From: Promethearchaeota archaeon Loki_b32
GTDB taxonomy: Archaea > Asgardarchaeota > Lokiarchaeia > Sigyniarchaeales > SOKP01
Direction: 5' to 3'
Assembly (NCBI GenBank): GCA_005223125.1
Contig: NJBH01000019.1
Location: forward strand, 1 to 64,000
DNA: 64,000 bases
Part shown: positions 1-64,000 of the stretch, piece after piece
Layout of the letters: each line of letters begins with the position of its first letter
How positions within the stretch are numbered: the first letter of the stretch is position 1
Translations under genes and position numbers: made by a program
Notes under the pieces: model-generated
What the model saw: the letters and a program-made list of their open reading frames with translations, nothing else
Databases searched by the model: none
What the model was told of the DNA's origin: nothing

Positions 1-2
1 AT

Positions 3-428
3 ATGCCAATTTCATCAAAAACGATAAATTTGTTTCTTCTTATTGGAGTAGTTATTTTTATTATTGGTACATCTTCAATTATTTTCTATTTTATAATGTG
101 TTCTTTTATTGAGATTATAATATCTCCTTTTTATCCAATTATTGGAATGATATTATTCGTTATTGGAGGATTTTTTATTATAATCACACCAAGGAAATTT
201 TATCATAAGATAATTAGGAATAATAAGAGACCCTTAGAAATAGAATTACTGATTATAGGTTTATGTGGAATATTATTAGGTACTATTATATCTATGGTCG
301 TTGATATTTATATTTATAGAAATGAGAGGGGGATGTTTCCTTTTCGGACAATTTTATATTTTACTGCGGTTTTTATAGGAGGATTTATTACAGTAAAAAT
401 TATACAGAAAAAAAAGATTAAAATTTGA
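3..428 (+). CDS. Small multi-spanning membrane protein, unknown function
   Basis: The 141-aa product is almost wholly hydrophobic, with about four membrane segments: roughly residues 8-30, 38-62, 80-102 and 115-135. Short basic loops (RKFYHKIIRNNKR near residue 65) and a basic end (QKKKIKI) separate them. No catalytic motif is visible. The ATG lies at the very edge of the window, so the true start could be further upstream and the protein could be longer. It stands alone before a minus-strand neighbour. I do not recognise the family. Confidence 0.6.
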   Translation: MPISSKTINLFLLIGVVIFIIGTSSIIFYFIMCSFIEIIISPFYPIIGMILFVIGGFFIIITPRKFYHKIIRNNKRPLEIELLIIGLCGILLGTIISMVVDIYIYRNERGMFPFRTILYFTAVFIGGFITVKIIQKKKIKI

Positions 429-469
429 TTTTATTACATGCGAAATTATTAAATGCGTTATAAATAATT

Positions 470-715
470 TCATTTGATATGCTTAAAAAGAAATACTTCA
501 AGGTCTTTTTGTAACTTATTTTGGTTCTTTGAATTATACCATTCTTCAGTAAAAAAACCCTCTTCCCTTGCTATTTGTTGTAATCCTAAATCCGCAATAA
601 CACAGAAGGCATTACTGTAAAAATTACTATAATCAGGTATATTCCGAATCCTACTTAGTATATGGCGAATAAAATTTAATCTATCTCGATTTACTTTCTC
701 ACTTATTCTAGTCAT
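470..715 (-). CDS. Small hypothetical protein
   Basis: This 81-aa soluble, mostly helical product is rich in charged residues and has one aromatic stretch around residues 28-34. It contains no motif I can name. The codon choice looks coding and no better frame overlaps it, but there is no strong ribosome binding site and the protein is short. It is transcribed towards the preceding membrane protein gene. It could be an orphan or the remnant of a longer protein. Confidence 0.4.
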   Translation of the reverse strand: MTRISEKVNRDRLNFIRHILSRIRNIPDYSNFYSNAFCVIADLGLQQIAREEGFFTEEWYNSKNQNKLQKDLEVFLFKHIK

Positions 716-1274
716 CTCAGGTATTGTAATAACTTAATAGAACTAAAGGGAGATGAGAGCCCTAAATTTTCGTTAACTTAGAAGGAAAGTCCAAATATTT
801 ATATAGTTGTACATTCTTGTAGATTTATAGCGAGTTAAGCGATAAATTAACAAAGATAAAATAGGGTAGAGTTTAATGATCAAACATTTAATTGATTTAT
901 GAGTATTAAAAGAGTATCGAATCGTAGTATTCAATAAGGGTACCTCTTCTCATATTATGTAGTGTGCTTATTTTATTTTCATGTAGTCTTTAAATTCCAA
1001 AAATTGTACGAAGATTATTGTGGGATTTAAAAGAATATATTTAAATTATTTTTTAAGAAAAATGGAGCAAAAGAGAAATGTTTGGATATATCCGACAAAT
1101 TTAATGGTTTTTCCAATACTGTCATTTCTCTTTGAAAAATTGATACTCGCTACTCATATTAATAGAACTTTTTCCGATCACATCTATAGGAAAACCCTAA
1201 TAATGTCATTGAAGAACGATAGTACGTTCGATCCCTATCCAGGGGTAGTTAGCAATGGAGGTATGATATACTAG
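716..1274. other. Non-coding stretch, no convincing gene
   Basis: About 560 bases without a convincing gene. A TATA-like sequence (aaatatttatatag) lies near 791-804 and would start plus-strand transcription around 830, but only very short reading frames follow. An 84-codon GTG-start frame at 1020-1274 has an atypical composition and ends exactly where the next gene's ribosome binding site lies, so I treat it as chance or as decayed sequence. Confidence 0.4.
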
Positions 1275-1787
1275 TTGTCGAAAAAAAGAGTTATAATCTT
1301 TATTGATCATGCAAATGTATATAAAAATCTTGAACTCGTAAGTGGACGTATTGACTGGAATAAATTTAAACAAGAATTAAAGAAAGATAATCACTTAGTT
1401 GGGACTTTGATATATATAGGAGTTCCGAATCCAATCCCTGCAAACCAGAGAAAATTCATAAAATATTTAGAGCGTGTTGAATACACACTTAGGCAAGTAG
1501 AAATACAAGAATTACCAGATGGTGAGAAACACCAAAAAGGAGTAGATATATTAATGTTTAAAGATATCGAGGGGCTAGCTAAAGACGATGCATTTGATAA
1601 AGCTATAATTGTAAGCGGAGATCGTGATTTTGTGGAAGCAATAAGAACTTTAAAAGAATATAAAAAAAGATTCGAGATTTGGAGCTTTAAGAAATCTCTT
1701 TCAAAAAAATTAAAAAAAGTGTCAGGGAGTAACAATATTCATTATATAGATTATATCTTAGATAAGATTGAAATGCGTTCTCGTTGA
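1275..1787 (+). CDS. NYN-domain (LabA/DUF88-like) putative ribonuclease
   Basis: A 170-aa single-domain protein with the layout of the NYN branch of the PIN-like nuclease fold. The first strand is IIFIDHANVY, with the first acidic residue at D11. A central GVDILMFKDIE segment follows, then IIVSGDRDF, the typical SGD-x-DF acidic motif near residues 113-119. The family hydrolyses RNA with metal ions bound by these acids. The TTG start is chosen because ggaggt lies 11 bases upstream and no ATG is available in frame. The next gene is convergent. Its substrate cannot be told from sequence; a role in RNA decay or in defence is possible. Confidence 0.8.
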   Translation: MSKKRVIIFIDHANVYKNLELVSGRIDWNKFKQELKKDNHLVGTLIYIGVPNPIPANQRKFIKYLERVEYTLRQVEIQELPDGEKHQKGVDILMFKDIEGLAKDDAFDKAIIVSGDRDFVEAIRTLKEYKKRFEIWSFKKSLSKKLKKVSGSNNIHYIDYILDKIEMRSR

Positions 1788-1833
1788 TATTAAAGAGCTT
1801 TCCCTGCCAAAAGATAAAAATCCAAACAAAATT

Positions 1834-2691
1834 TTAAGAAGTGTATCTTTCTTTAGCACGTTCCAAAATTGCTAATAAATTGGTCAATCCATTAAAAGTG
1901 TTCTTAAGGAACTTCGTGAGTTCATGATATTTCATTATCCTATGCAACTTTCCGGTGCCTAACAAGTTAAAAAGATATTCAATATAACCAAATAACACTT
2001 TATTAAAATTGCCACGTATTTTATTTGTACTCCTAAAATAAATTGCCTCCTCTAAAAATTGATAGCCAAAATCAATATTCTCATTAGTGTTTCCTAATTC
2101 TATTATTTTGCTTCTAATAGTAGATATGGAAGTAGAGCGAAAGGTTTTATCACGATAAACACATATATAAAAGCTAAATTTAAATACTGCTTTGGTAAAT
2201 TCTATTTGTGCTTTCGAATAGTTTTTTAATTTGGAAAAGCATTTAACCGACTTGTCTAAATGATACAATGCTCTTGCTAAAAGATCATCGTAGTTGAATT
2301 CTAAAAAATAAGTTTCAGGGATGTCATTTCTAATATCATGTCCGTATAACAACTTAGAATTTTCTGGATGTTTAAGTTCAAGTAAACTCCATTCATAATT
2401 AGCAATAGAATTTTTGTAAAAGATTTGTGTGTCTTGAAATGATTCAATTGTATAAAATCCAAAAAATACATCTTTCCCTTCTATTTTCTTTGTTAAGTAT
2501 CTCATATTCCATTCTTTTTTAGGTATCTGGTACATATCTTTTACGATAATAATAAGATCAATATCGTTTGTTAGCCACGTAGAAGAGAGTGAATCATCAA
2601 AATAACTCCCAATTCCATATATCGCAACAATATTATCTGAAAAACGGGACTTCACATCCTCAATTATTTTAGCTATTATAAATTCATTCAA
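1834..2691 (-). CDS. Nucleotidyltransferase-fold protein with C-terminal helical domain
   Basis: The N-terminal ~110 residues carry the DNA polymerase beta-type nucleotidyltransferase signature. GIGS lies at residues 26-29, followed by the metal-binding pair D43 and D45 in NDIDLIII. Residues ~130-285 are helical and contain charged segments like those of HEPN or substrate-binding domains. The 285-aa length and two-part layout resemble MNT-HEPN-type or aminoglycoside-transferase-like proteins. In the first group the enzyme adds AMP to a partner toxin. No separate HEPN gene lies next to it, so any partner could be the attached helical domain. The third catalytic acid was not located with confidence. 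Confidence 0.65.
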   Translation of the reverse strand: MNEFIIAKIIEDVKSRFSDNIVAIYGIGSYFDDSLSSTWLTNDIDLIIIVKDMYQIPKKEWNMRYLTKKIEGKDVFFGFYTIESFQDTQIFYKNSIANYEWSLLELKHPENSKLLYGHDIRNDIPETYFLEFNYDDLLARALYHLDKSVKCFSKLKNYSKAQIEFTKAVFKFSFYICVYRDKTFRSTSISTIRSKIIELGNTNENIDFGYQFLEEAIYFRSTNKIRGNFNKVLFGYIEYLFNLLGTGKLHRIMKYHELTKFLKNTFNGLTNLLAILERAKERYTS

Positions 2692-3252
2692 TATTGTCTT
2701 TTACCAAATAAGTTCTTTGAATTACATTAGAAAAATAAATATTTAAATTCTTTTTATCCTAACAATTAAATCTTAATCTATTCTGATTTTTGTTTTATAT
2801 TTTTATATAATTTACACTTAAGAACTGGATTTATAAAGTCTGGATTTATAACCCTCTTTTCTGGTTCCATGAAATACTTCATAGTTTGGATGTTCTATTA
2901 ACTACTATTGTGAAAGAATAGTTATGATAAAAGATGCTTATTGAAGAAAAAAAACCAAGTATTCAGTTTTCATTTGAATGTGAACAATGCGGAAGTTTAT
3001 GGTCGGAAAACCTACTTGATTTACTCAACAACTGTACTTAGAAAAGAAGGTAAAATAAGTCACCTAGTTTCTCTTAAGTGGGCGCAGTGGTTTATGCAAA
3101 TGAAAAACAAAAATTACTCCCTATTATGATAGAAACTGGATTTCTCAATTTTTTCTGGCAAATTTTTAAAAATTTGTATATTTTTACAATAACGTATATA
3201 ATTAAATATAATCTTATTTTAGATCTTCTATATGTGTTTTGATTAATTAATA
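2692..3252. other. Intergenic stretch with short repeat and decayed frames
   Basis: This stretch holds a 12-bp direct repeat, ctggatttataa, at 2825-2836 and 2840-2851, next to TATA-like sequence. It also holds a 35-codon frame with a zinc-knuckle half, listed separately. A 62-codon TTG frame at 2941-3129 overlaps that frame and has no recognisable content. The stretch may be the remains of a degraded gene. Confidence 0.3.
2934..3041 (+). CDS. Possible 35-aa peptide with half zinc ribbon
   Basis: An ATG-initiated 35-codon frame contains FECEQCGSLW, a C-x2-C knuckle of the kind that opens zinc ribbons, but it stops before a second cysteine pair. It may be the intact head of a zinc-ribbon gene that has been frameshifted, or chance. 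No ribosome binding site stands out. Confidence 0.2.
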   Translation: MLIEEKKPSIQFSFECEQCGSLWSENLLDLLNNCT

Positions 3253-3933
3253 ATGATAATTATGGAATTGCTTGATAACCTAATTATAAGTTCTCATTCA
3301 GAGGAATATAAAATCGAATTATTTAAGGGTGATTTGACTGATATGAGGCCAAATGAAGAAGTTGATATTTTGGTAGTTTCTGCATTTCCGAATGATTATA
3401 TTCCAGTTCCAGGAACTTTAATAGGTGCTCTTTATGAAAAAGGAATTTCAGTTAGTGAACTTGCAGCCAAAAAAGCTATCGATTTGCGTGAAATGTGCTC
3501 TTGTTGGTTATCAGAAGAAATTATTGCTCAACATCCAGGTATTCAATTTAAAAGAATTTTTTACTTTGAACCTTTATTTCGTGGTAAACCGGTTCAAGTT
3601 GTTGGTGATATCTTTCGTAGTTTAACCCCAATATTAGGAGATGAATTTTCAATTACGAAGGTTGCTATGCCATTGGTTGCATGTGGAAATCAAGGGACCC
3701 CCGTTACTAAAATGCTACCTCCATTACTAGATGCTGCGGTACATTGGATGTCGTTTGGAATTCCATTAAAAAATCTAAAAATTGTTTCTCATTCTACTGC
3801 TCAGGCAATGCAAGTTCAAAGAGTTTTTGCTGAATTGAAGCAAAAATATGAAACCCTTGTTATTGATATAAATAAAGAAAAAGCTCAAAATTACGATATC
3901 TTTATTAGTTATTCCCATGAGACTTCAACCTGA
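3253..3933 (+). CDS. Macro-like domain protein with truncated C-terminal TIR domain
   Basis: Residues ~14-205 form an alpha/beta domain resembling the macro-like modules attached to TIR domains: VDILVVSAFPNDYIPVPG, then a strand plus glycine loop, MPLVACGNQG. At the end the protein enters YDIFISYSHE, the standard first strand and turn of a TIR domain, and then stops after five more residues. TIR domains need about 130 residues, so the NAD-cleaving or scaffold part is missing. No continuation was found in other frames downstream. ATG at 3253 is used; M4 at 3262 is an alternative. Either a deletion removed the TIR domain or the protein works as a macro-only form. Confidence 0.65.
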   Translation: MIIMELLDNLIISSHSEEYKIELFKGDLTDMRPNEEVDILVVSAFPNDYIPVPGTLIGALYEKGISVSELAAKKAIDLREMCSCWLSEEIIAQHPGIQFKRIFYFEPLFRGKPVQVVGDIFRSLTPILGDEFSITKVAMPLVACGNQGTPVTKMLPPLLDAAVHWMSFGIPLKNLKIVSHSTAQAMQVQRVFAELKQKYETLVIDINKEKAQNYDIFISYSHETST

Positions 3934-3975
3934 CAATCTCAAATTATTAAATTTCTAATTTTCCAAACTTTCGTA

Positions 3976-3984
3976 CTTTAAATA
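3976..3984 (+). promoter_or_regulatory. TATA box upstream of putative structured RNA
   Basis: ctttaaata matches an archaeal TATA element and predicts transcription from about 4007. A second TATA-like sequence (tagtataaa) at about 4002-4010 would start near 4035. No protein gene follows for about 350 bases, so the transcript would be non-coding. Confidence 0.4.
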
Positions 3985-4009
3985 CCTATAGTATATACAT
4001 ATAGTATAA

Positions 4010-4252
4010 AAACTTAATTTCTTATTCATATCTATGGAGTTGATCTCGAAAAAATCGTGAGAGAGTTAAACTCATTTGTGAAATTCTGCCCTTAATTTTT
4101 ACATGAGTATTTTATTCGTGTAATACAACCATGTAGGATCTCTTGAAACCTATTTTAAAACCTCGATTGCTTGGGCTAAGTGATTGTCTGTTCTTAAATG
4201 TCAAGAGATCCTCCTCCTTTTTATCTTGTTTTTTGGTTTTTAGTGTTTTTTG
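4010..4252 (+). ncRNA. Putative structured RNA, candidate antisense regulator of the primase operon
   Basis: A promoter-like TATA box precedes this non-coding stretch and T-rich runs (ttttt, tttttt, ttttta) from 4217 on could end it. It contains a perfect 12-bp inverted repeat, aggatctcttga at 4135-4146 and tcaagagatcct at 4201-4212, with a 54-base loop. The loop carries CGATTGCTTGGGCT (4164-4177), complementary apart from one bulged base to AGCCCAAGCATCG at 4352-4364. That target sits 4-17 bases before the start codon of the first gene of the primase operon. A loop that can pair with the leader of a replication operon resembles antisense copy-number control in plasmids. No RNA family was recognised; the role is inferred. 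Confidence 0.4.
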
Positions 4253-4305
4253 CCCTCTACACCTCATTAATAGTTACCTTTAGATCGTGATAGAAATTTG
4301 TTGTA

Positions 4306-4314
4306 GTTTAAATA
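4306..4314 (+). promoter_or_regulatory. Probable promoter of the primase operon
   Basis: gtttaaata is a good archaeal TATA element, about 60 bases before the first start codon at 4369. It predicts a start near 4333 and a leader of ~35 bases. That leader would contain the 13-base segment (4352-4364) complementary to the loop of the upstream structured RNA. Confidence 0.45.
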
Positions 4315-4368
4315 TTGTCATCTAAATAAAATGATAGTTTTAAAAAAACTAAGCCCAAGCATCGGAAA

Positions 4369-5088
4369 ATGAAATTTAAAAACATAATATATTTAGATGG
4401 TTATATTAAGATTTTTTTAGTCAGGACAGGAAGAGAAGAAATAAAAAAATTCTCTCTTGCTCTTGTTAAGCATCTCATAATCCATTATAGTATTGGATTA
4501 GTAAACAATAAGGGAACTCGGATAAAAGAATCAGTTAAGGTTGATCCTAACGATATTGAATTCACTGAAGATTATATTATCGTATCATTTATGCTTGAAG
4601 GATTACGTGATCCTTATGAATGCGAAATTACAATTCATACTCTGACTGTTTTCTTAACAGATGGTTCTCGAATAAGATTAAAAGTTGAAAAAACCACACA
4701 ATTTAGATACATTACATCAGAATTCCCAGAAATTACTCTTAAAAAAGGCTCAACTAATTCAGACATTACCAACCCTTCAAACACCAGGAAAGAAGAAGAC
4801 GAAAAAGAAGAGAACAATATTGAAAAAGATACTTCTGAACATTTTATAAGTTCCTATGAAAAATTTAAGGCAAAAATCCAGGATACAGATCTCATTGAAC
4901 TGATAAGATGTAAGACAAATACCATTGATTTCAGTTTGAAAAATTTTGGTATCTCACTCCTTTGCAAACTTCTTCTTTTGATTAAATATGTAAATGAACT
5001 CGTTGATAATGATTTTCAGAATGATCTTCAGGAGTTTTTAAAAGATAATATTCTAAAAAGTATTGAACAAGAGGAGGCAATGACATAA
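4369..5088 (+). CDS. Unknown protein, first gene of the primase operon
   Basis: A 239-aa protein in three parts. Residues 1-125 are predicted beta-rich. Residues ~126-160 are a low-complexity acidic linker (EEDEKEENN). Residues ~160-239 are helical. I recognise no family. The stop codon is separated from the start of the AEP primase gene by a single base, so the two are surely co-translated. A primase-accessory, DNA-binding or replication-initiator role is plausible from position alone. The leader before the ATG carries the segment complementary to the upstream RNA, so translation could be controlled there. Confidence 0.65.
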   Translation: MKFKNIIYLDGYIKIFLVRTGREEIKKFSLALVKHLIIHYSIGLVNNKGTRIKESVKVDPNDIEFTEDYIIVSFMLEGLRDPYECEITIHTLTVFLTDGSRIRLKVEKTTQFRYITSEFPEITLKKGSTNSDITNPSNTRKEEDEKEENNIEKDTSEHFISSYEKFKAKIQDTDLIELIRCKTNTIDFSLKNFGISLLCKLLLLIKYVNELVDNDFQNDLQEFLKDNILKSIEQEEAMT

Positions 5089-5089
5089 A

Positions 5090-7426
5090 ATGAGCTCTTA
5101 TTTTCCCAATAAACTTAGATATATCATTGGCGCAATGCAATTAGAGAATTTTGACTTTGCCTCAGTATTAAATGAGATAAAAGCATTATTTCAAGATAAA
5201 AAAAGCTCATTTTACTGGGGGAAATTAGGCAAACTAAAGGTTCGATTCGAAATTGTTACTCCAGATTTCGATATTATACACCATTTCTATGAAAAAAATG
5301 AAATAAAGAGTCATGAATTAGTAGCCATTGTGGAAAAGCTACAAGATAGTGTGAAAAATGCAATCACCATTATGGTAAATACTCTTAATTATACCACGAA
5401 TCAATATATCCCGTTTAAGTATACCGTCTCGACAACTCGTACAGAAGCTTTTGAAAAAAGAAGAGGGATTAATTCAAGACGAATTGATACCATCGAACTT
5501 ATTTTTGATACAAGCAGACTAACAATGAAAGAAGTATTTGCATTTGTACGATGGGTATCTCTTGATGAATATTCTTTTTCCAAAGAAATTACAATAGAGG
5601 TATCCTGTAAACATAAGCGAAACTCAAGATACATTACCATCATCAACATAAACTTAGAAAAAAAAGTAATAAGCCAACTAGGGCCTTTGTTATCAACAGA
5701 TGATCTTGAAGCTGTTTCGAAACTTTTATGCCATAAATACTATTTTAAGCTGCTGAAGAATCATATGTTTCCAGATGGATTTGAATCACAGGCAGAGATT
5801 ACCTTAGATATTGCAAAAGAAGAAGTTTTCCCACAGAAGAGGCGTACGGTCTCTATCGATGGCTCAAAGATGAAATTTCACCAATTACTTACTGAATCTA
5901 CACCTATAGAAACATATCAAAAGATAATTAATGAGAATAAAATCGCTGGTTTATACTGTTCCGTTAAGTCTGCTAATGACAATCTTCTATACCTGTTAAT
6001 AGATATTGACGTTCCCTTAATTTTATATTATATGTTTCCGGCTCAGAAAGTATGGGAGCTCACATTAAATCTAATAAAAGCTATTTCAAAAATTGCTTCT
6101 GCTTTCGGCCTTCCTTCCTTTAAAATTTCCTTCTCTGGAGCTAAAGGAGTTCATCTCTTAATAGGGTTAGAAAATCCTGAAGTTATAACTGATATTGAAA
6201 AATATGTGAATATTCCCGAAATCCAAAATATTTCTCCCCTACCTGGCATCTCAACACTGAAGAAAGAGAAGATTAGCACATTGAATGATAAATTCAAATT
6301 TGCTAAATCTCTTCTCCAGTCATTACTTTTATACACAGTCTATAAAGGAGATATTGAAATCCCTTCTGAAATTCGTTATGTGTTAAAAATCTCACACCCA
6401 TATCAGCTTTTTAGGTTATCTCCAGATTCAAAGAATAGACTTGCGATACTTCTTGACTGTTCTTCAATGAGCCGAGGAGTATTTCGATTATGTAGTCCTC
6501 ACCCTATTTCAAAATTAGTATCGATCCCCATCTCAAACATGACCACAGGTGAGATCTGTGAGAAATATCTTGAGTTTGAGAAGGTAAAAAAAGATGCTGA
6601 TATTGAATGTGTTATTGAAAGATTTGAAAATGATGATATGAAGCTTTTCTTACAAAAACCACATACAATAACAAGAAAGCATATACAAAATCTATTAACC
6701 CCTGATAAATTACTTCCTGCATTCGCTACATTACTCAGATTTGGTACTATTTATTCTATTATGCGAACACCTCAGAGCTTTTCTTTCTGGTATCGTTTTT
6801 ATGAGCAGAAATTCTTTTACCGGTATGTTGAGAGCTTAGTAGAACATTATGAAAATAGCGATTTTACCAACTTGAAATCTTATATTACTGATATGGCCAT
6901 CCGGTTAGATATTGATAACAAAGACCGAATCATTAACCTTATAGAATTATATTTATTTAAGAAAAAAATCAGTTTCCCTTTGTTCAAATATAGACTCTCC
7001 ATTCTTTACTACATTGAATTTTTCTTTAGCTTAAAATCTGAGATATTTTTTATTGATAATGAAGAAAATTTAATTGAACTATTCAAAGATGAGATGACCT
7101 TTAATAACTTTCTTTCTCAAACACAAGAAATATTCAATATTGCTACAGATACCCTATTTCGGCACATTATCCTTGATCATAAGACTCATCTTTCGAAATC
7201 TCAAATAGATTATATTAACAATTTCTACAGAAGAGCAGAATCTCTATTAGATTTAGCCCGATTTTATCTTAATGACTTACAAGTTGATACAGACTCATCG
7301 TGCAGGGAAGAACAATTAATAAAAACCATTTATTTTGTAAGCAGGTTGTATGTTATATCGATTGAATTTATCCGTGAATTCTATATGCTAATGGGAAATC
7401 CAAAGGTTATCAAAATATGGAGGTAA
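5090..7426 (+). CDS. Large archaeo-eukaryotic primase (AEP/PrimPol-like) protein
   Basis: The middle of this 778-aa protein carries the AEP catalytic signature. LLIDIDV holds the metal ligands D305 and D307. SGAKGVH (residues 349-355) is the s-G-x-x-G-x-H nucleotide-binding motif. Later LLDCSSMSRGVFRLCSPHP corresponds to the third-acid and arginine/lysine motif seen in PriS. Canonical archaeal PriS has about 350 residues. Here ~280 extra residues precede the core and ~240 helical residues follow it, as in large PrimPol-type proteins of plasmids and viruses. It would synthesise primers or copy DNA for a mobile replicon. It is the second gene of the operon, one base after the first gene and overlapping the next by 10 bases. 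Confidence 0.8.
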   Translation: MSSYFPNKLRYIIGAMQLENFDFASVLNEIKALFQDKKSSFYWGKLGKLKVRFEIVTPDFDIIHHFYEKNEIKSHELVAIVEKLQDSVKNAITIMVNTLNYTTNQYIPFKYTVSTTRTEAFEKRRGINSRRIDTIELIFDTSRLTMKEVFAFVRWVSLDEYSFSKEITIEVSCKHKRNSRYITIININLEKKVISQLGPLLSTDDLEAVSKLLCHKYYFKLLKNHMFPDGFESQAEITLDIAKEEVFPQKRRTVSIDGSKMKFHQLLTESTPIETYQKIINENKIAGLYCSVKSANDNLLYLLIDIDVPLILYYMFPAQKVWELTLNLIKAISKIASAFGLPSFKISFSGAKGVHLLIGLENPEVITDIEKYVNIPEIQNISPLPGISTLKKEKISTLNDKFKFAKSLLQSLLLYTVYKGDIEIPSEIRYVLKISHPYQLFRLSPDSKNRLAILLDCSSMSRGVFRLCSPHPISKLVSIPISNMTTGEICEKYLEFEKVKKDADIECVIERFENDDMKLFLQKPHTITRKHIQNLLTPDKLLPAFATLLRFGTIYSIMRTPQSFSFWYRFYEQKFFYRYVESLVEHYENSDFTNLKSYITDMAIRLDIDNKDRIINLIELYLFKKKISFPLFKYRLSILYYIEFFFSLKSEIFFIDNEENLIELFKDEMTFNNFLSQTQEIFNIATDTLFRHIILDHKTHLSKSQIDYINNFYRRAESLLDLARFYLNDLQVDTDSSCREEQLIKTIYFVSRLYVISIEFIREFYMLMGNPKVIKIWR

Positions 7427-8085
7427 ATGAGTTGCAAAAATACCTATTAGCAAATCGTATCCAAAGTTCTTTTAACTCGGTTTCTTTAATTAAGAAGCTA
7501 GAGAACTTGGAATTACCTTCTAATGTAAAGTGTATCAAAAAAGAAGTAGCAGAAAAAGATCATTTTAAAATAGTTCCTGAAAATTATAAGATAGGAATCA
7601 TTGACTTTGAAGGCTCCCCTGTATTTTTGTGCGGAATTTTGATCCACAGTTCAATACTTGTCTATTATATAGAAAAATTAGTTGATAAAATTGATTTATA
7701 CCTTACGATCTTCAAAATACTTAAGGTAACATATGACCTTATTTTCTTTTCTTTTAGTGATCATGAGCGCATTGAACTTTTGAACTTATATCGATATTTA
7801 CGAGTGCAAGAAATCGATGTATCCGAATTTGAATTTATCATTACATTTCCAATAGTAAATCTCCAAAAGAATAACTCGAAATTTGAATCATTACAAGAAG
7901 CGATTTATTCATTAAACTCCAAAGCTACAGCTTTCACAGGTGATGCGTTGTTCAGAAATAACAAGTTAGTTAATACATTATTTACCTACCGGAAATTTGA
8001 TGAAGTTATTTCCCACAATATAAACTGCCTACTAAACGGTGCTTTATTATTTTTAAAACGATGGTATAAAAATTATAAATTGTAA
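7417..8085 (+). CDS. Primase-operon protein, possibly RNase H-fold exonuclease-like
   Basis: This 222-aa protein begins inside the end of the primase gene. The segment GIIDFEGSPVFLCGIL has the D-x-E and glycine pattern of the first strand in DEDD/RNase_H_2-type 3'-5' exonucleases. Later SFSDHERIELL and a C-terminal helix NINCLLNGALLFLKRW sit where such folds place their second and last motifs. The remaining catalytic acids are not convincing, so it may be an inactive relative or an unrelated protein. A proofreading or primer-processing partner would fit the neighbour. Confidence 0.5.
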   Translation: MEVNELQKYLLANRIQSSFNSVSLIKKLENLELPSNVKCIKKEVAEKDHFKIVPENYKIGIIDFEGSPVFLCGILIHSSILVYYIEKLVDKIDLYLTIFKILKVTYDLIFFSFSDHERIELLNLYRYLRVQEIDVSEFEFIITFPIVNLQKNNSKFESLQEAIYSLNSKATAFTGDALFRNNKLVNTLFTYRKFDEVISHNINCLLNGALLFLKRWYKNYKL

Positions 8086-8126
8086 GGTGAAAAAGAAAAA
8101 TCATATGAAAAAATGGGTGAATCCAA

Positions 8127-8342
8127 CTGACTGAAAAACAAAAAATAGAATATAAGAATATACAAGTTCCAAAGATAATAATCGATAATGCTACTATTAT
8201 AATGCATCACTTTGGATACAGAAACCCTCACGAATTCATCATAGAACATGCAAGACGAGGAGTTGAGAAGCTAGTTGATTTATATTATAAGATGGAAGAA
8301 ATTAAATCCAAATCAAATATCAAAAACGTCTATAATGAATAA
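8127..8342 (+). CDS. Ribbon-helix-helix DNA-binding protein with apparent CTG start
   Basis: A 71-codon frame opening after a TGA at 8118-8120 encodes a ribbon-helix-helix domain. KNIQVPKI is the DNA-contacting beta strand, and FGYRNPHEFIIEHARRGVEK matches the classic G-Y-x-x-x-x-E-F-I-x-x-A-x-R turn and second helix. There is no ATG, GTG or TTG before the beta strand. The only start-like codon is CTG at 8127, six bases after gggtga, a plausible Shine-Dalgarno. The first ATG lies inside the domain and would remove the strand. It overlaps the next gene by eight bases. A repressor of this replication operon or a partner of the ParB-like protein would fit. Confidence 0.6.
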   Translation: MTEKQKIEYKNIQVPKIIIDNATIIMHHFGYRNPHEFIIEHARRGVEKLVDLYYKMEEIKSKSNIKNVYNE

Positions 8343-8664
8343 AATACATCTTATATTCGGTGTTAAGTCCTATATTGGTTGGATAATTTATGAAGATTTA
8401 TATTTGTTGCTTTTTTTATTATATCTTGTTTTATTTATAAACTTTTATGAAATAGAAGGAGTGAGAACTTCGCTATCTAATAACAGAGTAAAACACATAG
8501 AAAATCTTTCCCGACAAAATATTATGAGAAATACACAGAAAAATTCAAATCATAGTGCAGAAAGTGAAATAAATAACATATTCAACGCACTTCATTTGTT
8601 CACTTTCGAGAGCGAAAAAAAGATTTTATTATTTAGTAATAGGTTGGGGTATATAAATGGCTGA
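8335..8664 (+). CDS. Small membrane protein
   Basis: The ATG at 8335 overlaps the stop of the ribbon-helix-helix gene and is preferred over an in-frame TTG at 8275 that would lie inside that gene. The 109-aa product has one strong hydrophobic segment near residues 20-40 (YLLLFLLYLVLFINFY) and a polar C-terminal half rich in asparagine and serine. Its end overlaps the start of the ParB-like gene by eight bases, so it belongs to the same operon. It has no recognisable motif and might anchor or modulate the partition-like protein. Confidence 0.45.
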   Translation: MNKIHLIFGVKSYIGWIIYEDLYLLLFLLYLVLFINFYEIEGVRTSLSNNRVKHIENLSRQNIMRNTQKNSNHSAESEINNIFNALHLFTFESEKKILLFSNRLGYING

Positions 8665-9850
8665 AATTACAACAGAAAACGACCAATCGAGAGGTTCTTT
8701 TTATTCGGATAAACTGTATGACTTTCATGAATACTGTATAAAATTTCCGCGAATGAAATCAGATCGAATCATGGAAATAAGTGAAAGTATTGTAAAGTTT
8801 GGACAACAAGATGATATTATTTTATTAGACGGTTTAATCCTTGATGGTCGTCATCTCTGGTGGGCTTGTAAAGCCGCAGGAAAAACTCCAAGATTTAGAA
8901 ATTTTGATAGCACTTTACATCCATGGCATTATGTAAAAATTAAAAATCTTTACAGACGTGATTTAACTACTGCGCAAAGAGCAACCTTAGCGTTGGAGGA
9001 TCTTAAAATTGAGAAGGAAATTGCAAAGGAAAGACAAATGCAGACACGTTTCAAGAATAAAACCGAGTTACAAAAAAACAATGAAAAAGACACGGTGGGT
9101 CACCCAAGGTCACCCACCGTAACAAACATTAAAAAGGGTAGAGCTGTGGATATCGTAGCCAAAGAATGGAGGATTGCCCCTAAATCACTAAGAAAAGCTG
9201 ATGAGATTAGCAAAATCGCCGACCAAAATCCTTTCATCAAAAAATATTGGGAATGGGCTCAGAATGACGGTATACCATTAGAAGAAATCTATCGTACTAT
9301 AAGGAAGGCATTAGATATTCATAATTCTAAAAGATGGAAATCGTTTCAAGATCTTAACAATGCTGTTAAGATATATGAGGCAAGTAAAAGCGATCCTGAT
9401 ATAAAAGAACAGTTAGAAAAAGTTGAAAAAGGCGAGATTTCATTGGATCTTGCTAATCAAAATGTAAACAAAATAGAATCTTTGAATAAATCTATTAGAC
9501 AACATAGTGTAGATAATTTTGTTAAAGCTGGCAAAAAATTTGAGGTTGAAAAATTAAAAAATAATAAAAAAGGAGAAGAACATCAAAATCTAGATGTAAA
9601 GCTCAGCAAAAATATAAAAGTATTAAATACCTCAGGACAAGATTCAACAGAACTAAAATACATATGCAAAGGATGTCCCAAAGCCACCGTGATGGCAATT
9701 GGACATATTTGTGAGAAATGTGGGTATTTTAATTTTGTTTCTAGAGTTATATGTGATGATGATATGACAGATGGCTCTCATAAGTTAAGAGATCCTAATT
9801 TAGAAATATGTGAGAATTCTCCTGATTATGATCTAATTGTTAAAAGTTAA
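8657..9850 (+). CDS. ParB-like nuclease/partition-domain protein with C-terminal zinc ribbon
   Basis: In this 397-aa protein, residues ~25-110 match the ParB/sulfiredoxin fold. SIVKFGQQDDIILLDGLILDGRHLWWACKAAGK holds the ILDGRH motif, and NLYRRDLTTAQRATLAL is the arginine box followed by the Q-R-A helix seen in phage and plasmid ParB-like proteins. A helix-turn-helix-like region follows (~170-235). The C-terminus has a C-x2-C...C-x2-C zinc ribbon (CKGC and CEKC). The family binds DNA in partition or transcription control. No ParA-type ATPase is visible nearby. A GC-rich palindrome lies inside its own reading frame at 9092-9120. Confidence 0.75.
   Translation: MAEITTENDQSRGSFYSDKLYDFHEYCIKFPRMKSDRIMEISESIVKFGQQDDIILLDGLILDGRHLWWACKAAGKTPRFRNFDSTLHPWHYVKIKNLYRRDLTTAQRATLALEDLKIEKEIAKERQMQTRFKNKTELQKNNEKDTVGHPRSPTVTNIKKGRAVDIVAKEWRIAPKSLRKADEISKIADQNPFIKKYWEWAQNDGIPLEEIYRTIRKALDIHNSKRWKSFQDLNNAVKIYEASKSDPDIKEQLEKVEKGEISLDLANQNVNKIESLNKSIRQHSVDNFVKAGKKFEVEKLKNNKKGEEHQNLDVKLSKNIKVLNTSGQDSTELKYICKGCPKATVMAIGHICEKCGYFNFVSRVICDDDMTDGSHKLRDPNLEICENSPDYDLIVKS
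9092..9120. repeat. GC-rich palindrome inside the ParB-like gene, candidate binding site
   Basis: ACGGTGGGT (9092-9100) and ACCCACCGT (9112-9120) are perfect 9-bp inverted arms around an 11-base centre. The centre contributes further pairing and a tandem ggtcaccca repeat. It is markedly GC-rich against a strongly AT-rich gene, and it encodes an unremarkable, linker-like stretch (TVGHPRSPTV). This is the form expected of a parS-like site, though an attachment site or operator is equally possible. Confidence 0.45.
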
Positions 9851-9883
9851 GTTATGCGTTCTTAATAAGTACAAGTTTTTATT

Positions 9884-10036
9884 TTAGGGATAGACATCAT
9901 CAATAGTTATTTTGTGTGTTGTAAGTATCTCATACAATTTTGGCTTTTTAGTTCCGTTTTCTGCTAGAATCTTTTTCTCAACAAGCAGTTTCAGTGATCT
10001 CCAATAAAAATTAATCTTGGAACGAATACTTCGCAA
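9884..10036 (-). pseudogene. Winged-helix fragment (C-terminal half)
   Basis: A 50-codon frame on the minus strand reads like the second half of a winged-helix domain: a recognition-helix-like SLKLLVEKKIL, a wing (ENGTKKPKLYEIL), then the end. The first helices are absent and a stop lies directly before the TTG used here. It may be the tail of a transcription regulator cut by insertion of the neighbouring unit. The 41-bp repeat just upstream on this strand carries a TATA-like ttttaaat, so a short leaderless transcript is possible. Confidence 0.4.
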
Positions 10037-10059
10037 TTAAAAAAGAATAAATTGTAGCG

Positions 10060-10100
10060 AAAGATTTAAAACCCATCACTATCATTTGTAACTACCCAAA
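10060..10100. repeat. 41-bp direct repeat, left copy
   Basis: These 41 bases, which include aaacccatcactatcatttg, recur without mismatch at 11839-11879. The two copies flank three minus-strand genes. Read on the minus strand each copy contains ttttaaat, a TATA-like element. Possible natures: attachment-site pair, relic of homologous recombination, or duplicated promoter. Confidence 0.8.
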
Positions 10101-10116
10101 GTCTATTGAAAATTAC

Positions 10117-10572
10117 TTACAAATAACTTCTTTCTCTTAACTCGTTTTCAGTGGATTTTACTATGTAATCAATCGTACTTATTAATTCACTAAGTTTTGG
10201 AGTAGCTCTTATGGTAAAATCTTTTTCCTTCTTAAACTTCTCTTTAGTATACTCACGTTTTTCATCAAGTATATAATAATGATTTTCATTTTCATGACCT
10301 TTAATTTCTTTTGAGATTACCTGATTATAAAACTCCTTAAAGAAGAATTCTAATTTATCTGTAGATTGGATTATTAATGAATCAAAATTTTTTATTTTCA
10401 GTTTCGAATATCTAATAATTTCTAATTTTCTTATTGTCTCAAGTTTTTTCTTTAACTCTTTTTCAGCAAGTTTAAAATGTTCTGTTAATTTTAAAGCTGT
10501 ACATTCTTCCTTTTTAAAAATGTAGGCTAAAATTGCTAACTCTTCGACTGTTTCTTGTGGATCCATTTTCAT
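10117..10572 (-). CDS. Winged-helix-like protein in the repeat-flanked unit
   Basis: In this 151-aa protein, residues ~8-75 read as a helix-turn-helix or winged-helix domain: AILAYIFKKEECTALKLTEHF, then KKLETIRKLEIIRYSKL. A charged, helical C-terminal half follows. It overlaps the upstream membrane protein gene by four bases (stop/start overlap), so the two are one operon. The family is not recognised. Pairing of a membrane protein with a cytosolic regulator suggests sensing, by inference only. Confidence 0.5.
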   Translation of the reverse strand: MKMDPQETVEELAILAYIFKKEECTALKLTEHFKLAEKELKKKLETIRKLEIIRYSKLKIKNFDSLIIQSTDKLEFFFKEFYNQVISKEIKGHENENHYYILDEKREYTKEKFKKEKDFTIRATPKLSELISTIDYIVKSTENELRERSYL

Positions 10573-11450
10573 TTCCGTTTCTTTCTATATATTCTCCTTT
10601 CGTTTGTTTTATATAATATTAGATATATTACAATGAAAGATATACAAGATATCATAATAATAAATATTATTAACGGGATAAAAAAGTCATAACGAGATAT
10701 CAATAGATTTAGTTCTTCTGGAGTGAGCGTTAGGTTTATTATTCCGATTACGATAAAAGGGATTGAACAAAGTATTCCAAACATGACTCCAAACTTGATT
10801 ATTCCCTTTCTTAATGCCTTTAGATTAATTTTTATCGGTTGTCGTAATAAAAATTCTGTCCCTAACATAATTAAAACTATTATAATTAGGGGAAAATTTA
10901 GATATAAAATATTAAATATAACTTGAGAAACGGTAAATATTGTCTTTAAAATTATGTTATCGTCAGGAAACCATTCTTGAATAATTGTGTCTTTTTCAAT
11001 ATCAATGATTGTAAATTGTATCATTAGGTCTGTATTATAATAGTCATCAGAGTCTTTTCCATAGGTGAGTGCAGGACTTCCAGTAACATCATCAATTCCG
11101 TTTCTATCTCGGTCAATACACCTATTTAACCAGATTAATCCACTTTTGTAGTTCAATTTTTTCCCGAGCAAGTTATTAAATAATCCCAATATTAATCCTG
11201 ACGATTCATTTTCAGTTATAGGAATCATGGTAACCCAATCAGTTGAATTTAGATCCGGATCGAAAATATCGTAGGTTTGGTCTTCTTCAATTTCCCACAT
11301 CATATAATGAATTTCTACACGATCATATTTTTCAACAGTATTAGGATTTGTACTAAGATTCAAAAAACCTATTACTATGGAGGAAATTAAAAAGATAACT
11401 CCAACTGTATATATAATTTTTTTCCATGTAGACTTTTTTCTCTTGTTCAT
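10569..11450 (-). CDS. Multi-spanning membrane protein with extracytoplasmic domain
   Basis: A 293-aa protein with an N-terminal membrane helix (residues ~10-30). An extracytoplasmic segment of about 140 residues follows, with calcium-site-like DRDRNGIDD. Three or more membrane helices occupy residues ~170-280, and the end is strongly basic (KTNERRIYRKKRK). No transporter or enzyme family is recognised. The next gene of the operon encodes a winged-helix-like protein, and the whole lies between the 41-bp direct repeats. Confidence 0.55.
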   Translation of the reverse strand: MNKRKKSTWKKIIYTVGVIFLISSIVIGFLNLSTNPNTVEKYDRVEIHYMMWEIEEDQTYDIFDPDLNSTDWVTMIPITENESSGLILGLFNNLLGKKLNYKSGLIWLNRCIDRDRNGIDDVTGSPALTYGKDSDDYYNTDLMIQFTIIDIEKDTIIQEWFPDDNIILKTIFTVSQVIFNILYLNFPLIIIVLIMLGTEFLLRQPIKINLKALRKGIIKFGVMFGILCSIPFIVIGIINLTLTPEELNLLISRYDFFIPLIIFIIMISCISFIVIYLILYKTNERRIYRKKRK

Positions 11451-11504
11451 CTTAATTTACTTATTTATTTTTCAATTTTATTAATATTTTTCCATACTGA
11501 ATCT

Positions 11505-11783
11505 TCAAATACTAATAACTGCACTAAGGAAATTTGAGAATATAACTAATCCCTTTTCTGTCACTTCATACTCTTTATAAGCACTGTTATTTCTACTATC
11601 TCTATTTTTTCTCCAAATGATATATTTCTCATTACACCAGATTTTTAAATACCTATTCACCGTTGTACGAGCAATTTTACAATTATCCTCAATTTCAGAA
11701 GCTGAAAATCTTAAATGGGAACAAATATATTTAATTATACCTTTTATTCGTTCAACACTTTCTTGAAGTCTTTCTAAATCCAT
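11505..11783 (-). CDS. Winged-helix transcription regulator (MarR/ArsR-like)
   Basis: In this 92-aa protein, CSHLRFSASEIEDNCKIARTTVNRYLKIWCNEKYI is a typical helix-turn-helix with recognition helix (residues ~21-55). It is followed by a wing (RDSRNNSAYKEYEVTEKG). The right copy of the 41-bp repeat lies about 55-95 bases upstream on its strand and supplies a TATA-like ttttaaat, so that repeat is likely its promoter region. It probably controls the other two genes of the repeat-flanked unit. Confidence 0.65.
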   Translation of the reverse strand: MDLERLQESVERIKGIIKYICSHLRFSASEIEDNCKIARTTVNRYLKIWCNEKYIIWRKNRDSRNNSAYKEYEVTEKGLVIFSNFLSAVISI

Positions 11784-11838
11784 TTCTTTTTCACTAATAC
11801 TTTTTTAATAATCATTTCAAATGAGCATATATAAAGGA

Positions 11839-11879
11839 AAAGATTTAAAACCCATCACTATCATTTGTAACTACCCAAA
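11839..11879. repeat. 41-bp direct repeat, right copy
   Basis: It is identical to 10060-10100, with copies offset by 1779 bp. Just beyond it, at about 11897-11911, lies a short hairpin-like sequence (attcccacttgtgggat) that is absent next to the left copy. Confidence 0.8.
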
Positions 11880-12226
11880 AGTTCGTTTTTGTGTAATTCC
11901 CACTTGTGGGATTTTATCAAAATATGATATACATAGCATATTTTTATCGCAAGATGGTCATTTATACGCTTTTATCGTATTTTTTTTGTTAACGAATGAT
12001 TTTGCTCTATTTCCCCCAGAACGTCCTTAGACAACGCATACCATTATCACTTTTAAAGGCAAAATTTTAAGAGACGTCAGTTGAACACAAAAACCTCCTA
12101 AATTTTTTTGTTTACAAAAACTAATTTCACAGATCGCTTAGATCCTTCCTAAAAATTTAGAGATAAAATTAAAATAAAAAACATTTAAATGCGATGTTGA
12201 TCAATATATAAAATTAACAAAATACC
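11880..12226. other. Intergenic stretch upstream of the giant-protein region
   Basis: I find no convincing gene here. A plus-strand frame from 11821 to 12030 starts before the repeat and runs through it, and has no protein-like composition. A TATA element, atttaaat at 12183-12190, predicts transcription from about 12215 and could serve the small frame at 12227 and the genes up to the giant protein. Confidence 0.4.
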
Positions 12227-12334
12227 ATGATCAACGTGAAAGAGATATTCTCCGTGAATACCATAAAGTTAGGCAATAGCCTCCCTAGTAGCGAATATCA
12301 TGTATTAAAGTTATATATGAATAAGAAAAAGTAA
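12227..12334 (+). CDS. Possible 35-aa small protein
   Basis: An ATG frame of 35 codons begins about 40 bases after a TATA box, at the expected distance for a short-leader transcript. It ends 17 bases before the next gene. The peptide has no motif (ending LKLYMNKKK). It could be a leader peptide or chance. Confidence 0.25.
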   Translation: MINVKEIFSVNTIKLGNSLPSSEYHVLKLYMNKKK

Positions 12335-12350
12335 TAAAATTTTAGTAATT

Positions 12351-12632
12351 ATGGCTGTAGCAACTGAAAAAATACAATTTGAAACAGTTAACTTTGGTCT
12401 TAGCACTGTTGATGATCAGTCTCTAAAAATTTTAGAAGATAATGCAAAATTTAGCTATGATACTATTGATATGGTATTCAAAAGAAGGAGAGCTAATAAT
12501 CAAATTGAGAGATGGATAGATAAGATTAAACAATTTTCTGAAAGGAAATCAGTATATATTAAGTTTATGAAGAAATTAATTGCTTTTGAAATAAATATCA
12601 TAAGTAAAGAAGATAAAAACAGAATTGAGTGA
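12351..12632 (+). CDS. Hypothetical protein upstream of the giant surface protein
   Basis: A 93-aa soluble, charged and predicted helical protein with no motif I recognise. Its stop overlaps the GTG start of the next gene by four bases, so it is co-translated with the membrane protein that precedes the giant gene. The setting suggests an accessory role in making or exporting the giant protein; nothing in the sequence proves it. Confidence 0.5.
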   Translation: MAVATEKIQFETVNFGLSTVDDQSLKILEDNAKFSYDTIDMVFKRRRANNQIERWIDKIKQFSERKSVYIKFMKKLIAFEINIISKEDKNRIE

Positions 12633-13174
12633 AAAAAATGTCTAGACAAAAAATACAGACTGCAAGTAGTACAGAATTAGCTTTAAGAGAGAATCAAGTA
12701 ACCTTCTTAAGAAGACATTCATATCTTCATAAGGTTAGAGAATTTCTAAAAAATATAAGCCTTATTACTGTCAATTTATATATATTGACAATAGGGATTT
12801 TCCTTATGTCCTTCTTTGCATCGATTTTCTTGATCTTTTATTCTTTTCCAGAGAAGGTAGTCTTTCCACTTATGCTCGTTCAAGTAGTCGACTTGCTTTT
12901 TATAATGATTTTTTCTACTAAGGACTTACGCTTCACTAAATTCAAACTGCTGCTCTTAGTAGCAACGCCCTTATTTTCCTTATTATTAGTTTCGTATTTC
13001 TTCTTTTCTGGATATGCACAAATTGACGAATTAGAAGAAAATAGAATTATAGCAAAGAAGGCTTTTGTTGAAAAGTACAAACCCAGTATATGCTGTAATA
13101 CTATAACAAAGTATAAATTACACGTTTTTAATGTCATTACTTTTTTTAAATTTAAAATTACAGGTAAAAGGTAA
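12629..13174 (+). CDS. Multi-spanning membrane protein upstream of the giant surface protein
   Basis: A 181-aa protein with about four membrane helices between residues ~45 and 132. The GTG start (GTGA overlap with the previous gene) is used; ATG at 12638 is an alternative. The C-terminus is basic (FKITGKR). It ends six bases before the giant gene, strongly implying one transcript. No family is recognised; a membrane partner of the giant protein is plausible. Confidence 0.55.
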   Translation: MKKMSRQKIQTASSTELALRENQVTFLRRHSYLHKVREFLKNISLITVNLYILTIGIFLMSFFASIFLIFYSFPEKVVFPLMLVQVVDLLFIMIFSTKDLRFTKFKLLLLVATPLFSLLLVSYFFFSGYAQIDELEENRIIAKKAFVEKYKPSICCNTITKYKLHVFNVITFFKFKITGKR

Positions 13175-13180
13175 ATAAAA

Positions 13181-16100
13181 TTGCAAAAATTAAACCATGA
13201 AAGTGTGGAAGAATTTAACCATACGAAAAAAAGGAAAAAGAAGTTAAATCACACGCAAAAAATTGCGCTTGTATTATTATGTATATTATCTATCGCATTC
13301 ATTCAACAGTGCAGGGCAAATGGTTTTTCTGAACCTAGAATTACTGATTTTACTGCATCTCCCTCTACTGTAGATGTGGGCGAACCTGTAAATCTTACAT
13401 GGACCATTATAGGCTTTTTTGATATTGCAGTGATATCGTATGGAGACGGGAACCAAACGCAAATGACGATGGTTGAAGAAAATAAAACGTATACTATTTT
13501 ACACGAGTATCAATCTGAAGGGAAGTATAATGTGTCTATATATGTGGCAAATACTATCACAACAGACGAAGATTGGGATGCTCAATTTATTACGATTCAG
13601 AACGACCCTCCTGTTTTTGACATTTCAATAGATCCTTCTCAAGCTGATGAGGATGAATTTGTGAATGTGTCTGTTACTAACCTGCAAGAATCGGATCACG
13701 ATAAAGAACCAGGATTGTTAACTTATGTATTTGATTTCGCGGATGGAAATCAAACTACTTCTAATTCAAGTTCCATTCTCCATAAATGGGAAAATGGAGG
13801 CACCTATCCGATCACCGTAACGGTAATCGATGATCAGAATGCCCTTAACCAAAAAACACAAGATATTGTGATTGAAAATAAGGTACCAGAACCAGATTTT
13901 ACCATCGGTTGTGAAATTCCGTCGACCTATGGATTTTATTCTGATTTAATCGGCGCCTTTCCGTTCGGATGGACGTCCATAGATAACCATTATGATGGAA
14001 CATATAGTTTTGAAACCGATGAAGATGGAAGTGATCCTGCCGGATGGACTGATATAAGTGTAGGTACTGGCACTGCTAATGTTATATCTAATATAAGTGG
14101 GCATAATAAAATTGTTGAAATGTATCATGGTGTAGGTAGTGGTGATGATGCAGGATTTGAAAATAGTTTTACAATTCAAACTTCTGGAACTGTTGAATTT
14201 TGGATGAGAACAACAGATGCAATGAAATTTTCTATGGTTTGGATGTATGAAGGTATTTTAACACAAAAAATATGGTTTCGTATTGCTGGTAATCATTTTC
14301 AATGGTATGATGGTACCACTTTTCAGACTCTTAATGCTACCTCTGTCGCAAACACATGGCATCATATACGTTTTGATTTTGAATGTGCAGATGGATTATA
14401 TAAAGGACTTTCAGCAGATACAGCCAGAATATATATAGATGGTGCGGATCAAGGAGTATATAGTTTTACTGCTACTACTAATTTAGGTAAATTAAGCTTT
14501 AATCTTGATATTAGTAATGATTATTATTCCTATGTTGATGCAATCGGCTATTCTTGGGATGAAAACTATAATATCGGCGATAATTCGTATGCGCATGAAT
14601 CTTTCGACGCATTCAGAGTAGCTGAAGGCGCTGATCATCATCAGAAGATATTAGAAGCAAAATGGACGGAATATCAGGATGTTGAGATATACAACACGTT
14701 CGAACCACAACTGAATGGAACCGTCGAGTTTTGGTTCATGACCAATGATATTACATTATACTCGATTCCCGCGTTTTCCTTTTATGATGATCAAGGACTT
14801 GAAAATTTTGAGATCTATATTGACGACGGTAAGTGGTATTATAATAATTCTGCTATGTATCAAATACCAAATGTTAATGATCCAAAAAATGACACATGGC
14901 ACCATGTAAGAATCGATTTTCTTGCCGAGGGCCATTATTTAGATTTAAACCCATCAACCTTTAAGGTGACCATAGATGGTATAGAGTCTGGACTACTTAT
15001 TATGAATTATGATGAGGGCCATTATACAGAGAGCATGCATATGAAAGTTGATAAAGAAGTAGGATATGATGGAGCAAAATCGTATATTGATGCGATTGGA
15101 TATTCATGGGATCCCCATTATAAAGTCGGTGATAACCATAAAATATTTATCAATGAATTTTATGCGACTTTTGACTTTAGTGAAGAAGTCGTCGGTACTG
15201 AACCTAGCGTTGATGATTGGTATATTCCTCCACTTCCATCTGGTAAATATGGATCATTTTCTATTGTAGACGCAGGAGATATCGGTGTGTCAGATGGTGC
15301 TGAAAGTAATGGAAGTGTAGATACTTCCGATCCGAATAGCGAAATAGTAGAAATCATCGACAATAGCACGATATCATCCCTTATCATGGAGCATAATTAT
15401 ACGGACCAATCTTACGGAAGCGTAGAATTCTGGGTGCGAAGTAATAACACAAACGAAAAAGTGTGGGTGTTTTGCTTAATGCAAAACGACATCTTGGGGT
15501 TAGCTTTATTGATGGATGATAATGAATGGCAATATACAATTAATGACGTTGATTATGAGATTATTGATGGCAACATCGACTCACCCGAAAACGATACGTG
15601 GTACCATGTCAGACTTGATTTTCGAGGTACTGTGGCAGATCCGTACTTCTCGTTACAAGAAGGCTATTTTACTGTAGCTATTAACACGATTCTTTCTTCA
15701 CAATTTCAAATGACTTCATTAACATCAATAAATAGAACGAGAGTCACTACTGGAGGAAGTGATACTGGAACTGCCTATATGGATGCAATCGGCTATTCGT
15801 GGGATCCGTATTATCAAATAGGAGATAACAGATTTCCGATGGTGCACTATCCAGAGAAGTCTTTGATATGGTTCTCTGCATCTCAGACAACCGATACTTC
15901 GAACGATGAAGGATCTCTTAACTATTACTGGGATTTCGGGGACGGATCAAGTGATTTTGGTAAATATGTTGCTCATGAGTATCCCACTTCTGGTATGTAC
16001 CCAGTGGAATTAACCGTAATGGATGATAACGGTGCAAAAGCATCTAAAACCAGAATTGTATTAATCAGCAACAAATATCCAGATATTAATTTTTCTTCAT

Positions 16101-19100
16101 TTCAGGATGAAATTACGACATTTGAAGGTACTACTATCACATTTGACACAATCATCGATGACGAAAATCCAGATGTGGCTCGAATGGAATATTATTGGCA
16201 TCTAAACGGCTCTGAATTTGATCCGTACAATGTAACTCAGTATATTCAAGGAGGATGGATTAATTCCTATACGTTTGTTGATGATCATGACGGAACATTG
16301 TATGCGATGGCCCGAGATCCAGAGGGAGCATTTGATTTTGATGCACTGAATGTTACTGTGGAAAATGTGGATCCCTCGGTCAGCATCCGCACGATGGATA
16401 TGGTGGCAAATGTCACATTTGAGGTGGAACGAAGTACAGGTCCACCGTGGTATGATAATAATTTTACTTTTGTTGTACAAAATACCGACAAGTTTGATCT
16501 TGAGGTACCGTACTTTTTTACAGAATTAAATTTTACAGGATCAACAGAAACGACCGTAAATCATATACAAGAAAATATGATGTTCGATCTGTTAAAGGAC
16601 TGGAACATATATGCGAATACAACGTCCCAAGTATCTGGCAGCGTGAAGTATCAGCTTACGTTTGAGTTTAAAGATGGGAAGCAAGAAGTTATCAGTAGTG
16701 AGTGGATTTCTTCGGGGTATGCCTACTGGGAAAAGTCGTCGGATGAACTGTGGTATGATGAGACGAACTTTACCGTCGGACATCCTGTAGAAGTGGGTGT
16801 GTCAATATGGGATCCGTCTACTGACGATGTTTATCTTGATCTGAATTACATCGTGGATATGGTGGTGGAAATACAGTGTACAGATACGCTACCGATTTCA
16901 AAATCATTTAACATCAGTGATACATACTTTTATGATGTGTATATCTATGAATCCAACGGAAAAAAATACGTAAATATCACTGCCTACACGCAGCTAGCTT
17001 CTTCGGACGAAATTAATAACGAGGGATTTCCGTTAGATGCGCATACCACATATACTCTCGAACCGTTGATTGATCTTACCGAATTACTTGTAAATCATCC
17101 AGATGGTCCGTTGTTGAGTGGATTTTCTGTTGTGGAGTGCATATCAGCATTAAACGGTTTAAAAACATATGCAGAAGATGATGACGGCGGAAGTTCTCCT
17201 GTTGTTTCTATAAAATTTGATACTCAGGATGATATAGACATTAAAGCGTTATGTCCTGATATTGACATGATCAATAACGACGGAGGGATGATGACGCAAA
17301 ATATTTCATTTTATTTAGATTATTATTATCGGTCCTACTTCCGAGATGGATCTGATGTTACATTTGAGCAAGTATCACCCTATCAGGATTCTGATCAAGA
17401 AACATCATTCAATTCGTTTGGAGATCCGATTTCTTTTGCAGGAAGTGGCGGTGATAGCGGGTATGTGACAACTAATCAATCTACAGATTCTGGAGTTGAC
17501 ATGGGAAGCGCATATAATGAATTGAACAGTATCGATTGCAGTGGAACTGATGGCGGCAGTGGTTATAGGAGTAGAGAGCAAGATACGATAAGTGGAGAAG
17601 GTGATCCTCAACATCCTGTTAACCTAGGATCCTATGTTACCTCTTCTCAGCAAGTGTATACGGATAATACTGATCGCTCTAAAACTTCTTCAAAGGATAC
17701 AACTGAAAATCACTATCCAGGTAATCCAGGAGAATCTTTTAGAGGACAACCGCTAGGATCAAATCCAGATAATTGGGTTACTGTTGAGGAAGATACTGGT
17801 AGTCTTATAGAGATATATCCTGGACCTGTAGGTGGGCATACAGACTGGGCATGTTTTTTTTACGATGGCGGGGGGTCTCTTTATATGTATAGAAATTGGG
17901 GTAGTGATTATGAAGAGACACAAGTACAATTTTGGTTATATTATCATGGTGCAGATGTTTACGTACGATTTGAAAACAATCCCATTTGGTCTTGCGGCAT
18001 TCAATTTCAACAAAACGGGGTATATCGTCGTTATAAATCCGGACTTGCGTGGTATTGGGGCCTAATTTATTCTGGTTGTACTGATGACAATTGGTACAAT
18101 GTTGGCTTTGAGCTACGTACTAGTGATACATATTGCGTGACTATCGGTGATACATATGGTAATCAAATATGGAGTGGCGTTTTTGATATACAATCAGGTT
18201 ACGCAACAGCGTGGGATCGAATAGAAATTTGGGCAAAAGATACAGCTGGGTATATTTTTATTGACGGGTATGGGGAGACTCATGATTCTGGCTATTCTTA
18301 CGGACAGAACGTATTTCCATATCAGAAGTGCACTCTGTCTAGTTTTTCGGTACCTATGCAGGGGATGCATGTAGATAATTATGCCCGTCGCACTGGTACT
18401 TATTATTTAGAATATAGAGTGAAAGTAAATTATGCAGGAGCTGGCTGTGAATCTCCTGACATTTATTTGTATATTGACGGTCAATATATTAGCGCTGGTA
18501 CTATAGCTGATCCTTCCGACAATGTTTGGTACACAAAACAAATTGCGATTCAAAATACTCAATTTTCCGGCGATTATGATGTAGATTTATATTTTAAAGC
18601 ACTAACCGAAGATATAAATGCAAAAACTCAAGGATATACTCTATACGTAGACTGGGTAAAAACAAAGTGGCAGTACCAATATTATAACGGCCCTGATGCC
18701 TATTATCGCGAACCAGGTCAGAATGTAGCTGCTGGAACTCTTGATCGAAGTGTAAGTGTTTGCAATAATTTTCAACGAGACCACGGTTCATTTACATATG
18801 ATATACAATTTAGTCTTTCACAGACTAAACAATATTATGTACAACTTTACAAGTTCATTGACGCGTCTCCAGGTTGGAGAACAATATATTCAGGTACATC
18901 TTCTGGTTCAAAGTCATGGACAAATGTACCTCTTAGCTCCGATTATGTAGAAGACGACGAAGATCCACATGTTAAGCTAAGAATCTATACAACAGGCAGC
19001 GGGAATCCTTTCAATCTATTGTTGACAGAATTTCAAATTCATTACCAATATTCCTATACCTATTATTATCGACATACAGTCGACTTGAATAACATGAACG

Positions 19101-22100
19101 AGTTCCGCTATAGAGCGTTGGATATGGCTCGAGGAATTGATATGGATTTTGATTACTATTTTCCTCTTGAAGATAGGGATGGTGATATAAAACACAAACA
19201 ACAAAATACAACAGCGCAATGGCAACAGGTCGGTCTGTATGATAACGTCGGAGACGATTTATTTGATTATACATTCTTGAATAAAGATTTTATATTGTAT
19301 GATGGTAGTTTTTATGTCTATCATGAACAGGAAATTGTTGACCATGATCCTGATGGACATGCTACTGAATGCGAGCTAGACTCTATGTCGCATTATTATG
19401 AGTGGGATTACTCGTACTGCGATACATTTAGTCTCGAACTGAGCGATATGAACGACTTTAGATATGACCACTTTACCTTATGCGATATTAATTATGAGGT
19501 GAAAACCCACAACAGCGAAGGCCTAAATATAAGAGTGTATAACCACGCAACTTATGAATGGGATGCATTAGACTCTTTTACCACGAACGGTGCTGACCCA
19601 GATCAACCGTTGGTTGGTACAGATGGTTTTGTGAATTTTGTGAGTGATGACTACATTTTATATGAAGCATCATCTGGAAAGTATTTTGTGAACGTATCCT
19701 TTACTGGCTTTGCAAATCCATCTGAAACAATATTTGATATAGTAACTCTGGAAACAGAGTGGGATTATTCCTATACATGGGATGATCAATTTGAGATATC
19801 ACTTACCAACATGAACGATTTCCGATATGATAATTTTGAGCAGTGTACGCTATCGTATACGATTAATACAAGTTCGGGAGAGCCAGTAGACAAGTACTTA
19901 TGGGATTACACTATCAACGATTGGGTATATCAGGAAACAGTAAATGCAGGACCGAGTTATTCAGATTCGATTACGCTAACAGGTACCAGCAATAACAAGT
20001 ATATCAACTCAAGCACCTATGAGATGAAGGTGTGGTTTGAATTAGCAGAGTTTAATCCGCCGACACAGTATGCAAATTCTGAGTTTGATCTGGAGAGCAT
20101 GTCAGTAAGTTGGGAGTATAATTTCACGTATTATGATACCTATCAATCACAATTGGCTGAGATGACGCAATTTAGATATGATACTTTTACAGAATGTATT
20201 GTCAGTTATAATATCGATCTGATTCGGGACGGTAAGTCTACGGATGTGTATCTGTACAACTTTACCAAATCTGATTGGGATTTCTTCAAAACAACATCAC
20301 CGCCACAGGGAGGTGCTGGTATTGAAGATTACTTCACGTTTTACAGCACCGATTATATCGACAGCGGAACGTATAACGTGCGCATTAAGTTTACGGGATT
20401 TACAGAAACAGAATTTGCACTCAACAGCATCGGGTACACATTTGAGTGGGAATACGATGTTCAGGATAAGTTCACCACGAACTATGATATGGATGACCAT
20501 ATGTACAATACCTATGAGTCATGTACCATCACGTTTTCAATTACAACAAGCGAATCTCAAAGTAATGTGCAGGTAAAAATGTATAATTACAGTTCCTCTC
20601 AGTTTGTTGCTGTGGGATCTCCATTTTCGGCGACAGCAGATGTTGAGTATGAGGGATCAGTACAATTTACAAGCGATGAGTTCATTCACTCTACCGAGTA
20701 TACCACAAGAGTATATTTCGGTGGAATTCAAGATTCCTATCTTACTCTTAACTGGATGAAAACCAATTACTCGTGGTCACATTTTTACTGTTATTGTGAT
20801 TTTGGTCATGATAATCAAGGAATGGAAGGTATCTCCTATGCAGACATGACCGCGATATATAGAAACGTGTATAACGCATCAGAAGTATTTGATTATGCGG
20901 GAACGTACCTTATTACATGGACGGTAAGCGATGGCGTGTATGAAACAACACTGGGCCAAATGATAGAAATCACGTATCCGTTACCATCGGTGGCGATCGG
21001 GGATCTGCCTGACTATATTATTGAGGACCAGCTCATTTCGATTGAAACAAATATTGATCTTGCAGAAGGATTTTCTTATCTTCCACCTAAGCAGGTGTTT
21101 GCCCATCTTACTGATTTTACTTATCCGCAACAACAAGAATTTGATATTACTGCAGGAACGTGGAACACATTCCCAGAGGATAGTCTTGAATTTAACGATG
21201 ATGAGTATGCAATAATCAGCGCTGATCCAGTATATGATTATGTATCACCGACATCTGGAGATTTTAATGTGATTTCAGGGGATTTGACCTACGGTGATCT
21301 GGACGATATTGATGGTATTAAATCAACTATAACACCTGATGCGGGAGTGGCGGGAGTTCCTGCACTAGAAGGATGGGATTATGTAAGAAATATTACATTA
21401 AATCCTTCAACCCCAGAAAATAATTATCAGGTAAAAGTGCAATTGAGTACTTCTAACTTTGATTATTCTCGGGTAAAATCAGATGGTGCCGATTTGCGAT
21501 TCTATACTACCGATGAAACGTTATTGAATTACTGGATAGAATCGTGGAATACAACGGGAGATTCCCTTATATGGGTAAAGACTCCAGATTCAGGAACTTC
21601 GGTTATTCATATGTATTACGGGAATTCAGTAGCGACAGCGATGAGCAACGGTACGGCTACTTTTTCATTTTTTGATGATTTTGAGGGAACTAGTTTAGAT
21701 ACAAATGTATGGAATGAACACAAAATAACCAGAAGCGGTACGTTCAGTGTTACTGTTGAAGATAGTATGGTAAAACTACTCATGAATTTTGGCGGTACTG
21801 AGATGCGAGGACCATGGACAACTGTAGGATATAGTGACTTTTATACCACAGGCGGTGGATACGGTACATTTTGTCCGAACGGTATTAATGCCCTTACCCT
21901 ACATACATATACCCATGAAGGCTCTGTTGCTCAAGTGACTGCCGATGTTAGAGGTTCTGAGTGGACATGGCTTGTAGATGACATTTATTATTTAAGTGAC
22001 TCTTTAGTGAAATTTTATGAAAATGAAACATTGATTTCCACGCACAATGAGTCAATTCCTGATGCGGAATCAATACCAATTAAATTTATGTGCAGAGGAT

Positions 22101-25100
22101 GGGACTATCCAAGCGGACGCCATTATATGAATGCTATTCGTACAAATAATAATCTCAATGAAATGGGTACTGCTCTTAGAGTACTTTCTAGAATGGAATG
22201 GGATCTCGGCTCTGATAATAATGAGATAAAGATTTGGGTTGACTGGGTATTTATCCACGAAATCAATGGAACAGAACCAGTTGCAAGTATAGGATCCGAA
22301 TTAGTAGCGGAATATTCTGTTAATGCAGAAGTTGAATGGTCGGTATCTGATCCAGATTTACTATCGATTGAGGCATTAAGATTCAATCACGTGGGCCCTG
22401 CAAACATGGATTTTTATATATGGAATTATACACTCGGTGATTGGGTTGATATCACTTCAGAAACAAGTCCATATGAACTTACAACTGATTTGTATAACAG
22501 TAGTAAGACCGTAAAGGTTCTGTATAATGCAACTTCAAGCAGTAGTTTTGATATTGATATAGACCAATTACGAATTGATTACACGAAAAGCTCGTTTTAT
22601 AAAGTCGATACAAGTGTGGAGTGGTCAATTTCAGATCCAGAGTTATATTCAATGGATGCGATACATTTTGATCACACGGCACCGATAAGCATCGATTTTT
22701 ACATATGGAATTATACATTAGGTGATTGGCTTGATATCACCTCAGAAGCCGATCTATATAGGCTTGCAGCCGGTCTCTATAACATAAGCACTAATATGGT
22801 AAAGGTACGATATATATCGGGAAACAGCGTGAGTCCATTTGATCTGCAAATAGATCAATTGCGCATTGATTACACAAAAGAGATCGCGCGGATAAGCCGT
22901 AAAGATATTTATCAGTATTACTGGGATTTCGGAGACGGATACTTCAGCGTAGATCGGAACCCAGAGCATCAATACGGGTATGACGGCAATTATACAGCAA
23001 CGCTGTTTGTGCGGGATCTGTACGGCAATTGTTATGATGATACAGTTATGGTTGAAGTGGAAGAGAAGCCGCCAGAAATTATCGGTCCGCTCGCCTTCTA
23101 TGCATTAGAAGGGCAGTCAATTGTATTAGATATTGAGGTAACAGATTCTGTACTTGATTTACGAGACCTGACGTATACGTGGTATGATGAAAATCAGCAG
23201 GAACTCACAAGTCTTGCCAACAACCGAAAGCTGACTATCAGTCTTCCAGGTGGTGGGTACATATACTCCTTATTGGTAGAGGACCCTGATAATAATCAGC
23301 ATCAGTGTAATATTTCTATTATCGTTGAAGATATGTCACCGAGCGTGTACATTCCCAATTACATGTATCACGGCGATAGCACTTCAGGTACTCTTACGTT
23401 AACTGCCTACGGATACGATTCCACATATGATATAAATAATTTGGAGTTTTCGTGGAAGATTTCATTTAACGGTACAGACGATACGAGGGGACCATACTCA
23501 AATATAAATAGATCATCAATTCAGTTTGACGCAACTAAAACGGCGCTCTATCAAGGTGAAGTAACGGTAAGAGATCCAGATAATAATAAGTCAACTACAG
23601 CCTCTTTTGCGATCTTTTCTGTTATTGATTCAAATGGAAACGGATTCAGTGACGAATTTGAAGAAAAACTTGCTGAAAACGGAGAAAGTATTTATGATTT
23701 CTTTGATTCTGATAACGACGGTTTGAGTGATTTATATGAAATTACAAATAATATTACTGATTGGACGGATCCAGATACTGATAATGATGGACTATATGAT
23801 GGCGTCGATAGATCTAGTGGGTTTGGGGAATTTTTAGCTGGAACAAATCCTGTAAACTGGGATACTGATGATGATTTATTGTCTGATAGTATCGAAGTAA
23901 TAGGGTGGGAAATGGAAACAGAAATTTTCGGCACAATCTATGTGACATCAAATCCATTAAAGGCAGATACGGATGGAGATGGGTGGGATGATAAGCGAGA
24001 GTATGATGAGCGAACAGATCCACGAAGTCCAGATACAGATGGAGATTTGCTTAACGATCCTGATGATCCGCATCCGTTGAAATGGGACGGAGATGAAGAT
24101 GGGTTATCAGATAAAGTTGAAGTGGATATAGGCACTGATGCAAATAATCCTGATACAGATTCTGACGGGTTAACTGACGGTCAAGAGGTCCTAGGATGGG
24201 AATTTATTACGGATCCTCTGACAGCAGATTCTGATAGAGATTTTGTATTTGATAACGCAGAAGTGAAATCATACGAGTATGAACTAGCAGATCGTCTTGA
24301 TTTAGATCAACCAGTAAAGTTGAAGTTTCAGCAATCATTTACAAAGGCGGCATCTGGACAAATAGAATTTACTATTGCATTTGGAGAAGCAAATAATTCT
24401 GTACCAATTGATGGACAACAAACAACGTACGGTATTTTAGAGGTACCTGATATAGAAGTGTTGATAACCAAAAGTGGTATGGAATTATTTAGAGGCACAA
24501 CTAATGGGACCAGATACTTTTCGCAAGTTGTTGATATTAAGGAAATCATGAAATCAAATTCTGCAAATTATTATGGTAATTACTACATTAGAGTAAATGA
24601 TACAGACGCTGGATGCATTTTAGAACAATTCAAGGTATCAGCAGTACGATATCTCGATCCAAACAATAACGATCTTGACGGAGACGGTATTATGGACGGT
24701 GTTGAAATGGAAAAAATAGTTAGAGGGACTGATATAATTGACGTTGATGACTCATACGATTATAACAATATTACCATTAATGAAATTTATCAAGAGCATG
24801 AAAAGTATAACTTCCAGATGGAAGTAGGATATGTTGACATTACAAATACCATTGATCAAACTGTATCAGTACCGATTTCATTTAATTACTTATATTATCA
24901 ACCAGTTGTCGTTGCGTATGTGATGACAAGAAATGATGACGAAAGTGTCGAAGTACGAGTTGCTAATATCACTTCTGAAGGATGTGACATTTTTATGGAA
25001 GAACCAGACGACGGAAGTCACGCAACAGAAACGTTTGGATATATAGTGGTCGAGGAAGGTGAATGGGAACTTATAGATGGCACGGTATTAAAAGCAGGAA

Positions 25101-28100
25101 TAGTGTCCACGGATCAAGCTCATCAGGGAGGATTGTCATATAATAATTGGGAACAAGTAAATTTTGGCAGACCGTTTTACGCAGATCCCATAGTATTGCA
25201 TTCTCTTAATACCTATAACAACGAAGACTTTAAAACATCAATTGTATCGGAGATAACTACATCATCATTTAATGTTACTCAGGAATCAGCTGAAACTGGC
25301 ACGTCTACCGATGAAGAAACAATAGGATGGATCGCAATTGAGTCGGGAAAAACAGGTACAATAAATAATGTGAAGTACGAAACACTTCGGGGAAACGACG
25401 GTGATAGTGATGGTGTTTCACCAGGCGAAAATGGTCATGTGTTTAGTTTCCAGCAAAGTTTTACGAACATTCCAGATGTAGTGGTTGTAAAACAACTTAG
25501 TGTAAATGAAAACGACGGTTCATGGGCACGTTCTGATGGTATTCTTACAGCTGCATCCCATAGGACCTGTGCAGAAGAGGACCAAGTGGGTGATCCTGAA
25601 AGAAATCACACGGACGAGTATTTTGGATTGGTCGCATTTGAAGATGATTTTTCTTATGGATATAATTATGTACCCCCTGAGGAATCTGAAGGATCTAGTT
25701 ATGTAAAGTCGGTTGAGCATGTTGAGTTAACATTAACTGGTGCTTCTGGTTCTACACAACTATCTAAAAACCAAGACATCACGAAGTGCGTGCCTTTTGT
25801 TACAATGAAGCAAAGCGTGGGTGATGATTGGGATGATATCATGTGTGATGTGTACTTTACAGACAGTCCTGCAACGGTTGTGGCAGAAAGAGCTACAGCA
25901 GGAGCTTCTATAACTCTTAGTATCTTTATCGTAGAGTTTGACGACACGAATGTTGAGGTGCAAAGCGGCACCTTTTCGGTAACGGGAACGTATGCAGAAA
26001 AAGCTATAGATCAAATAGATACTTCCAAGGCGGTTCCGATGGCATATTACAAGGTAGCTGGAGGGGATGATGATTGGGATTCTTCGATGATTACCACAGA
26101 TTTTGTAGACACCTCAACAGTGAGAATGGAACGACATCAAAGTTCTGGCACTATGTCAGGACATTATTTTGTGTTTGAGTCACAGAATTCAGAGTTTTCC
26201 GTGCAAAAAGCAGAATTGTCATTGACATCAAGTGATGGTTATGATACAGCAACAATTAGTTGGGTAAACATGTCAAAATCATTTATCATCTCTTCATATG
26301 AATGCGACTGTGCAACTGATGATCCCGAAGATGCAGCCGTCGATGTGTGGTTAAGTTCAGAAACAGAAGTTCGGGCAAAACGGCATCCTGAATCATCCTA
26401 TTCTAATGGAGCGCCGACCATCAATGTATTTGTTGTCACTTTTGGTGGAGATGATGAAAGTGTGCAACGCGGAGACTTCATATGGGCAGATGCCGACAGC
26501 TTTAAAGAAACTGATATCATGGATATTAATTTAGATTTTTCAATCGTGAAATCAGGGCAGATGTACGGTATCATGCAATGCGATGGTACAGGAAGTGCTG
26601 ATGTAAAACCTTCGTTTGTCGAACTCAAATTTATTGATGATAATACGATACGGTTAGAACGATACACGAACAGCGAAGATGGAATAGGACACTGGGAAGT
26701 CGTAGAATTTTTCGGTGTGCCCGAGGTAGAAGAACAAGAAATAGAACTCGAACCTGAGCCATTTGATACAGAGTTTTTCTATCTGGAAATCCCCGATAGG
26801 GGTATTGTGTATGATGCGGATCTCACGCTCACAGTAGAATCAGATGACACTCTGTTAGGATACGGAACTGTGAATATTACCCTCTTTAAAGAAGATATTA
26901 ATTGCAATATTGAAGATGTAGTGTTAATTGATTATGATACTGAGTTTAATGAAACAGATGTCTACTTTAATCAATTTGTAGATCTTACCAATCTAGTAAA
27001 TTCAAAAACTATTCATCAGTTCTACGGAACTTATCGACTGGAGATAGTGATTTTTGATTCATCCTACGATGATGTATTCAATGTAACACAATTTATTATC
27101 GAAACTGATACCTATATAGATGCATCAGCGTCTGATACCGATGCATGGATTACAGATCCCGCAAGGTGGGATACAGACGGTGATACGATATCAGATTACA
27201 GTGAGATTTATGGATGGACCCGCGGTTCTGATACATTTTATACGAATCCGCTAAGTAAAGATACAGACGGAGACGGCGCAAAAGATATAATCGATCGGCA
27301 TCCAACTGAAAACGTGATGATCAAGATAAGTCCGCTATCCGCAACCCATCGCAGTCAAGCCTACTGGGAAGAAAGTCCTAAATTAGAAATTGCCATATCA
27401 TATGAATTAAACGGAGATGATGATGACCGCCATAAAATTTTCACCCCTGCGATACAGGCAACTGAAGATTTATGGTCAAAAGTGATACTATTCATCAGAT
27501 ACAGCCATCATAGAAGAACAAATTTTGCTGAAAATGACATACACTATTATGTCGATGTTGATGATAATCCCAACGTTCAGCCAGAAAATATGGACTTCGG
27601 ATTTTCATTATGGCACATGGATGTTGTCGACTTTTTCAGCATACCGCTATGGTACACATGGCTTGCAGGAGAGTCTGTTGTATATTCTATAGGTGATATC
27701 GGTCATTCTACCACATTTGACATATATGATGCTGGTATTTGGGGTCAGGATAATGAGTTGCACGTAAAGGTAGAAACCATTTCGGTAGAAAAGGCAAATA
27801 TAATTGCGATTTACGATACAAATGAAAGTGCAGTGTTTAACGGTCATTATCAAGAAAAAGAAAAGATGAATATCATAGTTCTAAATATTAATGACGATGT
27901 ATCTGTAAGTGGAACACCCTTCGAATACGGTCCAAATGCAATTGTAATTCCCGCTCGATTATTCGCAGAGACGAAATTAAACGGATATATCGAAAATGAA
28001 AATATTGATCAGACTCCGTTATATAGTGATGTTGAAGGAGAATTTGAATTCATTTCAATAGGAAGAAACGGTACTACAGAAGAAGGAAGTGATGAAATAG

Positions 28101-31100
28101 ATTTTGTGATTTACAGGTTTAATATCGATGCAAGTGAGGCGATGCAGATACTCACACTGATTATCATAGTTATAGAAAATAATACGCTAGAAGTTGAGCG
28201 ATATGGTTACTACTCTACAAAAGAAGATGGAGTTTCTTCTGTATTAATGAACTTACATAATTCTGTATTAGGCTATATTCCGTGGTATTGTGATTTCAAT
28301 AATTCTGAACAAGGGGAAGAACCAGATGATTTCTTAGAATGGTTTGCAGAAACGTTTACGGGTGCTTTACTAGCAATAGGACAATTTTTCTGCTGGCTTG
28401 GTATGACGATCGCATCATGGTTTAGTCAAATTGTCGCAATAATATTAGAGGTTCTGATGGAAGTGCTATCATTTTTAGCATTGATGTTATGGCTTATTAT
28501 TCGTGCAGTACTATTAATCATATTTTACATAATGTTAGCTATGGAACTCATCGCAACAGTTGCAATAGTTGTAATGTTCGGTACAGCTTTAATGGCAATA
28601 GGGGTATTCGCTGGGTGGTCGGTACATTTTGGAATCAATATTATAGTACCGTATGGAAAGGATACGAAAGTCGGCTACATTTATGTAAGTGGTCCAGATA
28701 ATTTAGGGTTGGTGTTTGAATCGTGGGTCTATTGGGATTACTGGCCATTCTTTGATATGTACGTGCCAATTGCTGAAATATCATTTGATATAGGAGATAT
28801 AGCGTCGTTGTTAGCAGGTGAAGAAGCTCCACCGATGTTATTTGGTGCTGGATTTAAAGAAATAGAGACGGAACAGTATGACTTTTCGTGTATGTACACT
28901 GATCAAAATGGTGATCCTCCGAGTTATATGAAATTGCATTTGTTATCCCCAAGTGGTGCAGAAAGTGAATATGATCTGCAAATGAATCCATATCTAGATG
29001 ATGTGGAGTGGGATGATCTATTCGTGAATGTATCAATGTATCAAGGTGGAGTACTTTATAACAAAACTATTGAATTTTTTACTGCTGAACAAGGACAGTG
29101 GTTCTATTATATAGCAACTGACAATGAGAATAATCCAAGTGGGGAAATCAGATATCCTACATTAATACCGTATACAGTTGGTCCTAATACTATAGGGAAT
29201 ACGCATTACTTTTCAATACCGCTATATGAAACAGAGGTATGGGAGAACTGTATCGCAAACTTCACAATCATAGGATATGAGTACGAAGCAGGCGCCTATC
29301 CCGATGGAGTTGATTTAACGCTAATACTTCCAGATGGGTCTTTTACATCAATAGAAATGGCAGAAGTGTCGTCGTTTTTCGTCGAAGATAACCCTGATAT
29401 AGAGAATTATCCGTATGCAAATATCGAGGGAACTGAGTATTTCGTATCTGTGAAAATGTCCGATTATTATAATTTCAACGAGATGAGCGCAAACGTTGGA
29501 TTTTTCTTTAACGCCTCACTGCATGATGGAAGTAAAGATATCATGTTTGATAGCAGTCCAGTATTTGATGATATGTACTTCAGCCAAGAAGGTGAGTACT
29601 TCTTTGAACATCCGTTTGTAATCCATGTGCGAGCTATAGATAACAACGGAGAGCCCAAAATCGTATCATATCGCATTGATGAATTAACAACTAATAGATA
29701 CTGGTTGTATGAGGATGTGAAGGAATATGAGACAGGCGATTATTCAACAATGAATGTGAATTCAGAAAATATACTTAGAATGCAAGCCTGGGTTCGTGAT
29801 GAAGATGGAACTCACGAAGAGATTTGGGAGCAAACCCCCAGTAATTTCACATTTGTACCGCAAGTTACATTGACTTCTGAAAAAGGTGAACAAATAGTAT
29901 ATGACATGATGTGGGCAGGATATGATGATGAATTGCAGGCAGATATGTATTATGTTGATATAACTGGTTTTGGAGATTATTCGTATGAATGGAAGAGGGA
30001 TGAAAACGGCGACGGAGATTGGATCCGTACTGAATTTGGCCCAGGTGTGTGGTCTTTAAGCTTTTATGTTGAAGATGAAGCAGCAAATAGCGGAGATCTT
30101 AATGCGAAGCATAAATTCTGGCATTCTGGAAGCGTTGGGTCGTTTATGGATACTATGTGGGGAGGCTATGCCCGTGGAAGCAAGCTTGACGGAGATAATC
30201 CTCTTGGAGCTGTACTAAACTTCTTCACACAGTATAGGCCTTTTATCGTACTCGGAGGGTTTCTAGGCGCTTCAATATGTGAATTTATTGCCAAGAGGAG
30301 TTCTGGTGGAATCGCAGCTACAGCAGCTCATTGGATTTCAGTGGGGCTTAGTGTAGCCACTGTAGGACTAGACGCGATTGCAAAAATTGCAAGCGTAATT
30401 TCATTCGTAGATAAAGAAGATCCGATGGGATTGCTAGGAGCGATAATGAATATGGCTATTAGTCTGGCATTCATGCAGATTACAAAGGCCATGATTCAAA
30501 TAGATCCAGTTGGAGATAAGAAGGCGAATGGATTTGCTTTTATGTCAAAGTTTTCGAAGGCAGGTTCCATATTTTCTAAGGTGTTTCAAATATTTGCGTC
30601 ACTTAATTTCATAATGGCATTAACAACAGACCCCTATAACGCATTCGGGGCATTGTTTCTGATGTTAGTATCATTCATATCAGGACAATTCTTTAAAGGC
30701 GAGGATAAAACAAATCCATTAAGTTTAAAGACGCTTACGTACATCCTTCCGCTAGTATCAATTGCTATGGCATTTCTGGGTCCAGTAATCGTTGACCCAA
30801 TATTAAAGGCTATGAACGGAACTATAGGTGCATTTGCTGATTTGCTTAAACCATTAACAAATATGATTAATTATGGATTAGGCGGAATATGGCAGATAAT
30901 GGCAATGTTAGTGCAATCAATGGGAATAGGGTTGATTCTAAACATGCTGCATTATTTGAGATCTCCTACGTCAGAAGGTATCTTTAAGGTAAAAGAGTTC
31001 AGTCCAACTAATTTCGGAATAAATGCCTACATGGCATTTGAGATAATACTGATAGTAATTTCATTTATCATGTTTGCTTACAAAACAGATATGTTTTTAG

Positions 31101-31201
31101 GTGCATTTGGTGGTAACACAGAACATCAAATCGGAACAGACGCTACTGGTATGGGATTATATGTCGAAGATAATATATTATGGAATTATATATTCCATTA
31201 A
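13181..31201 (+). CDS. Giant 6006-aa membrane-anchored surface protein with PKD, LamG-like, DUF2341-like and calcium-binding repeats
   Basis: It starts at TTG after aggtaaaaggta, with an export helix at residues ~27-45. Approximate order: Ig/PKD-like (50-240); three LamG-like sandwiches (260-880), each ending in an AIGYSWDxxYxxGDN motif; PKD (893-960, YYWDFGDGS); five divergent ~100-aa repeats around MNDFRYDxF (1960-2530); DUF2341-like plus LamG-like (2730-3040); two repeats with FYIWNYTLGDW (3050-3230); PKD (3242-3293); thrombospondin type 3-like DTDGDG loops (3484-3694); lectin-like sandwiches (3865-4160); four ~90-aa repeats (4177-4514); DTDGDG loops again (4645-4710); membrane helices (5053-5147); another outer part; and about eight hydrophobic segments (5690-5990). 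The make-up suggests adhesion to cells or polysaccharide. Hydrophobic C-terminal regions are unusual for an adhesin. No protease or sortase motif was seen. Confidence 0.9.
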   Translation: MQKLNHESVEEFNHTKKRKKKLNHTQKIALVLLCILSIAFIQQCRANGFSEPRITDFTASPSTVDVGEPVNLTWTIIGFFDIAVISYGDGNQTQMTMVEENKTYTILHEYQSEGKYNVSIYVANTITTDEDWDAQFITIQNDPPVFDISIDPSQADEDEFVNVSVTNLQESDHDKEPGLLTYVFDFADGNQTTSNSSSILHKWENGGTYPITVTVIDDQNALNQKTQDIVIENKVPEPDFTIGCEIPSTYGFYSDLIGAFPFGWTSIDNHYDGTYSFETDEDGSDPAGWTDISVGTGTANVISNISGHNKIVEMYHGVGSGDDAGFENSFTIQTSGTVEFWMRTTDAMKFSMVWMYEGILTQKIWFRIAGNHFQWYDGTTFQTLNATSVANTWHHIRFDFECADGLYKGLSADTARIYIDGADQGVYSFTATTNLGKLSFNLDISNDYYSYVDAIGYSWDENYNIGDNSYAHESFDAFRVAEGADHHQKILEAKWTEYQDVEIYNTFEPQLNGTVEFWFMTNDITLYSIPAFSFYDDQGLENFEIYIDDGKWYYNNSAMYQIPNVNDPKNDTWHHVRIDFLAEGHYLDLNPSTFKVTIDGIESGLLIMNYDEGHYTESMHMKVDKEVGYDGAKSYIDAIGYSWDPHYKVGDNHKIFINEFYATFDFSEEVVGTEPSVDDWYIPPLPSGKYGSFSIVDAGDIGVSDGAESNGSVDTSDPNSEIVEIIDNSTISSLIMEHNYTDQSYGSVEFWVRSNNTNEKVWVFCLMQNDILGLALLMDDNEWQYTINDVDYEIIDGNIDSPENDTWYHVRLDFRGTVADPYFSLQEGYFTVAINTILSSQFQMTSLTSINRTRVTTGGSDTGTAYMDAIGYSWDPYYQIGDNRFPMVHYPEKSLIWFSASQTTDTSNDEGSLNYYWDFGDGSSDFGKYVAHEYPTSGMYPVELTVMDDNGAKASKTRIVLISNKYPDINFSSFQDEITTFEGTTITFDTIIDDENPDVARMEYYWHLNGSEFDPYNVTQYIQGGWINSYTFVDDHDGTLYAMARDPEGAFDFDALNVTVENVDPSVSIRTMDMVANVTFEVERSTGPPWYDNNFTFVVQNTDKFDLEVPYFFTELNFTGSTETTVNHIQENMMFDLLKDWNIYANTTSQVSGSVKYQLTFEFKDGKQEVISSEWISSGYAYWEKSSDELWYDETNFTVGHPVEVGVSIWDPSTDDVYLDLNYIVDMVVEIQCTDTLPISKSFNISDTYFYDVYIYESNGKKYVNITAYTQLASSDEINNEGFPLDAHTTYTLEPLIDLTELLVNHPDGPLLSGFSVVECISALNGLKTYAEDDDGGSSPVVSIKFDTQDDIDIKALCPDIDMINNDGGMMTQNISFYLDYYYRSYFRDGSDVTFEQVSPYQDSDQETSFNSFGDPISFAGSGGDSGYVTTNQSTDSGVDMGSAYNELNSIDCSGTDGGSGYRSREQDTISGEGDPQHPVNLGSYVTSSQQVYTDNTDRSKTSSKDTTENHYPGNPGESFRGQPLGSNPDNWVTVEEDTGSLIEIYPGPVGGHTDWACFFYDGGGSLYMYRNWGSDYEETQVQFWLYYHGADVYVRFENNPIWSCGIQFQQNGVYRRYKSGLAWYWGLIYSGCTDDNWYNVGFELRTSDTYCVTIGDTYGNQIWSGVFDIQSGYATAWDRIEIWAKDTAGYIFIDGYGETHDSGYSYGQNVFPYQKCTLSSFSVPMQGMHVDNYARRTGTYYLEYRVKVNYAGAGCESPDIYLYIDGQYISAGTIADPSDNVWYTKQIAIQNTQFSGDYDVDLYFKALTEDINAKTQGYTLYVDWVKTKWQYQYYNGPDAYYREPGQNVAAGTLDRSVSVCNNFQRDHGSFTYDIQFSLSQTKQYYVQLYKFIDASPGWRTIYSGTSSGSKSWTNVPLSSDYVEDDEDPHVKLRIYTTGSGNPFNLLLTEFQIHYQYSYTYYYRHTVDLNNMNEFRYRALDMARGIDMDFDYYFPLEDRDGDIKHKQQNTTAQWQQVGLYDNVGDDLFDYTFLNKDFILYDGSFYVYHEQEIVDHDPDGHATECELDSMSHYYEWDYSYCDTFSLELSDMNDFRYDHFTLCDINYEVKTHNSEGLNIRVYNHATYEWDALDSFTTNGADPDQPLVGTDGFVNFVSDDYILYEASSGKYFVNVSFTGFANPSETIFDIVTLETEWDYSYTWDDQFEISLTNMNDFRYDNFEQCTLSYTINTSSGEPVDKYLWDYTINDWVYQETVNAGPSYSDSITLTGTSNNKYINSSTYEMKVWFELAEFNPPTQYANSEFDLESMSVSWEYNFTYYDTYQSQLAEMTQFRYDTFTECIVSYNIDLIRDGKSTDVYLYNFTKSDWDFFKTTSPPQGGAGIEDYFTFYSTDYIDSGTYNVRIKFTGFTETEFALNSIGYTFEWEYDVQDKFTTNYDMDDHMYNTYESCTITFSITTSESQSNVQVKMYNYSSSQFVAVGSPFSATADVEYEGSVQFTSDEFIHSTEYTTRVYFGGIQDSYLTLNWMKTNYSWSHFYCYCDFGHDNQGMEGISYADMTAIYRNVYNASEVFDYAGTYLITWTVSDGVYETTLGQMIEITYPLPSVAIGDLPDYIIEDQLISIETNIDLAEGFSYLPPKQVFAHLTDFTYPQQQEFDITAGTWNTFPEDSLEFNDDEYAIISADPVYDYVSPTSGDFNVISGDLTYGDLDDIDGIKSTITPDAGVAGVPALEGWDYVRNITLNPSTPENNYQVKVQLSTSNFDYSRVKSDGADLRFYTTDETLLNYWIESWNTTGDSLIWVKTPDSGTSVIHMYYGNSVATAMSNGTATFSFFDDFEGTSLDTNVWNEHKITRSGTFSVTVEDSMVKLLMNFGGTEMRGPWTTVGYSDFYTTGGGYGTFCPNGINALTLHTYTHEGSVAQVTADVRGSEWTWLVDDIYYLSDSLVKFYENETLISTHNESIPDAESIPIKFMCRGWDYPSGRHYMNAIRTNNNLNEMGTALRVLSRMEWDLGSDNNEIKIWVDWVFIHEINGTEPVASIGSELVAEYSVNAEVEWSVSDPDLLSIEALRFNHVGPANMDFYIWNYTLGDWVDITSETSPYELTTDLYNSSKTVKVLYNATSSSSFDIDIDQLRIDYTKSSFYKVDTSVEWSISDPELYSMDAIHFDHTAPISIDFYIWNYTLGDWLDITSEADLYRLAAGLYNISTNMVKVRYISGNSVSPFDLQIDQLRIDYTKEIARISRKDIYQYYWDFGDGYFSVDRNPEHQYGYDGNYTATLFVRDLYGNCYDDTVMVEVEEKPPEIIGPLAFYALEGQSIVLDIEVTDSVLDLRDLTYTWYDENQQELTSLANNRKLTISLPGGGYIYSLLVEDPDNNQHQCNISIIVEDMSPSVYIPNYMYHGDSTSGTLTLTAYGYDSTYDINNLEFSWKISFNGTDDTRGPYSNINRSSIQFDATKTALYQGEVTVRDPDNNKSTTASFAIFSVIDSNGNGFSDEFEEKLAENGESIYDFFDSDNDGLSDLYEITNNITDWTDPDTDNDGLYDGVDRSSGFGEFLAGTNPVNWDTDDDLLSDSIEVIGWEMETEIFGTIYVTSNPLKADTDGDGWDDKREYDERTDPRSPDTDGDLLNDPDDPHPLKWDGDEDGLSDKVEVDIGTDANNPDTDSDGLTDGQEVLGWEFITDPLTADSDRDFVFDNAEVKSYEYELADRLDLDQPVKLKFQQSFTKAASGQIEFTIAFGEANNSVPIDGQQTTYGILEVPDIEVLITKSGMELFRGTTNGTRYFSQVVDIKEIMKSNSANYYGNYYIRVNDTDAGCILEQFKVSAVRYLDPNNNDLDGDGIMDGVEMEKIVRGTDIIDVDDSYDYNNITINEIYQEHEKYNFQMEVGYVDITNTIDQTVSVPISFNYLYYQPVVVAYVMTRNDDESVEVRVANITSEGCDIFMEEPDDGSHATETFGYIVVEEGEWELIDGTVLKAGIVSTDQAHQGGLSYNNWEQVNFGRPFYADPIVLHSLNTYNNEDFKTSIVSEITTSSFNVTQESAETGTSTDEETIGWIAIESGKTGTINNVKYETLRGNDGDSDGVSPGENGHVFSFQQSFTNIPDVVVVKQLSVNENDGSWARSDGILTAASHRTCAEEDQVGDPERNHTDEYFGLVAFEDDFSYGYNYVPPEESEGSSYVKSVEHVELTLTGASGSTQLSKNQDITKCVPFVTMKQSVGDDWDDIMCDVYFTDSPATVVAERATAGASITLSIFIVEFDDTNVEVQSGTFSVTGTYAEKAIDQIDTSKAVPMAYYKVAGGDDDWDSSMITTDFVDTSTVRMERHQSSGTMSGHYFVFESQNSEFSVQKAELSLTSSDGYDTATISWVNMSKSFIISSYECDCATDDPEDAAVDVWLSSETEVRAKRHPESSYSNGAPTINVFVVTFGGDDESVQRGDFIWADADSFKETDIMDINLDFSIVKSGQMYGIMQCDGTGSADVKPSFVELKFIDDNTIRLERYTNSEDGIGHWEVVEFFGVPEVEEQEIELEPEPFDTEFFYLEIPDRGIVYDADLTLTVESDDTLLGYGTVNITLFKEDINCNIEDVVLIDYDTEFNETDVYFNQFVDLTNLVNSKTIHQFYGTYRLEIVIFDSSYDDVFNVTQFIIETDTYIDASASDTDAWITDPARWDTDGDTISDYSEIYGWTRGSDTFYTNPLSKDTDGDGAKDIIDRHPTENVMIKISPLSATHRSQAYWEESPKLEIAISYELNGDDDDRHKIFTPAIQATEDLWSKVILFIRYSHHRRTNFAENDIHYYVDVDDNPNVQPENMDFGFSLWHMDVVDFFSIPLWYTWLAGESVVYSIGDIGHSTTFDIYDAGIWGQDNELHVKVETISVEKANIIAIYDTNESAVFNGHYQEKEKMNIIVLNINDDVSVSGTPFEYGPNAIVIPARLFAETKLNGYIENENIDQTPLYSDVEGEFEFISIGRNGTTEEGSDEIDFVIYRFNIDASEAMQILTLIIIVIENNTLEVERYGYYSTKEDGVSSVLMNLHNSVLGYIPWYCDFNNSEQGEEPDDFLEWFAETFTGALLAIGQFFCWLGMTIASWFSQIVAIILEVLMEVLSFLALMLWLIIRAVLLIIFYIMLAMELIATVAIVVMFGTALMAIGVFAGWSVHFGINIIVPYGKDTKVGYIYVSGPDNLGLVFESWVYWDYWPFFDMYVPIAEISFDIGDIASLLAGEEAPPMLFGAGFKEIETEQYDFSCMYTDQNGDPPSYMKLHLLSPSGAESEYDLQMNPYLDDVEWDDLFVNVSMYQGGVLYNKTIEFFTAEQGQWFYYIATDNENNPSGEIRYPTLIPYTVGPNTIGNTHYFSIPLYETEVWENCIANFTIIGYEYEAGAYPDGVDLTLILPDGSFTSIEMAEVSSFFVEDNPDIENYPYANIEGTEYFVSVKMSDYYNFNEMSANVGFFFNASLHDGSKDIMFDSSPVFDDMYFSQEGEYFFEHPFVIHVRAIDNNGEPKIVSYRIDELTTNRYWLYEDVKEYETGDYSTMNVNSENILRMQAWVRDEDGTHEEIWEQTPSNFTFVPQVTLTSEKGEQIVYDMMWAGYDDELQADMYYVDITGFGDYSYEWKRDENGDGDWIRTEFGPGVWSLSFYVEDEAANSGDLNAKHKFWHSGSVGSFMDTMWGGYARGSKLDGDNPLGAVLNFFTQYRPFIVLGGFLGASICEFIAKRSSGGIAATAAHWISVGLSVATVGLDAIAKIASVISFVDKEDPMGLLGAIMNMAISLAFMQITKAMIQIDPVGDKKANGFAFMSKFSKAGSIFSKVFQIFASLNFIMALTTDPYNAFGALFLMLVSFISGQFFKGEDKTNPLSLKTLTYILPLVSIAMAFLGPVIVDPILKAMNGTIGAFADLLKPLTNMINYGLGGIWQIMAMLVQSMGIGLILNMLHYLRSPTSEGIFKVKEFSPTNFGINAYMAFEIILIVISFIMFAYKTDMFLGAFGGNTEHQIGTDATGMGLYVEDNILWNYIFH

Positions 31202-31337
31202 TTTTTTTTAAATAATTAATTAAAATAGAGAAAAATAATAAAAAGTAGAACAAGAGTTAAAAAATAAAAAACAAGTCCCGAATGTTTCTTCATCGAAACT
31301 CGGGGGAAATAAGTAAAAAAATAAAAACAAGTGAGAA
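31202..31337. terminator. Hairpin region after the giant gene
   Basis: Between the giant gene and the phospholipase-like gene, bases 31276-31306 can form a stem: CCCGA(at)GTTTC pairs with GAAAC(t)CGGG around a ttcatc loop, with a two-base bulge. A-rich sequence follows instead of a T-run. It could end or stabilise the very long transcript, or mark a processing site before the next gene. Confidence 0.4.
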
Positions 31338-31355
31338 ATGTTGGAAGTATTGCAT

Positions 31356-32867
31356 ATGAGTAAGATTAGGAAAAAGAGTATTATGTTTCTAGTGATTGTA
31401 TTATTTTTAACGATAGCCCCAGTATTTATGAGGTCAGGACAGGCCCATCTGAACAGCGATAGAGCCCCAAAATTAACTGATTCAGAGACACACCCAGGTT
31501 ATTATAATTTCTTAGAATCTACGCTTACAGGAGGTGCTCAAAAAACTAAATACTCTAATTACGGGACGCATGATTGGATTGCAGATTCTGCATTGGAAAT
31601 TGTAGCTAAATCACTTGCGTACATAACTGATAATCGGATATTAAATTGGTTACGGGATGTATTGATAGACTATGAACATTTAGATAAGCAAGGTTATATA
31701 AGTTCATATCGTAAGTATTTTACATGTACACCAAAACCAGTGTTTACAGAGTGCGGACTTACAAATGAACAATGGTTAAGAGCTCGTAGAAAAACGTGGT
31801 TTTTACACGGGACCGCTTTTCCAGACTTACCTATATCAGGAAAAAATCAAATTTCTCCTAATATACAAAAGTATCTTCCCGACGAAGTTTTTAAAATGAA
31901 TAAAATTCCATGGGCAGCTCAATCGATGAGACATCATGTGTGGGTAAATGCAACGGGACATCTTGTCGATGGTGAAAATATTGAGGCACAGTTCGCTTTG
32001 ATGGCAGCAAGAGATGCAATAGGTTTTCTTAATAAACCAATTAGGTATAAGGACGAAAACGGTCAACAACACGAACGATATGGTCAGTATGAACCAGCGG
32101 CATTTTGTCTGGGTGCGATGACTCATTTTGTCAGCGATCTATCATCTCCTCCCCATGTACTTAAAGAGTATTGTTGGGGACAAGATGTTACTCCTGGCGT
32201 AAAATCTGAAAGAGATGCGGCCCATTCTAATATCGAACGTTTCATAGATAAACTCATGGATCCTGAGTTCGTTAACAACGGGCCTGATTGGATGACTTTG
32301 TTCCGCGGTCAAATTTTTTCTGACGCAGAGTGTTTGGGACTCACAGAAAAAAATCCAGGACAGGCTGCCCAAGATTTAGCTATGTATGTAAGAAATACTA
32401 ATGGAACGAATTATGGACATCAAAATAGATATGATCCGTATTATTTTTACAAGAATCCTTTTCAACCTCCAGCACCTCGAACCGTATATGAAGATGTGAT
32501 GAAATACGCTTTAAAACAAGCTGTGTGGGAAACTGCTAGAGCTATATTATGGGTATTAAATCGAGTTGATTGGGATCAACACGGGACTAATCCTGATAAT
32601 TATGATGTTGTGGGAAGGTTATGGAACGATCCAAAACCAGAAGAAGAACTTGAAATCCCAATATATGAACCACAATCGCGTGAAGACATACAAAGTGAGC
32701 TTAAGGACATGACGGCTTGGACAACGGTAAACCCGCCTTCATCAGGAGGTGCAGTGGGAGCAACTGCCGTAAGCGCTGCGTTGTGGAGTCTCGCCCCGTT
32801 ATTATCTATAACAATCTTGGTGATATCACCGAAGATATGGGAAGAATTTCTCTCAAAATCTCAATAA
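31356..32867 (+). CDS. Secreted zinc-dependent phospholipase C-like protein
   Basis: ATG at 31356 is chosen because it places MSKIRKK directly before a signal-peptide helix (IMFLVIVLFLTIAPVF); an upstream in-frame ATG at 31338 adds six residues. The mature part carries the zinc-ligand pattern of the phospholipase C / S1-P1 nuclease fold. THDWIADSALEI has the histidine-tryptophan opening. AFCLGAMTHFVSDLSSPPHV holds the G-x3-H-x3-D core and final P-H. A histidine in WFLHGTAFPDLP is a further ligand. The ~500-residue protein is larger than bacterial PlcA-type enzymes (about 280), with an extra C-terminal part ending in a hydrophobic segment that may anchor it. It may hydrolyse phospholipids outside the cell, and the giant adhesin gene lies just upstream. 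Confidence 0.75.
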   Translation: MSKIRKKSIMFLVIVLFLTIAPVFMRSGQAHLNSDRAPKLTDSETHPGYYNFLESTLTGGAQKTKYSNYGTHDWIADSALEIVAKSLAYITDNRILNWLRDVLIDYEHLDKQGYISSYRKYFTCTPKPVFTECGLTNEQWLRARRKTWFLHGTAFPDLPISGKNQISPNIQKYLPDEVFKMNKIPWAAQSMRHHVWVNATGHLVDGENIEAQFALMAARDAIGFLNKPIRYKDENGQQHERYGQYEPAAFCLGAMTHFVSDLSSPPHVLKEYCWGQDVTPGVKSERDAAHSNIERFIDKLMDPEFVNNGPDWMTLFRGQIFSDAECLGLTEKNPGQAAQDLAMYVRNTNGTNYGHQNRYDPYYFYKNPFQPPAPRTVYEDVMKYALKQAVWETARAILWVLNRVDWDQHGTNPDNYDVVGRLWNDPKPEEELEIPIYEPQSREDIQSELKDMTAWTTVNPPSSGGAVGATAVSAALWSLAPLLSITILVISPKIWEEFLSKSQ

Positions 32868-32934
32868 TTATTTTTTTTTAATTTTACTTCATTTTTAATA
32901 TTAGAAGAAAGCTTTTAAGTGGATATAGATCATT

Positions 32935-35577
32935 ATGGGATTTCATCGTAGGTTATTTGGTTTTCCCAATAAACGAATTCTAAAAGAATTACCACCTACT
33001 GCAAGAAAATGGGTAAAAGCTAGAACTGTTTTAAAGCCGTCGTTATTTATTGTCGCTATTCTATTTTCTTCTGTTGTGTATTATCTAAACGAGGCCTCTA
33101 TTTCTAATGTGTATCAAGGGATTCATTTTCCACTAGAAAATCGACATTTTTATTTTAACGCTGACGAACCTTCCAATTCATCGGTGAATATTCCGTATTC
33201 ATTCCAAAATAACGGATTTTTCGAGTTATCACACATTGAAATGAATGTTTTTTTTCGTATTGAATACATAGTTGATGGAGAAGATACAACTAAAAACGCG
33301 ATAATATTTTCTAAGGGTTTTGATTTAGGAAATCTTCCAACTGGATCTACTTTAAACGGGTCTCTGTATGGAGATTATCATAACTTCCGTTGGAATAATG
33401 TTTATCAAATGCTAGATGAATATGATCCATTTAGACCGATTAATATATTTTTTGATATTTTTATTAGATTTTCTGTTATTGCCGTTGAATCTGATCAAAT
33501 AATGATAAGTAATCTATTATTGGGTAATGTTACTCAATTGGTAAGTAGTGCTAGGGGAGTATCTATGTACTCTTATACACCGCAGATTTTTCAAACGTCA
33601 AGAGTCGAGTCAAAATATATTAGTAGTACACGATATTTCATATCGATTTTAATCATACTGTTTATCATATCTTCGTTGTCGATATTTATTAAGAAAAATA
33701 AAAAGAATGCGAAAGTACGGATTACATTAAAAAAACACAAGAAATCATTGAAACAACGTGATACTACGGAACTTTATAAATTATTAATTAGAATAGCTGT
33801 ATATTTGAGTGTCATATTAATGATCATATTTCTGTTACTATCAAATCTGGAATTATTTAACAAGCAACATCAAGATCTTGGTAAAGAATTCATAAATCGG
33901 CACGAAATGATCACATATATCTCAATAACTACTATTTCTATAATATCTATTACTCGGCTCATTTCTCTGGTTAAAAAGGATGTATTTCGTAAGAATCTAT
34001 TAATTAAATCAATTATCCCTCTAATTACATCTTCCGTACTATTAATTTCTATTATTTTTTGGGCGTTAAATTCTGTCATTATTTACGAAATAGATGAAAA
34101 TACTATCATATTAAGAAATACATTTGCAATGTATATCCCTCTTATAGTAATATACATCGCAGATGTAGTAGTTAATTTTTTTGATACAATACATTTTCAC
34201 ATTTATAAATTACACTATATGAGGATTAGAAACAAAGAAGAAAGAAAAAGAAAATTTATCATTCCCAAGAGCAAGCACGATTTTAATGTTTTTATATTCA
34301 AAGCAATTAGGTCAATAATAGAATCTAACAATAAACCTTCATCTATTTCTCAAATTAAGTCGTATTTTGAAAAGAATAATATATCAAAGATATCGAAGTC
34401 TAAAGATAAAGTAAATTCAACATACATGAACACTTTGGTCGACTATCAATACTTGCAGCGAAGTAAACAGATATCAAATAATGTTTCATATTATGTGTAT
34501 TATTTGACCCCGAAAGCAGAAAAATATCTTGATGACAAGGATGAAACTTATCAAGAACCTATAAAAGTGACATCTGAAAAAACAATTATAGATGATGAGC
34601 AATTAGTAGCATGCCCCTCATGCGAGTATTATTGTCGACAAGAATGGGAGACGTGTCCAATTTGCGGTGCGCTTATTTTATCATCAAACAAAGTTACAGT
34701 GAAAAAAGTAAAAAAGGATAAAAAAGAAGCAACAGTAAATGTTTACTGTATATCATGCGGAACTGTAAATAAAGAGAAGAATACCGATTTTCTATGCAGT
34801 AAGTGCAGTAGTCATATTAAATTAAAATACAAATTTACTCATTGTCCATCTTGCGGAGAAAAAACCCTAAAAAACACGAGATTTTGCATAAGTTGTTATA
34901 GATCTTTCAATATTTCATCTTTCAATCCATTTAAAAATTATAGTGAGGGAGATCTCTACATAGAGAGCATAAAGAATACGAGAAATATCAGATTGTTAAT
35001 AATCGGTCTTATACAAGTGTGTTTGTTATTGTTATTGATCAGAGAAGTCATGACAATATTTCATAAAGTTGTTGTCATTGAGATTTATGATTTTATATAT
35101 ATAGTATGGATTTTTATATTTTTTTTGATAATGAATAGACTAAAGTACCACTACTTAAGAAAAAGGAGATTAATAAAAGATGATAACTATAAAACATTAC
35201 TTACTTTGATTCATGTCAAAAATGAAGATAATCAGATAAGTGTTCATACCTTCAAGTTATTCCAAAATTTTTTTAAGACAGAAGAAAAAAAAATAGAAAA
35301 TATATTGAATCAAATAAAAATAATTGATAAATTGAGATCAATTATATTTTTAATAATCATTGCATTTGGAGGACTCAGTATTTTTGCCATGATAACTAGA
35401 AATATAATATTAACATTCTCTTTGTGGTTATCAATTACCTTGTTATTAGATTTCATATATAGTGGGAAAAAAACAAAATGTATAAATGAATTATTTAGAT
35501 TGGGTAGTCATTATAATACAGATGATTATAAAGAATATGTGAAATATGTATTGAAACATTTGGAGTATACGTCATGA
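32935..35577 (+). CDS. Large membrane protein with internal winged helix and zinc ribbons
   Basis: An 880-aa protein. A membrane helix lies at ~36-52, followed by an outer domain to ~230 and about five helices between ~235 and 415. A cytosolic winged-helix-like domain (~445-537, ending YYLTPKAEKYLDDKD) comes next. A cysteine-rich region at ~558-660 has six C-x2-C pairs (CPSC, CPIC, CISC, CSKC, CPSC, CISC), i.e. three zinc-ribbon-like units. At least three more hydrophobic helices lie at ~685-845. It is the first gene of a four-gene overlapping operon (4-base overlap with the next). A membrane-bound regulator that senses an outer signal is an inference from this mix of parts. Confidence 0.65.
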   Translation: MGFHRRLFGFPNKRILKELPPTARKWVKARTVLKPSLFIVAILFSSVVYYLNEASISNVYQGIHFPLENRHFYFNADEPSNSSVNIPYSFQNNGFFELSHIEMNVFFRIEYIVDGEDTTKNAIIFSKGFDLGNLPTGSTLNGSLYGDYHNFRWNNVYQMLDEYDPFRPINIFFDIFIRFSVIAVESDQIMISNLLLGNVTQLVSSARGVSMYSYTPQIFQTSRVESKYISSTRYFISILIILFIISSLSIFIKKNKKNAKVRITLKKHKKSLKQRDTTELYKLLIRIAVYLSVILMIIFLLLSNLELFNKQHQDLGKEFINRHEMITYISITTISIISITRLISLVKKDVFRKNLLIKSIIPLITSSVLLISIIFWALNSVIIYEIDENTIILRNTFAMYIPLIVIYIADVVVNFFDTIHFHIYKLHYMRIRNKEERKRKFIIPKSKHDFNVFIFKAIRSIIESNNKPSSISQIKSYFEKNNISKISKSKDKVNSTYMNTLVDYQYLQRSKQISNNVSYYVYYLTPKAEKYLDDKDETYQEPIKVTSEKTIIDDEQLVACPSCEYYCRQEWETCPICGALILSSNKVTVKKVKKDKKEATVNVYCISCGTVNKEKNTDFLCSKCSSHIKLKYKFTHCPSCGEKTLKNTRFCISCYRSFNISSFNPFKNYSEGDLYIESIKNTRNIRLLIIGLIQVCLLLLLIREVMTIFHKVVVIEIYDFIYIVWIFIFFLIMNRLKYHYLRKRRLIKDDNYKTLLTLIHVKNEDNQISVHTFKLFQNFFKTEEKKIENILNQIKIIDKLRSIIFLIIIAFGGLSIFAMITRNIILTFSLWLSITLLLDFIYSGKKTKCINELFRLGSHYNTDDYKEYVKYVLKHLEYTS

Positions 35578-36362
35578 AAAAAATGAAACATGGGGCATTT
35601 CTTGTGTTTTTTATCATAATATCATTAAATTGTAACCTTATAATATGTGTGGGAGATATAGAAAATAACAACGATTTTACACTGTATCTAAAAAAAGGGG
35701 ATGTATTAATTTATGAATATAATATCGTAAATGTTTCATTGCTTCATAATATTGAAGAAGAAAATGAAACTTTTAAAAATATGTCATTAAGTAAAATCGA
35801 AAAACATAGTAAATTAAAATTGGTAGTACATGAGATATATGAAGATTATGCATATTGGATAATTAGATTCTGTGTTTATAATAATTCTCATTTAGATGAA
35901 CTTATTGGATATATGGATAGATATTGTGTAAAATACTCAGATGTATTTTTTTATGAGATGTACTCGTTGGATATTTTTGATATACTACCAATTAATGTGA
36001 ATAGTTTTTTACTTGAATTACGTGAGTTATTCGATGATTATAACATGACTTCGATCCAAATAGATGATCACAGCATTATATTTAATTATGCAGAACTTGG
36101 GTATAATCATTTCTCTGTATTCAATTATAATCAGCGTGGCATTCTTGATAAATATTCGATATTATATCAAGATCATGTTGCTTTCGAGAAAATATTAATT
36201 AAATTTTTACGTGCAGATAACGACTTTTTTTTCTTAACAGTCGCTGTTATTCTTGGCATCTGTATAGTTTTAGGAATATCAATTTTTGTATATATAAAAA
36301 AGAAAAAAAAGAAAAAAATGAAAAGAAGTAGGAAAAAAAAGATCTTAAAATATGTTAAGTGA
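35574..36362 (+). CDS. Exported protein with C-terminal membrane anchor
   Basis: A 262-aa protein with an N-terminal signal helix (FLVFFIIISLNCNLIIC), an outer domain of about 190 residues without known motif, a single membrane helix at ~217-240, and a lysine/arginine-rich tail inside the cell. This signal-domain-anchor layout is that of a type I surface protein. It overlaps both neighbours (4 and 11 bases), so it belongs to the operon beginning at 32935. Confidence 0.6.
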   Translation: MKKMKHGAFLVFFIIISLNCNLIICVGDIENNNDFTLYLKKGDVLIYEYNIVNVSLLHNIEEENETFKNMSLSKIEKHSKLKLVVHEIYEDYAYWIIRFCVYNNSHLDELIGYMDRYCVKYSDVFFYEMYSLDIFDILPINVNSFLLELRELFDDYNMTSIQIDDHSIIFNYAELGYNHFSVFNYNQRGILDKYSILYQDHVAFEKILIKFLRADNDFFFLTVAVILGICIVLGISIFVYIKKKKKKKMKRSRKKKILKYVK

Positions 36363-37362
36363 TGAAATGGACAAATCCCTTAAATTAATGGTAATTTTAA
36401 TAATAAGCATAGCATCTTTTTCACTAACATTGCTATATGAGTTACCATACAAATTTCAAAAAGAAGGATACATCAGTGTCGGATCAGAAGCAATACAAAA
36501 GATCTCTTTTCCTAATAATTCTTCATTACTTTATATAAACGGTAATACACAATTAGAAGAGTATTCGATCTCTGGAAATGGGACAATTGAGAATCCTTTT
36601 TTAATATCGGACGATCTTTTTGAATCAGTAAACACTACTTATGGTGTATACATCGAAAACACAAATAAATCCCTATTACTATTAAACTGTTCTATATCAG
36701 CCGTTGATTACGGAATAGTACTAAGTAATGTTTCTCATATCATAATTGAAGAGTGCAGCATATATGACCATAATGAATACGGTATCGTCATTTCAGATTC
36801 AAAAAATGCTATAATTACAGATAGTGATATTCATAATAATGATAACGGAATAAAAATTCAAGGATGCACCGACATAATATTGGAAAAAAACTTCATTTCA
36901 CTGAATTACCTACATGGGTATTTTCTGATCAACTCTTCTTTCTGTGATATTATAAATAATCGTTTATTTTCTAATCAATATGGGATAAGAACAGAGTACT
37001 CAAATTATAATAATATAATTGGTAATAATTTAGAATATCACGAAAATGCAATATATTTATCTCATTCAAATTCTAATATTATAATGAACAATAACGGAGC
37101 AGACAATATAAATGAAATCATAGAATACAATTGTCAAAATAATCTATTTGAAAATAATTTCCCTCAACAAGAAATTGATAATACCACAGCTAAGATAGAC
37201 GTTACAATTTTAATTATATATGCTATTTCTTTTTTTTTAATAGCCTATATTATAATGAATGTATACCGTTACAAAAAGTTGTCAAAGTCTTCATACTTAA
37301 AAATAAAATGTGTATATGATATATATAACATTAATAATAAAAATCGAAGAGAAATAAAATGA
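36352..37362 (+). CDS. Membrane-anchored parallel beta-helix (NosD/PbH1-like) surface protein
   Basis: A 336-aa protein with an N-terminal helix at ~10-27. Residues ~75-275 form a right-handed parallel beta-helix with NosD-type rungs: short repeats such as YGIVLSNVSHIIIEECSI, YGIVISDSKNAIITDSDI, NGIKIQGCTDIILEKNFI. A second membrane helix lies at ~283-303 with a short basic tail. Such repeats bind or cleave polysaccharides in some proteins, but many are structural only, and no catalytic acids stand out. The gene overlaps both neighbours. Confidence 0.75.
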   Translation: MLSDEMDKSLKLMVILIISIASFSLTLLYELPYKFQKEGYISVGSEAIQKISFPNNSSLLYINGNTQLEEYSISGNGTIENPFLISDDLFESVNTTYGVYIENTNKSLLLLNCSISAVDYGIVLSNVSHIIIEECSIYDHNEYGIVISDSKNAIITDSDIHNNDNGIKIQGCTDIILEKNFISLNYLHGYFLINSSFCDIINNRLFSNQYGIRTEYSNYNNIIGNNLEYHENAIYLSHSNSNIIMNNNGADNINEIIEYNCQNNLFENNFPQQEIDNTTAKIDVTILIIYAISFFLIAYIIMNVYRYKKLSKSSYLKIKCVYDIYNINNKNRREIK

Positions 37363-38156
37363 ATATACTAGACGGTTTTAGTATAGGACCGCGAACGCTG
37401 AACAAATTAGATAGCTTGGGTATTACAACAATTAAAGAACTTGCGCTAACACATGCGTATCAGTTAGTGGGTGCAGGCATCGGAAAGACGACCGTTAAAA
37501 AATTATTAAAAAACATTAGGAAAACTTATATGGATATACAAGGGTTCAATAACCATGATGCTGAAAGATTTGTATTAAACGGTGCTGATTTACAAGATGC
37601 GATAATTTTGAGTAAGATCCAAAAACAATTATCTAAGTATAATGGAGGTTATTATTCTGTGAGGGCTTTATCGAATTTTGATACTCGTCTTGATTTTTAT
37701 ATAGGTGTGTATAATAGTCAAGAAGAGATAGGTATAGGAGAATACGTAGATAAAAAAGATAAAATATATAATAATAGATTGGATTTTTGGTATTCCTTCG
37801 CAGGTATATTTTATAAGCTGGATAAAGGTAAAGTTATTCTACTTTGGTATCACCCCCATTATGGTTCTTTTCCTGTGTTAAAAAAAATACCAGAAGATTT
37901 ATTAGAATTATCTCATCTAAAATATAGTTGTATATTATGTACCAATAGAGCTATCGAATGTATGCCTGAAACTATCAGGAGTAATAACAAATTTGAGGTA
38001 AAAATAGAGTCAGTAGAAACAGGCGTTACTGATTTTGATCAATTGATTAACGAGGTGGGCGCTGAGGTTAAAATCATAAGAAGGGAGATGCTTAATGGAT
38101 ATGATAACGAATTGGATTTTTTAATCAAAGAAGCTTTTATAAGAAAGGATTTATAA
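37359..38156 (+). CDS. Helix-hairpin-helix protein, last gene of the surface operon
   Basis: In this 265-aa protein, residues ~3-55 contain two helix-hairpin-helix units of the RadA N-terminal type (FSIGPRTLNKLDSLGITTIKEL, then GAGIGKTTVKKLLKNI), which usually bind DNA non-specifically. The remaining ~200 residues are mixed alpha/beta with no family I recognise. The four-base overlap with the beta-helix gene ties it to the envelope operon, an odd place for a DNA-binding module. The hairpins might serve protein contacts instead. Confidence 0.6.
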   Translation: MNILDGFSIGPRTLNKLDSLGITTIKELALTHAYQLVGAGIGKTTVKKLLKNIRKTYMDIQGFNNHDAERFVLNGADLQDAIILSKIQKQLSKYNGGYYSVRALSNFDTRLDFYIGVYNSQEEIGIGEYVDKKDKIYNNRLDFWYSFAGIFYKLDKGKVILLWYHPHYGSFPVLKKIPEDLLELSHLKYSCILCTNRAIECMPETIRSNNKFEVKIESVETGVTDFDQLINEVGAEVKIIRREMLNGYDNELDFLIKEAFIRKDL

Positions 38157-38225
38157 TTATGTTATCATGGTAGTTCAAATAGAAAAATAATATTAGAAAT
38201 TAAAGTAAAGATCATATATTTAAAA

Positions 38226-38789
38226 ATGCCGTACTGTAAGAACTGTGGAAAAGAAATATCTGAAATTCAGTTAGAAAATTTTGGTTCATGCCCCGCATGT
38301 ATTCCAACACCATCACCAAGAACTTTACTTGAAAAATATTTTTATGAGAAGACTGGAAAAAAATTCATATTTCCAGATATTCTTATAAAAGAGATTAGTG
38401 AAAACAATTTTGAAAAGCAGTTTTTTAAAGGACGTTCAGGTGAATTGATTGAATTTTATAGAGAACTGTTAACTAGTAACCCTAAGAAAAAAGAAATTTG
38501 GGAGAAACTTTGTTTTGCATTATATATGAAAGGTTACTTTTGGGAAGTGAAAAAAGTAGCAATTGAGGCTTTAGAATTATTTGAAAATGACGTAATTCTT
38601 CTGGGATATCTTGCAGAAGCTTATAAGCTAACAGGTGAAAAAGAGAATGCCTTTGTTATTAAGGTAAATAACAAAATTCCTAAATTTGAGTTTGGTTCGA
38701 ATGTTACAGAAAAAGATTTAAAAAAAGATTTAAAAAAAGTTAAAAAATGGAAAAAAAATACTAGTAATTGTAATTCATCTTTTTTATGA
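38226..38789 (+). CDS. Zinc-ribbon plus TPR-like protein
   Basis: A 187-aa protein. C4, C7, C22 and C25 form a small zinc ribbon (YCKNCGK ... SCPACIP). Residues ~60-150 are helical pairs resembling tetratricopeptide repeats (WEKLCFALYMKGYFWEVKKV, then LLGYLAEAYKLTGEKENAF). The lysine-rich C-terminus is low complexity (KKDLKKVKKWKKN). It is likely a soluble scaffold or adaptor. Seventy bases separate it from the previous gene, so it may have its own promoter. Confidence 0.6.
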   Translation: MPYCKNCGKEISEIQLENFGSCPACIPTPSPRTLLEKYFYEKTGKKFIFPDILIKEISENNFEKQFFKGRSGELIEFYRELLTSNPKKKEIWEKLCFALYMKGYFWEVKKVAIEALELFENDVILLGYLAEAYKLTGEKENAFVIKVNNKIPKFEFGSNVTEKDLKKDLKKVKKWKKNTSNCNSSFL

Positions 38790-38803
38790 TAATTATTTTT
38801 TAA

Positions 38804-38944
38804 TTAAACATAACTATCAACATAACAATGTATGATTAATAAAAGATACTTGCATTGTCGGAAGAGTTTTCTTTTTACATAAATGTTCGTCTTTGCGTCT
38901 TCCAATTTTAGAGTAATATAATCATTGATCTTATATTCTTTCAT
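38804..38944 (-). pseudogene. Truncated N-terminus of a Lokiarchaeal-type protein family
   Basis: A 46-codon minus-strand frame reads EYKINDYITLKLEDAKTNIY followed by FRQCKYLLL. I remember this N-terminal pattern (x-V-N-x-Y-I-T-L-K-L-E-x-x-K-T-x-I-Y-V ... F-x-Q-C-K-x-L-L-L) from large families of Lokiarchaeota proteins, many with leucine-rich repeats. Here the body is missing: after the conserved part the frame runs into unrelated residues and a stop. A transposase gene lies next to it. It is best read as a gene relic. Confidence 0.5.
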
Positions 38945-39099
38945 GTGTTTAGAATGATTTTTCATTAATAATGATAAATATTGAATCTCTTAATTTAGTA
39001 TTTTTTTTCTTAAATTTTCACCAAATAATACGACATAAATAAATTCATTTAAATTACCCGAAATCTTAAATTCGTAAAAGATTATTGTATTATATAGAC
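38945..39099. promoter_or_regulatory. AT-rich stretch with transposase promoter
   Basis: No gene lies here. A TATA element, atttaaatt at about 39047-39055, predicts transcription from about 39080, close to the transposase start at 39100. I could not identify terminal inverted repeats matching the right side of the transposase gene. Confidence 0.35.
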
Positions 39100-40773
39100 A
39101 TGCCTACTTCTGTATCAAAATATTTACCCCGCCATAATGGAACGACAAAAATAATAGATTTTACTGAGCGTCCCGTTTGTAAGCATTGCAAGAAGCCAAT
39201 GAAAATAGTCAAAACATCAATAATAGGTCCTATTGTAGGATTGTTAGAGAATTACGATGTCTCAAGAGTGTAGTATCGTTGTGGAAAAGCTTTATGTCTT
39301 GGTGGAGAAGAGGCACCCCTATCTCCAGAAAACACGATTTATCCCTATAAAAGCGATTATGATTACGAAATTTATGCTAAAGTGGCTGAGTTAAGGTGGA
39401 GAGCCAAGCACACCTATGAGGAAATTATCGAAGAGATGGACAAACAATTTACAATCATGCTTAATTTAGCGACCATCGAGCGAATGTTAAAAGTATACGA
39501 GATTGGATGCTCGGAAAAACATAAGCCGGAAATCGTAGAAAAAATAAAGAAAAATGGCGGCGTGTTCTTGAGAATAGATGGCATGAGACCATCACAAGGG
39601 AATCCAGGGTTGTACACGAGTTATGATTATTTCACTGGGCTTACCATTCATTCTAAGAGGTTAACAAGCGAATCTACGATAAATATTTCGAAATTTTTGG
39701 AAATTGCGAAAAGGCGAATTTCTAAAGAATTGGGTGTTCCTGTCATTGGAATCATGTCAGATGCCCTTCCCGCACAGAGAAAAGCGATAGAGGAGGTCTT
39801 TCCGGACATCCCGCATTGTTTATGTCATTATCATTTTTATAAATTCGTGTTTGGTGCCCCCAAGAAGTTAGACAGCAATTTAATGACTCAAACACGCAAT
39901 TTTCTAAGGCAATTGTATTATTTGAAAAAATCAACAATATTTGCTAATCAAGGAAAGTCTTGGGAGCCAAACTATTCATTTACAAAAGAACTTATTGATG
40001 TCCTAAGGAGTTTGTCAAAATGGAAACCGCGACCGAAAGATCCATATTTCGTCGGTCTCGAATTGTTTTCGCGATTGACAGATGTGCATTCCGTTTTAGC
40101 TTCATTCATTGAGGAACTAGAGGGTCTTAAAGCACAATTCGAAGATGACCCAGTAATTAGAGATTTATTTTTAAAAATAACGGAGTATATTGAGTCTAAA
40201 AATGATATTTTGGTAGAACTCAACATTATAAAGGGATATCTCGCTGAGATCAAAACAATTTTAGACGATAATAGTGCTACCGCAGAACAATCTCTTGATA
40301 ACTTAGAACAATATTCTAAAAACCTTGGTAAGCGGCTTACATGCGAAAATTGTTTTGAAGTAGAAAAAGAATTCATTGGAGCCTTGCAGAAATATTTGAA
40401 AAACAAGGGAGAATTGTTATTTAACTACAAGCGAATCGATGGTGCTCCACGCACAAATAATTCACATGAATTAGCTTTCAAACAATTAAAGCACTTTTTA
40501 CGACGTATTATAGATTTCCAAACCGCAAATCATTATCTTTTATCGCATGGAGAACGTATTGTATTTGTAATCCCCAATGAGAGTTTTGAGGGCATTTTGG
40601 AAATTCTGCATGAAATGGACCATCAAAAGGCTTTAGAGTTAATTCGTTCAGAACGTACTTCTAGGGATAGTATTCGCTATATCATTCATGATCCAGCAAT
40701 GTGGGCTTCAAAAATAGAAGAATTAAAAAAAAAGTTCAAGAATTTATTAGAGTCACTTTTGATGAAAACTTAA
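39100..40773 (+). pseudogene. DDE-type transposase gene interrupted by an in-frame amber codon
   Basis: One continuous frame from ATG 39100 to the TAA at 40773 has a single interruption, TAG at 39271-39273. The upstream part holds a zinc knuckle (CKHCKKPMK). Right after the TAG come YRCGKALC, apparently the second knuckle of the same ribbon. The rest has a helical DNA-binding part, then FLRIDGMRPSQG (first acid), GIMSDALPAQR (second acid) with CLCHYHFYK, and a late RTNNSHELAFKQLKHFLRR (candidate glutamate), as in MULE/ISL3-like DDE transposases. It may be a recent pseudogene, or read through the TAG. An in-frame GTG at 39382 could start the catalytic part alone. Confidence 0.75.
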
Positions 40774-40781
40774 GTTTTTTT

Positions 40782-43028
40782 TTAAAATCTAACTTCACAT
40801 CTATCAGAATCGCAAAACTTCTCCCCAATTGCGCGGTCTTTTGTATATCCTAATTCTAGCGGTTTTATATTTGATACAAAATTCTCATATTCTTCTTTTG
40901 TAATTTCTTCATAAGGAGCCTGTTTATATCCATGTTCTTTTAATGGGAGAAAGCTTATACTTTTTAATTTGTCTTCGCAAAATTGTAGAACGTGCTCAAT
41001 TTGATTCTGCTCTTCAGGTTTAAAGGTTACAGTAATAGAGATGCAATTATCAGACCATAGACGTTGATAGTCAATTGCATTAGCAGCCTGTTCCCAAATA
41101 GAAACATCATTTTTGGAGCGATCAAAATATTTTTCATGAATAGGAAACTCAGCTACAACGGTATTAGGTGAATATGAATCATCTTCAATTTTATATCCCG
41201 CCTTTACGATATGTTCAATAAGATCAGAATTTTTAGAAAGACGGATTCTCCGAATATAGTACTCGGAATGGGGGTAATGAATTCCAGGGGGCACTCCTGG
41301 AAGTAAACTAACTGTTCCACTTGGCTTAACAGTAGTTATTTTGATGGAACGAGGAATGCAAAGCCATCCTGAATATTGCTCATCTAACTCTTGAAGATAA
41401 TTATAGGCTTTATCACACCACTCCAAAATCCTTCTTCTTCCATGCTTAACAAATGCTTCTATTATACCGGTTTGTGAAATGCCCATTCTTCTATTCTTAA
41501 GCATGACGGCATTTGTCTCTTGCCAATGAGTGTTAACTAAAGTAACTGATTTTGAATATAAATACGCATATTTCAAAGTCTCCTGAAATTCTTCATATGA
41601 TTCATGTCTGGAAGGAAATGTCTCAACTAAACAGCAAAGCTCGAAACTCTCAAGGGTCTGCTCTCCACATGGATTAACTCCTGCTGCTTTCTTATCTTTA
41701 AAGTCTGGATTATCTCCCATTCTTGAATAGGCTTTAGCATTTTCTAACCAGAATATCCCAGGTTCTCCGTTTACTGCTATTTGATTTGCAATAAAAGAAT
41801 AGTCTAGACCTTTCACAGCAAACACAGAGTTATTGCTTGCCCATCTATGAGAATATAATGCTTTCTCATCTTGTTTACATGTTACAAAATCTAAATCAGT
41901 AGGATCTCCTAACGCAATTTCAGCACTCCTGCGCACATTACCCGCAACTACACATTTACCTATATAATTCATTATATCTACAATATCAACGGATGTTATT
42001 GTTTGTCCTATTCGGTTTTCAAGAATTTTTTGAATATCTTCTAACATATTTTTCAATGGTTCTGGACCAGAAGCTATCCCACCAAATCCTCTTATTGGCT
42101 CACCAGCTTTTCTAATCTTATTGAAATCAAATATAGGTGCCTGCGTTCCTAAAAAATAAGCTTCAAGTATTAATTTTAATGCATCAACCCACCCTTCTCT
42201 ACTATCAGGAATTTGAAAATCAAAATGACCTTCTGCAGGCTTTTTTATTACAATTTTCCCTGCACCTTTTGTGTCAAATCCTAAGCCGACCCCCAACATA
42301 AGGCCATCCATGCAAAAAAGAAAGGCTTTAGCATACTTTAAATTAATATCCTCTGTTGAAGCAAAACCACAGTTATTTAAAGACATTGAACCATGACGTG
42401 CGATGAATTCTGTACCCATCATCCATAATCCTCTGCCTGGTGGAAGGAACTTGAAATTCCATATCTTTTTAAACATTATTTGTGCAGATTTCTGTGCTTT
42501 TTCATCTGTCCATGGCAAACTTAGTTTTATACAGTGCTCTTTCTGAACTGAATAACAACCTTCCACAACTCTTCTAATTGTTTCCCAAAATTCTTCTTTT
42601 CTGTTTTCTTTTTCAAGGATTCTTGCATAGGTCCGTTTATAAGTAATATATCCCAAGGGACCCCAATCAGGTTGCTTGTCTTTAAAATTATTTAAAAATT
42701 CTTTATCAAGCTTAAAAGAAATATTTTCTAAATTTATAGATCGAGCAAATAGATTCCTATATTTATTCATACCACGTTGAGTTAATTCGACGCAAACTAA
42801 TTCTCTTATATAATTTGTAGTAATCTCATCCATTCCAAGACCTATAATTTTTCGAATGACATCTTCCGCTACTTTTTCAGCTATATGCATGTCAAGGCCA
42901 GTTTCTTTGTTTAGTATCTTTGCGATACTATTTTCATCGAACTTCTGCTTTTCTCCCTTAGAATTAATAACATATTTAGGATACAAATCTATTAACGAAA
43001 ACGAATTATTGGGCATTTTCTTCCTCAA
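40782..43028 (-). CDS. nrdJ: Adenosylcobalamin-dependent (class II) ribonucleoside-triphosphate reductase
   Basis: The 748-aa length and layout fit the monomeric Lactobacillus leichmannii-type enzyme, which makes deoxyribonucleotides using adenosylcobalamin. An ATP-cone-like region occupies the first ~90 residues. The active-site loop is GVNPCGEQTLESFELCCLVE, with the thiyl cysteine and the N/E pair. A phosphate-loop-like TTVKPSGTVSLLPG follows. The C-terminal EKFCDSDRCEV has the C-x4-C pair that recycles the active-site disulfide. M1 is used; M5 is an alternative. Stops of this gene and the transposase gene lie only eight bases apart, convergently. No cobalamin-control element was recognised upstream. 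Confidence 0.9.
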   Translation of the reverse strand: MRKKMPNNSFSLIDLYPKYVINSKGEKQKFDENSIAKILNKETGLDMHIAEKVAEDVIRKIIGLGMDEITTNYIRELVCVELTQRGMNKYRNLFARSINLENISFKLDKEFLNNFKDKQPDWGPLGYITYKRTYARILEKENRKEEFWETIRRVVEGCYSVQKEHCIKLSLPWTDEKAQKSAQIMFKKIWNFKFLPPGRGLWMMGTEFIARHGSMSLNNCGFASTEDINLKYAKAFLFCMDGLMLGVGLGFDTKGAGKIVIKKPAEGHFDFQIPDSREGWVDALKLILEAYFLGTQAPIFDFNKIRKAGEPIRGFGGIASGPEPLKNMLEDIQKILENRIGQTITSVDIVDIMNYIGKCVVAGNVRRSAEIALGDPTDLDFVTCKQDEKALYSHRWASNNSVFAVKGLDYSFIANQIAVNGEPGIFWLENAKAYSRMGDNPDFKDKKAAGVNPCGEQTLESFELCCLVETFPSRHESYEEFQETLKYAYLYSKSVTLVNTHWQETNAVMLKNRRMGISQTGIIEAFVKHGRRRILEWCDKAYNYLQELDEQYSGWLCIPRSIKITTVKPSGTVSLLPGVPPGIHYPHSEYYIRRIRLSKNSDLIEHIVKAGYKIEDDSYSPNTVVAEFPIHEKYFDRSKNDVSIWEQAANAIDYQRLWSDNCISITVTFKPEEQNQIEHVLQFCEDKLKSISFLPLKEHGYKQAPYEEITKEEYENFVSNIKPLELGYTKDRAIGEKFCDSDRCEVRF

Positions 43029-43557
43029 AACTTATGTAAAATATTAATCTTTCAATTTTATCGGCTAAATTAATTAACAACTAATTTATATTGCCTTAAC
43101 CGTCCTATAAACTTATGATTTCTTTTAATTTAAAATTAATGTTTTGGTTATATTAAGCTATTGATTATTCTCTTTAATTTTTGATTATTTATCACTTGAT
43201 AAATCTATGGAACATACACTAATTTGTAAATTTATTTTTATTGATTTCATTTAATAAATTCTTGACAGTTTTTTGTCGAAATTAAGTCGGTATTTCTTAA
43301 TTTTATATATAATTAAACACTTTTAAAGAAAAAATCAGATTGGAATTACTAATTTTTCAATTATAAAAAATTGAATTAAATCATTATTTTTTATAATCAT
43401 ATAATATTTTTTTATTTGTTAATAATAATTTTAGATGATTTAAAAATCAAATCTAACAATACATAGGAGATTTTATGATTTTAATTTTTTTAAATATCTA
43501 TTTGAAAGTATAGTTATAGATTGAAATTTCTAAAGAGGATCTTTTGTCTTAAAATAA
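43029..43557. other. Long AT-rich intergenic stretch carrying a dispersed repeat
   Basis: This stretch of 529 bases has no gene. It contains the first copy of the 130-bp dispersed repeat (43239-43368), listed separately. The rest is very AT-rich with no clear structure. Confidence 0.5.
43239..43368. repeat. Dispersed ~130-bp repeat, copy 1
   Basis: It shares long conserved blocks with 45098-45228: tgacagttttttgtcgaaat followed by taagtcggt, and a second block with gattggaattactaattttt. Variable A/T runs lie between them. The first block includes a small GACA/TGTC hairpin. The two copies flank the flavodoxin and secreted protein genes. It may be a small non-autonomous element, a conserved regulatory leader, or the edge of a duplication. 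Confidence 0.75.
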
Positions 43558-44106
43558 TTAGAACTCGCTAAGAATATTTTGGGCAAACTTTTTAGCATTT
43601 TCTATATCATTTCCATTTGGATGTTTTTTTACTTCTTCAATGAAAACTACCCATTCTTCATCATCTTTTATAATTGTATCATGAATAAATTGTTCAATAG
43701 GTGGTGATGGGATTCCTTGGCATCTGAAATAACCCTTAAAGTTAGCATTCTTTTCTTTTTTTAACTCTTCAAACGTCGCAATACATTTGCCTGACCATTT
43801 CTCAGATAACTTTTTAATCCTTTCATCTCCTTCTGGTAAATAAGTTGAGTGAGTATAAAAACCTGCAATTGCGTATTTAGGTGATTCAGGGATTTTTTTA
43901 AGAAATCGTAAAGTAGGTTTAGCTAAATCAGAATCATGACAAGGAGAACCTATAAAAACCAAATCGTAATCATTTAATTCTTCAATTTTAACTTTTTTTA
44001 TCCTTTTCAAGTTGGATTCATGATTTTTCGACGAAACTTCGTGAATTGCTTCGGCTATTTTTTCAGTGTTACCCGTCTGACTAAAATATGTGATTAGAAT
44101 TTTCAT
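43558..44106 (-). CDS. Flavodoxin-fold protein
   Basis: In this 182-aa protein, the N-terminus ILITYFSQTGNTEKIAEAI is the FMN phosphate-binding loop of flavodoxins (T/S-x-T-G-N-T). LVFIGSPCHDSDLAKPT is the second flavin loop and YAIAGFYTHSTY the third strand region. It probably carries electrons or acts as an FMN-dependent reductase in the cytoplasm. The next gene upstream is divergent, and the intervening region holds the tandem 102-bp repeats. No redox partner is adjacent, though the ribonucleotide reductase gene lies 530 bases away on the same strand. Confidence 0.8.
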   Translation of the reverse strand: MKILITYFSQTGNTEKIAEAIHEVSSKNHESNLKRIKKVKIEELNDYDLVFIGSPCHDSDLAKPTLRFLKKIPESPKYAIAGFYTHSTYLPEGDERIKKLSEKWSGKCIATFEELKKEKNANFKGYFRCQGIPSPPIEQFIHDTIIKDDEEWVVFIEEVKKHPNGNDIENAKKFAQNILSEF

Positions 44107-44159
44107 GAATTAGATAATACCCCTCATTTATTTAATCTTTATATTAAAGTTCTAAGTTA

Positions 44160-44261
44160 ATTTAAATAATTTTGTGTCTTAGTCACTTCTGATCATTTTT
44201 GATCAGCATTTCCAAATAAATGTAAAAAAAGGGTAGAAATTATATGAATAAAGCAAAATTT
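44160..44261 (+). repeat. 102-bp direct repeat, copy 1 (promoter, operator and start region)
   Basis: It is identical to 44282-44383, period 122 bases. Each copy carries a TATA box (tttaaata), an 18-bp palindrome, a ribosome binding site (gggtag) and the ATG with the first codons of the secreted protein. From this copy the ATG at 44244 yields only a 15-residue peptide before a TAA inside copy 2. Confidence 0.9.
44189..44206. promoter_or_regulatory. 18-bp palindrome (candidate operator), copy 1
   Basis: CTGATCA-TTTT-TGATCAG is a perfect inverted repeat about 28 bases after the TATA box, near the expected transcription start. The position is what a repressor operator or a 5' leader hairpin would occupy. 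Confidence 0.55.
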
Positions 44262-44281
44262 CTGACAAAAATATTCATAGT

Positions 44282-44383
44282 ATTTAAATAATTTTGTGTC
44301 TTAGTCACTTCTGATCATTTTTGATCAGCATTTCCAAATAAATGTAAAAAAAGGGTAGAAATTATATGAATAAAGCAAAATTT
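44282..44383 (+). repeat. 102-bp direct repeat, copy 2
   Basis: Second copy, which leads into the intact secreted protein gene. Identity with copy 1 runs through the first six codons and then breaks, so the duplication is recent or kept uniform by selection or gene conversion. Confidence 0.9.
44311..44328. promoter_or_regulatory. 18-bp palindrome (candidate operator), copy 2
   Basis: Same sequence and placement as copy 1, just ahead of the intact gene. Two identical sites 122 bases apart would allow a regulator to bind co-operatively or loop DNA, if they are operators. Confidence 0.55.
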
Positions 44384-44893
44384 TTAAAAAGAAGTATTTT
44401 ATTCGCAACAATAGGTATCTTGGCGCTCAGTTTTATCCCCGCAGCTAGCGCAGGCGTTCCTCCTTTCATGCAAAGGAACGATCACGGGAATAATCTTATA
44501 TTCCCTTGGTATGTAGGTGAATGGTGGGAGTTTAGCGCTGCAGAAGACCTCTATTTTAAATTAGGCTGGGTCACAACTCCTGAAGAAATAGAAGAGGATA
44601 TATGTCCTAAACATCCATGGAAAATTAAACTCTTTATTAACAATGAGGAAATCGATTTAGATAGATATGGTTTTGTTATTGAGAAACTAAAATTCTCCTT
44701 CTGGTATCACGTCTTTGGACCGGGATATTTTGAAGTGGGAGGAGAATACCTTTTAAGATGGGAATTCTGGGTAAGACGACCTTACATGGGAGATGGCCTT
44801 AATCATTGGAGAATTATGGTAGATCATTGGGGATTATATTTACCTGCCGGTACTGAATGGAGTTTTGAATATTATTTAAATATTGTTGCATAA
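44366..44893 (+). CDS. Small secreted protein, unknown function
   Basis: A 175-aa protein with a clear signal peptide: MNKAKFLKRSILFATIGILA, then a cleavage-like PAASAG. The mature ~145 residues are rich in tryptophan and other aromatics and predicted beta-rich, with no cysteine pair or catalytic motif that I recognise. The composition suggests an exported carbohydrate- or lipid-binding fold. The start is fixed by gggtag eight bases upstream and by the repeat. No partner gene is co-transcribed; its two promoter copies suggest strong or switched expression. Confidence 0.65.
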   Translation: MNKAKFLKRSILFATIGILALSFIPAASAGVPPFMQRNDHGNNLIFPWYVGEWWEFSAAEDLYFKLGWVTTPEEIEEDICPKHPWKIKLFINNEEIDLDRYGFVIEKLKFSFWYHVFGPGYFEVGGEYLLRWEFWVRRPYMGDGLNHWRIMVDHWGLYLPAGTEWSFEYYLNIVA

Positions 44894-45362
44894 AAATTTG
44901 GTAAATTAAATCAAACAACAAAATTAATTATATAAAAGTAGTAATAAGTATATTAAAAAAAGGCTTCAAGAACGTATTAATATACTAATTTGCTACTTTC
45001 AAATTTTTTTTTATACACTTATCTTGAAAACATTTCATTTATACAATAATGTATATAGTGGTGTCTTCCTTATTTTTTAAAAAATAATGTTTTAATCTAT
45101 TGATTTCATTTAAAAAATTCTTGACAGTTTTTTGTCGAAATTAAGTCGGTAATTCATTATTATTATAAATAAGTAAACACTTTTAAAAAAAAATTCAGAT
45201 TGGAATTACTAATTTTTCAATTATAAAATCGATAAAGATTTTTATTTCCACTTATCCTACAATTTTTAATCTGAAAATTTTTAAATACTCAAAAGCATAT
45301 AAAAAAGAAACATATAAGAAAAGCTCTAAATAAAGAAATTTATAACTCTTCTGTGAAAAAAA
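44894..45362. other. AT-rich intergenic stretch with dispersed repeat and promoter
   Basis: No gene lies in these 469 bases. They contain copy 2 of the ~130-bp repeat (45098-45228). Near 45280-45290 aatttttaaatact resembles a TATA box for the membrane beta-helix genes that follow. Confidence 0.45.
45098..45228. repeat. Dispersed ~130-bp repeat, copy 2
   Basis: Matches 43239-43368 over its whole length apart from scattered substitutions in A/T runs. It lies about 135 bases before the first gene of the membrane beta-helix array. Confidence 0.75.
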
Positions 45363-46286
45363 TTGGAATCAAAAAATCCAGTTCAGATAAAAAATTCTGA
45401 TAATAGTATTATTAAAGAAGAAATTAGTTTAAAGTTAAATATTTGGCTACCTGCCTTCTATGTTATATACTTTTGCTCTTTTCTAATACCGGGTGTTATT
45501 TTCATGCTATTTATTATGATGTTTTATTTACCATACTTCCTTGAAGTCAGAAATTTTATTTCTCTTTTTACTAATTTACCTTCTCTCATTGCCTCTATAT
45601 CAATTCCGTTTGTAATCATAATATGTTATCTAATACATCTATTTATTGTAGCTTTAATAACTCGTTGGTATTGGAGCTTCTCGGAAAAGAGATCTCCTTC
45701 AAAATCAGGAGTTATCCCCAGAAATATCCGGAGTAAAACTTTAAATTACTATCACTTTCGTAGTTTTATAATAAAATATCCGAAGAATGCGTTTTCACGA
45801 GGTCCTTTTCCATGGTTATTAAAATGGATGTATAATTTTGCTAGAATAAATACAATAGGGAAAGGTTCTGTTATTGAAGAACAACTTGCGGGAGATAGAT
45901 TTGTAGAAATTGGAGAAAATTGTTACATCGGTACAAATGCAGGTGTGAGTTCTCATGCTGTGGAAGGTATTTTTGGCAATATTTCATTTGCGAAAGTAAA
46001 AATGGGAAATAATTTCACTACTGCGGGATTCAATTGTGTAGCCCCTGGAGTAGATACGGGAGATAACTCATCCTGGTTACCAATGACGGGAGTAACGAAG
46101 TATAATACATTGAAAGGAAATGGAGTCTATTTTGGAGCACCTCTTAGGAAAATTTTTAAAAGAAAGATTATGGAATACCTCCAAATAACAGAGAATGATT
46201 TAAAAAGAGCAGAAGATCTCACTAAAAAGTTAACTTTATTAAAAAGTAAGAAAAAGAAAAAAAGAGAGAATATACTAAATGAGTGA
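45363..46286 (+). CDS. Membrane hexapeptide-repeat protein, N-half of a split pair
   Basis: A 307-aa protein with two strongly hydrophobic regions (residues ~25-60 and ~68-105). A conserved link carries RSPSKSGVIPRN and LNYYHFRSFIIKYPKNAF. A short left-handed beta-helix domain follows (~175-265: VEIGENCYIGTNAGVSSHAV, GNISFAKVKMGNNFTTAG). It corresponds to the N-terminal half of the fused proteins at 52483, 54499 and 56883. The layout resembles the C-terminal region of some NRPS-like proteins (TIGR02353-type), from memory. TTG is the start. It overlaps the next gene by eight bases. The acyl or polymer substrate is unknown. Confidence 0.7.
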   Translation: MESKNPVQIKNSDNSIIKEEISLKLNIWLPAFYVIYFCSFLIPGVIFMLFIMMFYLPYFLEVRNFISLFTNLPSLIASISIPFVIIICYLIHLFIVALITRWYWSFSEKRSPSKSGVIPRNIRSKTLNYYHFRSFIIKYPKNAFSRGPFPWLLKWMYNFARINTIGKGSVIEEQLAGDRFVEIGENCYIGTNAGVSSHAVEGIFGNISFAKVKMGNNFTTAGFNCVAPGVDTGDNSSWLPMTGVTKYNTLKGNGVYFGAPLRKIFKRKIMEYLQITENDLKRAEDLTKKLTLLKSKKKKKRENILNE

Positions 46287-47169
46287 AAATTTAGAAGAGA
46301 ATAAAATTGATAAGAATGAAATAGATTATACTATTGATTTTGTTACAAGTAGTGCTATCAGTAGAATTGGTATTAAATTTCTTGCTCTCTACATCCCTAT
46401 CCTTTGGATGTCTGGATACATGGCTGTTGCGGTATTTTTCGATGTATCACGCTACATTCCATGGTATATTAACATGTTTTTAATACCAGTATGGTTATTC
46501 ATTTTATATTTCATTTTTATATTTGGTATTGCAATCTTTACAAAGGCATTCCTTCTTATAATTAATATGATCCATCGACCCAGGGAGGGTGTATTTAGAG
46601 CAGAAGAGGGAGATCAAGATTACGAGTTTTGGAGACTTCGAGTAGAACTTAAAAAATTAGTACTTTGGTTTATGAGTAGAGGTCCCCTTCCATGGGTGGT
46701 TATGTGGGGATTTAGATGGATTGGAGTAAACATAGATTTCTCCAGTCATGCACAGGATGCTTGGGTTGATGGAGAGTTTATAGAATTTGGACGAAACATT
46801 ACTGTTGGACAAGGAACTGCTGTAATGAGCTCAATGGTGGTAGGGAACTACTTGATAATCAAAAAAATCATTCTTGGAGATCACATAGTAGTTGGTGGTG
46901 TATCAAATGTTTCTCCTGGTACAATAGTGGGCAAAGAGTCGGTACTCGGGGGTTTTACTACAACAATTCCCAACCAAATTATAGAACAAGCGTGGATTTA
47001 TCTGGGTCAGCCAGTAGCAAGAAAATTAAAACCGAATAAATATGCAGAACAAAGACGTGATGTAATTTTAAGGAGACAAGTTGATGAGGAAGTGAAATAT
47101 GAAGTTAAGCAAGAAGTTAATATCGATGAAGATAAGAAAATGTTATTAGATAAAAATAAAGAGGATTAA
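46279..47169 (+). CDS. Membrane hexapeptide-repeat protein, C-half of a split pair
   Basis: A 296-aa protein with membrane helices at ~28-100, then NMIHRPREGVF and an FWRLRVELKKLVLWFM segment. The left-handed beta-helix follows (~155-240: EFIEFGRNITVGQGTAVMSS, MVVGNYLIIKKI, NVSPGTIVGKES). It matches the C-terminal half of the three fused proteins downstream and begins with the same TSSAISR segment that follows the linker there. Together with the preceding gene it makes one complete unit. The end is highly charged. Hexapeptide folds often carry acyltransferase sites, but I cannot place a catalytic histidine. Confidence 0.7.
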   Translation: MSENLEENKIDKNEIDYTIDFVTSSAISRIGIKFLALYIPILWMSGYMAVAVFFDVSRYIPWYINMFLIPVWLFILYFIFIFGIAIFTKAFLLIINMIHRPREGVFRAEEGDQDYEFWRLRVELKKLVLWFMSRGPLPWVVMWGFRWIGVNIDFSSHAQDAWVDGEFIEFGRNITVGQGTAVMSSMVVGNYLIIKKIILGDHIVVGGVSNVSPGTIVGKESVLGGFTTTIPNQIIEQAWIYLGQPVARKLKPNKYAEQRRDVILRRQVDEEVKYEVKQEVNIDEDKKMLLDKNKED

Positions 47170-47174
47170 GAATA

Positions 47175-48023
47175 ATGTCTGTACCTTCAAGTTTAAACGT
47201 TGGACCAAATACTACTCTTACTTTAGTAAAGAAGAGGTACCTAATCTTATATATTTTTTTAATTTGGACAAGCATTTTCTCAATTCAATTTGAATTATGG
47301 TTGTTATGGAGATTGTATGAATTAAAATTTATCCAATTCCTATTTTTTCTGCCACCTTTAACATTTATAATGTATTTAACATCTGTATTTGTTTCTTTGC
47401 TTTTTGCGAAACTTCTACTAGTTATCGTTAATTTAATTCATAAACCACGAGAAGGTGTTTTTCTCAGACATCATTCTGATAAAGATTATAGATATTGGAG
47501 TCTGAGAAGTACTATAAAGAAATGGCCATTATGGTTGTCTCATAAATTCCCCTTTCCTTTTCTTGATAATATTTGTTTGAAAGTGTTTGGAGTAAAAACT
47601 AAATACTCAAATTCTCTTTTTGAAGGATTTATTGATACTGAATTTATTGATTTTGGTAAGCATGTAGTAGTTGGTCAAAGTGCGATCATTCAATCAGTAG
47701 TTATTGTTGGAAATTTATTTATTATGAGAAAAACAGTTATTGAGGATAATGCAGTAATTGGTGCCCACAGTGTTGTTATGCCTGGAACTCATATGAAAAA
47801 GAATTCTATTTTAGCGGGTAGTTCTATGACCACAGTAGGACAAGAACTAGATGAAAATTGGATTTATTTGGGTGCACCAGCAAAAAGATTCAAAAAAAAT
47901 GTATTCTATGATGAAGGATTAGAAGAAATAATTAAGAAACAATTAGAAAAGAGAACAGAATCACAAGAAAAATTTGAAGATTTATATACCGTACGTGTGG
48001 ATAAAGAGACTAAAATTAATTAA
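47175..48023 (+). CDS. Membrane hexapeptide-repeat protein, third type
   Basis: A 282-aa protein with helices at ~18-95, HKPREGVFLRHH, YWSLRSTIKKWPLWL, and a beta-helix (FIDFGKHVVVGQSAIIQSVV, then VVMPGTHMKKNS). It is a diverged relative of the C-half type and is closest to the protein at 58781, sharing the N-terminal SVP...VGP...T..LVKKRYLI motif. It starts six bases after the previous stop, so three related membrane proteins form one operon. This trio (N-half, C-half, third type) recurs at 56883-59737 in fused form. Confidence 0.7.
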   Translation: MSVPSSLNVGPNTTLTLVKKRYLILYIFLIWTSIFSIQFELWLLWRLYELKFIQFLFFLPPLTFIMYLTSVFVSLLFAKLLLVIVNLIHKPREGVFLRHHSDKDYRYWSLRSTIKKWPLWLSHKFPFPFLDNICLKVFGVKTKYSNSLFEGFIDTEFIDFGKHVVVGQSAIIQSVVIVGNLFIMRKTVIEDNAVIGAHSVVMPGTHMKKNSILAGSSMTTVGQELDENWIYLGAPAKRFKKNVFYDEGLEEIIKKQLEKRTESQEKFEDLYTVRVDKETKIN

Positions 48024-48076
48024 TATAAAGTTATTTTCTCATTCATTAAAATATATACAATTAAATATGATTAAAA

Positions 48077-48871
48077 ATGAAAGTTGGATATATTCAAGCA
48101 TCTCCTATTTTTGGCGAAAAAGAAAAAAATTTTGAGCAAGTAAAAAACCTAATATCTGATATAAAGGCTGATTTACTTGTGTTACCAGAATTATTTACTA
48201 CGGGTTATACTTTTACTTCAAAGAAGGAAGCTGAATCCTTTGCTGAAGGGTTAGAAGGACCAACAGCTTACTTTTTAATAGAATTATCAAAAAAGATTAA
48301 TACTACAATAGTTGGAGGATTTGTAGAAAAATTTAAAGATGAAATATTTAATTCTGCTATGATTGTATCTAGATCAGAGGTATTAGGAGTATATAGAAAA
48401 CTTCATCTATATAATAAAGAAAAATTATGGTTTTCACCCGGAAATAAACCACCGAAAATATATAAAATAGAAGATGTAAATATAGGAATAATGATATGTT
48501 TTGATTGGATATTTCCGGAGACTGCTCGGTCACTTGCTCTTCTTGGTGCTGATATTATTGCTCATCCGGCAAATCTAGTATTACCATATTGTCAGAAAGC
48601 AATGGTTACGCGATGTTTAGAAAACAGAGTCTATGCTATAACAGCTAACAGGGTTGGTGAAGAAAAGAGAGGTGATGACCATTTTAAATTTACTGGGAAA
48701 AGTCAAATAACCTCTTATAATGGGGGTGTTTTATCCTCAGCTCCAAATAATGAAATTCATGTAGATTTTGTAGATATTGATATTACAAAAGCAAGGGATA
48801 AAAATCTAAATGATTATAATAATTTATTTGAAGATAGACATATAGAATTTTATTATAACACAGATAAATAA
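48077..48871 (+). CDS. Nitrilase-superfamily amidohydrolase
   Basis: A 264-aa protein of the usual length for omega-amidase-type nitrilases. The catalytic triad is visible: E38 in LPELFTTGY, K108 in YRKLHLYNKE and C141 in IMICFDWIFPE. It would hydrolyse carbon-nitrogen bonds of amides or nitriles in the cytoplasm. It lies 53 bases after the beta-helix trio on the same strand. Its last codons are echoed in the chimeric scar at 50095-50175, which shows that this gene end was once duplicated. Confidence 0.85.
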   Translation: MKVGYIQASPIFGEKEKNFEQVKNLISDIKADLLVLPELFTTGYTFTSKKEAESFAEGLEGPTAYFLIELSKKINTTIVGGFVEKFKDEIFNSAMIVSRSEVLGVYRKLHLYNKEKLWFSPGNKPPKIYKIEDVNIGIMICFDWIFPETARSLALLGADIIAHPANLVLPYCQKAMVTRCLENRVYAITANRVGEEKRGDDHFKFTGKSQITSYNGGVLSSAPNNEIHVDFVDIDITKARDKNLNDYNNLFEDRHIEFYYNTDK

Positions 48872-49068
48872 AAACAAAATTTTCCTCTAAAATCATTAAA
48901 AAAAAGAAAAAAAATAACTTTATTTCTCATTTTTTTATTCAACTCTTATATAGACATTAAATATTGTAATTAATATGCCTAAAAAAGTAATTTACTCTGA
49001 AATTGAATAGTCATTGAAATTTCAAAGTCGACAATTTAATATTATAGTACTTTAAGATATAAGTATTT

Positions 49069-49285
49069 TTATAATTTTGTCAAATTATTTGGGGTTAATT
49101 TATGCAACCCCTGAGAGAATATTTTTTCCTTATACCACGTGATCTGTGCTCGAAGGGCCTCTTCTAGACTAGTACGTGGTTCATACCCCAATATTCGCCG
49201 GGCTTTGTTAATATTAGCCCGTGTATGTAATTGATCTCCTGGTCGTTTGGGTTTTATATCAAAAAATAACACTTTCCCTTTTTTT
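49069..49285 (-). pseudogene. C-terminal fragment of a nucleotide-sugar epimerase
   Basis: The frame reads FDIKPKRPGDQLHT, KARRILGYEPRTSLEEAL and WYKEKIFSQGLHKLTP, nearly identical to the end of the intact epimerase at 50200-51165. The nucleotide match covers about 190 bases. The fragment begins just beyond the toxin gene's stop, so the toxin-antitoxin pair occupies the place of the missing N-terminal part. Without the NAD-binding half it cannot function. Confidence 0.8.
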
Positions 49286-49291
49286 AAAAGT

Positions 49292-49717
49292 CTAGTCTGG
49301 AATTGGATCAATAATTTCGATATTGGGTATTTTTTTAAAATCTTTATCGTGAGTACATAATTTTGAAATGTGATTAGCTTCCATAAAACCGAGAATTGTT
49401 GCGTCTCTCCCTCCAATACCAGTGTGCGAATACTTAGAGAATACTGAAAAAATCAAATCTAAATCATCAAATTCAAGATTGCCAATAATGAAATCGATTG
49501 AAGTAAATAATTCCCATTTTTCTTTTGCCACAGCGGGACCCAATCTTTTAACTAAATAATGCATGACTTCAATCATAACAACAGTATTAATAGCGAGATA
49601 AGATTCATCATATATTATGTTAAAATGCTCTTTTACATATTTATGTTCTTTAATAGTCTGATCAAAAAGATAAATCCAATAATTTGAATCTATAAAAATT
49701 ATGGGTTTTGCTTCCAT
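49292..49717 (-). CDS. PIN-domain toxin (VapC-like)
   Basis: A 141-aa protein with PIN-fold acids in order: D10 in IIFIDSNYW, E50 in VVMIEVMHYL, D105 in GIGGRDATI and D124/D126 in CTHDKDF. The family cleaves RNA and is held off by a cognate antitoxin. Its start overlaps the antitoxin gene by 19 bases, the usual arrangement. It lies directly against the truncated epimerase fragment, consistent with insertion of the pair into that gene copy. Confidence 0.85.
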   Translation of the reverse strand: MEAKPIIFIDSNYWIYLFDQTIKEHKYVKEHFNIIYDESYLAINTVVMIEVMHYLVKRLGPAVAKEKWELFTSIDFIIGNLEFDDLDLIFSVFSKYSHTGIGGRDATILGFMEANHISKLCTHDKDFKKIPNIEIIDPIPD

Positions 49718-49953
49718 ATGCTTTTAATCATCTCAGGTGTTGGTTTCTCCTCAATAGGAGTAGTAATGCATCCCACAAGATTATTAAATATCTGTTCTTT
49801 TGTTGCTGTTTTTCTTATAAGAATGGAATTTCCTGAACTCACTTTAATTGATAATTTATCTCCTGATTTAATCAATAATTTTTCTCTTATCTTAGATGGT
49901 AAGGTTAAACGCCCTCTATCATCAATTTCCACTTTTCCCATATTATCACCCAT
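49699..49953 (-). CDS. AbrB/SpoVT-type antitoxin (VapB-like)
   Basis: An 84-aa protein. VEIDDRGRLTLPSKIREKL is the swapped-hairpin AbrB DNA-binding motif, with GDKLSIKV completing it. The C-terminal ~35 residues are the likely toxin-binding tail. M1 at 49953 is used; M5 at 49941 is equally possible. As first gene of the pair it probably represses its own operon. Confidence 0.8.
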   Translation of the reverse strand: MGDNMGKVEIDDRGRLTLPSKIREKLLIKSGDKLSIKVSSGNSILIRKTATKEQIFNNLVGCITTPIEEKPTPEMIKSIWKQNP

Positions 49954-50094
49954 ACCCTAGTAATTGCCCATAATTTAAAAATCTTTGTTAAATACCTTAT
50001 CATTCAATTTAAATATGATTTTGATAAAATTTTTATTTCCATCGATGCTGGTTTATTATTAATATTTATTTAATTATTAAAAATAAATTAAATT

Positions 50095-50175
50095 ATGAAA
50101 GCAGCCGTATTAGATCGAAAAGAAATTGTTATTAATACTGGACATATAGAATTTTATTATAATACAGGTAAATAA
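50095..50175 (+). pseudogene. Chimeric scar: dehydrogenase head joined to nitrilase tail
   Basis: A 26-codon frame begins MKAAVLDRKEIVIN, matching the first residues of the dehydrogenase at 51344 (MKAAVFDGKKIIIK). It ends HIEFYYNTGK followed by TAA and the same aaaaacaaaa downstream bases as the nitrilase at 48871. It is therefore a deletion scar between an older dehydrogenase copy and an older nitrilase copy, not a gene. Confidence 0.8.
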
Positions 50176-50199
50176 AAACAAAAGTTTTGATTCAATTTA

Positions 50200-51165
50200 T
50201 TATGGGGTTAATTTATGCAACCCCTGAGAGAATACTTTTTCCTTATACCACGTGACCTGTGCTCGAAGAGCCTCTTCTAGACTAGTTTGCGGTTCGTAAC
50301 CCAAAATTCGGCGAGCTTTATTAATATCTGCCTTAGTATGTAGTTGGTCTCCAGATCGTTTAGGTTTTATATCAAAACGGGCTTTTTTACCCATAATTTT
50401 CTCGACAATGGCGATGCCCTCCCTAGTTGTAATTTCTTTGTCGGAACCAATATTAATTATTTCACCAATAACTTTCTCGGGGTGGTTAAAAACCAAAATG
50501 AAGCCCGCTATAACATCGGAAATTGCAGTGTAACTACGTGAGTGGTTTAAACTCTCTTCAAATAATGGAAACGGCTCGTCTAAAAGAATTGAACGGATGA
50601 GTTTCGTATATAATTTTTCTGGTCGTTCACGTGGACCAAGAACTGAGAAGATTCGCAAAGAACAAGCTGGTAGTCCCTGTTCTCGATGATAGACTAACAC
50701 TAACTGTTCAGCAGCTAATTTTGTCACACCATAGTAAGAAGTAGGTTTAGGTGCAGTATCTTCAGCATCACATGCAAATTTACCATAGATGGAAGATGTT
50801 GCGACATTGACAAAACATTTTAAACCAGACAGATTTTTTACAGCTTCCAGTAGATTATATGTTGCATTTAAATTATTACGTACGTATTGTTCATATGGTG
50901 TTGTAGCGGAAATTCCAGGTTGTGCTGCTAGATGATATATAAACTCAACATCTCCTACTATATCGGACAGATCATCAGTAACTAAATCTACTTCAAAAAT
51001 CTTTACTCCTTTAGCGGCAATTTCTTCTGCATTGAGACGTTTCAATTCGGGAGAGTAATATGGATTGAAGTTATCAATCCCTATAACATTATGCCCCATC
51101 TCAGATAGTACTTCAGATAAGTGGGAGCCTATGAATCCAGCTGCACCTGTAACAAGAATTTTCAT
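50200..51165 (-). CDS. NAD-dependent nucleotide-sugar epimerase/dehydratase
   Basis: This 321-aa extended short-chain dehydrogenase has ILVTGAAGFIGSHL (residues 3-16) as the dinucleotide-binding loop. The catalytic set is ATSSIYG (serine) and SYYGVTK (Y-x3-K). FSVLGPRERPEKLYTKLI and SLNHSRSYTAISDV are sugar-nucleotide-binding segments of GalE/UDP-glucuronate epimerase-like enzymes. It would make a sugar precursor for surface glycans or glycolipids. It lies between the dehydrogenase scar and the intact dehydrogenase, and a truncated second copy is present at 49069. Confidence 0.85.
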   Translation of the reverse strand: MKILVTGAAGFIGSHLSEVLSEMGHNVIGIDNFNPYYSPELKRLNAEEIAAKGVKIFEVDLVTDDLSDIVGDVEFIYHLAAQPGISATTPYEQYVRNNLNATYNLLEAVKNLSGLKCFVNVATSSIYGKFACDAEDTAPKPTSYYGVTKLAAEQLVLVYHREQGLPACSLRIFSVLGPRERPEKLYTKLIRSILLDEPFPLFEESLNHSRSYTAISDVIAGFILVFNHPEKVIGEIINIGSDKEITTREGIAIVEKIMGKKARFDIKPKRSGDQLHTKADINKARRILGYEPQTSLEEALRAQVTWYKEKVFSQGLHKLTP

Positions 51166-51343
51166 AATTCATTCTCTTTTAATTAAAACTGTATTAAATA
51201 CCTTATTTTTTATAATACTACGAAAGGTAAATAGATAATTTAATATAATTTCTACATAAAACTTAATGTTTTTCAGAAAATATTTATAATTCTTTCCTTC
51301 TTGAATTAATGAACTATTATAAATTTTTTATATAAATTGAAAC

Positions 51344-52351
51344 ATGAAAGCAGCTGTATTTGATGGAAAGAAAATAATAATCAAGACAGTTTCGGATCCA
51401 AAGATAAAAGATTCTCAAGTTTTAGTTCACATTAAAGCGGTGGGAATTTGTGGAACAGATCTAGCTATAGTAAACAGAGATCTCCCAGTGATTACTCCAA
51501 TTATTCTTGGTCATGAACTTGTTGGAGAAGTTATAAAAGTAGGTAAAGATATTGACCAATCTTGGTTAAATAAAAGAGTCACTTCAGAAATTAATAGCAA
51601 TATTGATTTTGATTGTTATTATTGTAAACAAGGGCTATTTACTCAATGTGTATCACGCAAAGCTATTGGTATTGATATTGATGGAGCTTTTGCAGAATAT
51701 ATCGCTTTAGAATCATATTTATTGCATGAAATTCCGGATTCTATTTCAAATGATGATGCTACATTTATAGAGCCTTTAGCTGCGGCTTATCAAACATTCG
51801 AAATGATGCCACTAGATCAAAATGATAAAATAATAGCTATATTTGGACTTGGAAAGTTAGGATTATTGATTACTCAAGTAGCATTATCAATAGGATTAAA
51901 ATTAATTGTAATAGATGGTTCAGATAAAAAGCTTAATTTAGGAAACCAATTCGGGGCTCATTATTTAATCAATAGATTAAACTGTAAAGACATACCGAAT
52001 GAGATTAAAGATCTTACTAACGGGCTAGGTGCTGATATTGTAATTGATACAACTGGAAATCCCGATGCTCTAAAAGATATAATTGCTTCTTGTAGAACTC
52101 GAGGAAAAATTCATGTAAAAAGTACTCATGGAATTGAAACTCCTATTAATCTTACTGATGTCGTAGTGCGAGAATTGACCCTTTATAGTAGTAGATGTGG
52201 TCCATTTGAAAAAGCTATTGACGGCTTGAAATCGGGAAAAATAGAAGTTGGTGAATTAATTTCTAAGAAATTCAATCTTAATGAGATAAAACAAGCTTTT
52301 GCTTCTTATCAAGAAAGTCGTGATCATATTAAAACTATTATTCAAATATAA
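51344..52351 (+). CDS. Zinc-dependent medium-chain alcohol dehydrogenase
   Basis: A 335-aa protein of the MDR superfamily. Catalytic zinc ligands are C36 (GICGTD) and the H57-E58 pair (LGHELVGE). The structural-zinc loop D88-x2-C91-x2-C94-x7-C102 has aspartate in place of the usual first cysteine. The dinucleotide loop is IFGLGKLGLL. The substrate could be a polyol, sugar alcohol or aliphatic alcohol. A tail fragment of another copy lies at 54318-54380 and a head fragment at 50095. Confidence 0.85.
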   Translation: MKAAVFDGKKIIIKTVSDPKIKDSQVLVHIKAVGICGTDLAIVNRDLPVITPIILGHELVGEVIKVGKDIDQSWLNKRVTSEINSNIDFDCYYCKQGLFTQCVSRKAIGIDIDGAFAEYIALESYLLHEIPDSISNDDATFIEPLAAAYQTFEMMPLDQNDKIIAIFGLGKLGLLITQVALSIGLKLIVIDGSDKKLNLGNQFGAHYLINRLNCKDIPNEIKDLTNGLGADIVIDTTGNPDALKDIIASCRTRGKIHVKSTHGIETPINLTDVVVRELTLYSSRCGPFEKAIDGLKSGKIEVGELISKKFNLNEIKQAFASYQESRDHIKTIIQI

Positions 52352-52482
52352 TGCTTTTTTATACATCAAATTTTGTTGTTTTCAAGCAAATTAAAAGATT
52401 GAATCATTGAATTTTTTGTTAAAAATACATTACTTAATAGAACTTAAAAATTATGAATAATTTCGATTTGTAAGGATATAAC

Positions 52483-54213
52483 ATGGTAGATACCGAGACA
52501 CACGCGCTTGAAATGGATTCAGAAGAAAAAGTTATTAGAGAAGAAATTAAATTTCAATATTTTTGGTATCTTATAATCTTATTTACGATTTACTTAATTT
52601 CATATTTAATTCCTGCTATTATATTCATGATTTACTTATTATTTTATTTTCTACCTAACTTTTTAGAAACCACTAATTTCTTATCAATTTTTATTAACTT
52701 AAAACCTCTTTTGGCATTAATATCCATGCCATTAGTTATTATTGGATGCTACCTAATTCGCTTATTTCTGATTGCATTAGTTGCGCGTTTTTTTTGGAGA
52801 TTGTCAGAAAAAAAGTCCCCTTCTAAACCAGGCACTATACCAAGAAATTTCCCTAGTAAAACGCTAAATTTTTACCACATACGATCTTTCATTATAAAGT
52901 ATCCCAAAAACGCTTTCACTAAAGGAATTTTTCCATGGTTGTTACCATGGCTATATAATTTTATAACCACAAGCCAGATCGGGAAAGGGACGACAATGGA
53001 AGAATCTCCTGTAAATGATAAATTTTTAGAAATTGGGAAAAATTGTTACATCGGTGTTAATTCAGTATTTACTAGTCATTTAATTGATGGTATATTTGGA
53101 AATATTGCTTATTTTAAAGTTAAAGTAGGTGATAATGTTACCGCTGCAGCAAAAAACCTAATTGCTCCCGGTTCTGAAATAAAAAATAATTCCTACTTAC
53201 TCCCCTTAGCTTCCACACCAAAACATAGTGTTTTAAAAGGTAATAGTTATTATTTTTCAGCAGGAGCAAAACCCCTCCGGAGAATTTTTAAAAGAAAAAT
53301 CAAGAGTTATTTGAAAATTGACCCTGAAACATTGGAACAAATAAAAGAAGTTAAAGATGCAATTGGTTCTTCACCAGTTCAAACACAAGAAACGAATGAA
53401 GAAAGAGATTTATCGCTTGATTTCGTCACAAGCAGCGCAATTAGTAGAGTCAATCTAAAATTTTTAATTGTATATGTCCCTATATTTTGGCTCTCTGGGA
53501 TGATAGTTTCAATAATATTTTACACATACACTTATTATGTTCAAAACTGGATTTTAATGGTCTTTTTTTTACCAGCAATCATATTTTTTATGTGGTTTAT
53601 ATTTATTTCAGGTTGTTTGTTTTTTAGTAAACTGTTTCTAATCTTAATAAATTTGATCCATAGGCCAAAAGAAGGTATCTTTAAAGCTGAAAAGGGCAAT
53701 CATGATTTTGAATTTTGGTGCTTGCGAACTGAATTAAAGAAAATTGCTTTATGGCTTGTACGAAATTGGCCTCTTCCTTGGATGGATATATTAGTTTTCA
53801 AATGGTTCGGAATAAAAATCAATTTTTCAAGTGGTTTATATGATTCTTGGTGTGATGCTGAGTTCATTCATTTCGGAAGAAAGGTTATAGTTGGTCAAGG
53901 AGCAATGATCATGTCATCCATGGTTATTGGCAACTATTTAATTATCAAAAAGGTGATATTTGATGATTACGTTCTTGTTGGGGGGGAAACAACAATCGCT
54001 CCAGGTACAATTGTAGGAAAAGAGACATTAGTTGGTGCTATATCATATTCTTTATATAATCAAGTATTAGAGCCCGGATGGGTTTATTTTGGAATGCCTA
54101 TAAAAAAATTAAAGAAAAACCGATATGCTGAGGAACGACGTGATACAATAATGAAAAGAGATGTTGATGGAGAAAAGAAATTTGAGATTGAACATAAAGT
54201 TAATTTTAAATAA
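52483..54213 (+). CDS. Fused double membrane hexapeptide-repeat protein
   Basis: A 576-aa protein. Residues ~1-285 match the N-half gene at 45363: two hydrophobic regions, KSPSKPGTIPRN, and the beta-helix FLEIGKNCYIGVNSVF. After a ~30-residue polar linker, residues ~305-576 match the C-half gene at 46279: FVTSSAISR, helices, IHRPKEGIFKAE, and the beta-helix VIVGQGAMIMSSMVIGNYL. It is thus the single-chain form of a unit that exists elsewhere here as two genes. It is probably membrane-embedded with cytosolic beta-helices; no substrate can be named. Confidence 0.8.
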   Translation: MVDTETHALEMDSEEKVIREEIKFQYFWYLIILFTIYLISYLIPAIIFMIYLLFYFLPNFLETTNFLSIFINLKPLLALISMPLVIIGCYLIRLFLIALVARFFWRLSEKKSPSKPGTIPRNFPSKTLNFYHIRSFIIKYPKNAFTKGIFPWLLPWLYNFITTSQIGKGTTMEESPVNDKFLEIGKNCYIGVNSVFTSHLIDGIFGNIAYFKVKVGDNVTAAAKNLIAPGSEIKNNSYLLPLASTPKHSVLKGNSYYFSAGAKPLRRIFKRKIKSYLKIDPETLEQIKEVKDAIGSSPVQTQETNEERDLSLDFVTSSAISRVNLKFLIVYVPIFWLSGMIVSIIFYTYTYYVQNWILMVFFLPAIIFFMWFIFISGCLFFSKLFLILINLIHRPKEGIFKAEKGNHDFEFWCLRTELKKIALWLVRNWPLPWMDILVFKWFGIKINFSSGLYDSWCDAEFIHFGRKVIVGQGAMIMSSMVIGNYLIIKKVIFDDYVLVGGETTIAPGTIVGKETLVGAISYSLYNQVLEPGWVYFGMPIKKLKKNRYAEERRDTIMKRDVDGEKKFEIEHKVNFK

Positions 54214-54317
54214 GAGAAAAAAGATCTTACTTAAAACTCTAAATTTTTAATCTAATTTCATATTTAATTGTTTTTTTAAAAACATCTTTAAATCATGACA
54301 TGCTTTCTCTAAGATAT

Positions 54318-54380
54318 TACAAAAGCTTTTAAATCTACAAATCAAGCCATGATCATATTAAAACAGTTATCCAAATCTGA
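54318..54380 (+). pseudogene. Relic of an alcohol dehydrogenase C-terminus
   Basis: Twenty codons followed by TGA line up without gaps to the end of the dehydrogenase at 51344: SHDHIKTVIQI against SRDHIKTIIQI, with an F and a Y also matching upstream and one internal TAA. It marks a second, decayed dehydrogenase copy between two fused beta-helix genes. Confidence 0.7.
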
Positions 54381-54498
54381 TCCATTTTCTCTTTTAATTC
54401 TTTCAATTTTACAATTAGGTCATATTTTTAAAACATTGAGTTTTTTAGAAAAATTATCTTAATTACTAAATATAAATCAAAATTGAAAATTTAATAAA

Positions 54499-56337
54499 AT
54501 GGCAACGATAGAGCAACAATCGACTGAGAATAGCTTAGAGGATAAAACTATTAGAGAAGAAATTAAAAATCCATATTTTTGGTATCTCATTATTCTTTTT
54601 ACAATTTATTTAGCTTCACTTGTAATTCCCGCTATTATATTTATGACTTATTTAGTTCTATTTTTTTTACCAGCTTTCTTAGAAACAACAAATTTTATAG
54701 CACTTTTTACAGAGTTTAAGCCATTAATAGCATTGATCACTATGCCATTGATTCTCATTGGTTGTTATCTTATCCGTTTGTTTTTCATAGGCTTAATCAC
54801 ACGTGGTTTTTGGAGTTTGAGCGAAAAAAGGTCACCAAGTAAAGAAGGGATTATACCAAGAAATTTCCCGAGTAAAACATTGAATTACTATCAAATGAGA
54901 GGTTTTATGATTAAATATGGAAAGAATGCTTTTATGAAAGGGCTTTTTCCTTGGCTCAGCAACTGGTTTTTTAATTTTATTGGAGCTAGTAAAATTGGTA
55001 AAGGTACAACATTAGAAGAATCTGTATGTAATGATAAATTTATTAACGTAGGCGAGAATTGTTATATAGGTGTGAATACAACCTTAGCGAGCCATCTCCT
55101 CGAGGGTATTTTTGGCAATATCTCCTATTTTGAAATTAAATTTGGTAATAATGTAACCGCTGCTGCATTGTGCAATATTGGTGCGGGAAGTGAGGTTTTT
55201 GATGATACATATCTATTACCTCTAGCTTCTACACCGAAACATAGTGTATTAAATAAAAATAAAAAAAAAAGCTTTTATTTTGGAATTCCGATGAGAAGAA
55301 TCTTTAGAAAAAAGATTATGGAATACTTAAACGTTAAACCAGAGGATTTAGAAAAAAATGAAAATATTAACGACTATAAAGATAAAAATCTGTTAAAAAA
55401 ATTAAAACCCATGAAAGATATAAAACAATCTGAAGTTTTTCCTAAAAATGAACAAGAGTTCACAGATTCAAATGAAGATAATATTGATATAAATAATATA
55501 AATGAAGAAGATTTAAGAATTGATTTTACGACAAGTAGTGCAATTTCAAGAGTTAATCTAAAATTTTTAATCGTATACATTCCTATATTTTGGCTTTCTG
55601 GGATGTTAGACACCGTAATTTTTTATACGTTCACTTTTTATGTTCGAAACTGGATTCTTATGGCTTTTTTTCTACCTGCCATGACTATCTTCATGTGGTT
55701 TATCTTTATTATAGCTAGTTTCTTTTTTACTAAATTGTTCTTAATTTTAATAAATTTAATTCATAAACCAAAAGAAGGTTTTTTCAAAGCGGAAAAGGGT
55801 GATACTGATTTTGAATTTTGGTGTTTACGAACAGAAATAAAAAAAATCGTATTATGGTTAATGCGAAACTCGCCTATTCCTTGGATGGATATATTAGCTT
55901 TTAAATGGTTCGGTATAAAAATGACTCTTTCAAGTTCCTTATATGACTCGTGGTGCGATGGTGAATTTATAAAAATGGGAAGATGCGTTCTAATAGGACA
56001 AGGGGCAACTATTATGTCATCCATGGTTATTGGAAACTATTTAATTATCAAAGAGGTGATATTTGATGATTATGTAGTAATCGGTGGTCATTCTACTATC
56101 TCTCCAGGAACAATAGTAGGTAAGGATTCAGTCGTTGGAGCTATTAGTACAACTGCTTATAACCAGATTCTTGAACCAGGATGGATATATTTTGGAATTC
56201 CCGTCATTAAGTTAAAGAAAAACCGATATGCTGAAGAAAGACGTGATATTGTTATGAAAAAAGATGTAGATGAAGAGAGGAAGTTTGAAGTTGAGCATGA
56301 AATTAACATTGAAGAAGACAAAAAAGATCTTACTTAG
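54499..56337 (+). CDS. Fused double membrane hexapeptide-repeat protein
   Basis: This 612-aa paralogue of the protein at 52483 has the same two membrane/beta-helix halves but a longer asparagine- and glutamate-rich linker (~residues 290-340). Its first half has KRSPSKEGIIPRN and FINVGENCYIGVNTTLASHL. The second has TSSAISRVN, IHKPKEGFFKAE and CVLIGQGATIMSSMVIGNYL. It ends in a charged tail shared by all copies (YAEERRD...EVEHEINI). It has its own leader of more than 100 bases after the dehydrogenase relic. Confidence 0.8.
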   Translation: MATIEQQSTENSLEDKTIREEIKNPYFWYLIILFTIYLASLVIPAIIFMTYLVLFFLPAFLETTNFIALFTEFKPLIALITMPLILIGCYLIRLFFIGLITRGFWSLSEKRSPSKEGIIPRNFPSKTLNYYQMRGFMIKYGKNAFMKGLFPWLSNWFFNFIGASKIGKGTTLEESVCNDKFINVGENCYIGVNTTLASHLLEGIFGNISYFEIKFGNNVTAAALCNIGAGSEVFDDTYLLPLASTPKHSVLNKNKKKSFYFGIPMRRIFRKKIMEYLNVKPEDLEKNENINDYKDKNLLKKLKPMKDIKQSEVFPKNEQEFTDSNEDNIDINNINEEDLRIDFTTSSAISRVNLKFLIVYIPIFWLSGMLDTVIFYTFTFYVRNWILMAFFLPAMTIFMWFIFIIASFFFTKLFLILINLIHKPKEGFFKAEKGDTDFEFWCLRTEIKKIVLWLMRNSPIPWMDILAFKWFGIKMTLSSSLYDSWCDGEFIKMGRCVLIGQGATIMSSMVIGNYLIIKEVIFDDYVVIGGHSTISPGTIVGKDSVVGAISTTAYNQILEPGWIYFGIPVIKLKKNRYAEERRDIVMKKDVDEERKFEVEHEINIEEDKKDLT

Positions 56338-56349
56338 GACATCTCAACT

Positions 56350-56745
56350 TTAATCAATTTTCAAGGTAAATTGTTGTTCTAAAAACCTTTTCAAATTCGA
56401 ACATGTAATTTTTAGACTTTGTTTTTTATTATAAAATTGATCATTTCTAGGGCAATCATCATCAAGTAAGCATTTTTTTTTACTAATATCATAGATTAAT
56501 GGATAAAATCTACATCCTTGAGGTCGAAATTCATAAATTTTACATTTCTTTGCAGAGTAATTTAAAAAAACGCAATGACCATCAATGTTTTTTAGTTGAA
56601 ATTGCTCATTTTCATTTTTAAAAACAAAATCACCTTCTCCTATATTATCAATTGAGTTTTTCTTTATTAATTCGATATCTTCAAAAGAAAGAATCATTTC
56701 TGTCTCTAAACAACATTTTCCACAATTTTCGCATTTGTTTCTCAT
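56350..56745 (-). CDS. YkgJ-type zinc/iron-chelating cysteine-cluster protein
   Basis: A 131-aa protein. CENCGKCC (residues 4-11) opens the cluster, followed by GHCVFLN, KKCKIYEFRPQGCRFYP and DDDCPRND. This eight-cysteine pattern is that of the YkgJ family, thought to bind zinc or an iron-sulfur centre; no reaction is established from the sequence. It sits on the opposite strand between two beta-helix membrane genes and ends 13 bases from the stop of the preceding one. Confidence 0.8.
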   Translation of the reverse strand: MRNKCENCGKCCLETEMILSFEDIELIKKNSIDNIGEGDFVFKNENEQFQLKNIDGHCVFLNYSAKKCKIYEFRPQGCRFYPLIYDISKKKCLLDDDCPRNDQFYNKKQSLKITCSNLKRFLEQQFTLKID

Positions 56746-56882
56746 GGTAAATCTTTATTTATGCTTAAGACTCATAAATTTAAAAGGAAAAAAATATCTA
56801 TTAAAATATAATAAGGATCAATTGGTTTTTAATGAAATAAAAGTTACAAAAACGTAAGTAGAATTTAAAATCAAAGCTTTTA

Positions 56883-58784
56883 ATGGTAGAAATGAACAAC
56901 GAAGACAGTGAAATTGAACCTTCCGATTCCGACGAATCAAATAATGAAATCATAAAAGAGGAAATAAGTATTCAATTTCATCTGTATATCATCATTTTTT
57001 TTATCATTTACTATATATCATGGGTAATCCCGGGATTTATTTTTTGGCTATACTTTTTATTTCCCTTTCGAATATACTTTTTAGAAAATCTTAGATTTAT
57101 ATCAATTTTTACTGATTTTCAATCATTGATAACTCTTTTGTTTATGCCATTAGTAATTATAATGTCCTATTTACTTCATTTATTTCTAGTAGGATTAATT
57201 ACAAAATTTATATGGGGAATTACCGAAAGAATATCTCCATCAAAATCAGGGATAATTCCACGAAATATAAGAAGTAGAGCGGCAAATTATTATCACCTCA
57301 GAGGTTTTATGGTAAAATACGGAAAAAACACTTTTATTAAGGGTATTTTTCCTTGGCTATCAAATTGGTTTTTTAATTTTGTTGGATCAAATAAGATTGG
57401 AAAAAATACCACGTTAGAAGAGGCAGTGGGTATGGATAAATTTATAGATATTGGAGAAAATTGTTATATAGGCGTAAATACAAATTTAGCAAGCCATCTT
57501 ATTCAAGGGATCTTTGGTAATATCTCATACTTTGAAATTAAAGTAGGTAATAACGTAACAACTGCTGCCTTCTGTAATGTTGGTCCGGGAAGCGAAGTTT
57601 TTGATGATACATATCTATTACCTCTAGCTTCTACACCGAAACATAGTGTATTAAAAGGAAAAAAGAGCGTTTATTTTGGAATTCCGATGAGAAGAATCTT
57701 TAGGAAAAAGATTATGGAATACTTAAGTGTTAGGCCAGAGGATCTAGAAAGGAATGCGAACATTGAAGGGTATAAAGATAAAAAATTATTAAAAGAACTC
57801 AAAAAAAAAGAAAGTATTGTAACAGAAAAAACAGATATAATTCCTAAGAAAACCACAACAATAGGTGATCTACAGGAAGAAAAGATATCTACTGATCCCC
57901 TTACAAAAGATGATTTAATGATTGATTTTACTACGAGCTCAGCGATAGGCAGAGTAAATATAAAGTTTTTAATAGTTTATTTGCCAATTTTTTGGATTTC
58001 TGGTTTAATTGTAACAATACTTTGGTATTGGTATTCTGAGGATTTAGTAAGTGGAAATTCATTCCTGTTTAAATTACAGTTTTTTCTTTTTTTCCCGATT
58101 GTTTTATTTGGATTGAGTTATATTTTTGCAATTGGATGTATTTTTTTCAGTAAATTACTCTTATTATTAGTTAATTTGATTCATAAACCAATAACAGGAA
58201 TATTTAAGGCAGAAATTGGGAATACAGATTACGAATTTTGGATGTTAAGAACTGAAATAAAGAAAATAGGTTTATGGCTTATGCGAAGTTCTCCATTCCC
58301 CTGGACAGATGTGATCATCTTTAAATTATTTGGTGTAAATATGGATACTTCTAGCCATCTATCTGATACATGGTGTGATGCTGAATTTATAAAATTCGGA
58401 AGAAAAAATTTAATAGGTCAAGGAGCCACTATAATGTCATCGATGGTTGTAGGAAAATATTTATTAATTCAAGATGTTATTTTTGATGATTATGTGATGG
58501 TTGGTGGGCATGCAATTATTGCTCCGGGCACAATTATAGGTAAAGAATCTGTAATAGGAGCAATAAGTTCAACAACATACAATCAAGTTTTAGATCCGGG
58601 TTGGGTATATTTTGGGTTCCCAGCTATTAAGCTTAAAGAAAATAAATATGCTGAAGAAAGACGTGATATAATAGTAAAACGTCAAGTTGATGAGGCAAAA
58701 AAATATACGACCACCCATGAAGTAAATATAGATAAAGATAAAAGAGATTTAATAAAAACAGAAAAAGAGATGAAAGAATCATGA
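56883..58784 (+). CDS. Fused double membrane hexapeptide-repeat protein
   Basis: This 633-aa third fused copy has first-half motifs RISPSKSGIIPRN and FIDIGENCYIGVNTNLASHL. The linker (~residues 290-345) is lysine- and threonine-rich. Second-half motifs are TSSAIGRVN, IHKPITGIFKAE and NLIGQGATIMSSMVVGKYL. Nucleotide identity with the 54499 gene is very high in patches (for example around 57602-57652 and 55202-55252), a sign of recent duplication or gene conversion. Its stop overlaps the start of the next, third-type gene by four bases. Confidence 0.8.
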   Translation: MVEMNNEDSEIEPSDSDESNNEIIKEEISIQFHLYIIIFFIIYYISWVIPGFIFWLYFLFPFRIYFLENLRFISIFTDFQSLITLLFMPLVIIMSYLLHLFLVGLITKFIWGITERISPSKSGIIPRNIRSRAANYYHLRGFMVKYGKNTFIKGIFPWLSNWFFNFVGSNKIGKNTTLEEAVGMDKFIDIGENCYIGVNTNLASHLIQGIFGNISYFEIKVGNNVTTAAFCNVGPGSEVFDDTYLLPLASTPKHSVLKGKKSVYFGIPMRRIFRKKIMEYLSVRPEDLERNANIEGYKDKKLLKELKKKESIVTEKTDIIPKKTTTIGDLQEEKISTDPLTKDDLMIDFTTSSAIGRVNIKFLIVYLPIFWISGLIVTILWYWYSEDLVSGNSFLFKLQFFLFFPIVLFGLSYIFAIGCIFFSKLLLLLVNLIHKPITGIFKAEIGNTDYEFWMLRTEIKKIGLWLMRSSPFPWTDVIIFKLFGVNMDTSSHLSDTWCDAEFIKFGRKNLIGQGATIMSSMVVGKYLLIQDVIFDDYVMVGGHAIIAPGTIIGKESVIGAISSTTYNQVLDPGWVYFGFPAIKLKENKYAEERRDIIVKRQVDEAKKYTTTHEVNIDKDKRDLIKTEKEMKES

Positions 58785-59737
58785 GTGTTCCGAATACTAT
58801 GCGTGTGGGCCCTTTCACACCAACGGTTCTTGTAAAGAAACGATATTTAATATTTTATATTTTTCTCATTTGGATAAGTATAATCCCAATACTCTTGGGA
58901 TTTTGGGTGTATTGGAGAATTTCATGGAACTATGCAAGACCAGTTCATTTTTATACGTTTCTTCCTCTAGTGGCATTTTTAATGTATATAACACTGGTTT
59001 TTTCATCAATTTTTTTTGCGAAAACCTTATTACTTATTGTTAATGCAATTCATAAACCTCGAGAAGGTGTTTTCTTAAGAATATCTGAAGATATAGATTA
59101 TAGATATTGGAGTTTACGCAATACTATAAAAAGGTGGCCAATTTGGCTTGCTCACAGGTTTCCCTTCCCTGGATTTTTAGATAATATATGCTTCAAAATG
59201 TTTGGCGTAAAAACTAAAATCTCGAATTCTTTATTTGAAGGATGGGTAGATACGGAATTTATAGATTTTGGTAAAGATGTAGTAGTTGGTCAAGGTGCAA
59301 TCATCCAATCAGCTGTAATTGTAGGCAATATGTTGATAATACGGAAAACTGTAATCGAAGACTATGTGAGGATAGGTTCACACGCAATAGTTATGCCAGG
59401 CACTCATATTGGGCATAATTGTATATTAGCAGCTAACTCTGTAACGACAGTTGGACAAGTTTTAGAAAACGGATTCATATATGTTGGTATTCCCGCTAAA
59501 AAATTTAAAAAGAACTATTTTTTTGAAGATGGATTAGAAGAAAAGATAAGTACTGTTGAAGATGTTGAAAAGTTAAGAGAAAGATATGAAAAAGTCTATG
59601 TAAAACGAAAAGATGAACTTACCCGTAAAGATCGTAGAGAAATAAAGAAAGAAAAGAAAGAAGAAGAAAAGAAGAGATTCGACATTGAAGTAGATGATGA
59701 TAAATACGATGATTTTGATGAAATGTCTAATATATAA
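58781..59737 (+). CDS. Membrane hexapeptide-repeat protein, third type
   Basis: This 318-aa paralogue of the protein at 47175 has SVPNTMRVGPFTPTVLVKKR, helices at ~20-95, HKPREGVFLRIS, YWSLRNTIKRWPIWL, and the beta-helix FIDFGKDVVVGQGAIIQSAV. The C-terminal ~60 residues are extremely charged (KDRREIKKEKKEEEKKR, then an aspartate-rich end). The ATGA overlap with the fused gene before it mirrors the operon order N-half, C-half, third type at 45363-48023, so the three parts probably act together. Confidence 0.75.
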   Translation: MSVPNTMRVGPFTPTVLVKKRYLIFYIFLIWISIIPILLGFWVYWRISWNYARPVHFYTFLPLVAFLMYITLVFSSIFFAKTLLLIVNAIHKPREGVFLRISEDIDYRYWSLRNTIKRWPIWLAHRFPFPGFLDNICFKMFGVKTKISNSLFEGWVDTEFIDFGKDVVVGQGAIIQSAVIVGNMLIIRKTVIEDYVRIGSHAIVMPGTHIGHNCILAANSVTTVGQVLENGFIYVGIPAKKFKKNYFFEDGLEEKISTVEDVEKLRERYEKVYVKRKDELTRKDRREIKKEKKEEEKKRFDIEVDDDKYDDFDEMSNI

Positions 59738-59745
59738 TAAATAAT

Positions 59746-60453
59746 TTAATGTAAAACAAAATACATTCTTCTATTGTTTTTTCCTTTATTAACAGTTTTA
59801 GTTACTTCAATTTTGCCGATTTCTTTTAGATAGTTAATATGAGTCCCCCCATCAACTTGTTCATCGATATCTCCAATTCTAACAATGCGAAATTCTTTGA
59901 TATTCTTGGGTAATCCTACAGCTAAGCGTGCTAATTCTGGTTTTCCTAAAACTTCATCTCTCGTCATGTAATCAATTGTTATTGGTAAATCTTGGTCTAT
60001 AAATTTATTTGCTTCCTCCACAAAAGCTCGCAATTTTTCAGGAGAATAATCTTGCATTGAAAAATCCATTCTCGTTTTATCTAATTCGATTTGATTTCCC
60101 GTAATTTTAGCATCAGCTCTCTTATAGAGGATATTACTAATTAGATGAGAAGCCGTGTGATGTCGCATAAAAGTGTATCTTCTTTCCCAATCAATTTCAC
60201 AGCTAACTTCATCACCTTCCTTTAGTCCGGGTTTATCTACTTCATGACTAATTTTACCAGAGAATTTACCAACATACACAACCTTAAATTTTTGATCAGC
60301 TTTTATTATAAATCCCTCATCCCAAGGTTGACCACCGCCCTTGGGGTAAAAAGCCGTTTTGTCAAGAATCACATATTTGCTATCTGAAACACCTACAACT
60401 TTAGTATTCCAACTTTTCAGATAGGAATCATCCATATAGAGTGCTCTTGTCAT
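59746..60453 (-). CDS. alaX: AlaX-type alanyl-tRNA editing protein
   Basis: A 235-aa protein with DKTAFYPKGGGQPWDEG, the N-terminal module shared with alanyl-tRNA synthetase. HHTASHLISNIL holds the H-x3-H zinc pair, and QVDGGTHINYLKEIG the third motif. It removes serine or glycine wrongly attached to tRNA-Ala. The usual cysteine of the C-G-G-T-H motif is aspartate here, which I have the impression is seen in some archaeal AlaX. The neighbouring zinc-ribbon genes are on the same strand. Confidence 0.85.
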   Translation of the reverse strand: MTRALYMDDSYLKSWNTKVVGVSDSKYVILDKTAFYPKGGGQPWDEGFIIKADQKFKVVYVGKFSGKISHEVDKPGLKEGDEVSCEIDWERRYTFMRHHTASHLISNILYKRADAKITGNQIELDKTRMDFSMQDYSPEKLRAFVEEANKFIDQDLPITIDYMTRDEVLGKPELARLAVGLPKNIKEFRIVRIGDIDEQVDGGTHINYLKEIGKIEVTKTVNKGKNNRRMYFVLH

Positions 60454-60484
60454 AAAAAGTAAAAAAATATTTTAGCTTATAACT

Positions 60485-60637
60485 TTATTCATTTTCATGA
60501 ATTTCGGAAGGTTTTGCTCCATCAAATAGTTCTAGTTTCAAAAATTTAAGTTTCTTTTTACATTGAGGACAGAAATAATATCCCTGTTCTTTATTTTCAA
60601 AACTAAAACCACATTCTTTACAAACAGCGTAATACAT
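60485..60637 (-). CDS. 50-aa zinc-ribbon protein, tandem copy A
   Basis: This short gene encodes C-x2-C (VCKECGFSF) and, 15 residues on, C-x2-C (YFCPQCKKK), a complete zinc ribbon. A conserved tail FLKLELFDGAKPSEI follows. It is paralogous to the gene 25 bases upstream on the same strand. No partner domain is present; such mini-ribbons often bind RNA or other proteins. Confidence 0.7.
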   Translation of the reverse strand: MYYAVCKECGFSFENKEQGYYFCPQCKKKLKFLKLELFDGAKPSEIHENE

Positions 60638-60662
60638 ATAAAAAATAAATAGTGGATAATAT

Positions 60663-60815
60663 TTAATTTATCTCATAGAGTTCATTAGGTTTAGTACCGC
60701 AAAAAGCTTCCAACTTAATAAATTTCATATCTTTTGAACAATTGGGGCAAAAATATTTACCTTCTTCCTTATTTTCAAATGAATATCCACATTCCTTACA
60801 AACTACGGCTTTCAT
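60663..60815 (-). CDS. 50-aa zinc-ribbon protein, tandem copy B
   Basis: This paralogue of copy A has exactly the same length. VCKECGYSFENKEEG and YFCPNCSKD form the ribbon, with the tail FIKLEAFCGTKPNEL. The near-identical spacing of all four cysteines and of the tail shows tandem duplication with both copies under selection. It probably forms an operon with copy A and perhaps alaX. Confidence 0.7.
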   Translation of the reverse strand: MKAVVCKECGYSFENKEEGKYFCPNCSKDMKFIKLEAFCGTKPNELYEIN

Positions 60816-61007
60816 ATTTTAACTAGGTTAAATAAGATTTTAATAATTTCTTGTTATGAAATACAGAAATGAATAATTTAGGAAATACTTTTGATAAGTT
60901 TTTCATAAAGAAAATAAATAAATTAAAAGTCAAGTTTTATTAATTTATATCTAATTATTGTTATTACAAATATTTATCATCTAAATGCATCATCAAAAGT
61001 GTTTTTA

Positions 61008-62045
61008 ATGAAATATGTAGAATTAGCGGGTAATAAATTTGAAGTAAAAAATGGATTTCTTGATTTAAGCCTTTTAGAGATAAAAGATATTACTGAAATA
61101 CAAGGATTATCTAAAGTAAGAGATTTAAAGAATTTTGAATTGAGTTCAAATGATATTCTACATATAAAAGGACTGGATGAACTAATAGAGTTAGAAATAT
61201 TAAACTTAGGTAGTAATAAAATTATACAAATTAAAGGGTTAGATAATTTAGATAACCTCAAAATATTGCATCTAATAAGCAATCAAATAAAGGAAATTAA
61301 AGGATTAGAGAATTTAAAGAACTTAGAAGAGTTGTATTTGAGAGGAAACCAATTAACAGAATTAAAAGGGTTAGATGGATTAAATTCTTTAAAAAGATTA
61401 GATCTTTCTTGGAATGAAATTACAGAAATTAAAGGATTTGAAGAACTGAAAAATCTAGAAGTATTATGGATTGCAGGCAATCAATTACAAGAAATAACAA
61501 ATCTTGAGAATTTAGTAAATTTAGAGGTTTTAAATCTGGCGGGAAACCAAATTAAGCGAGTAGAAGGATTAAATAATCTAAAAAATTTAAAAAGTCTTTA
61601 TTTAAATAATAATTCACTTGAAGAAATACAAGGTTTAAATGAGTTAGAAAGGTTAGAAACACTTTGGCTCAACACCAACCAAATTTCAGAAATTAGAGGA
61701 TTGGACAATTGCAAAGATTTAAGAATTTTAAATTTAAAGCAAAATGATATTAAACATATTAGAGGATTACATCCCTTAAGTAATTTGGAAAATTTTTTTC
61801 TTTCAGAAAATAATATAGGGGAAATTAAAGGACTTGAGACATTAACTAAATTAGAAACACTTGATTTAGGGCAAAATCATATAATACAAGTTAAGGGATT
61901 AGAGTCTTTAGTAAATTTGAAAGATTTATGGTTAGCTGATAATCTTATCCCTCAGAAGGTATTAGACCAATTAGGAGGGCTTGATTCAGGGGGATATGCA
62001 AATGATCCTTTAAAATTTGTTCAATATTGCCTTGTAAATTTATAA
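61008..62045 (+). CDS. SDS22-like leucine-rich-repeat protein
   Basis: ATG 61008 is preferred over GTG 60999 (three extra residues). The 345-aa product has about 13 consecutive 22-residue repeats of the form I-x-G-L-x-x-L-x-x-L-x-x-L-x-L-x-x-N-x-I-x-x. Examples are IKGLENLKNLEELYLRGNQL and VEGLNNLKNLKSLYLNNNSL. The 22-residue length is that of the SDS22-like subfamily, a curved protein-binding scaffold. There is no signal peptide or membrane helix, so it acts in the cytoplasm. The partner is unknown; this repeat class is common in Asgard archaea and eukaryotes. Confidence 0.85.
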   Translation: MKYVELAGNKFEVKNGFLDLSLLEIKDITEIQGLSKVRDLKNFELSSNDILHIKGLDELIELEILNLGSNKIIQIKGLDNLDNLKILHLISNQIKEIKGLENLKNLEELYLRGNQLTELKGLDGLNSLKRLDLSWNEITEIKGFEELKNLEVLWIAGNQLQEITNLENLVNLEVLNLAGNQIKRVEGLNNLKNLKSLYLNNNSLEEIQGLNELERLETLWLNTNQISEIRGLDNCKDLRILNLKQNDIKHIRGLHPLSNLENFFLSENNIGEIKGLETLTKLETLDLGQNHIIQVKGLESLVNLKDLWLADNLIPQKVLDQLGGLDSGGYANDPLKFVQYCLVNL

Positions 62046-62158
62046 ATTCCTTTTTTAGAAATTTTTTATATAATTAAAAAATAATATTAGAGATCATATA
62101 TCTTACATAATTCTTTTAAATGTTATTTAAAATTAGAATTTTAAAAAGGTAAAAAAAT

Positions 62159-63409
62159 ATGGAATTAACTCCATTTGAGGTTGCCAAAAAGCAAATTGAT
62201 GTTGTTGCTGAAGAGATGGGATTGGATCCAAACTTAACTAAATATCTTAAGAGAGTAGAACGAGCATTAATAGTAACAATACCTGTTAGAATGGATGATG
62301 GGTCCCTTGAGATTTTCGAGGGTTATAGAGTTCATCATAGCACAGTAAGAGGCCCTGGAAAAGGAGGTTTAAGATATTCTCCAGAAGTAAATTTAGATGA
62401 GGTTAAAGCGTTAGCTATATGGATGACTTGGAAGTGTAGTCTTTTAAATTTACCTCTGGGGGGTGCCAAGGGAGGTGTATGCGTAGATCCTAGAAAGTTA
62501 TCTAAAAGAGAATTAGAACGACTTACCAGGAGATATACTTCTGAAATAATTAATATTATTGGGCCTGATATTGACATTCCCGCCCCAGATGTCAACACCA
62601 ATGCCCAGATCATGGCATGGATTATGGACACTTATTCGATGAATAAAGGAAGGTCTGTTCCTGGTGTTGTGACTGGAAAACCTATCGAGATCGGGGGATC
62701 TGTTGGTAGAGAATCTGCAACAGGAATGGGTTTATATTATACACTCGAGGCAATGTGTGAAAAACTAAATTTAGACTTTAAATCATATAAAATTGTTATC
62801 CAAGGCTTTGGAAATGTAGGAGGGACAATTGCAGAATTATTATTTAAGGAAGGATGCAAAGTTTTAGCAGTTTCAGATATATCTGGAGGACTTTATTATT
62901 CAGAGGGCTTGGAAATCGAAAAATTATTGAAGTGGACTAAAGAAGGAAATTATCTAAAAGATTATACTGATGAAAGATACGATTTGATAACAAATGAAGA
63001 ATTACTTTCTATTGAGTGTGACGTTTTAATCCCAGCGGCTCTAGAAAATCAGATAACAGAGAAAAATGCTAATGATATTAAATGTAAAATTATCTTAGAG
63101 GGCGCAAATGGGCCAGTGACACCTGAAGCAGACAAGATATTATTAAATAAGGGGATACATGTGATTCCAGATATTCTTGCTAATGGCGGTGGTGTTTGTG
63201 TCTCATATTTTGAATATGTTCAAGATATCCGAGCTTACTTTTGGGAATTAGACCGGATTAATAGGGAACTTAAAAAAATTATGTTAAAAGCGTTTGAAGA
63301 AGTATACGAACTATCTAAAGAAAGGAATATCCCTCTCCGTACAGCAGCATACATCATCGCCATATCAAGAATTGCGAAAGCTATTGAATTAAGGGGCATT
63401 TTTCCCTAA
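62159..63409 (+). CDS. gdhA: Glutamate dehydrogenase (Glu/Leu/Phe/Val family)
   Basis: The 416 residues are the standard length of the archaeal hexameric enzyme. GPGKGGLRY (K68), TWKCSLLNLPLGGAKGGV (K92 and catalytic K104) and PAPDVNTNAQIMAWI (catalytic aspartate) form the substrate site. VIQGFGNVGGTIAELL is the NAD(P)-binding loop, followed by ANGGGVCVSYFEYVQ. It converts glutamate to 2-oxoglutarate and ammonia, and back, in the cytoplasm. Cofactor preference cannot be settled by eye. It appears to be a single-gene unit. Confidence 0.95.
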   Translation: MELTPFEVAKKQIDVVAEEMGLDPNLTKYLKRVERALIVTIPVRMDDGSLEIFEGYRVHHSTVRGPGKGGLRYSPEVNLDEVKALAIWMTWKCSLLNLPLGGAKGGVCVDPRKLSKRELERLTRRYTSEIINIIGPDIDIPAPDVNTNAQIMAWIMDTYSMNKGRSVPGVVTGKPIEIGGSVGRESATGMGLYYTLEAMCEKLNLDFKSYKIVIQGFGNVGGTIAELLFKEGCKVLAVSDISGGLYYSEGLEIEKLLKWTKEGNYLKDYTDERYDLITNEELLSIECDVLIPAALENQITEKNANDIKCKIILEGANGPVTPEADKILLNKGIHVIPDILANGGGVCVSYFEYVQDIRAYFWELDRINRELKKIMLKAFEEVYELSKERNIPLRTAAYIIAISRIAKAIELRGIFP

Positions 63410-63526
63410 TTTTACTATTTTTATTTTCAATAGTCAATTTAATAATAACTCTTAATTTCAAAAATTCATAATTTAATAAATATAAATGGATTTATCTATA
63501 AAATTACATCTTTTTGTGAAATAAAA

Positions 63527-63949
63527 ATGATAAACATAGAAATGCCAGATGACTTAGTTTCATTGTCATTATTTAATATTTTTTCATACCGAAAAAATGA
63601 TAAAAAGTTCGTAAGAACTGTAAAAAATTGGAATAAAAAAATTGTGTTACATATGGAACCCTTTTATCCTATAACAATAATTTTTAATGGGATTAACATA
63701 AAATTCGAAAGGAAGGAATTAGAAGATACTGATTTAAAAGTAAAAATCCACATCAACACTATGCTTGATATTGCTTATGAGAGGTTAACTCCAATAGAGG
63801 CAATGGACCAGAATAAAATGGAGTTAGTAGGATTAGAAAAAGATCCAAAGATTATGCCTAAATTCTTCAATGTGTTTGTCACTTCGATGATAATGGTTGC
63901 TGCTGACCCGAATCTAAATTATTATGAAGTAAATAAAGAAACAAGATAA
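63527..63949 (+). CDS. SCP2-like lipid-binding domain protein
   Basis: A 140-aa protein. The order of a central antiparallel sheet, DLKVKIHINTMLDIAYERLT, and a hydrophobic final helix (PKFFNVFVTSMIMVAA) fits the SCP2 sterol-carrier fold. PIEAMDQNKMELVG matches the usual A-x-x-x-G-K-x-x-x-x-G turn loosely. Family members bind fatty acyl or isoprenoid groups in a pocket. No enzyme domain is fused. Confidence 0.6.
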   Translation: MINIEMPDDLVSLSLFNIFSYRKNDKKFVRTVKNWNKKIVLHMEPFYPITIIFNGINIKFERKELEDTDLKVKIHINTMLDIAYERLTPIEAMDQNKMELVGLEKDPKIMPKFFNVFVTSMIMVAADPNLNYYEVNKETR

Positions 63950-63957
63950 AAGGTGGA

Positions 63958-64000
63958 GTGAAATTACAAAAGCAAATGAAAGAAATATTTTTGAAAAAAT
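63958..64000 (+). CDS. Start of a further gene, cut by the window end
   Basis: GTG at 63958, just after aggtgga, opens a frame that runs to the edge (KLQKQMKEIFLKK). Only 14 residues are visible, and the setting (eight bases after the previous stop) suggests co-transcription. The product cannot be named. Confidence 0.35.
   Translation, partial: MKLQKQMKEIFLKK

Follow-up and report, generated by a model that had tools for sequence, protein, structure and literature searches.

A putative same-strand antisense RNA whose hairpin loop covaries with the leader of a primase operon in Lokiarchaeial elements

The stretch of DNA analysed here, which we call the window, covers the initial 64 kb of a contig of 70.7 kb in a Lokiarchaeial genome. 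At 4369-8085 it carries three tightly packed genes, preceded by a non-coding stretch of about 430 bases:

4369..5088, + strand: p1, first gene of the operon (239 aa)
5090..7426, + strand: archaeo-eukaryotic primase gene (778 aa), starting 2 nt past the p1 stop
7417..8085, + strand: p3, third gene of the operon (222 aa), overlapping the primase gene

By its modelled fold and its motifs the 778-aa product of the regulated gene is an archaeo-eukaryotic primase (AEP), which upholds the original prediction that this is a primase operon. Pfam gave only a sub-threshold match to DNA_primase_S; Foldseek searches with an AlphaFold model returned PriS, Prim-PolC and CAPP (CRISPR-associated Prim-Pol) as top matches, at probabilities of 0.91-1.0 and a best E value of about 2e-3. 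Along with the AEP fold, the protein has the DxD, SGxxxH-like and third acidic motifs, and the catalytic residues D305, D307, S349, G350, H355 and D456 are invariant in six relatives. Three of the relatives found by the primase search retain p1 and a similar leader: L022 (in genome G002; 57% primase identity to the window's protein), L023 (G007; 49%) and L024 (G005; 46%). The p3 protein is also kept in operon relatives, and its DFE motif (IIDFEG) is invariant. A low-confidence model of p1 shows a beta-rich N-terminus and a helical C-terminus, and yielded no structural match from which to assign a family or fold. Given the 2-nt spacing of the two genes, translation of the primase is likely to be coupled to that of p1.

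The contigs bearing the operon, that of the window and likewise those of L023 and L024, carry ordinary chromosomal genes; neighbours named by eye include metK in L023 and L7Ae and S28e in L024. Given this chromosomal setting, any control acting on the operon is no less likely to serve the silencing of an integrated element than the control of plasmid copy number. Viral contigs, phages and plasmids, when searched, yielded no relative of the primase.

Other genes around the operon were noted in passing. A gene for an NYN-domain protein (window 1275-1787) precedes the operon at each of the four loci, about 0.5 to 5 kb away. On the 3' side is a gene for a ParB-like protein (window 8657-9850; L022:12237-13604), with a ParB_N match above cut-off in L022 only, hinting at partition or a plasmid-like past. 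Ribbon-helix-helix proteins downstream of the operon were suggested by eye and set aside when Pfam did not confirm them. Window positions 13181-31201 form one open frame of 6006 aa, resembling a giant repetitive surface protein, a relative of which is also found downstream of the primase operon in G005 (L024:15281-18430). C-terminal fragments of the primase gene, fused to other sequence, occur at L029 (G002:C28:2539-3669) and L028 (G017:C48:7140-7829). The latter is close to the L7Ae/S28e operon that also borders the intact G005 element, suggesting either that an element decayed at a site common to both or that recombination took place inside the primase gene.

The non-coding stretch upstream of p1 contains an ordered set of features:

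3949..3984, + strand: promoter 1, of the putative small RNA, with upstream block AAATTTCTAATTTTCCAAACTTTCGTA and TATA box TTTAAATA at 3977-3984
3987..4007, + strand: direct repeat TATAGTAT-n5-TATAGTAT, a possible operator, overlapping the expected RNA start
4096..4130, + strand: 5' hairpin of the putative RNA (stem 4099-4108/4114-4123)
4135..4212, + strand: main hairpin, 78 nt, with a perfect 12-bp outer stem (4135-4146/4201-4212)
4163..4181, + strand: guide, spanning the apical stem-loop and complementary to the operon leader
4191..4198, + strand: loop motif TTCTTAAA, 3' of the guide
4213..4252, + strand: pyrimidine/T-rich tail (67% T, 80% pyrimidine), where an archaeal terminator and the 3' end of the RNA may lie
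4307..4314, + strand: TATA box TTTAAATA of promoter 2, serving the operon
4348..4365, + strand: target leader site ACTAAGCCCAAGCATCGG, ending 3 nt short of the ATG

The stem, both TATA boxes, the loop sequence CGATTGCTTGGGCT (4164-4177) and the complementary leader AGCCCAAGCATCG (4352-4364) preceding the ATG at 4369 all lie where the original prediction had placed them, and the T-rich sequence that it noted after the hairpin is present at 4213-4252. The full match is longer than first recognised: 4163-4181 and 4348-4365 form 17 base pairs, interrupted by a single bulged U and a single mismatch. The target ACTAAGCCCAAGCATCGG occurs once in the window, even when 3 mismatches are allowed. In the predicted fold of the free RNA part of the guide is paired, and its apex GGC (4174-4176) is unpaired. 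Just 3' of the guide the motif TTCTTRA is conserved in all five RNAs aligned. In the 5' hairpin two of the ten pairs are changed on both sides among three copies, a number of sequences too small for a formal test, and 58 of 500 shuffles equalled this result. A scan of the tail for bacterial-type terminators found none; bacterial terminator and promoter models are uninformative for an archaeon.

The pairing was also compared with chance. None of 1500 dinucleotide shuffles of the window's upstream region gave a duplex as strong as the real one (Gumbel p about 7e-4). Among ORF starts from the same genomes, however, 7 of 201 reach -26.8 kcal/mol, four of them being the operon starts themselves, so the window match taken alone is only suggestive.

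The relatives give the match its weight. The four loci with a paired module, the window's and L022, L023 and L024, all belong to one genus and come from incomplete metagenome assemblies. In each the order is the same: promoter 1, hairpin, pyrimidine/T-rich tail, promoter 2, leader site, with TATA/BRE-like motifs retained at both promoters. The geometry is conserved too. Taking the loci in the order window, L022, L023, L024, the hairpin measures 78, 78, 71 and 76 nt; guide and target are 187, 198, 202 and 180 nt apart; the gap between target and ATG is 3, 3, 4 and 13 nt; and TATA box 2 stands 63, 63, 62 and 78 nt from the ATG. The tail of the window, like that of L022, is T-rich; that of L023 is moderately T-rich and that of L024 weakly. 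In every predicted fold the guide extends across an apical stem-loop, in which a few GC-rich bases are left unpaired at the apex (GGC, CGGCA, UAGCC and GGCA), as expected for a nucleation site.

The pairing sequence itself is different in each locus, and the match of loop to leader is preserved in all four. Duplex energies of hairpins with their own leaders are -28.7, -28.0, -34.6 and -26.8 kcal/mol, whereas swapped combinations reach only -10.1 to -18.5 kcal/mol; of the 24 possible assignments of hairpins to leaders the true one is the best (-118.1 vs -92.4). The longest perfect Watson-Crick runs are 10, 8, 14 and 13, against at most 12 at the other ORF starts tested; the run in L022 is the shortest because G-U pairs break it, and all 18 of its pairs form as RNA, including two G-U pairs and a bulge. 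In a by-hand comparison of the three ATG-anchored loci, most pairing columns have changed on both strands. Loop and leader thus covary across the four loci at the level of sequence. The original prediction had held that related loci should show loop and leader changing together, and compensating changes are indeed found in all four loci that keep p1 and the leader, in support of the loop-to-leader switch that it proposed. Shuffle p values for L022, L023 and L024 are about 0.011, 8e-4 and 4e-3, and the Fisher combined p, calculated by hand, is about 7e-8. Chance is removed as an explanation because three differing relatives repeat the pattern and the partner of the leader is always the hairpin loop. 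The more distant primase relatives L025, L026, L027 and L061 showed no pairing above shuffles, and the module is absent from them; an 11-bp AT-rich match in L026 was rejected as module pairing since it lies outside the hairpin.

The reading that we favour, and consider probable, is that an antisense RNA encoded upstream on the same strand blocks translation of the replication operon of an integrated element. The stretch 3949-4252 would encode a small RNA, roughly 220-250 nt long, that has a promoter of its own and a U-rich 3' terminus. Acting in trans, the GC-rich apex (GGC) of its main hairpin would touch the operon leader first; pairing would then spread to about 17-18 base pairs, covering the leader to 3 nt before the p1 start. 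Ribosome entry at p1 would be blocked, and primase output would fall through the tight coupling of the genes. Since the element itself encodes the RNA, the level of RNA would track element copy number. As a consequence the replication genes of an integrated element would be silent, the copy number of an excised one would be limited, and incoming elements with the same leader would be excluded.

Argonaute was considered as a needed partner of such an RNA and rejected: PIWI searches gave no match in two module-carrying genomes, and matches in only 2 of the 5 genomes checked. The PIWI-domain (Argonaute-like) matches lie at G007:C64:24599-25495 (L125) and G000:C21:135164-135685 (L126), that in G007 alone being above the curated cut-off.

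The RNA unit is also found by itself. A hairpin-based pattern search combined with BLAST revealed solo copies at L056:1110-1340 (G016:C62), L114 (G014:C3:73097-73201) and L110 (G008:C48:2490-2571), which are 90-93% alike, occupy unrelated places in the chromosomes and lack the primase operon. They keep the TATA box, the repeat ATACTATATAGATATACTATAC at the expected start, a hairpin with apex region UUUUGGCGAAUU and the tail, and they share an identical guide core, GAATTTTGGCGAATT. Repeats resembling those of TATAGTAT occur in the relatives. Promoter 1 is conserved in L022, and in the form CAAACTTTCGnACTTTAAATA it is present in one solo copy and in other loci of the genus when up to 2 mismatches are allowed. 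A decayed copy of the RNA gene is present in G002. Because the solo copies exist without the operon at unrelated sites, the unit behaves as a gene of its own.

These copies bear on the main competitor of a separate RNA. At every locus guide and target lie on the same strand just 180-202 nt apart, as they would in one long leader transcript made by read-through from promoter 1, in which the loop would pair with the leader in cis, as in an attenuator or riboswitch, or from which an RNA would be processed as is P4 CI RNA. The latter arises by processing of a longer transcript that is not translated, and the sites with which it pairs lie on both sides of it, upstream and downstream (PMC4825925). 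We judge such an arrangement unlikely here: a second TATA box stands at a near-fixed distance from the ATG in all four loci, a T-rich tail separates the hairpin from promoter 2, and the solo copies have no matching leader in cis. Together the second promoter, the tail and the solo copies favour a separate RNA, as far as sequence features can indicate.

Alternatively, the complementary stretches could be inverted DNA sites for a regulator or replication initiator encoded by the element and coevolving with them. Coevolving sites could vary between loci yet match within one, and operator-like repeats are present at promoter 1; but each locus has exactly two occurrences, one in the hairpin loop and one directly before the start codon, and in L022 G-U positions and a bulge break the DNA repeat while leaving the RNA duplex intact. 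A search for the L022 inverted repeat at the DNA level, allowing 3 mismatches, did not find it. We regard DNA sites as very unlikely; placement in a hairpin loop and in the last bases before the ATG fits RNA pairing better than a protein-binding repeat. It is highly improbable, too, that the RNA or hairpin forms part of a replication origin, as primer RNA or single-strand hairpin, with the match aiding origin folding. The module does adjoin a primase operon, and the origin of Sulfolobus pRN1 has an essential stem-loop, though 3' of the replication gene (PMC3869888); against this, in three loci the match stops 3-4 nt short of the ATG, as translational control predicts, and solo copies persist without a replication gene. 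As for a chance match within AT-rich intergenic DNA, a duplex this strong at a single locus is not very rare, 3 ORF starts outside the operon reaching -26.8 kcal/mol, but its occurrence at four loci with differing sequences, equal geometry and the loop invariably as partner makes chance scarcely credible.

We compared the putative antisense RNA, hereafter the Loki RNA, with known systems. Rfam gave nothing above gathering score in the window region (best chance matches E >= 1.5) and no family, C4 antisense RNA and plasmid copy-control RNAs included, in six related loci. ColE1 RNAI and R1 CopA are stable antisense hairpins that limit replication through loop-first recognition, which the Loki RNA would share with them; both differ from it in being counter-transcripts, and RNAI acts on a primer RNA, not on an mRNA leader. 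Phage P1/P7 C4 is an antisense RNA whose gene lies upstream of the target and on the same strand, and its loops pair close to where the downstream gene begins, as the Loki RNA is predicted to do; C4 controls an antirepressor gene and shares a promoter with its target, and the Loki RNA has no Rfam match. In phage P4 the alpha protein is a primase-helicase. P4 CI RNA lies on the same strand upstream of the replication operon that it silences, and pairs with sites in the leader region (PMC4825925). It resembles the Loki RNA in position, strand and target, the leader of a replication operon, and differs in being processed from a longer transcript and in acting by premature transcription termination; the separate operon promoter and the target placed before the ATG point to translation control for the Loki RNA, a comparison made at the level of layout. 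This P4 CI/C4-type layout (upstream, same strand, loop complementary to a downstream leader) is found in all four loci, in which the conserved second TATA box argues for separate promoters where the phage type has a shared one.

In likely mode of action the nearest counterpart is the antisense RNAII of pMV158, a plasmid that also has CopG; RNAII is a small hairpin RNA that blocks translation of a replication gene by pairing just upstream of its start signals (PMC4485353). Both would pair immediately before the start, but RNAII is a fully complementary counter-transcript from the opposite strand, whereas the Loki RNA is encoded on the same strand beside its target and has complementarity in the loop only, with a bulge and G-U pairs. 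This refines the original idea of a switch: the predicted RNA is encoded upstream on the strand of its target, as a separate stretch 180-202 nt away, whereas the RNAs of ColE1, R1 and pMV158 are counter-transcripts. The trans-encoded sRNAs of archaea, known for instance from Methanosarcina and Haloferax, have been reviewed as a class (PMC3432209). They are intergenic, with their own promoter and partial target complementarity, as is predicted for the Loki RNA; complementarity near the start codon is found here, the promoter and 3' tail being recognised from sequence. The described ones are mainly host RNAs, in contrast to the Loki guide and target, which neighbour each other in a replication module and covary between elements. 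By analogy, then, the Loki RNA is most like P4 CI RNA in layout and pMV158 RNAII in likely action; it would belong to neither family, because it is no counter-transcript, has no Rfam match and comes with a conserved, separate operon promoter.

In the open-access literature we found no earlier case of replication in archaea or in Asgard elements being under antisense control. The module looks like an RNA switch such as bacterial plasmids and phages are known to have, of which we found no Asgard example described; it suggests that the same-strand antisense design of phages P4 and P1 has an archaeal counterpart, which most likely arose by convergence. The covariation of loop and leader defines a precise and testable RNA interaction, between a short guide and a short target, in a lineage with almost no genetics, and the module gives a means of tracking down related elements and the incompatibility groups to which they belong.

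A broader interpretation, which we offer as decidedly tentative, is that these RNAs form a dispersed Lokiarchaeial family with exchangeable guides, which mobile elements use for self-immunity and copy control, the solo copies being captured, host-protecting RNAs. Were this true, guides would be renewed between elements much as incompatibility type is, and Asgard archaea would possess an RNA-based exclusion of incoming elements with matching leaders. The leader that the solo RNAs would match is AATTCGCCAAAATTC before a start codon. Pattern searches of the genomes with solo copies for a target of these RNAs gave matches at about chance level, none of them convincing. A search for a second RNA copy in the window's own genome found only the promoter block, near the edge of contig C6. 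This block, ACAAATTTCTAATTTnGCAAACTTTCGkACTTTAAATA, recurs without the RNA elsewhere in the genus, often close to contig ends: G000:C6:1165-1200, G007:C21:603, G009:C1:1299465, G002:C7:6060 and G016:C62:7573.
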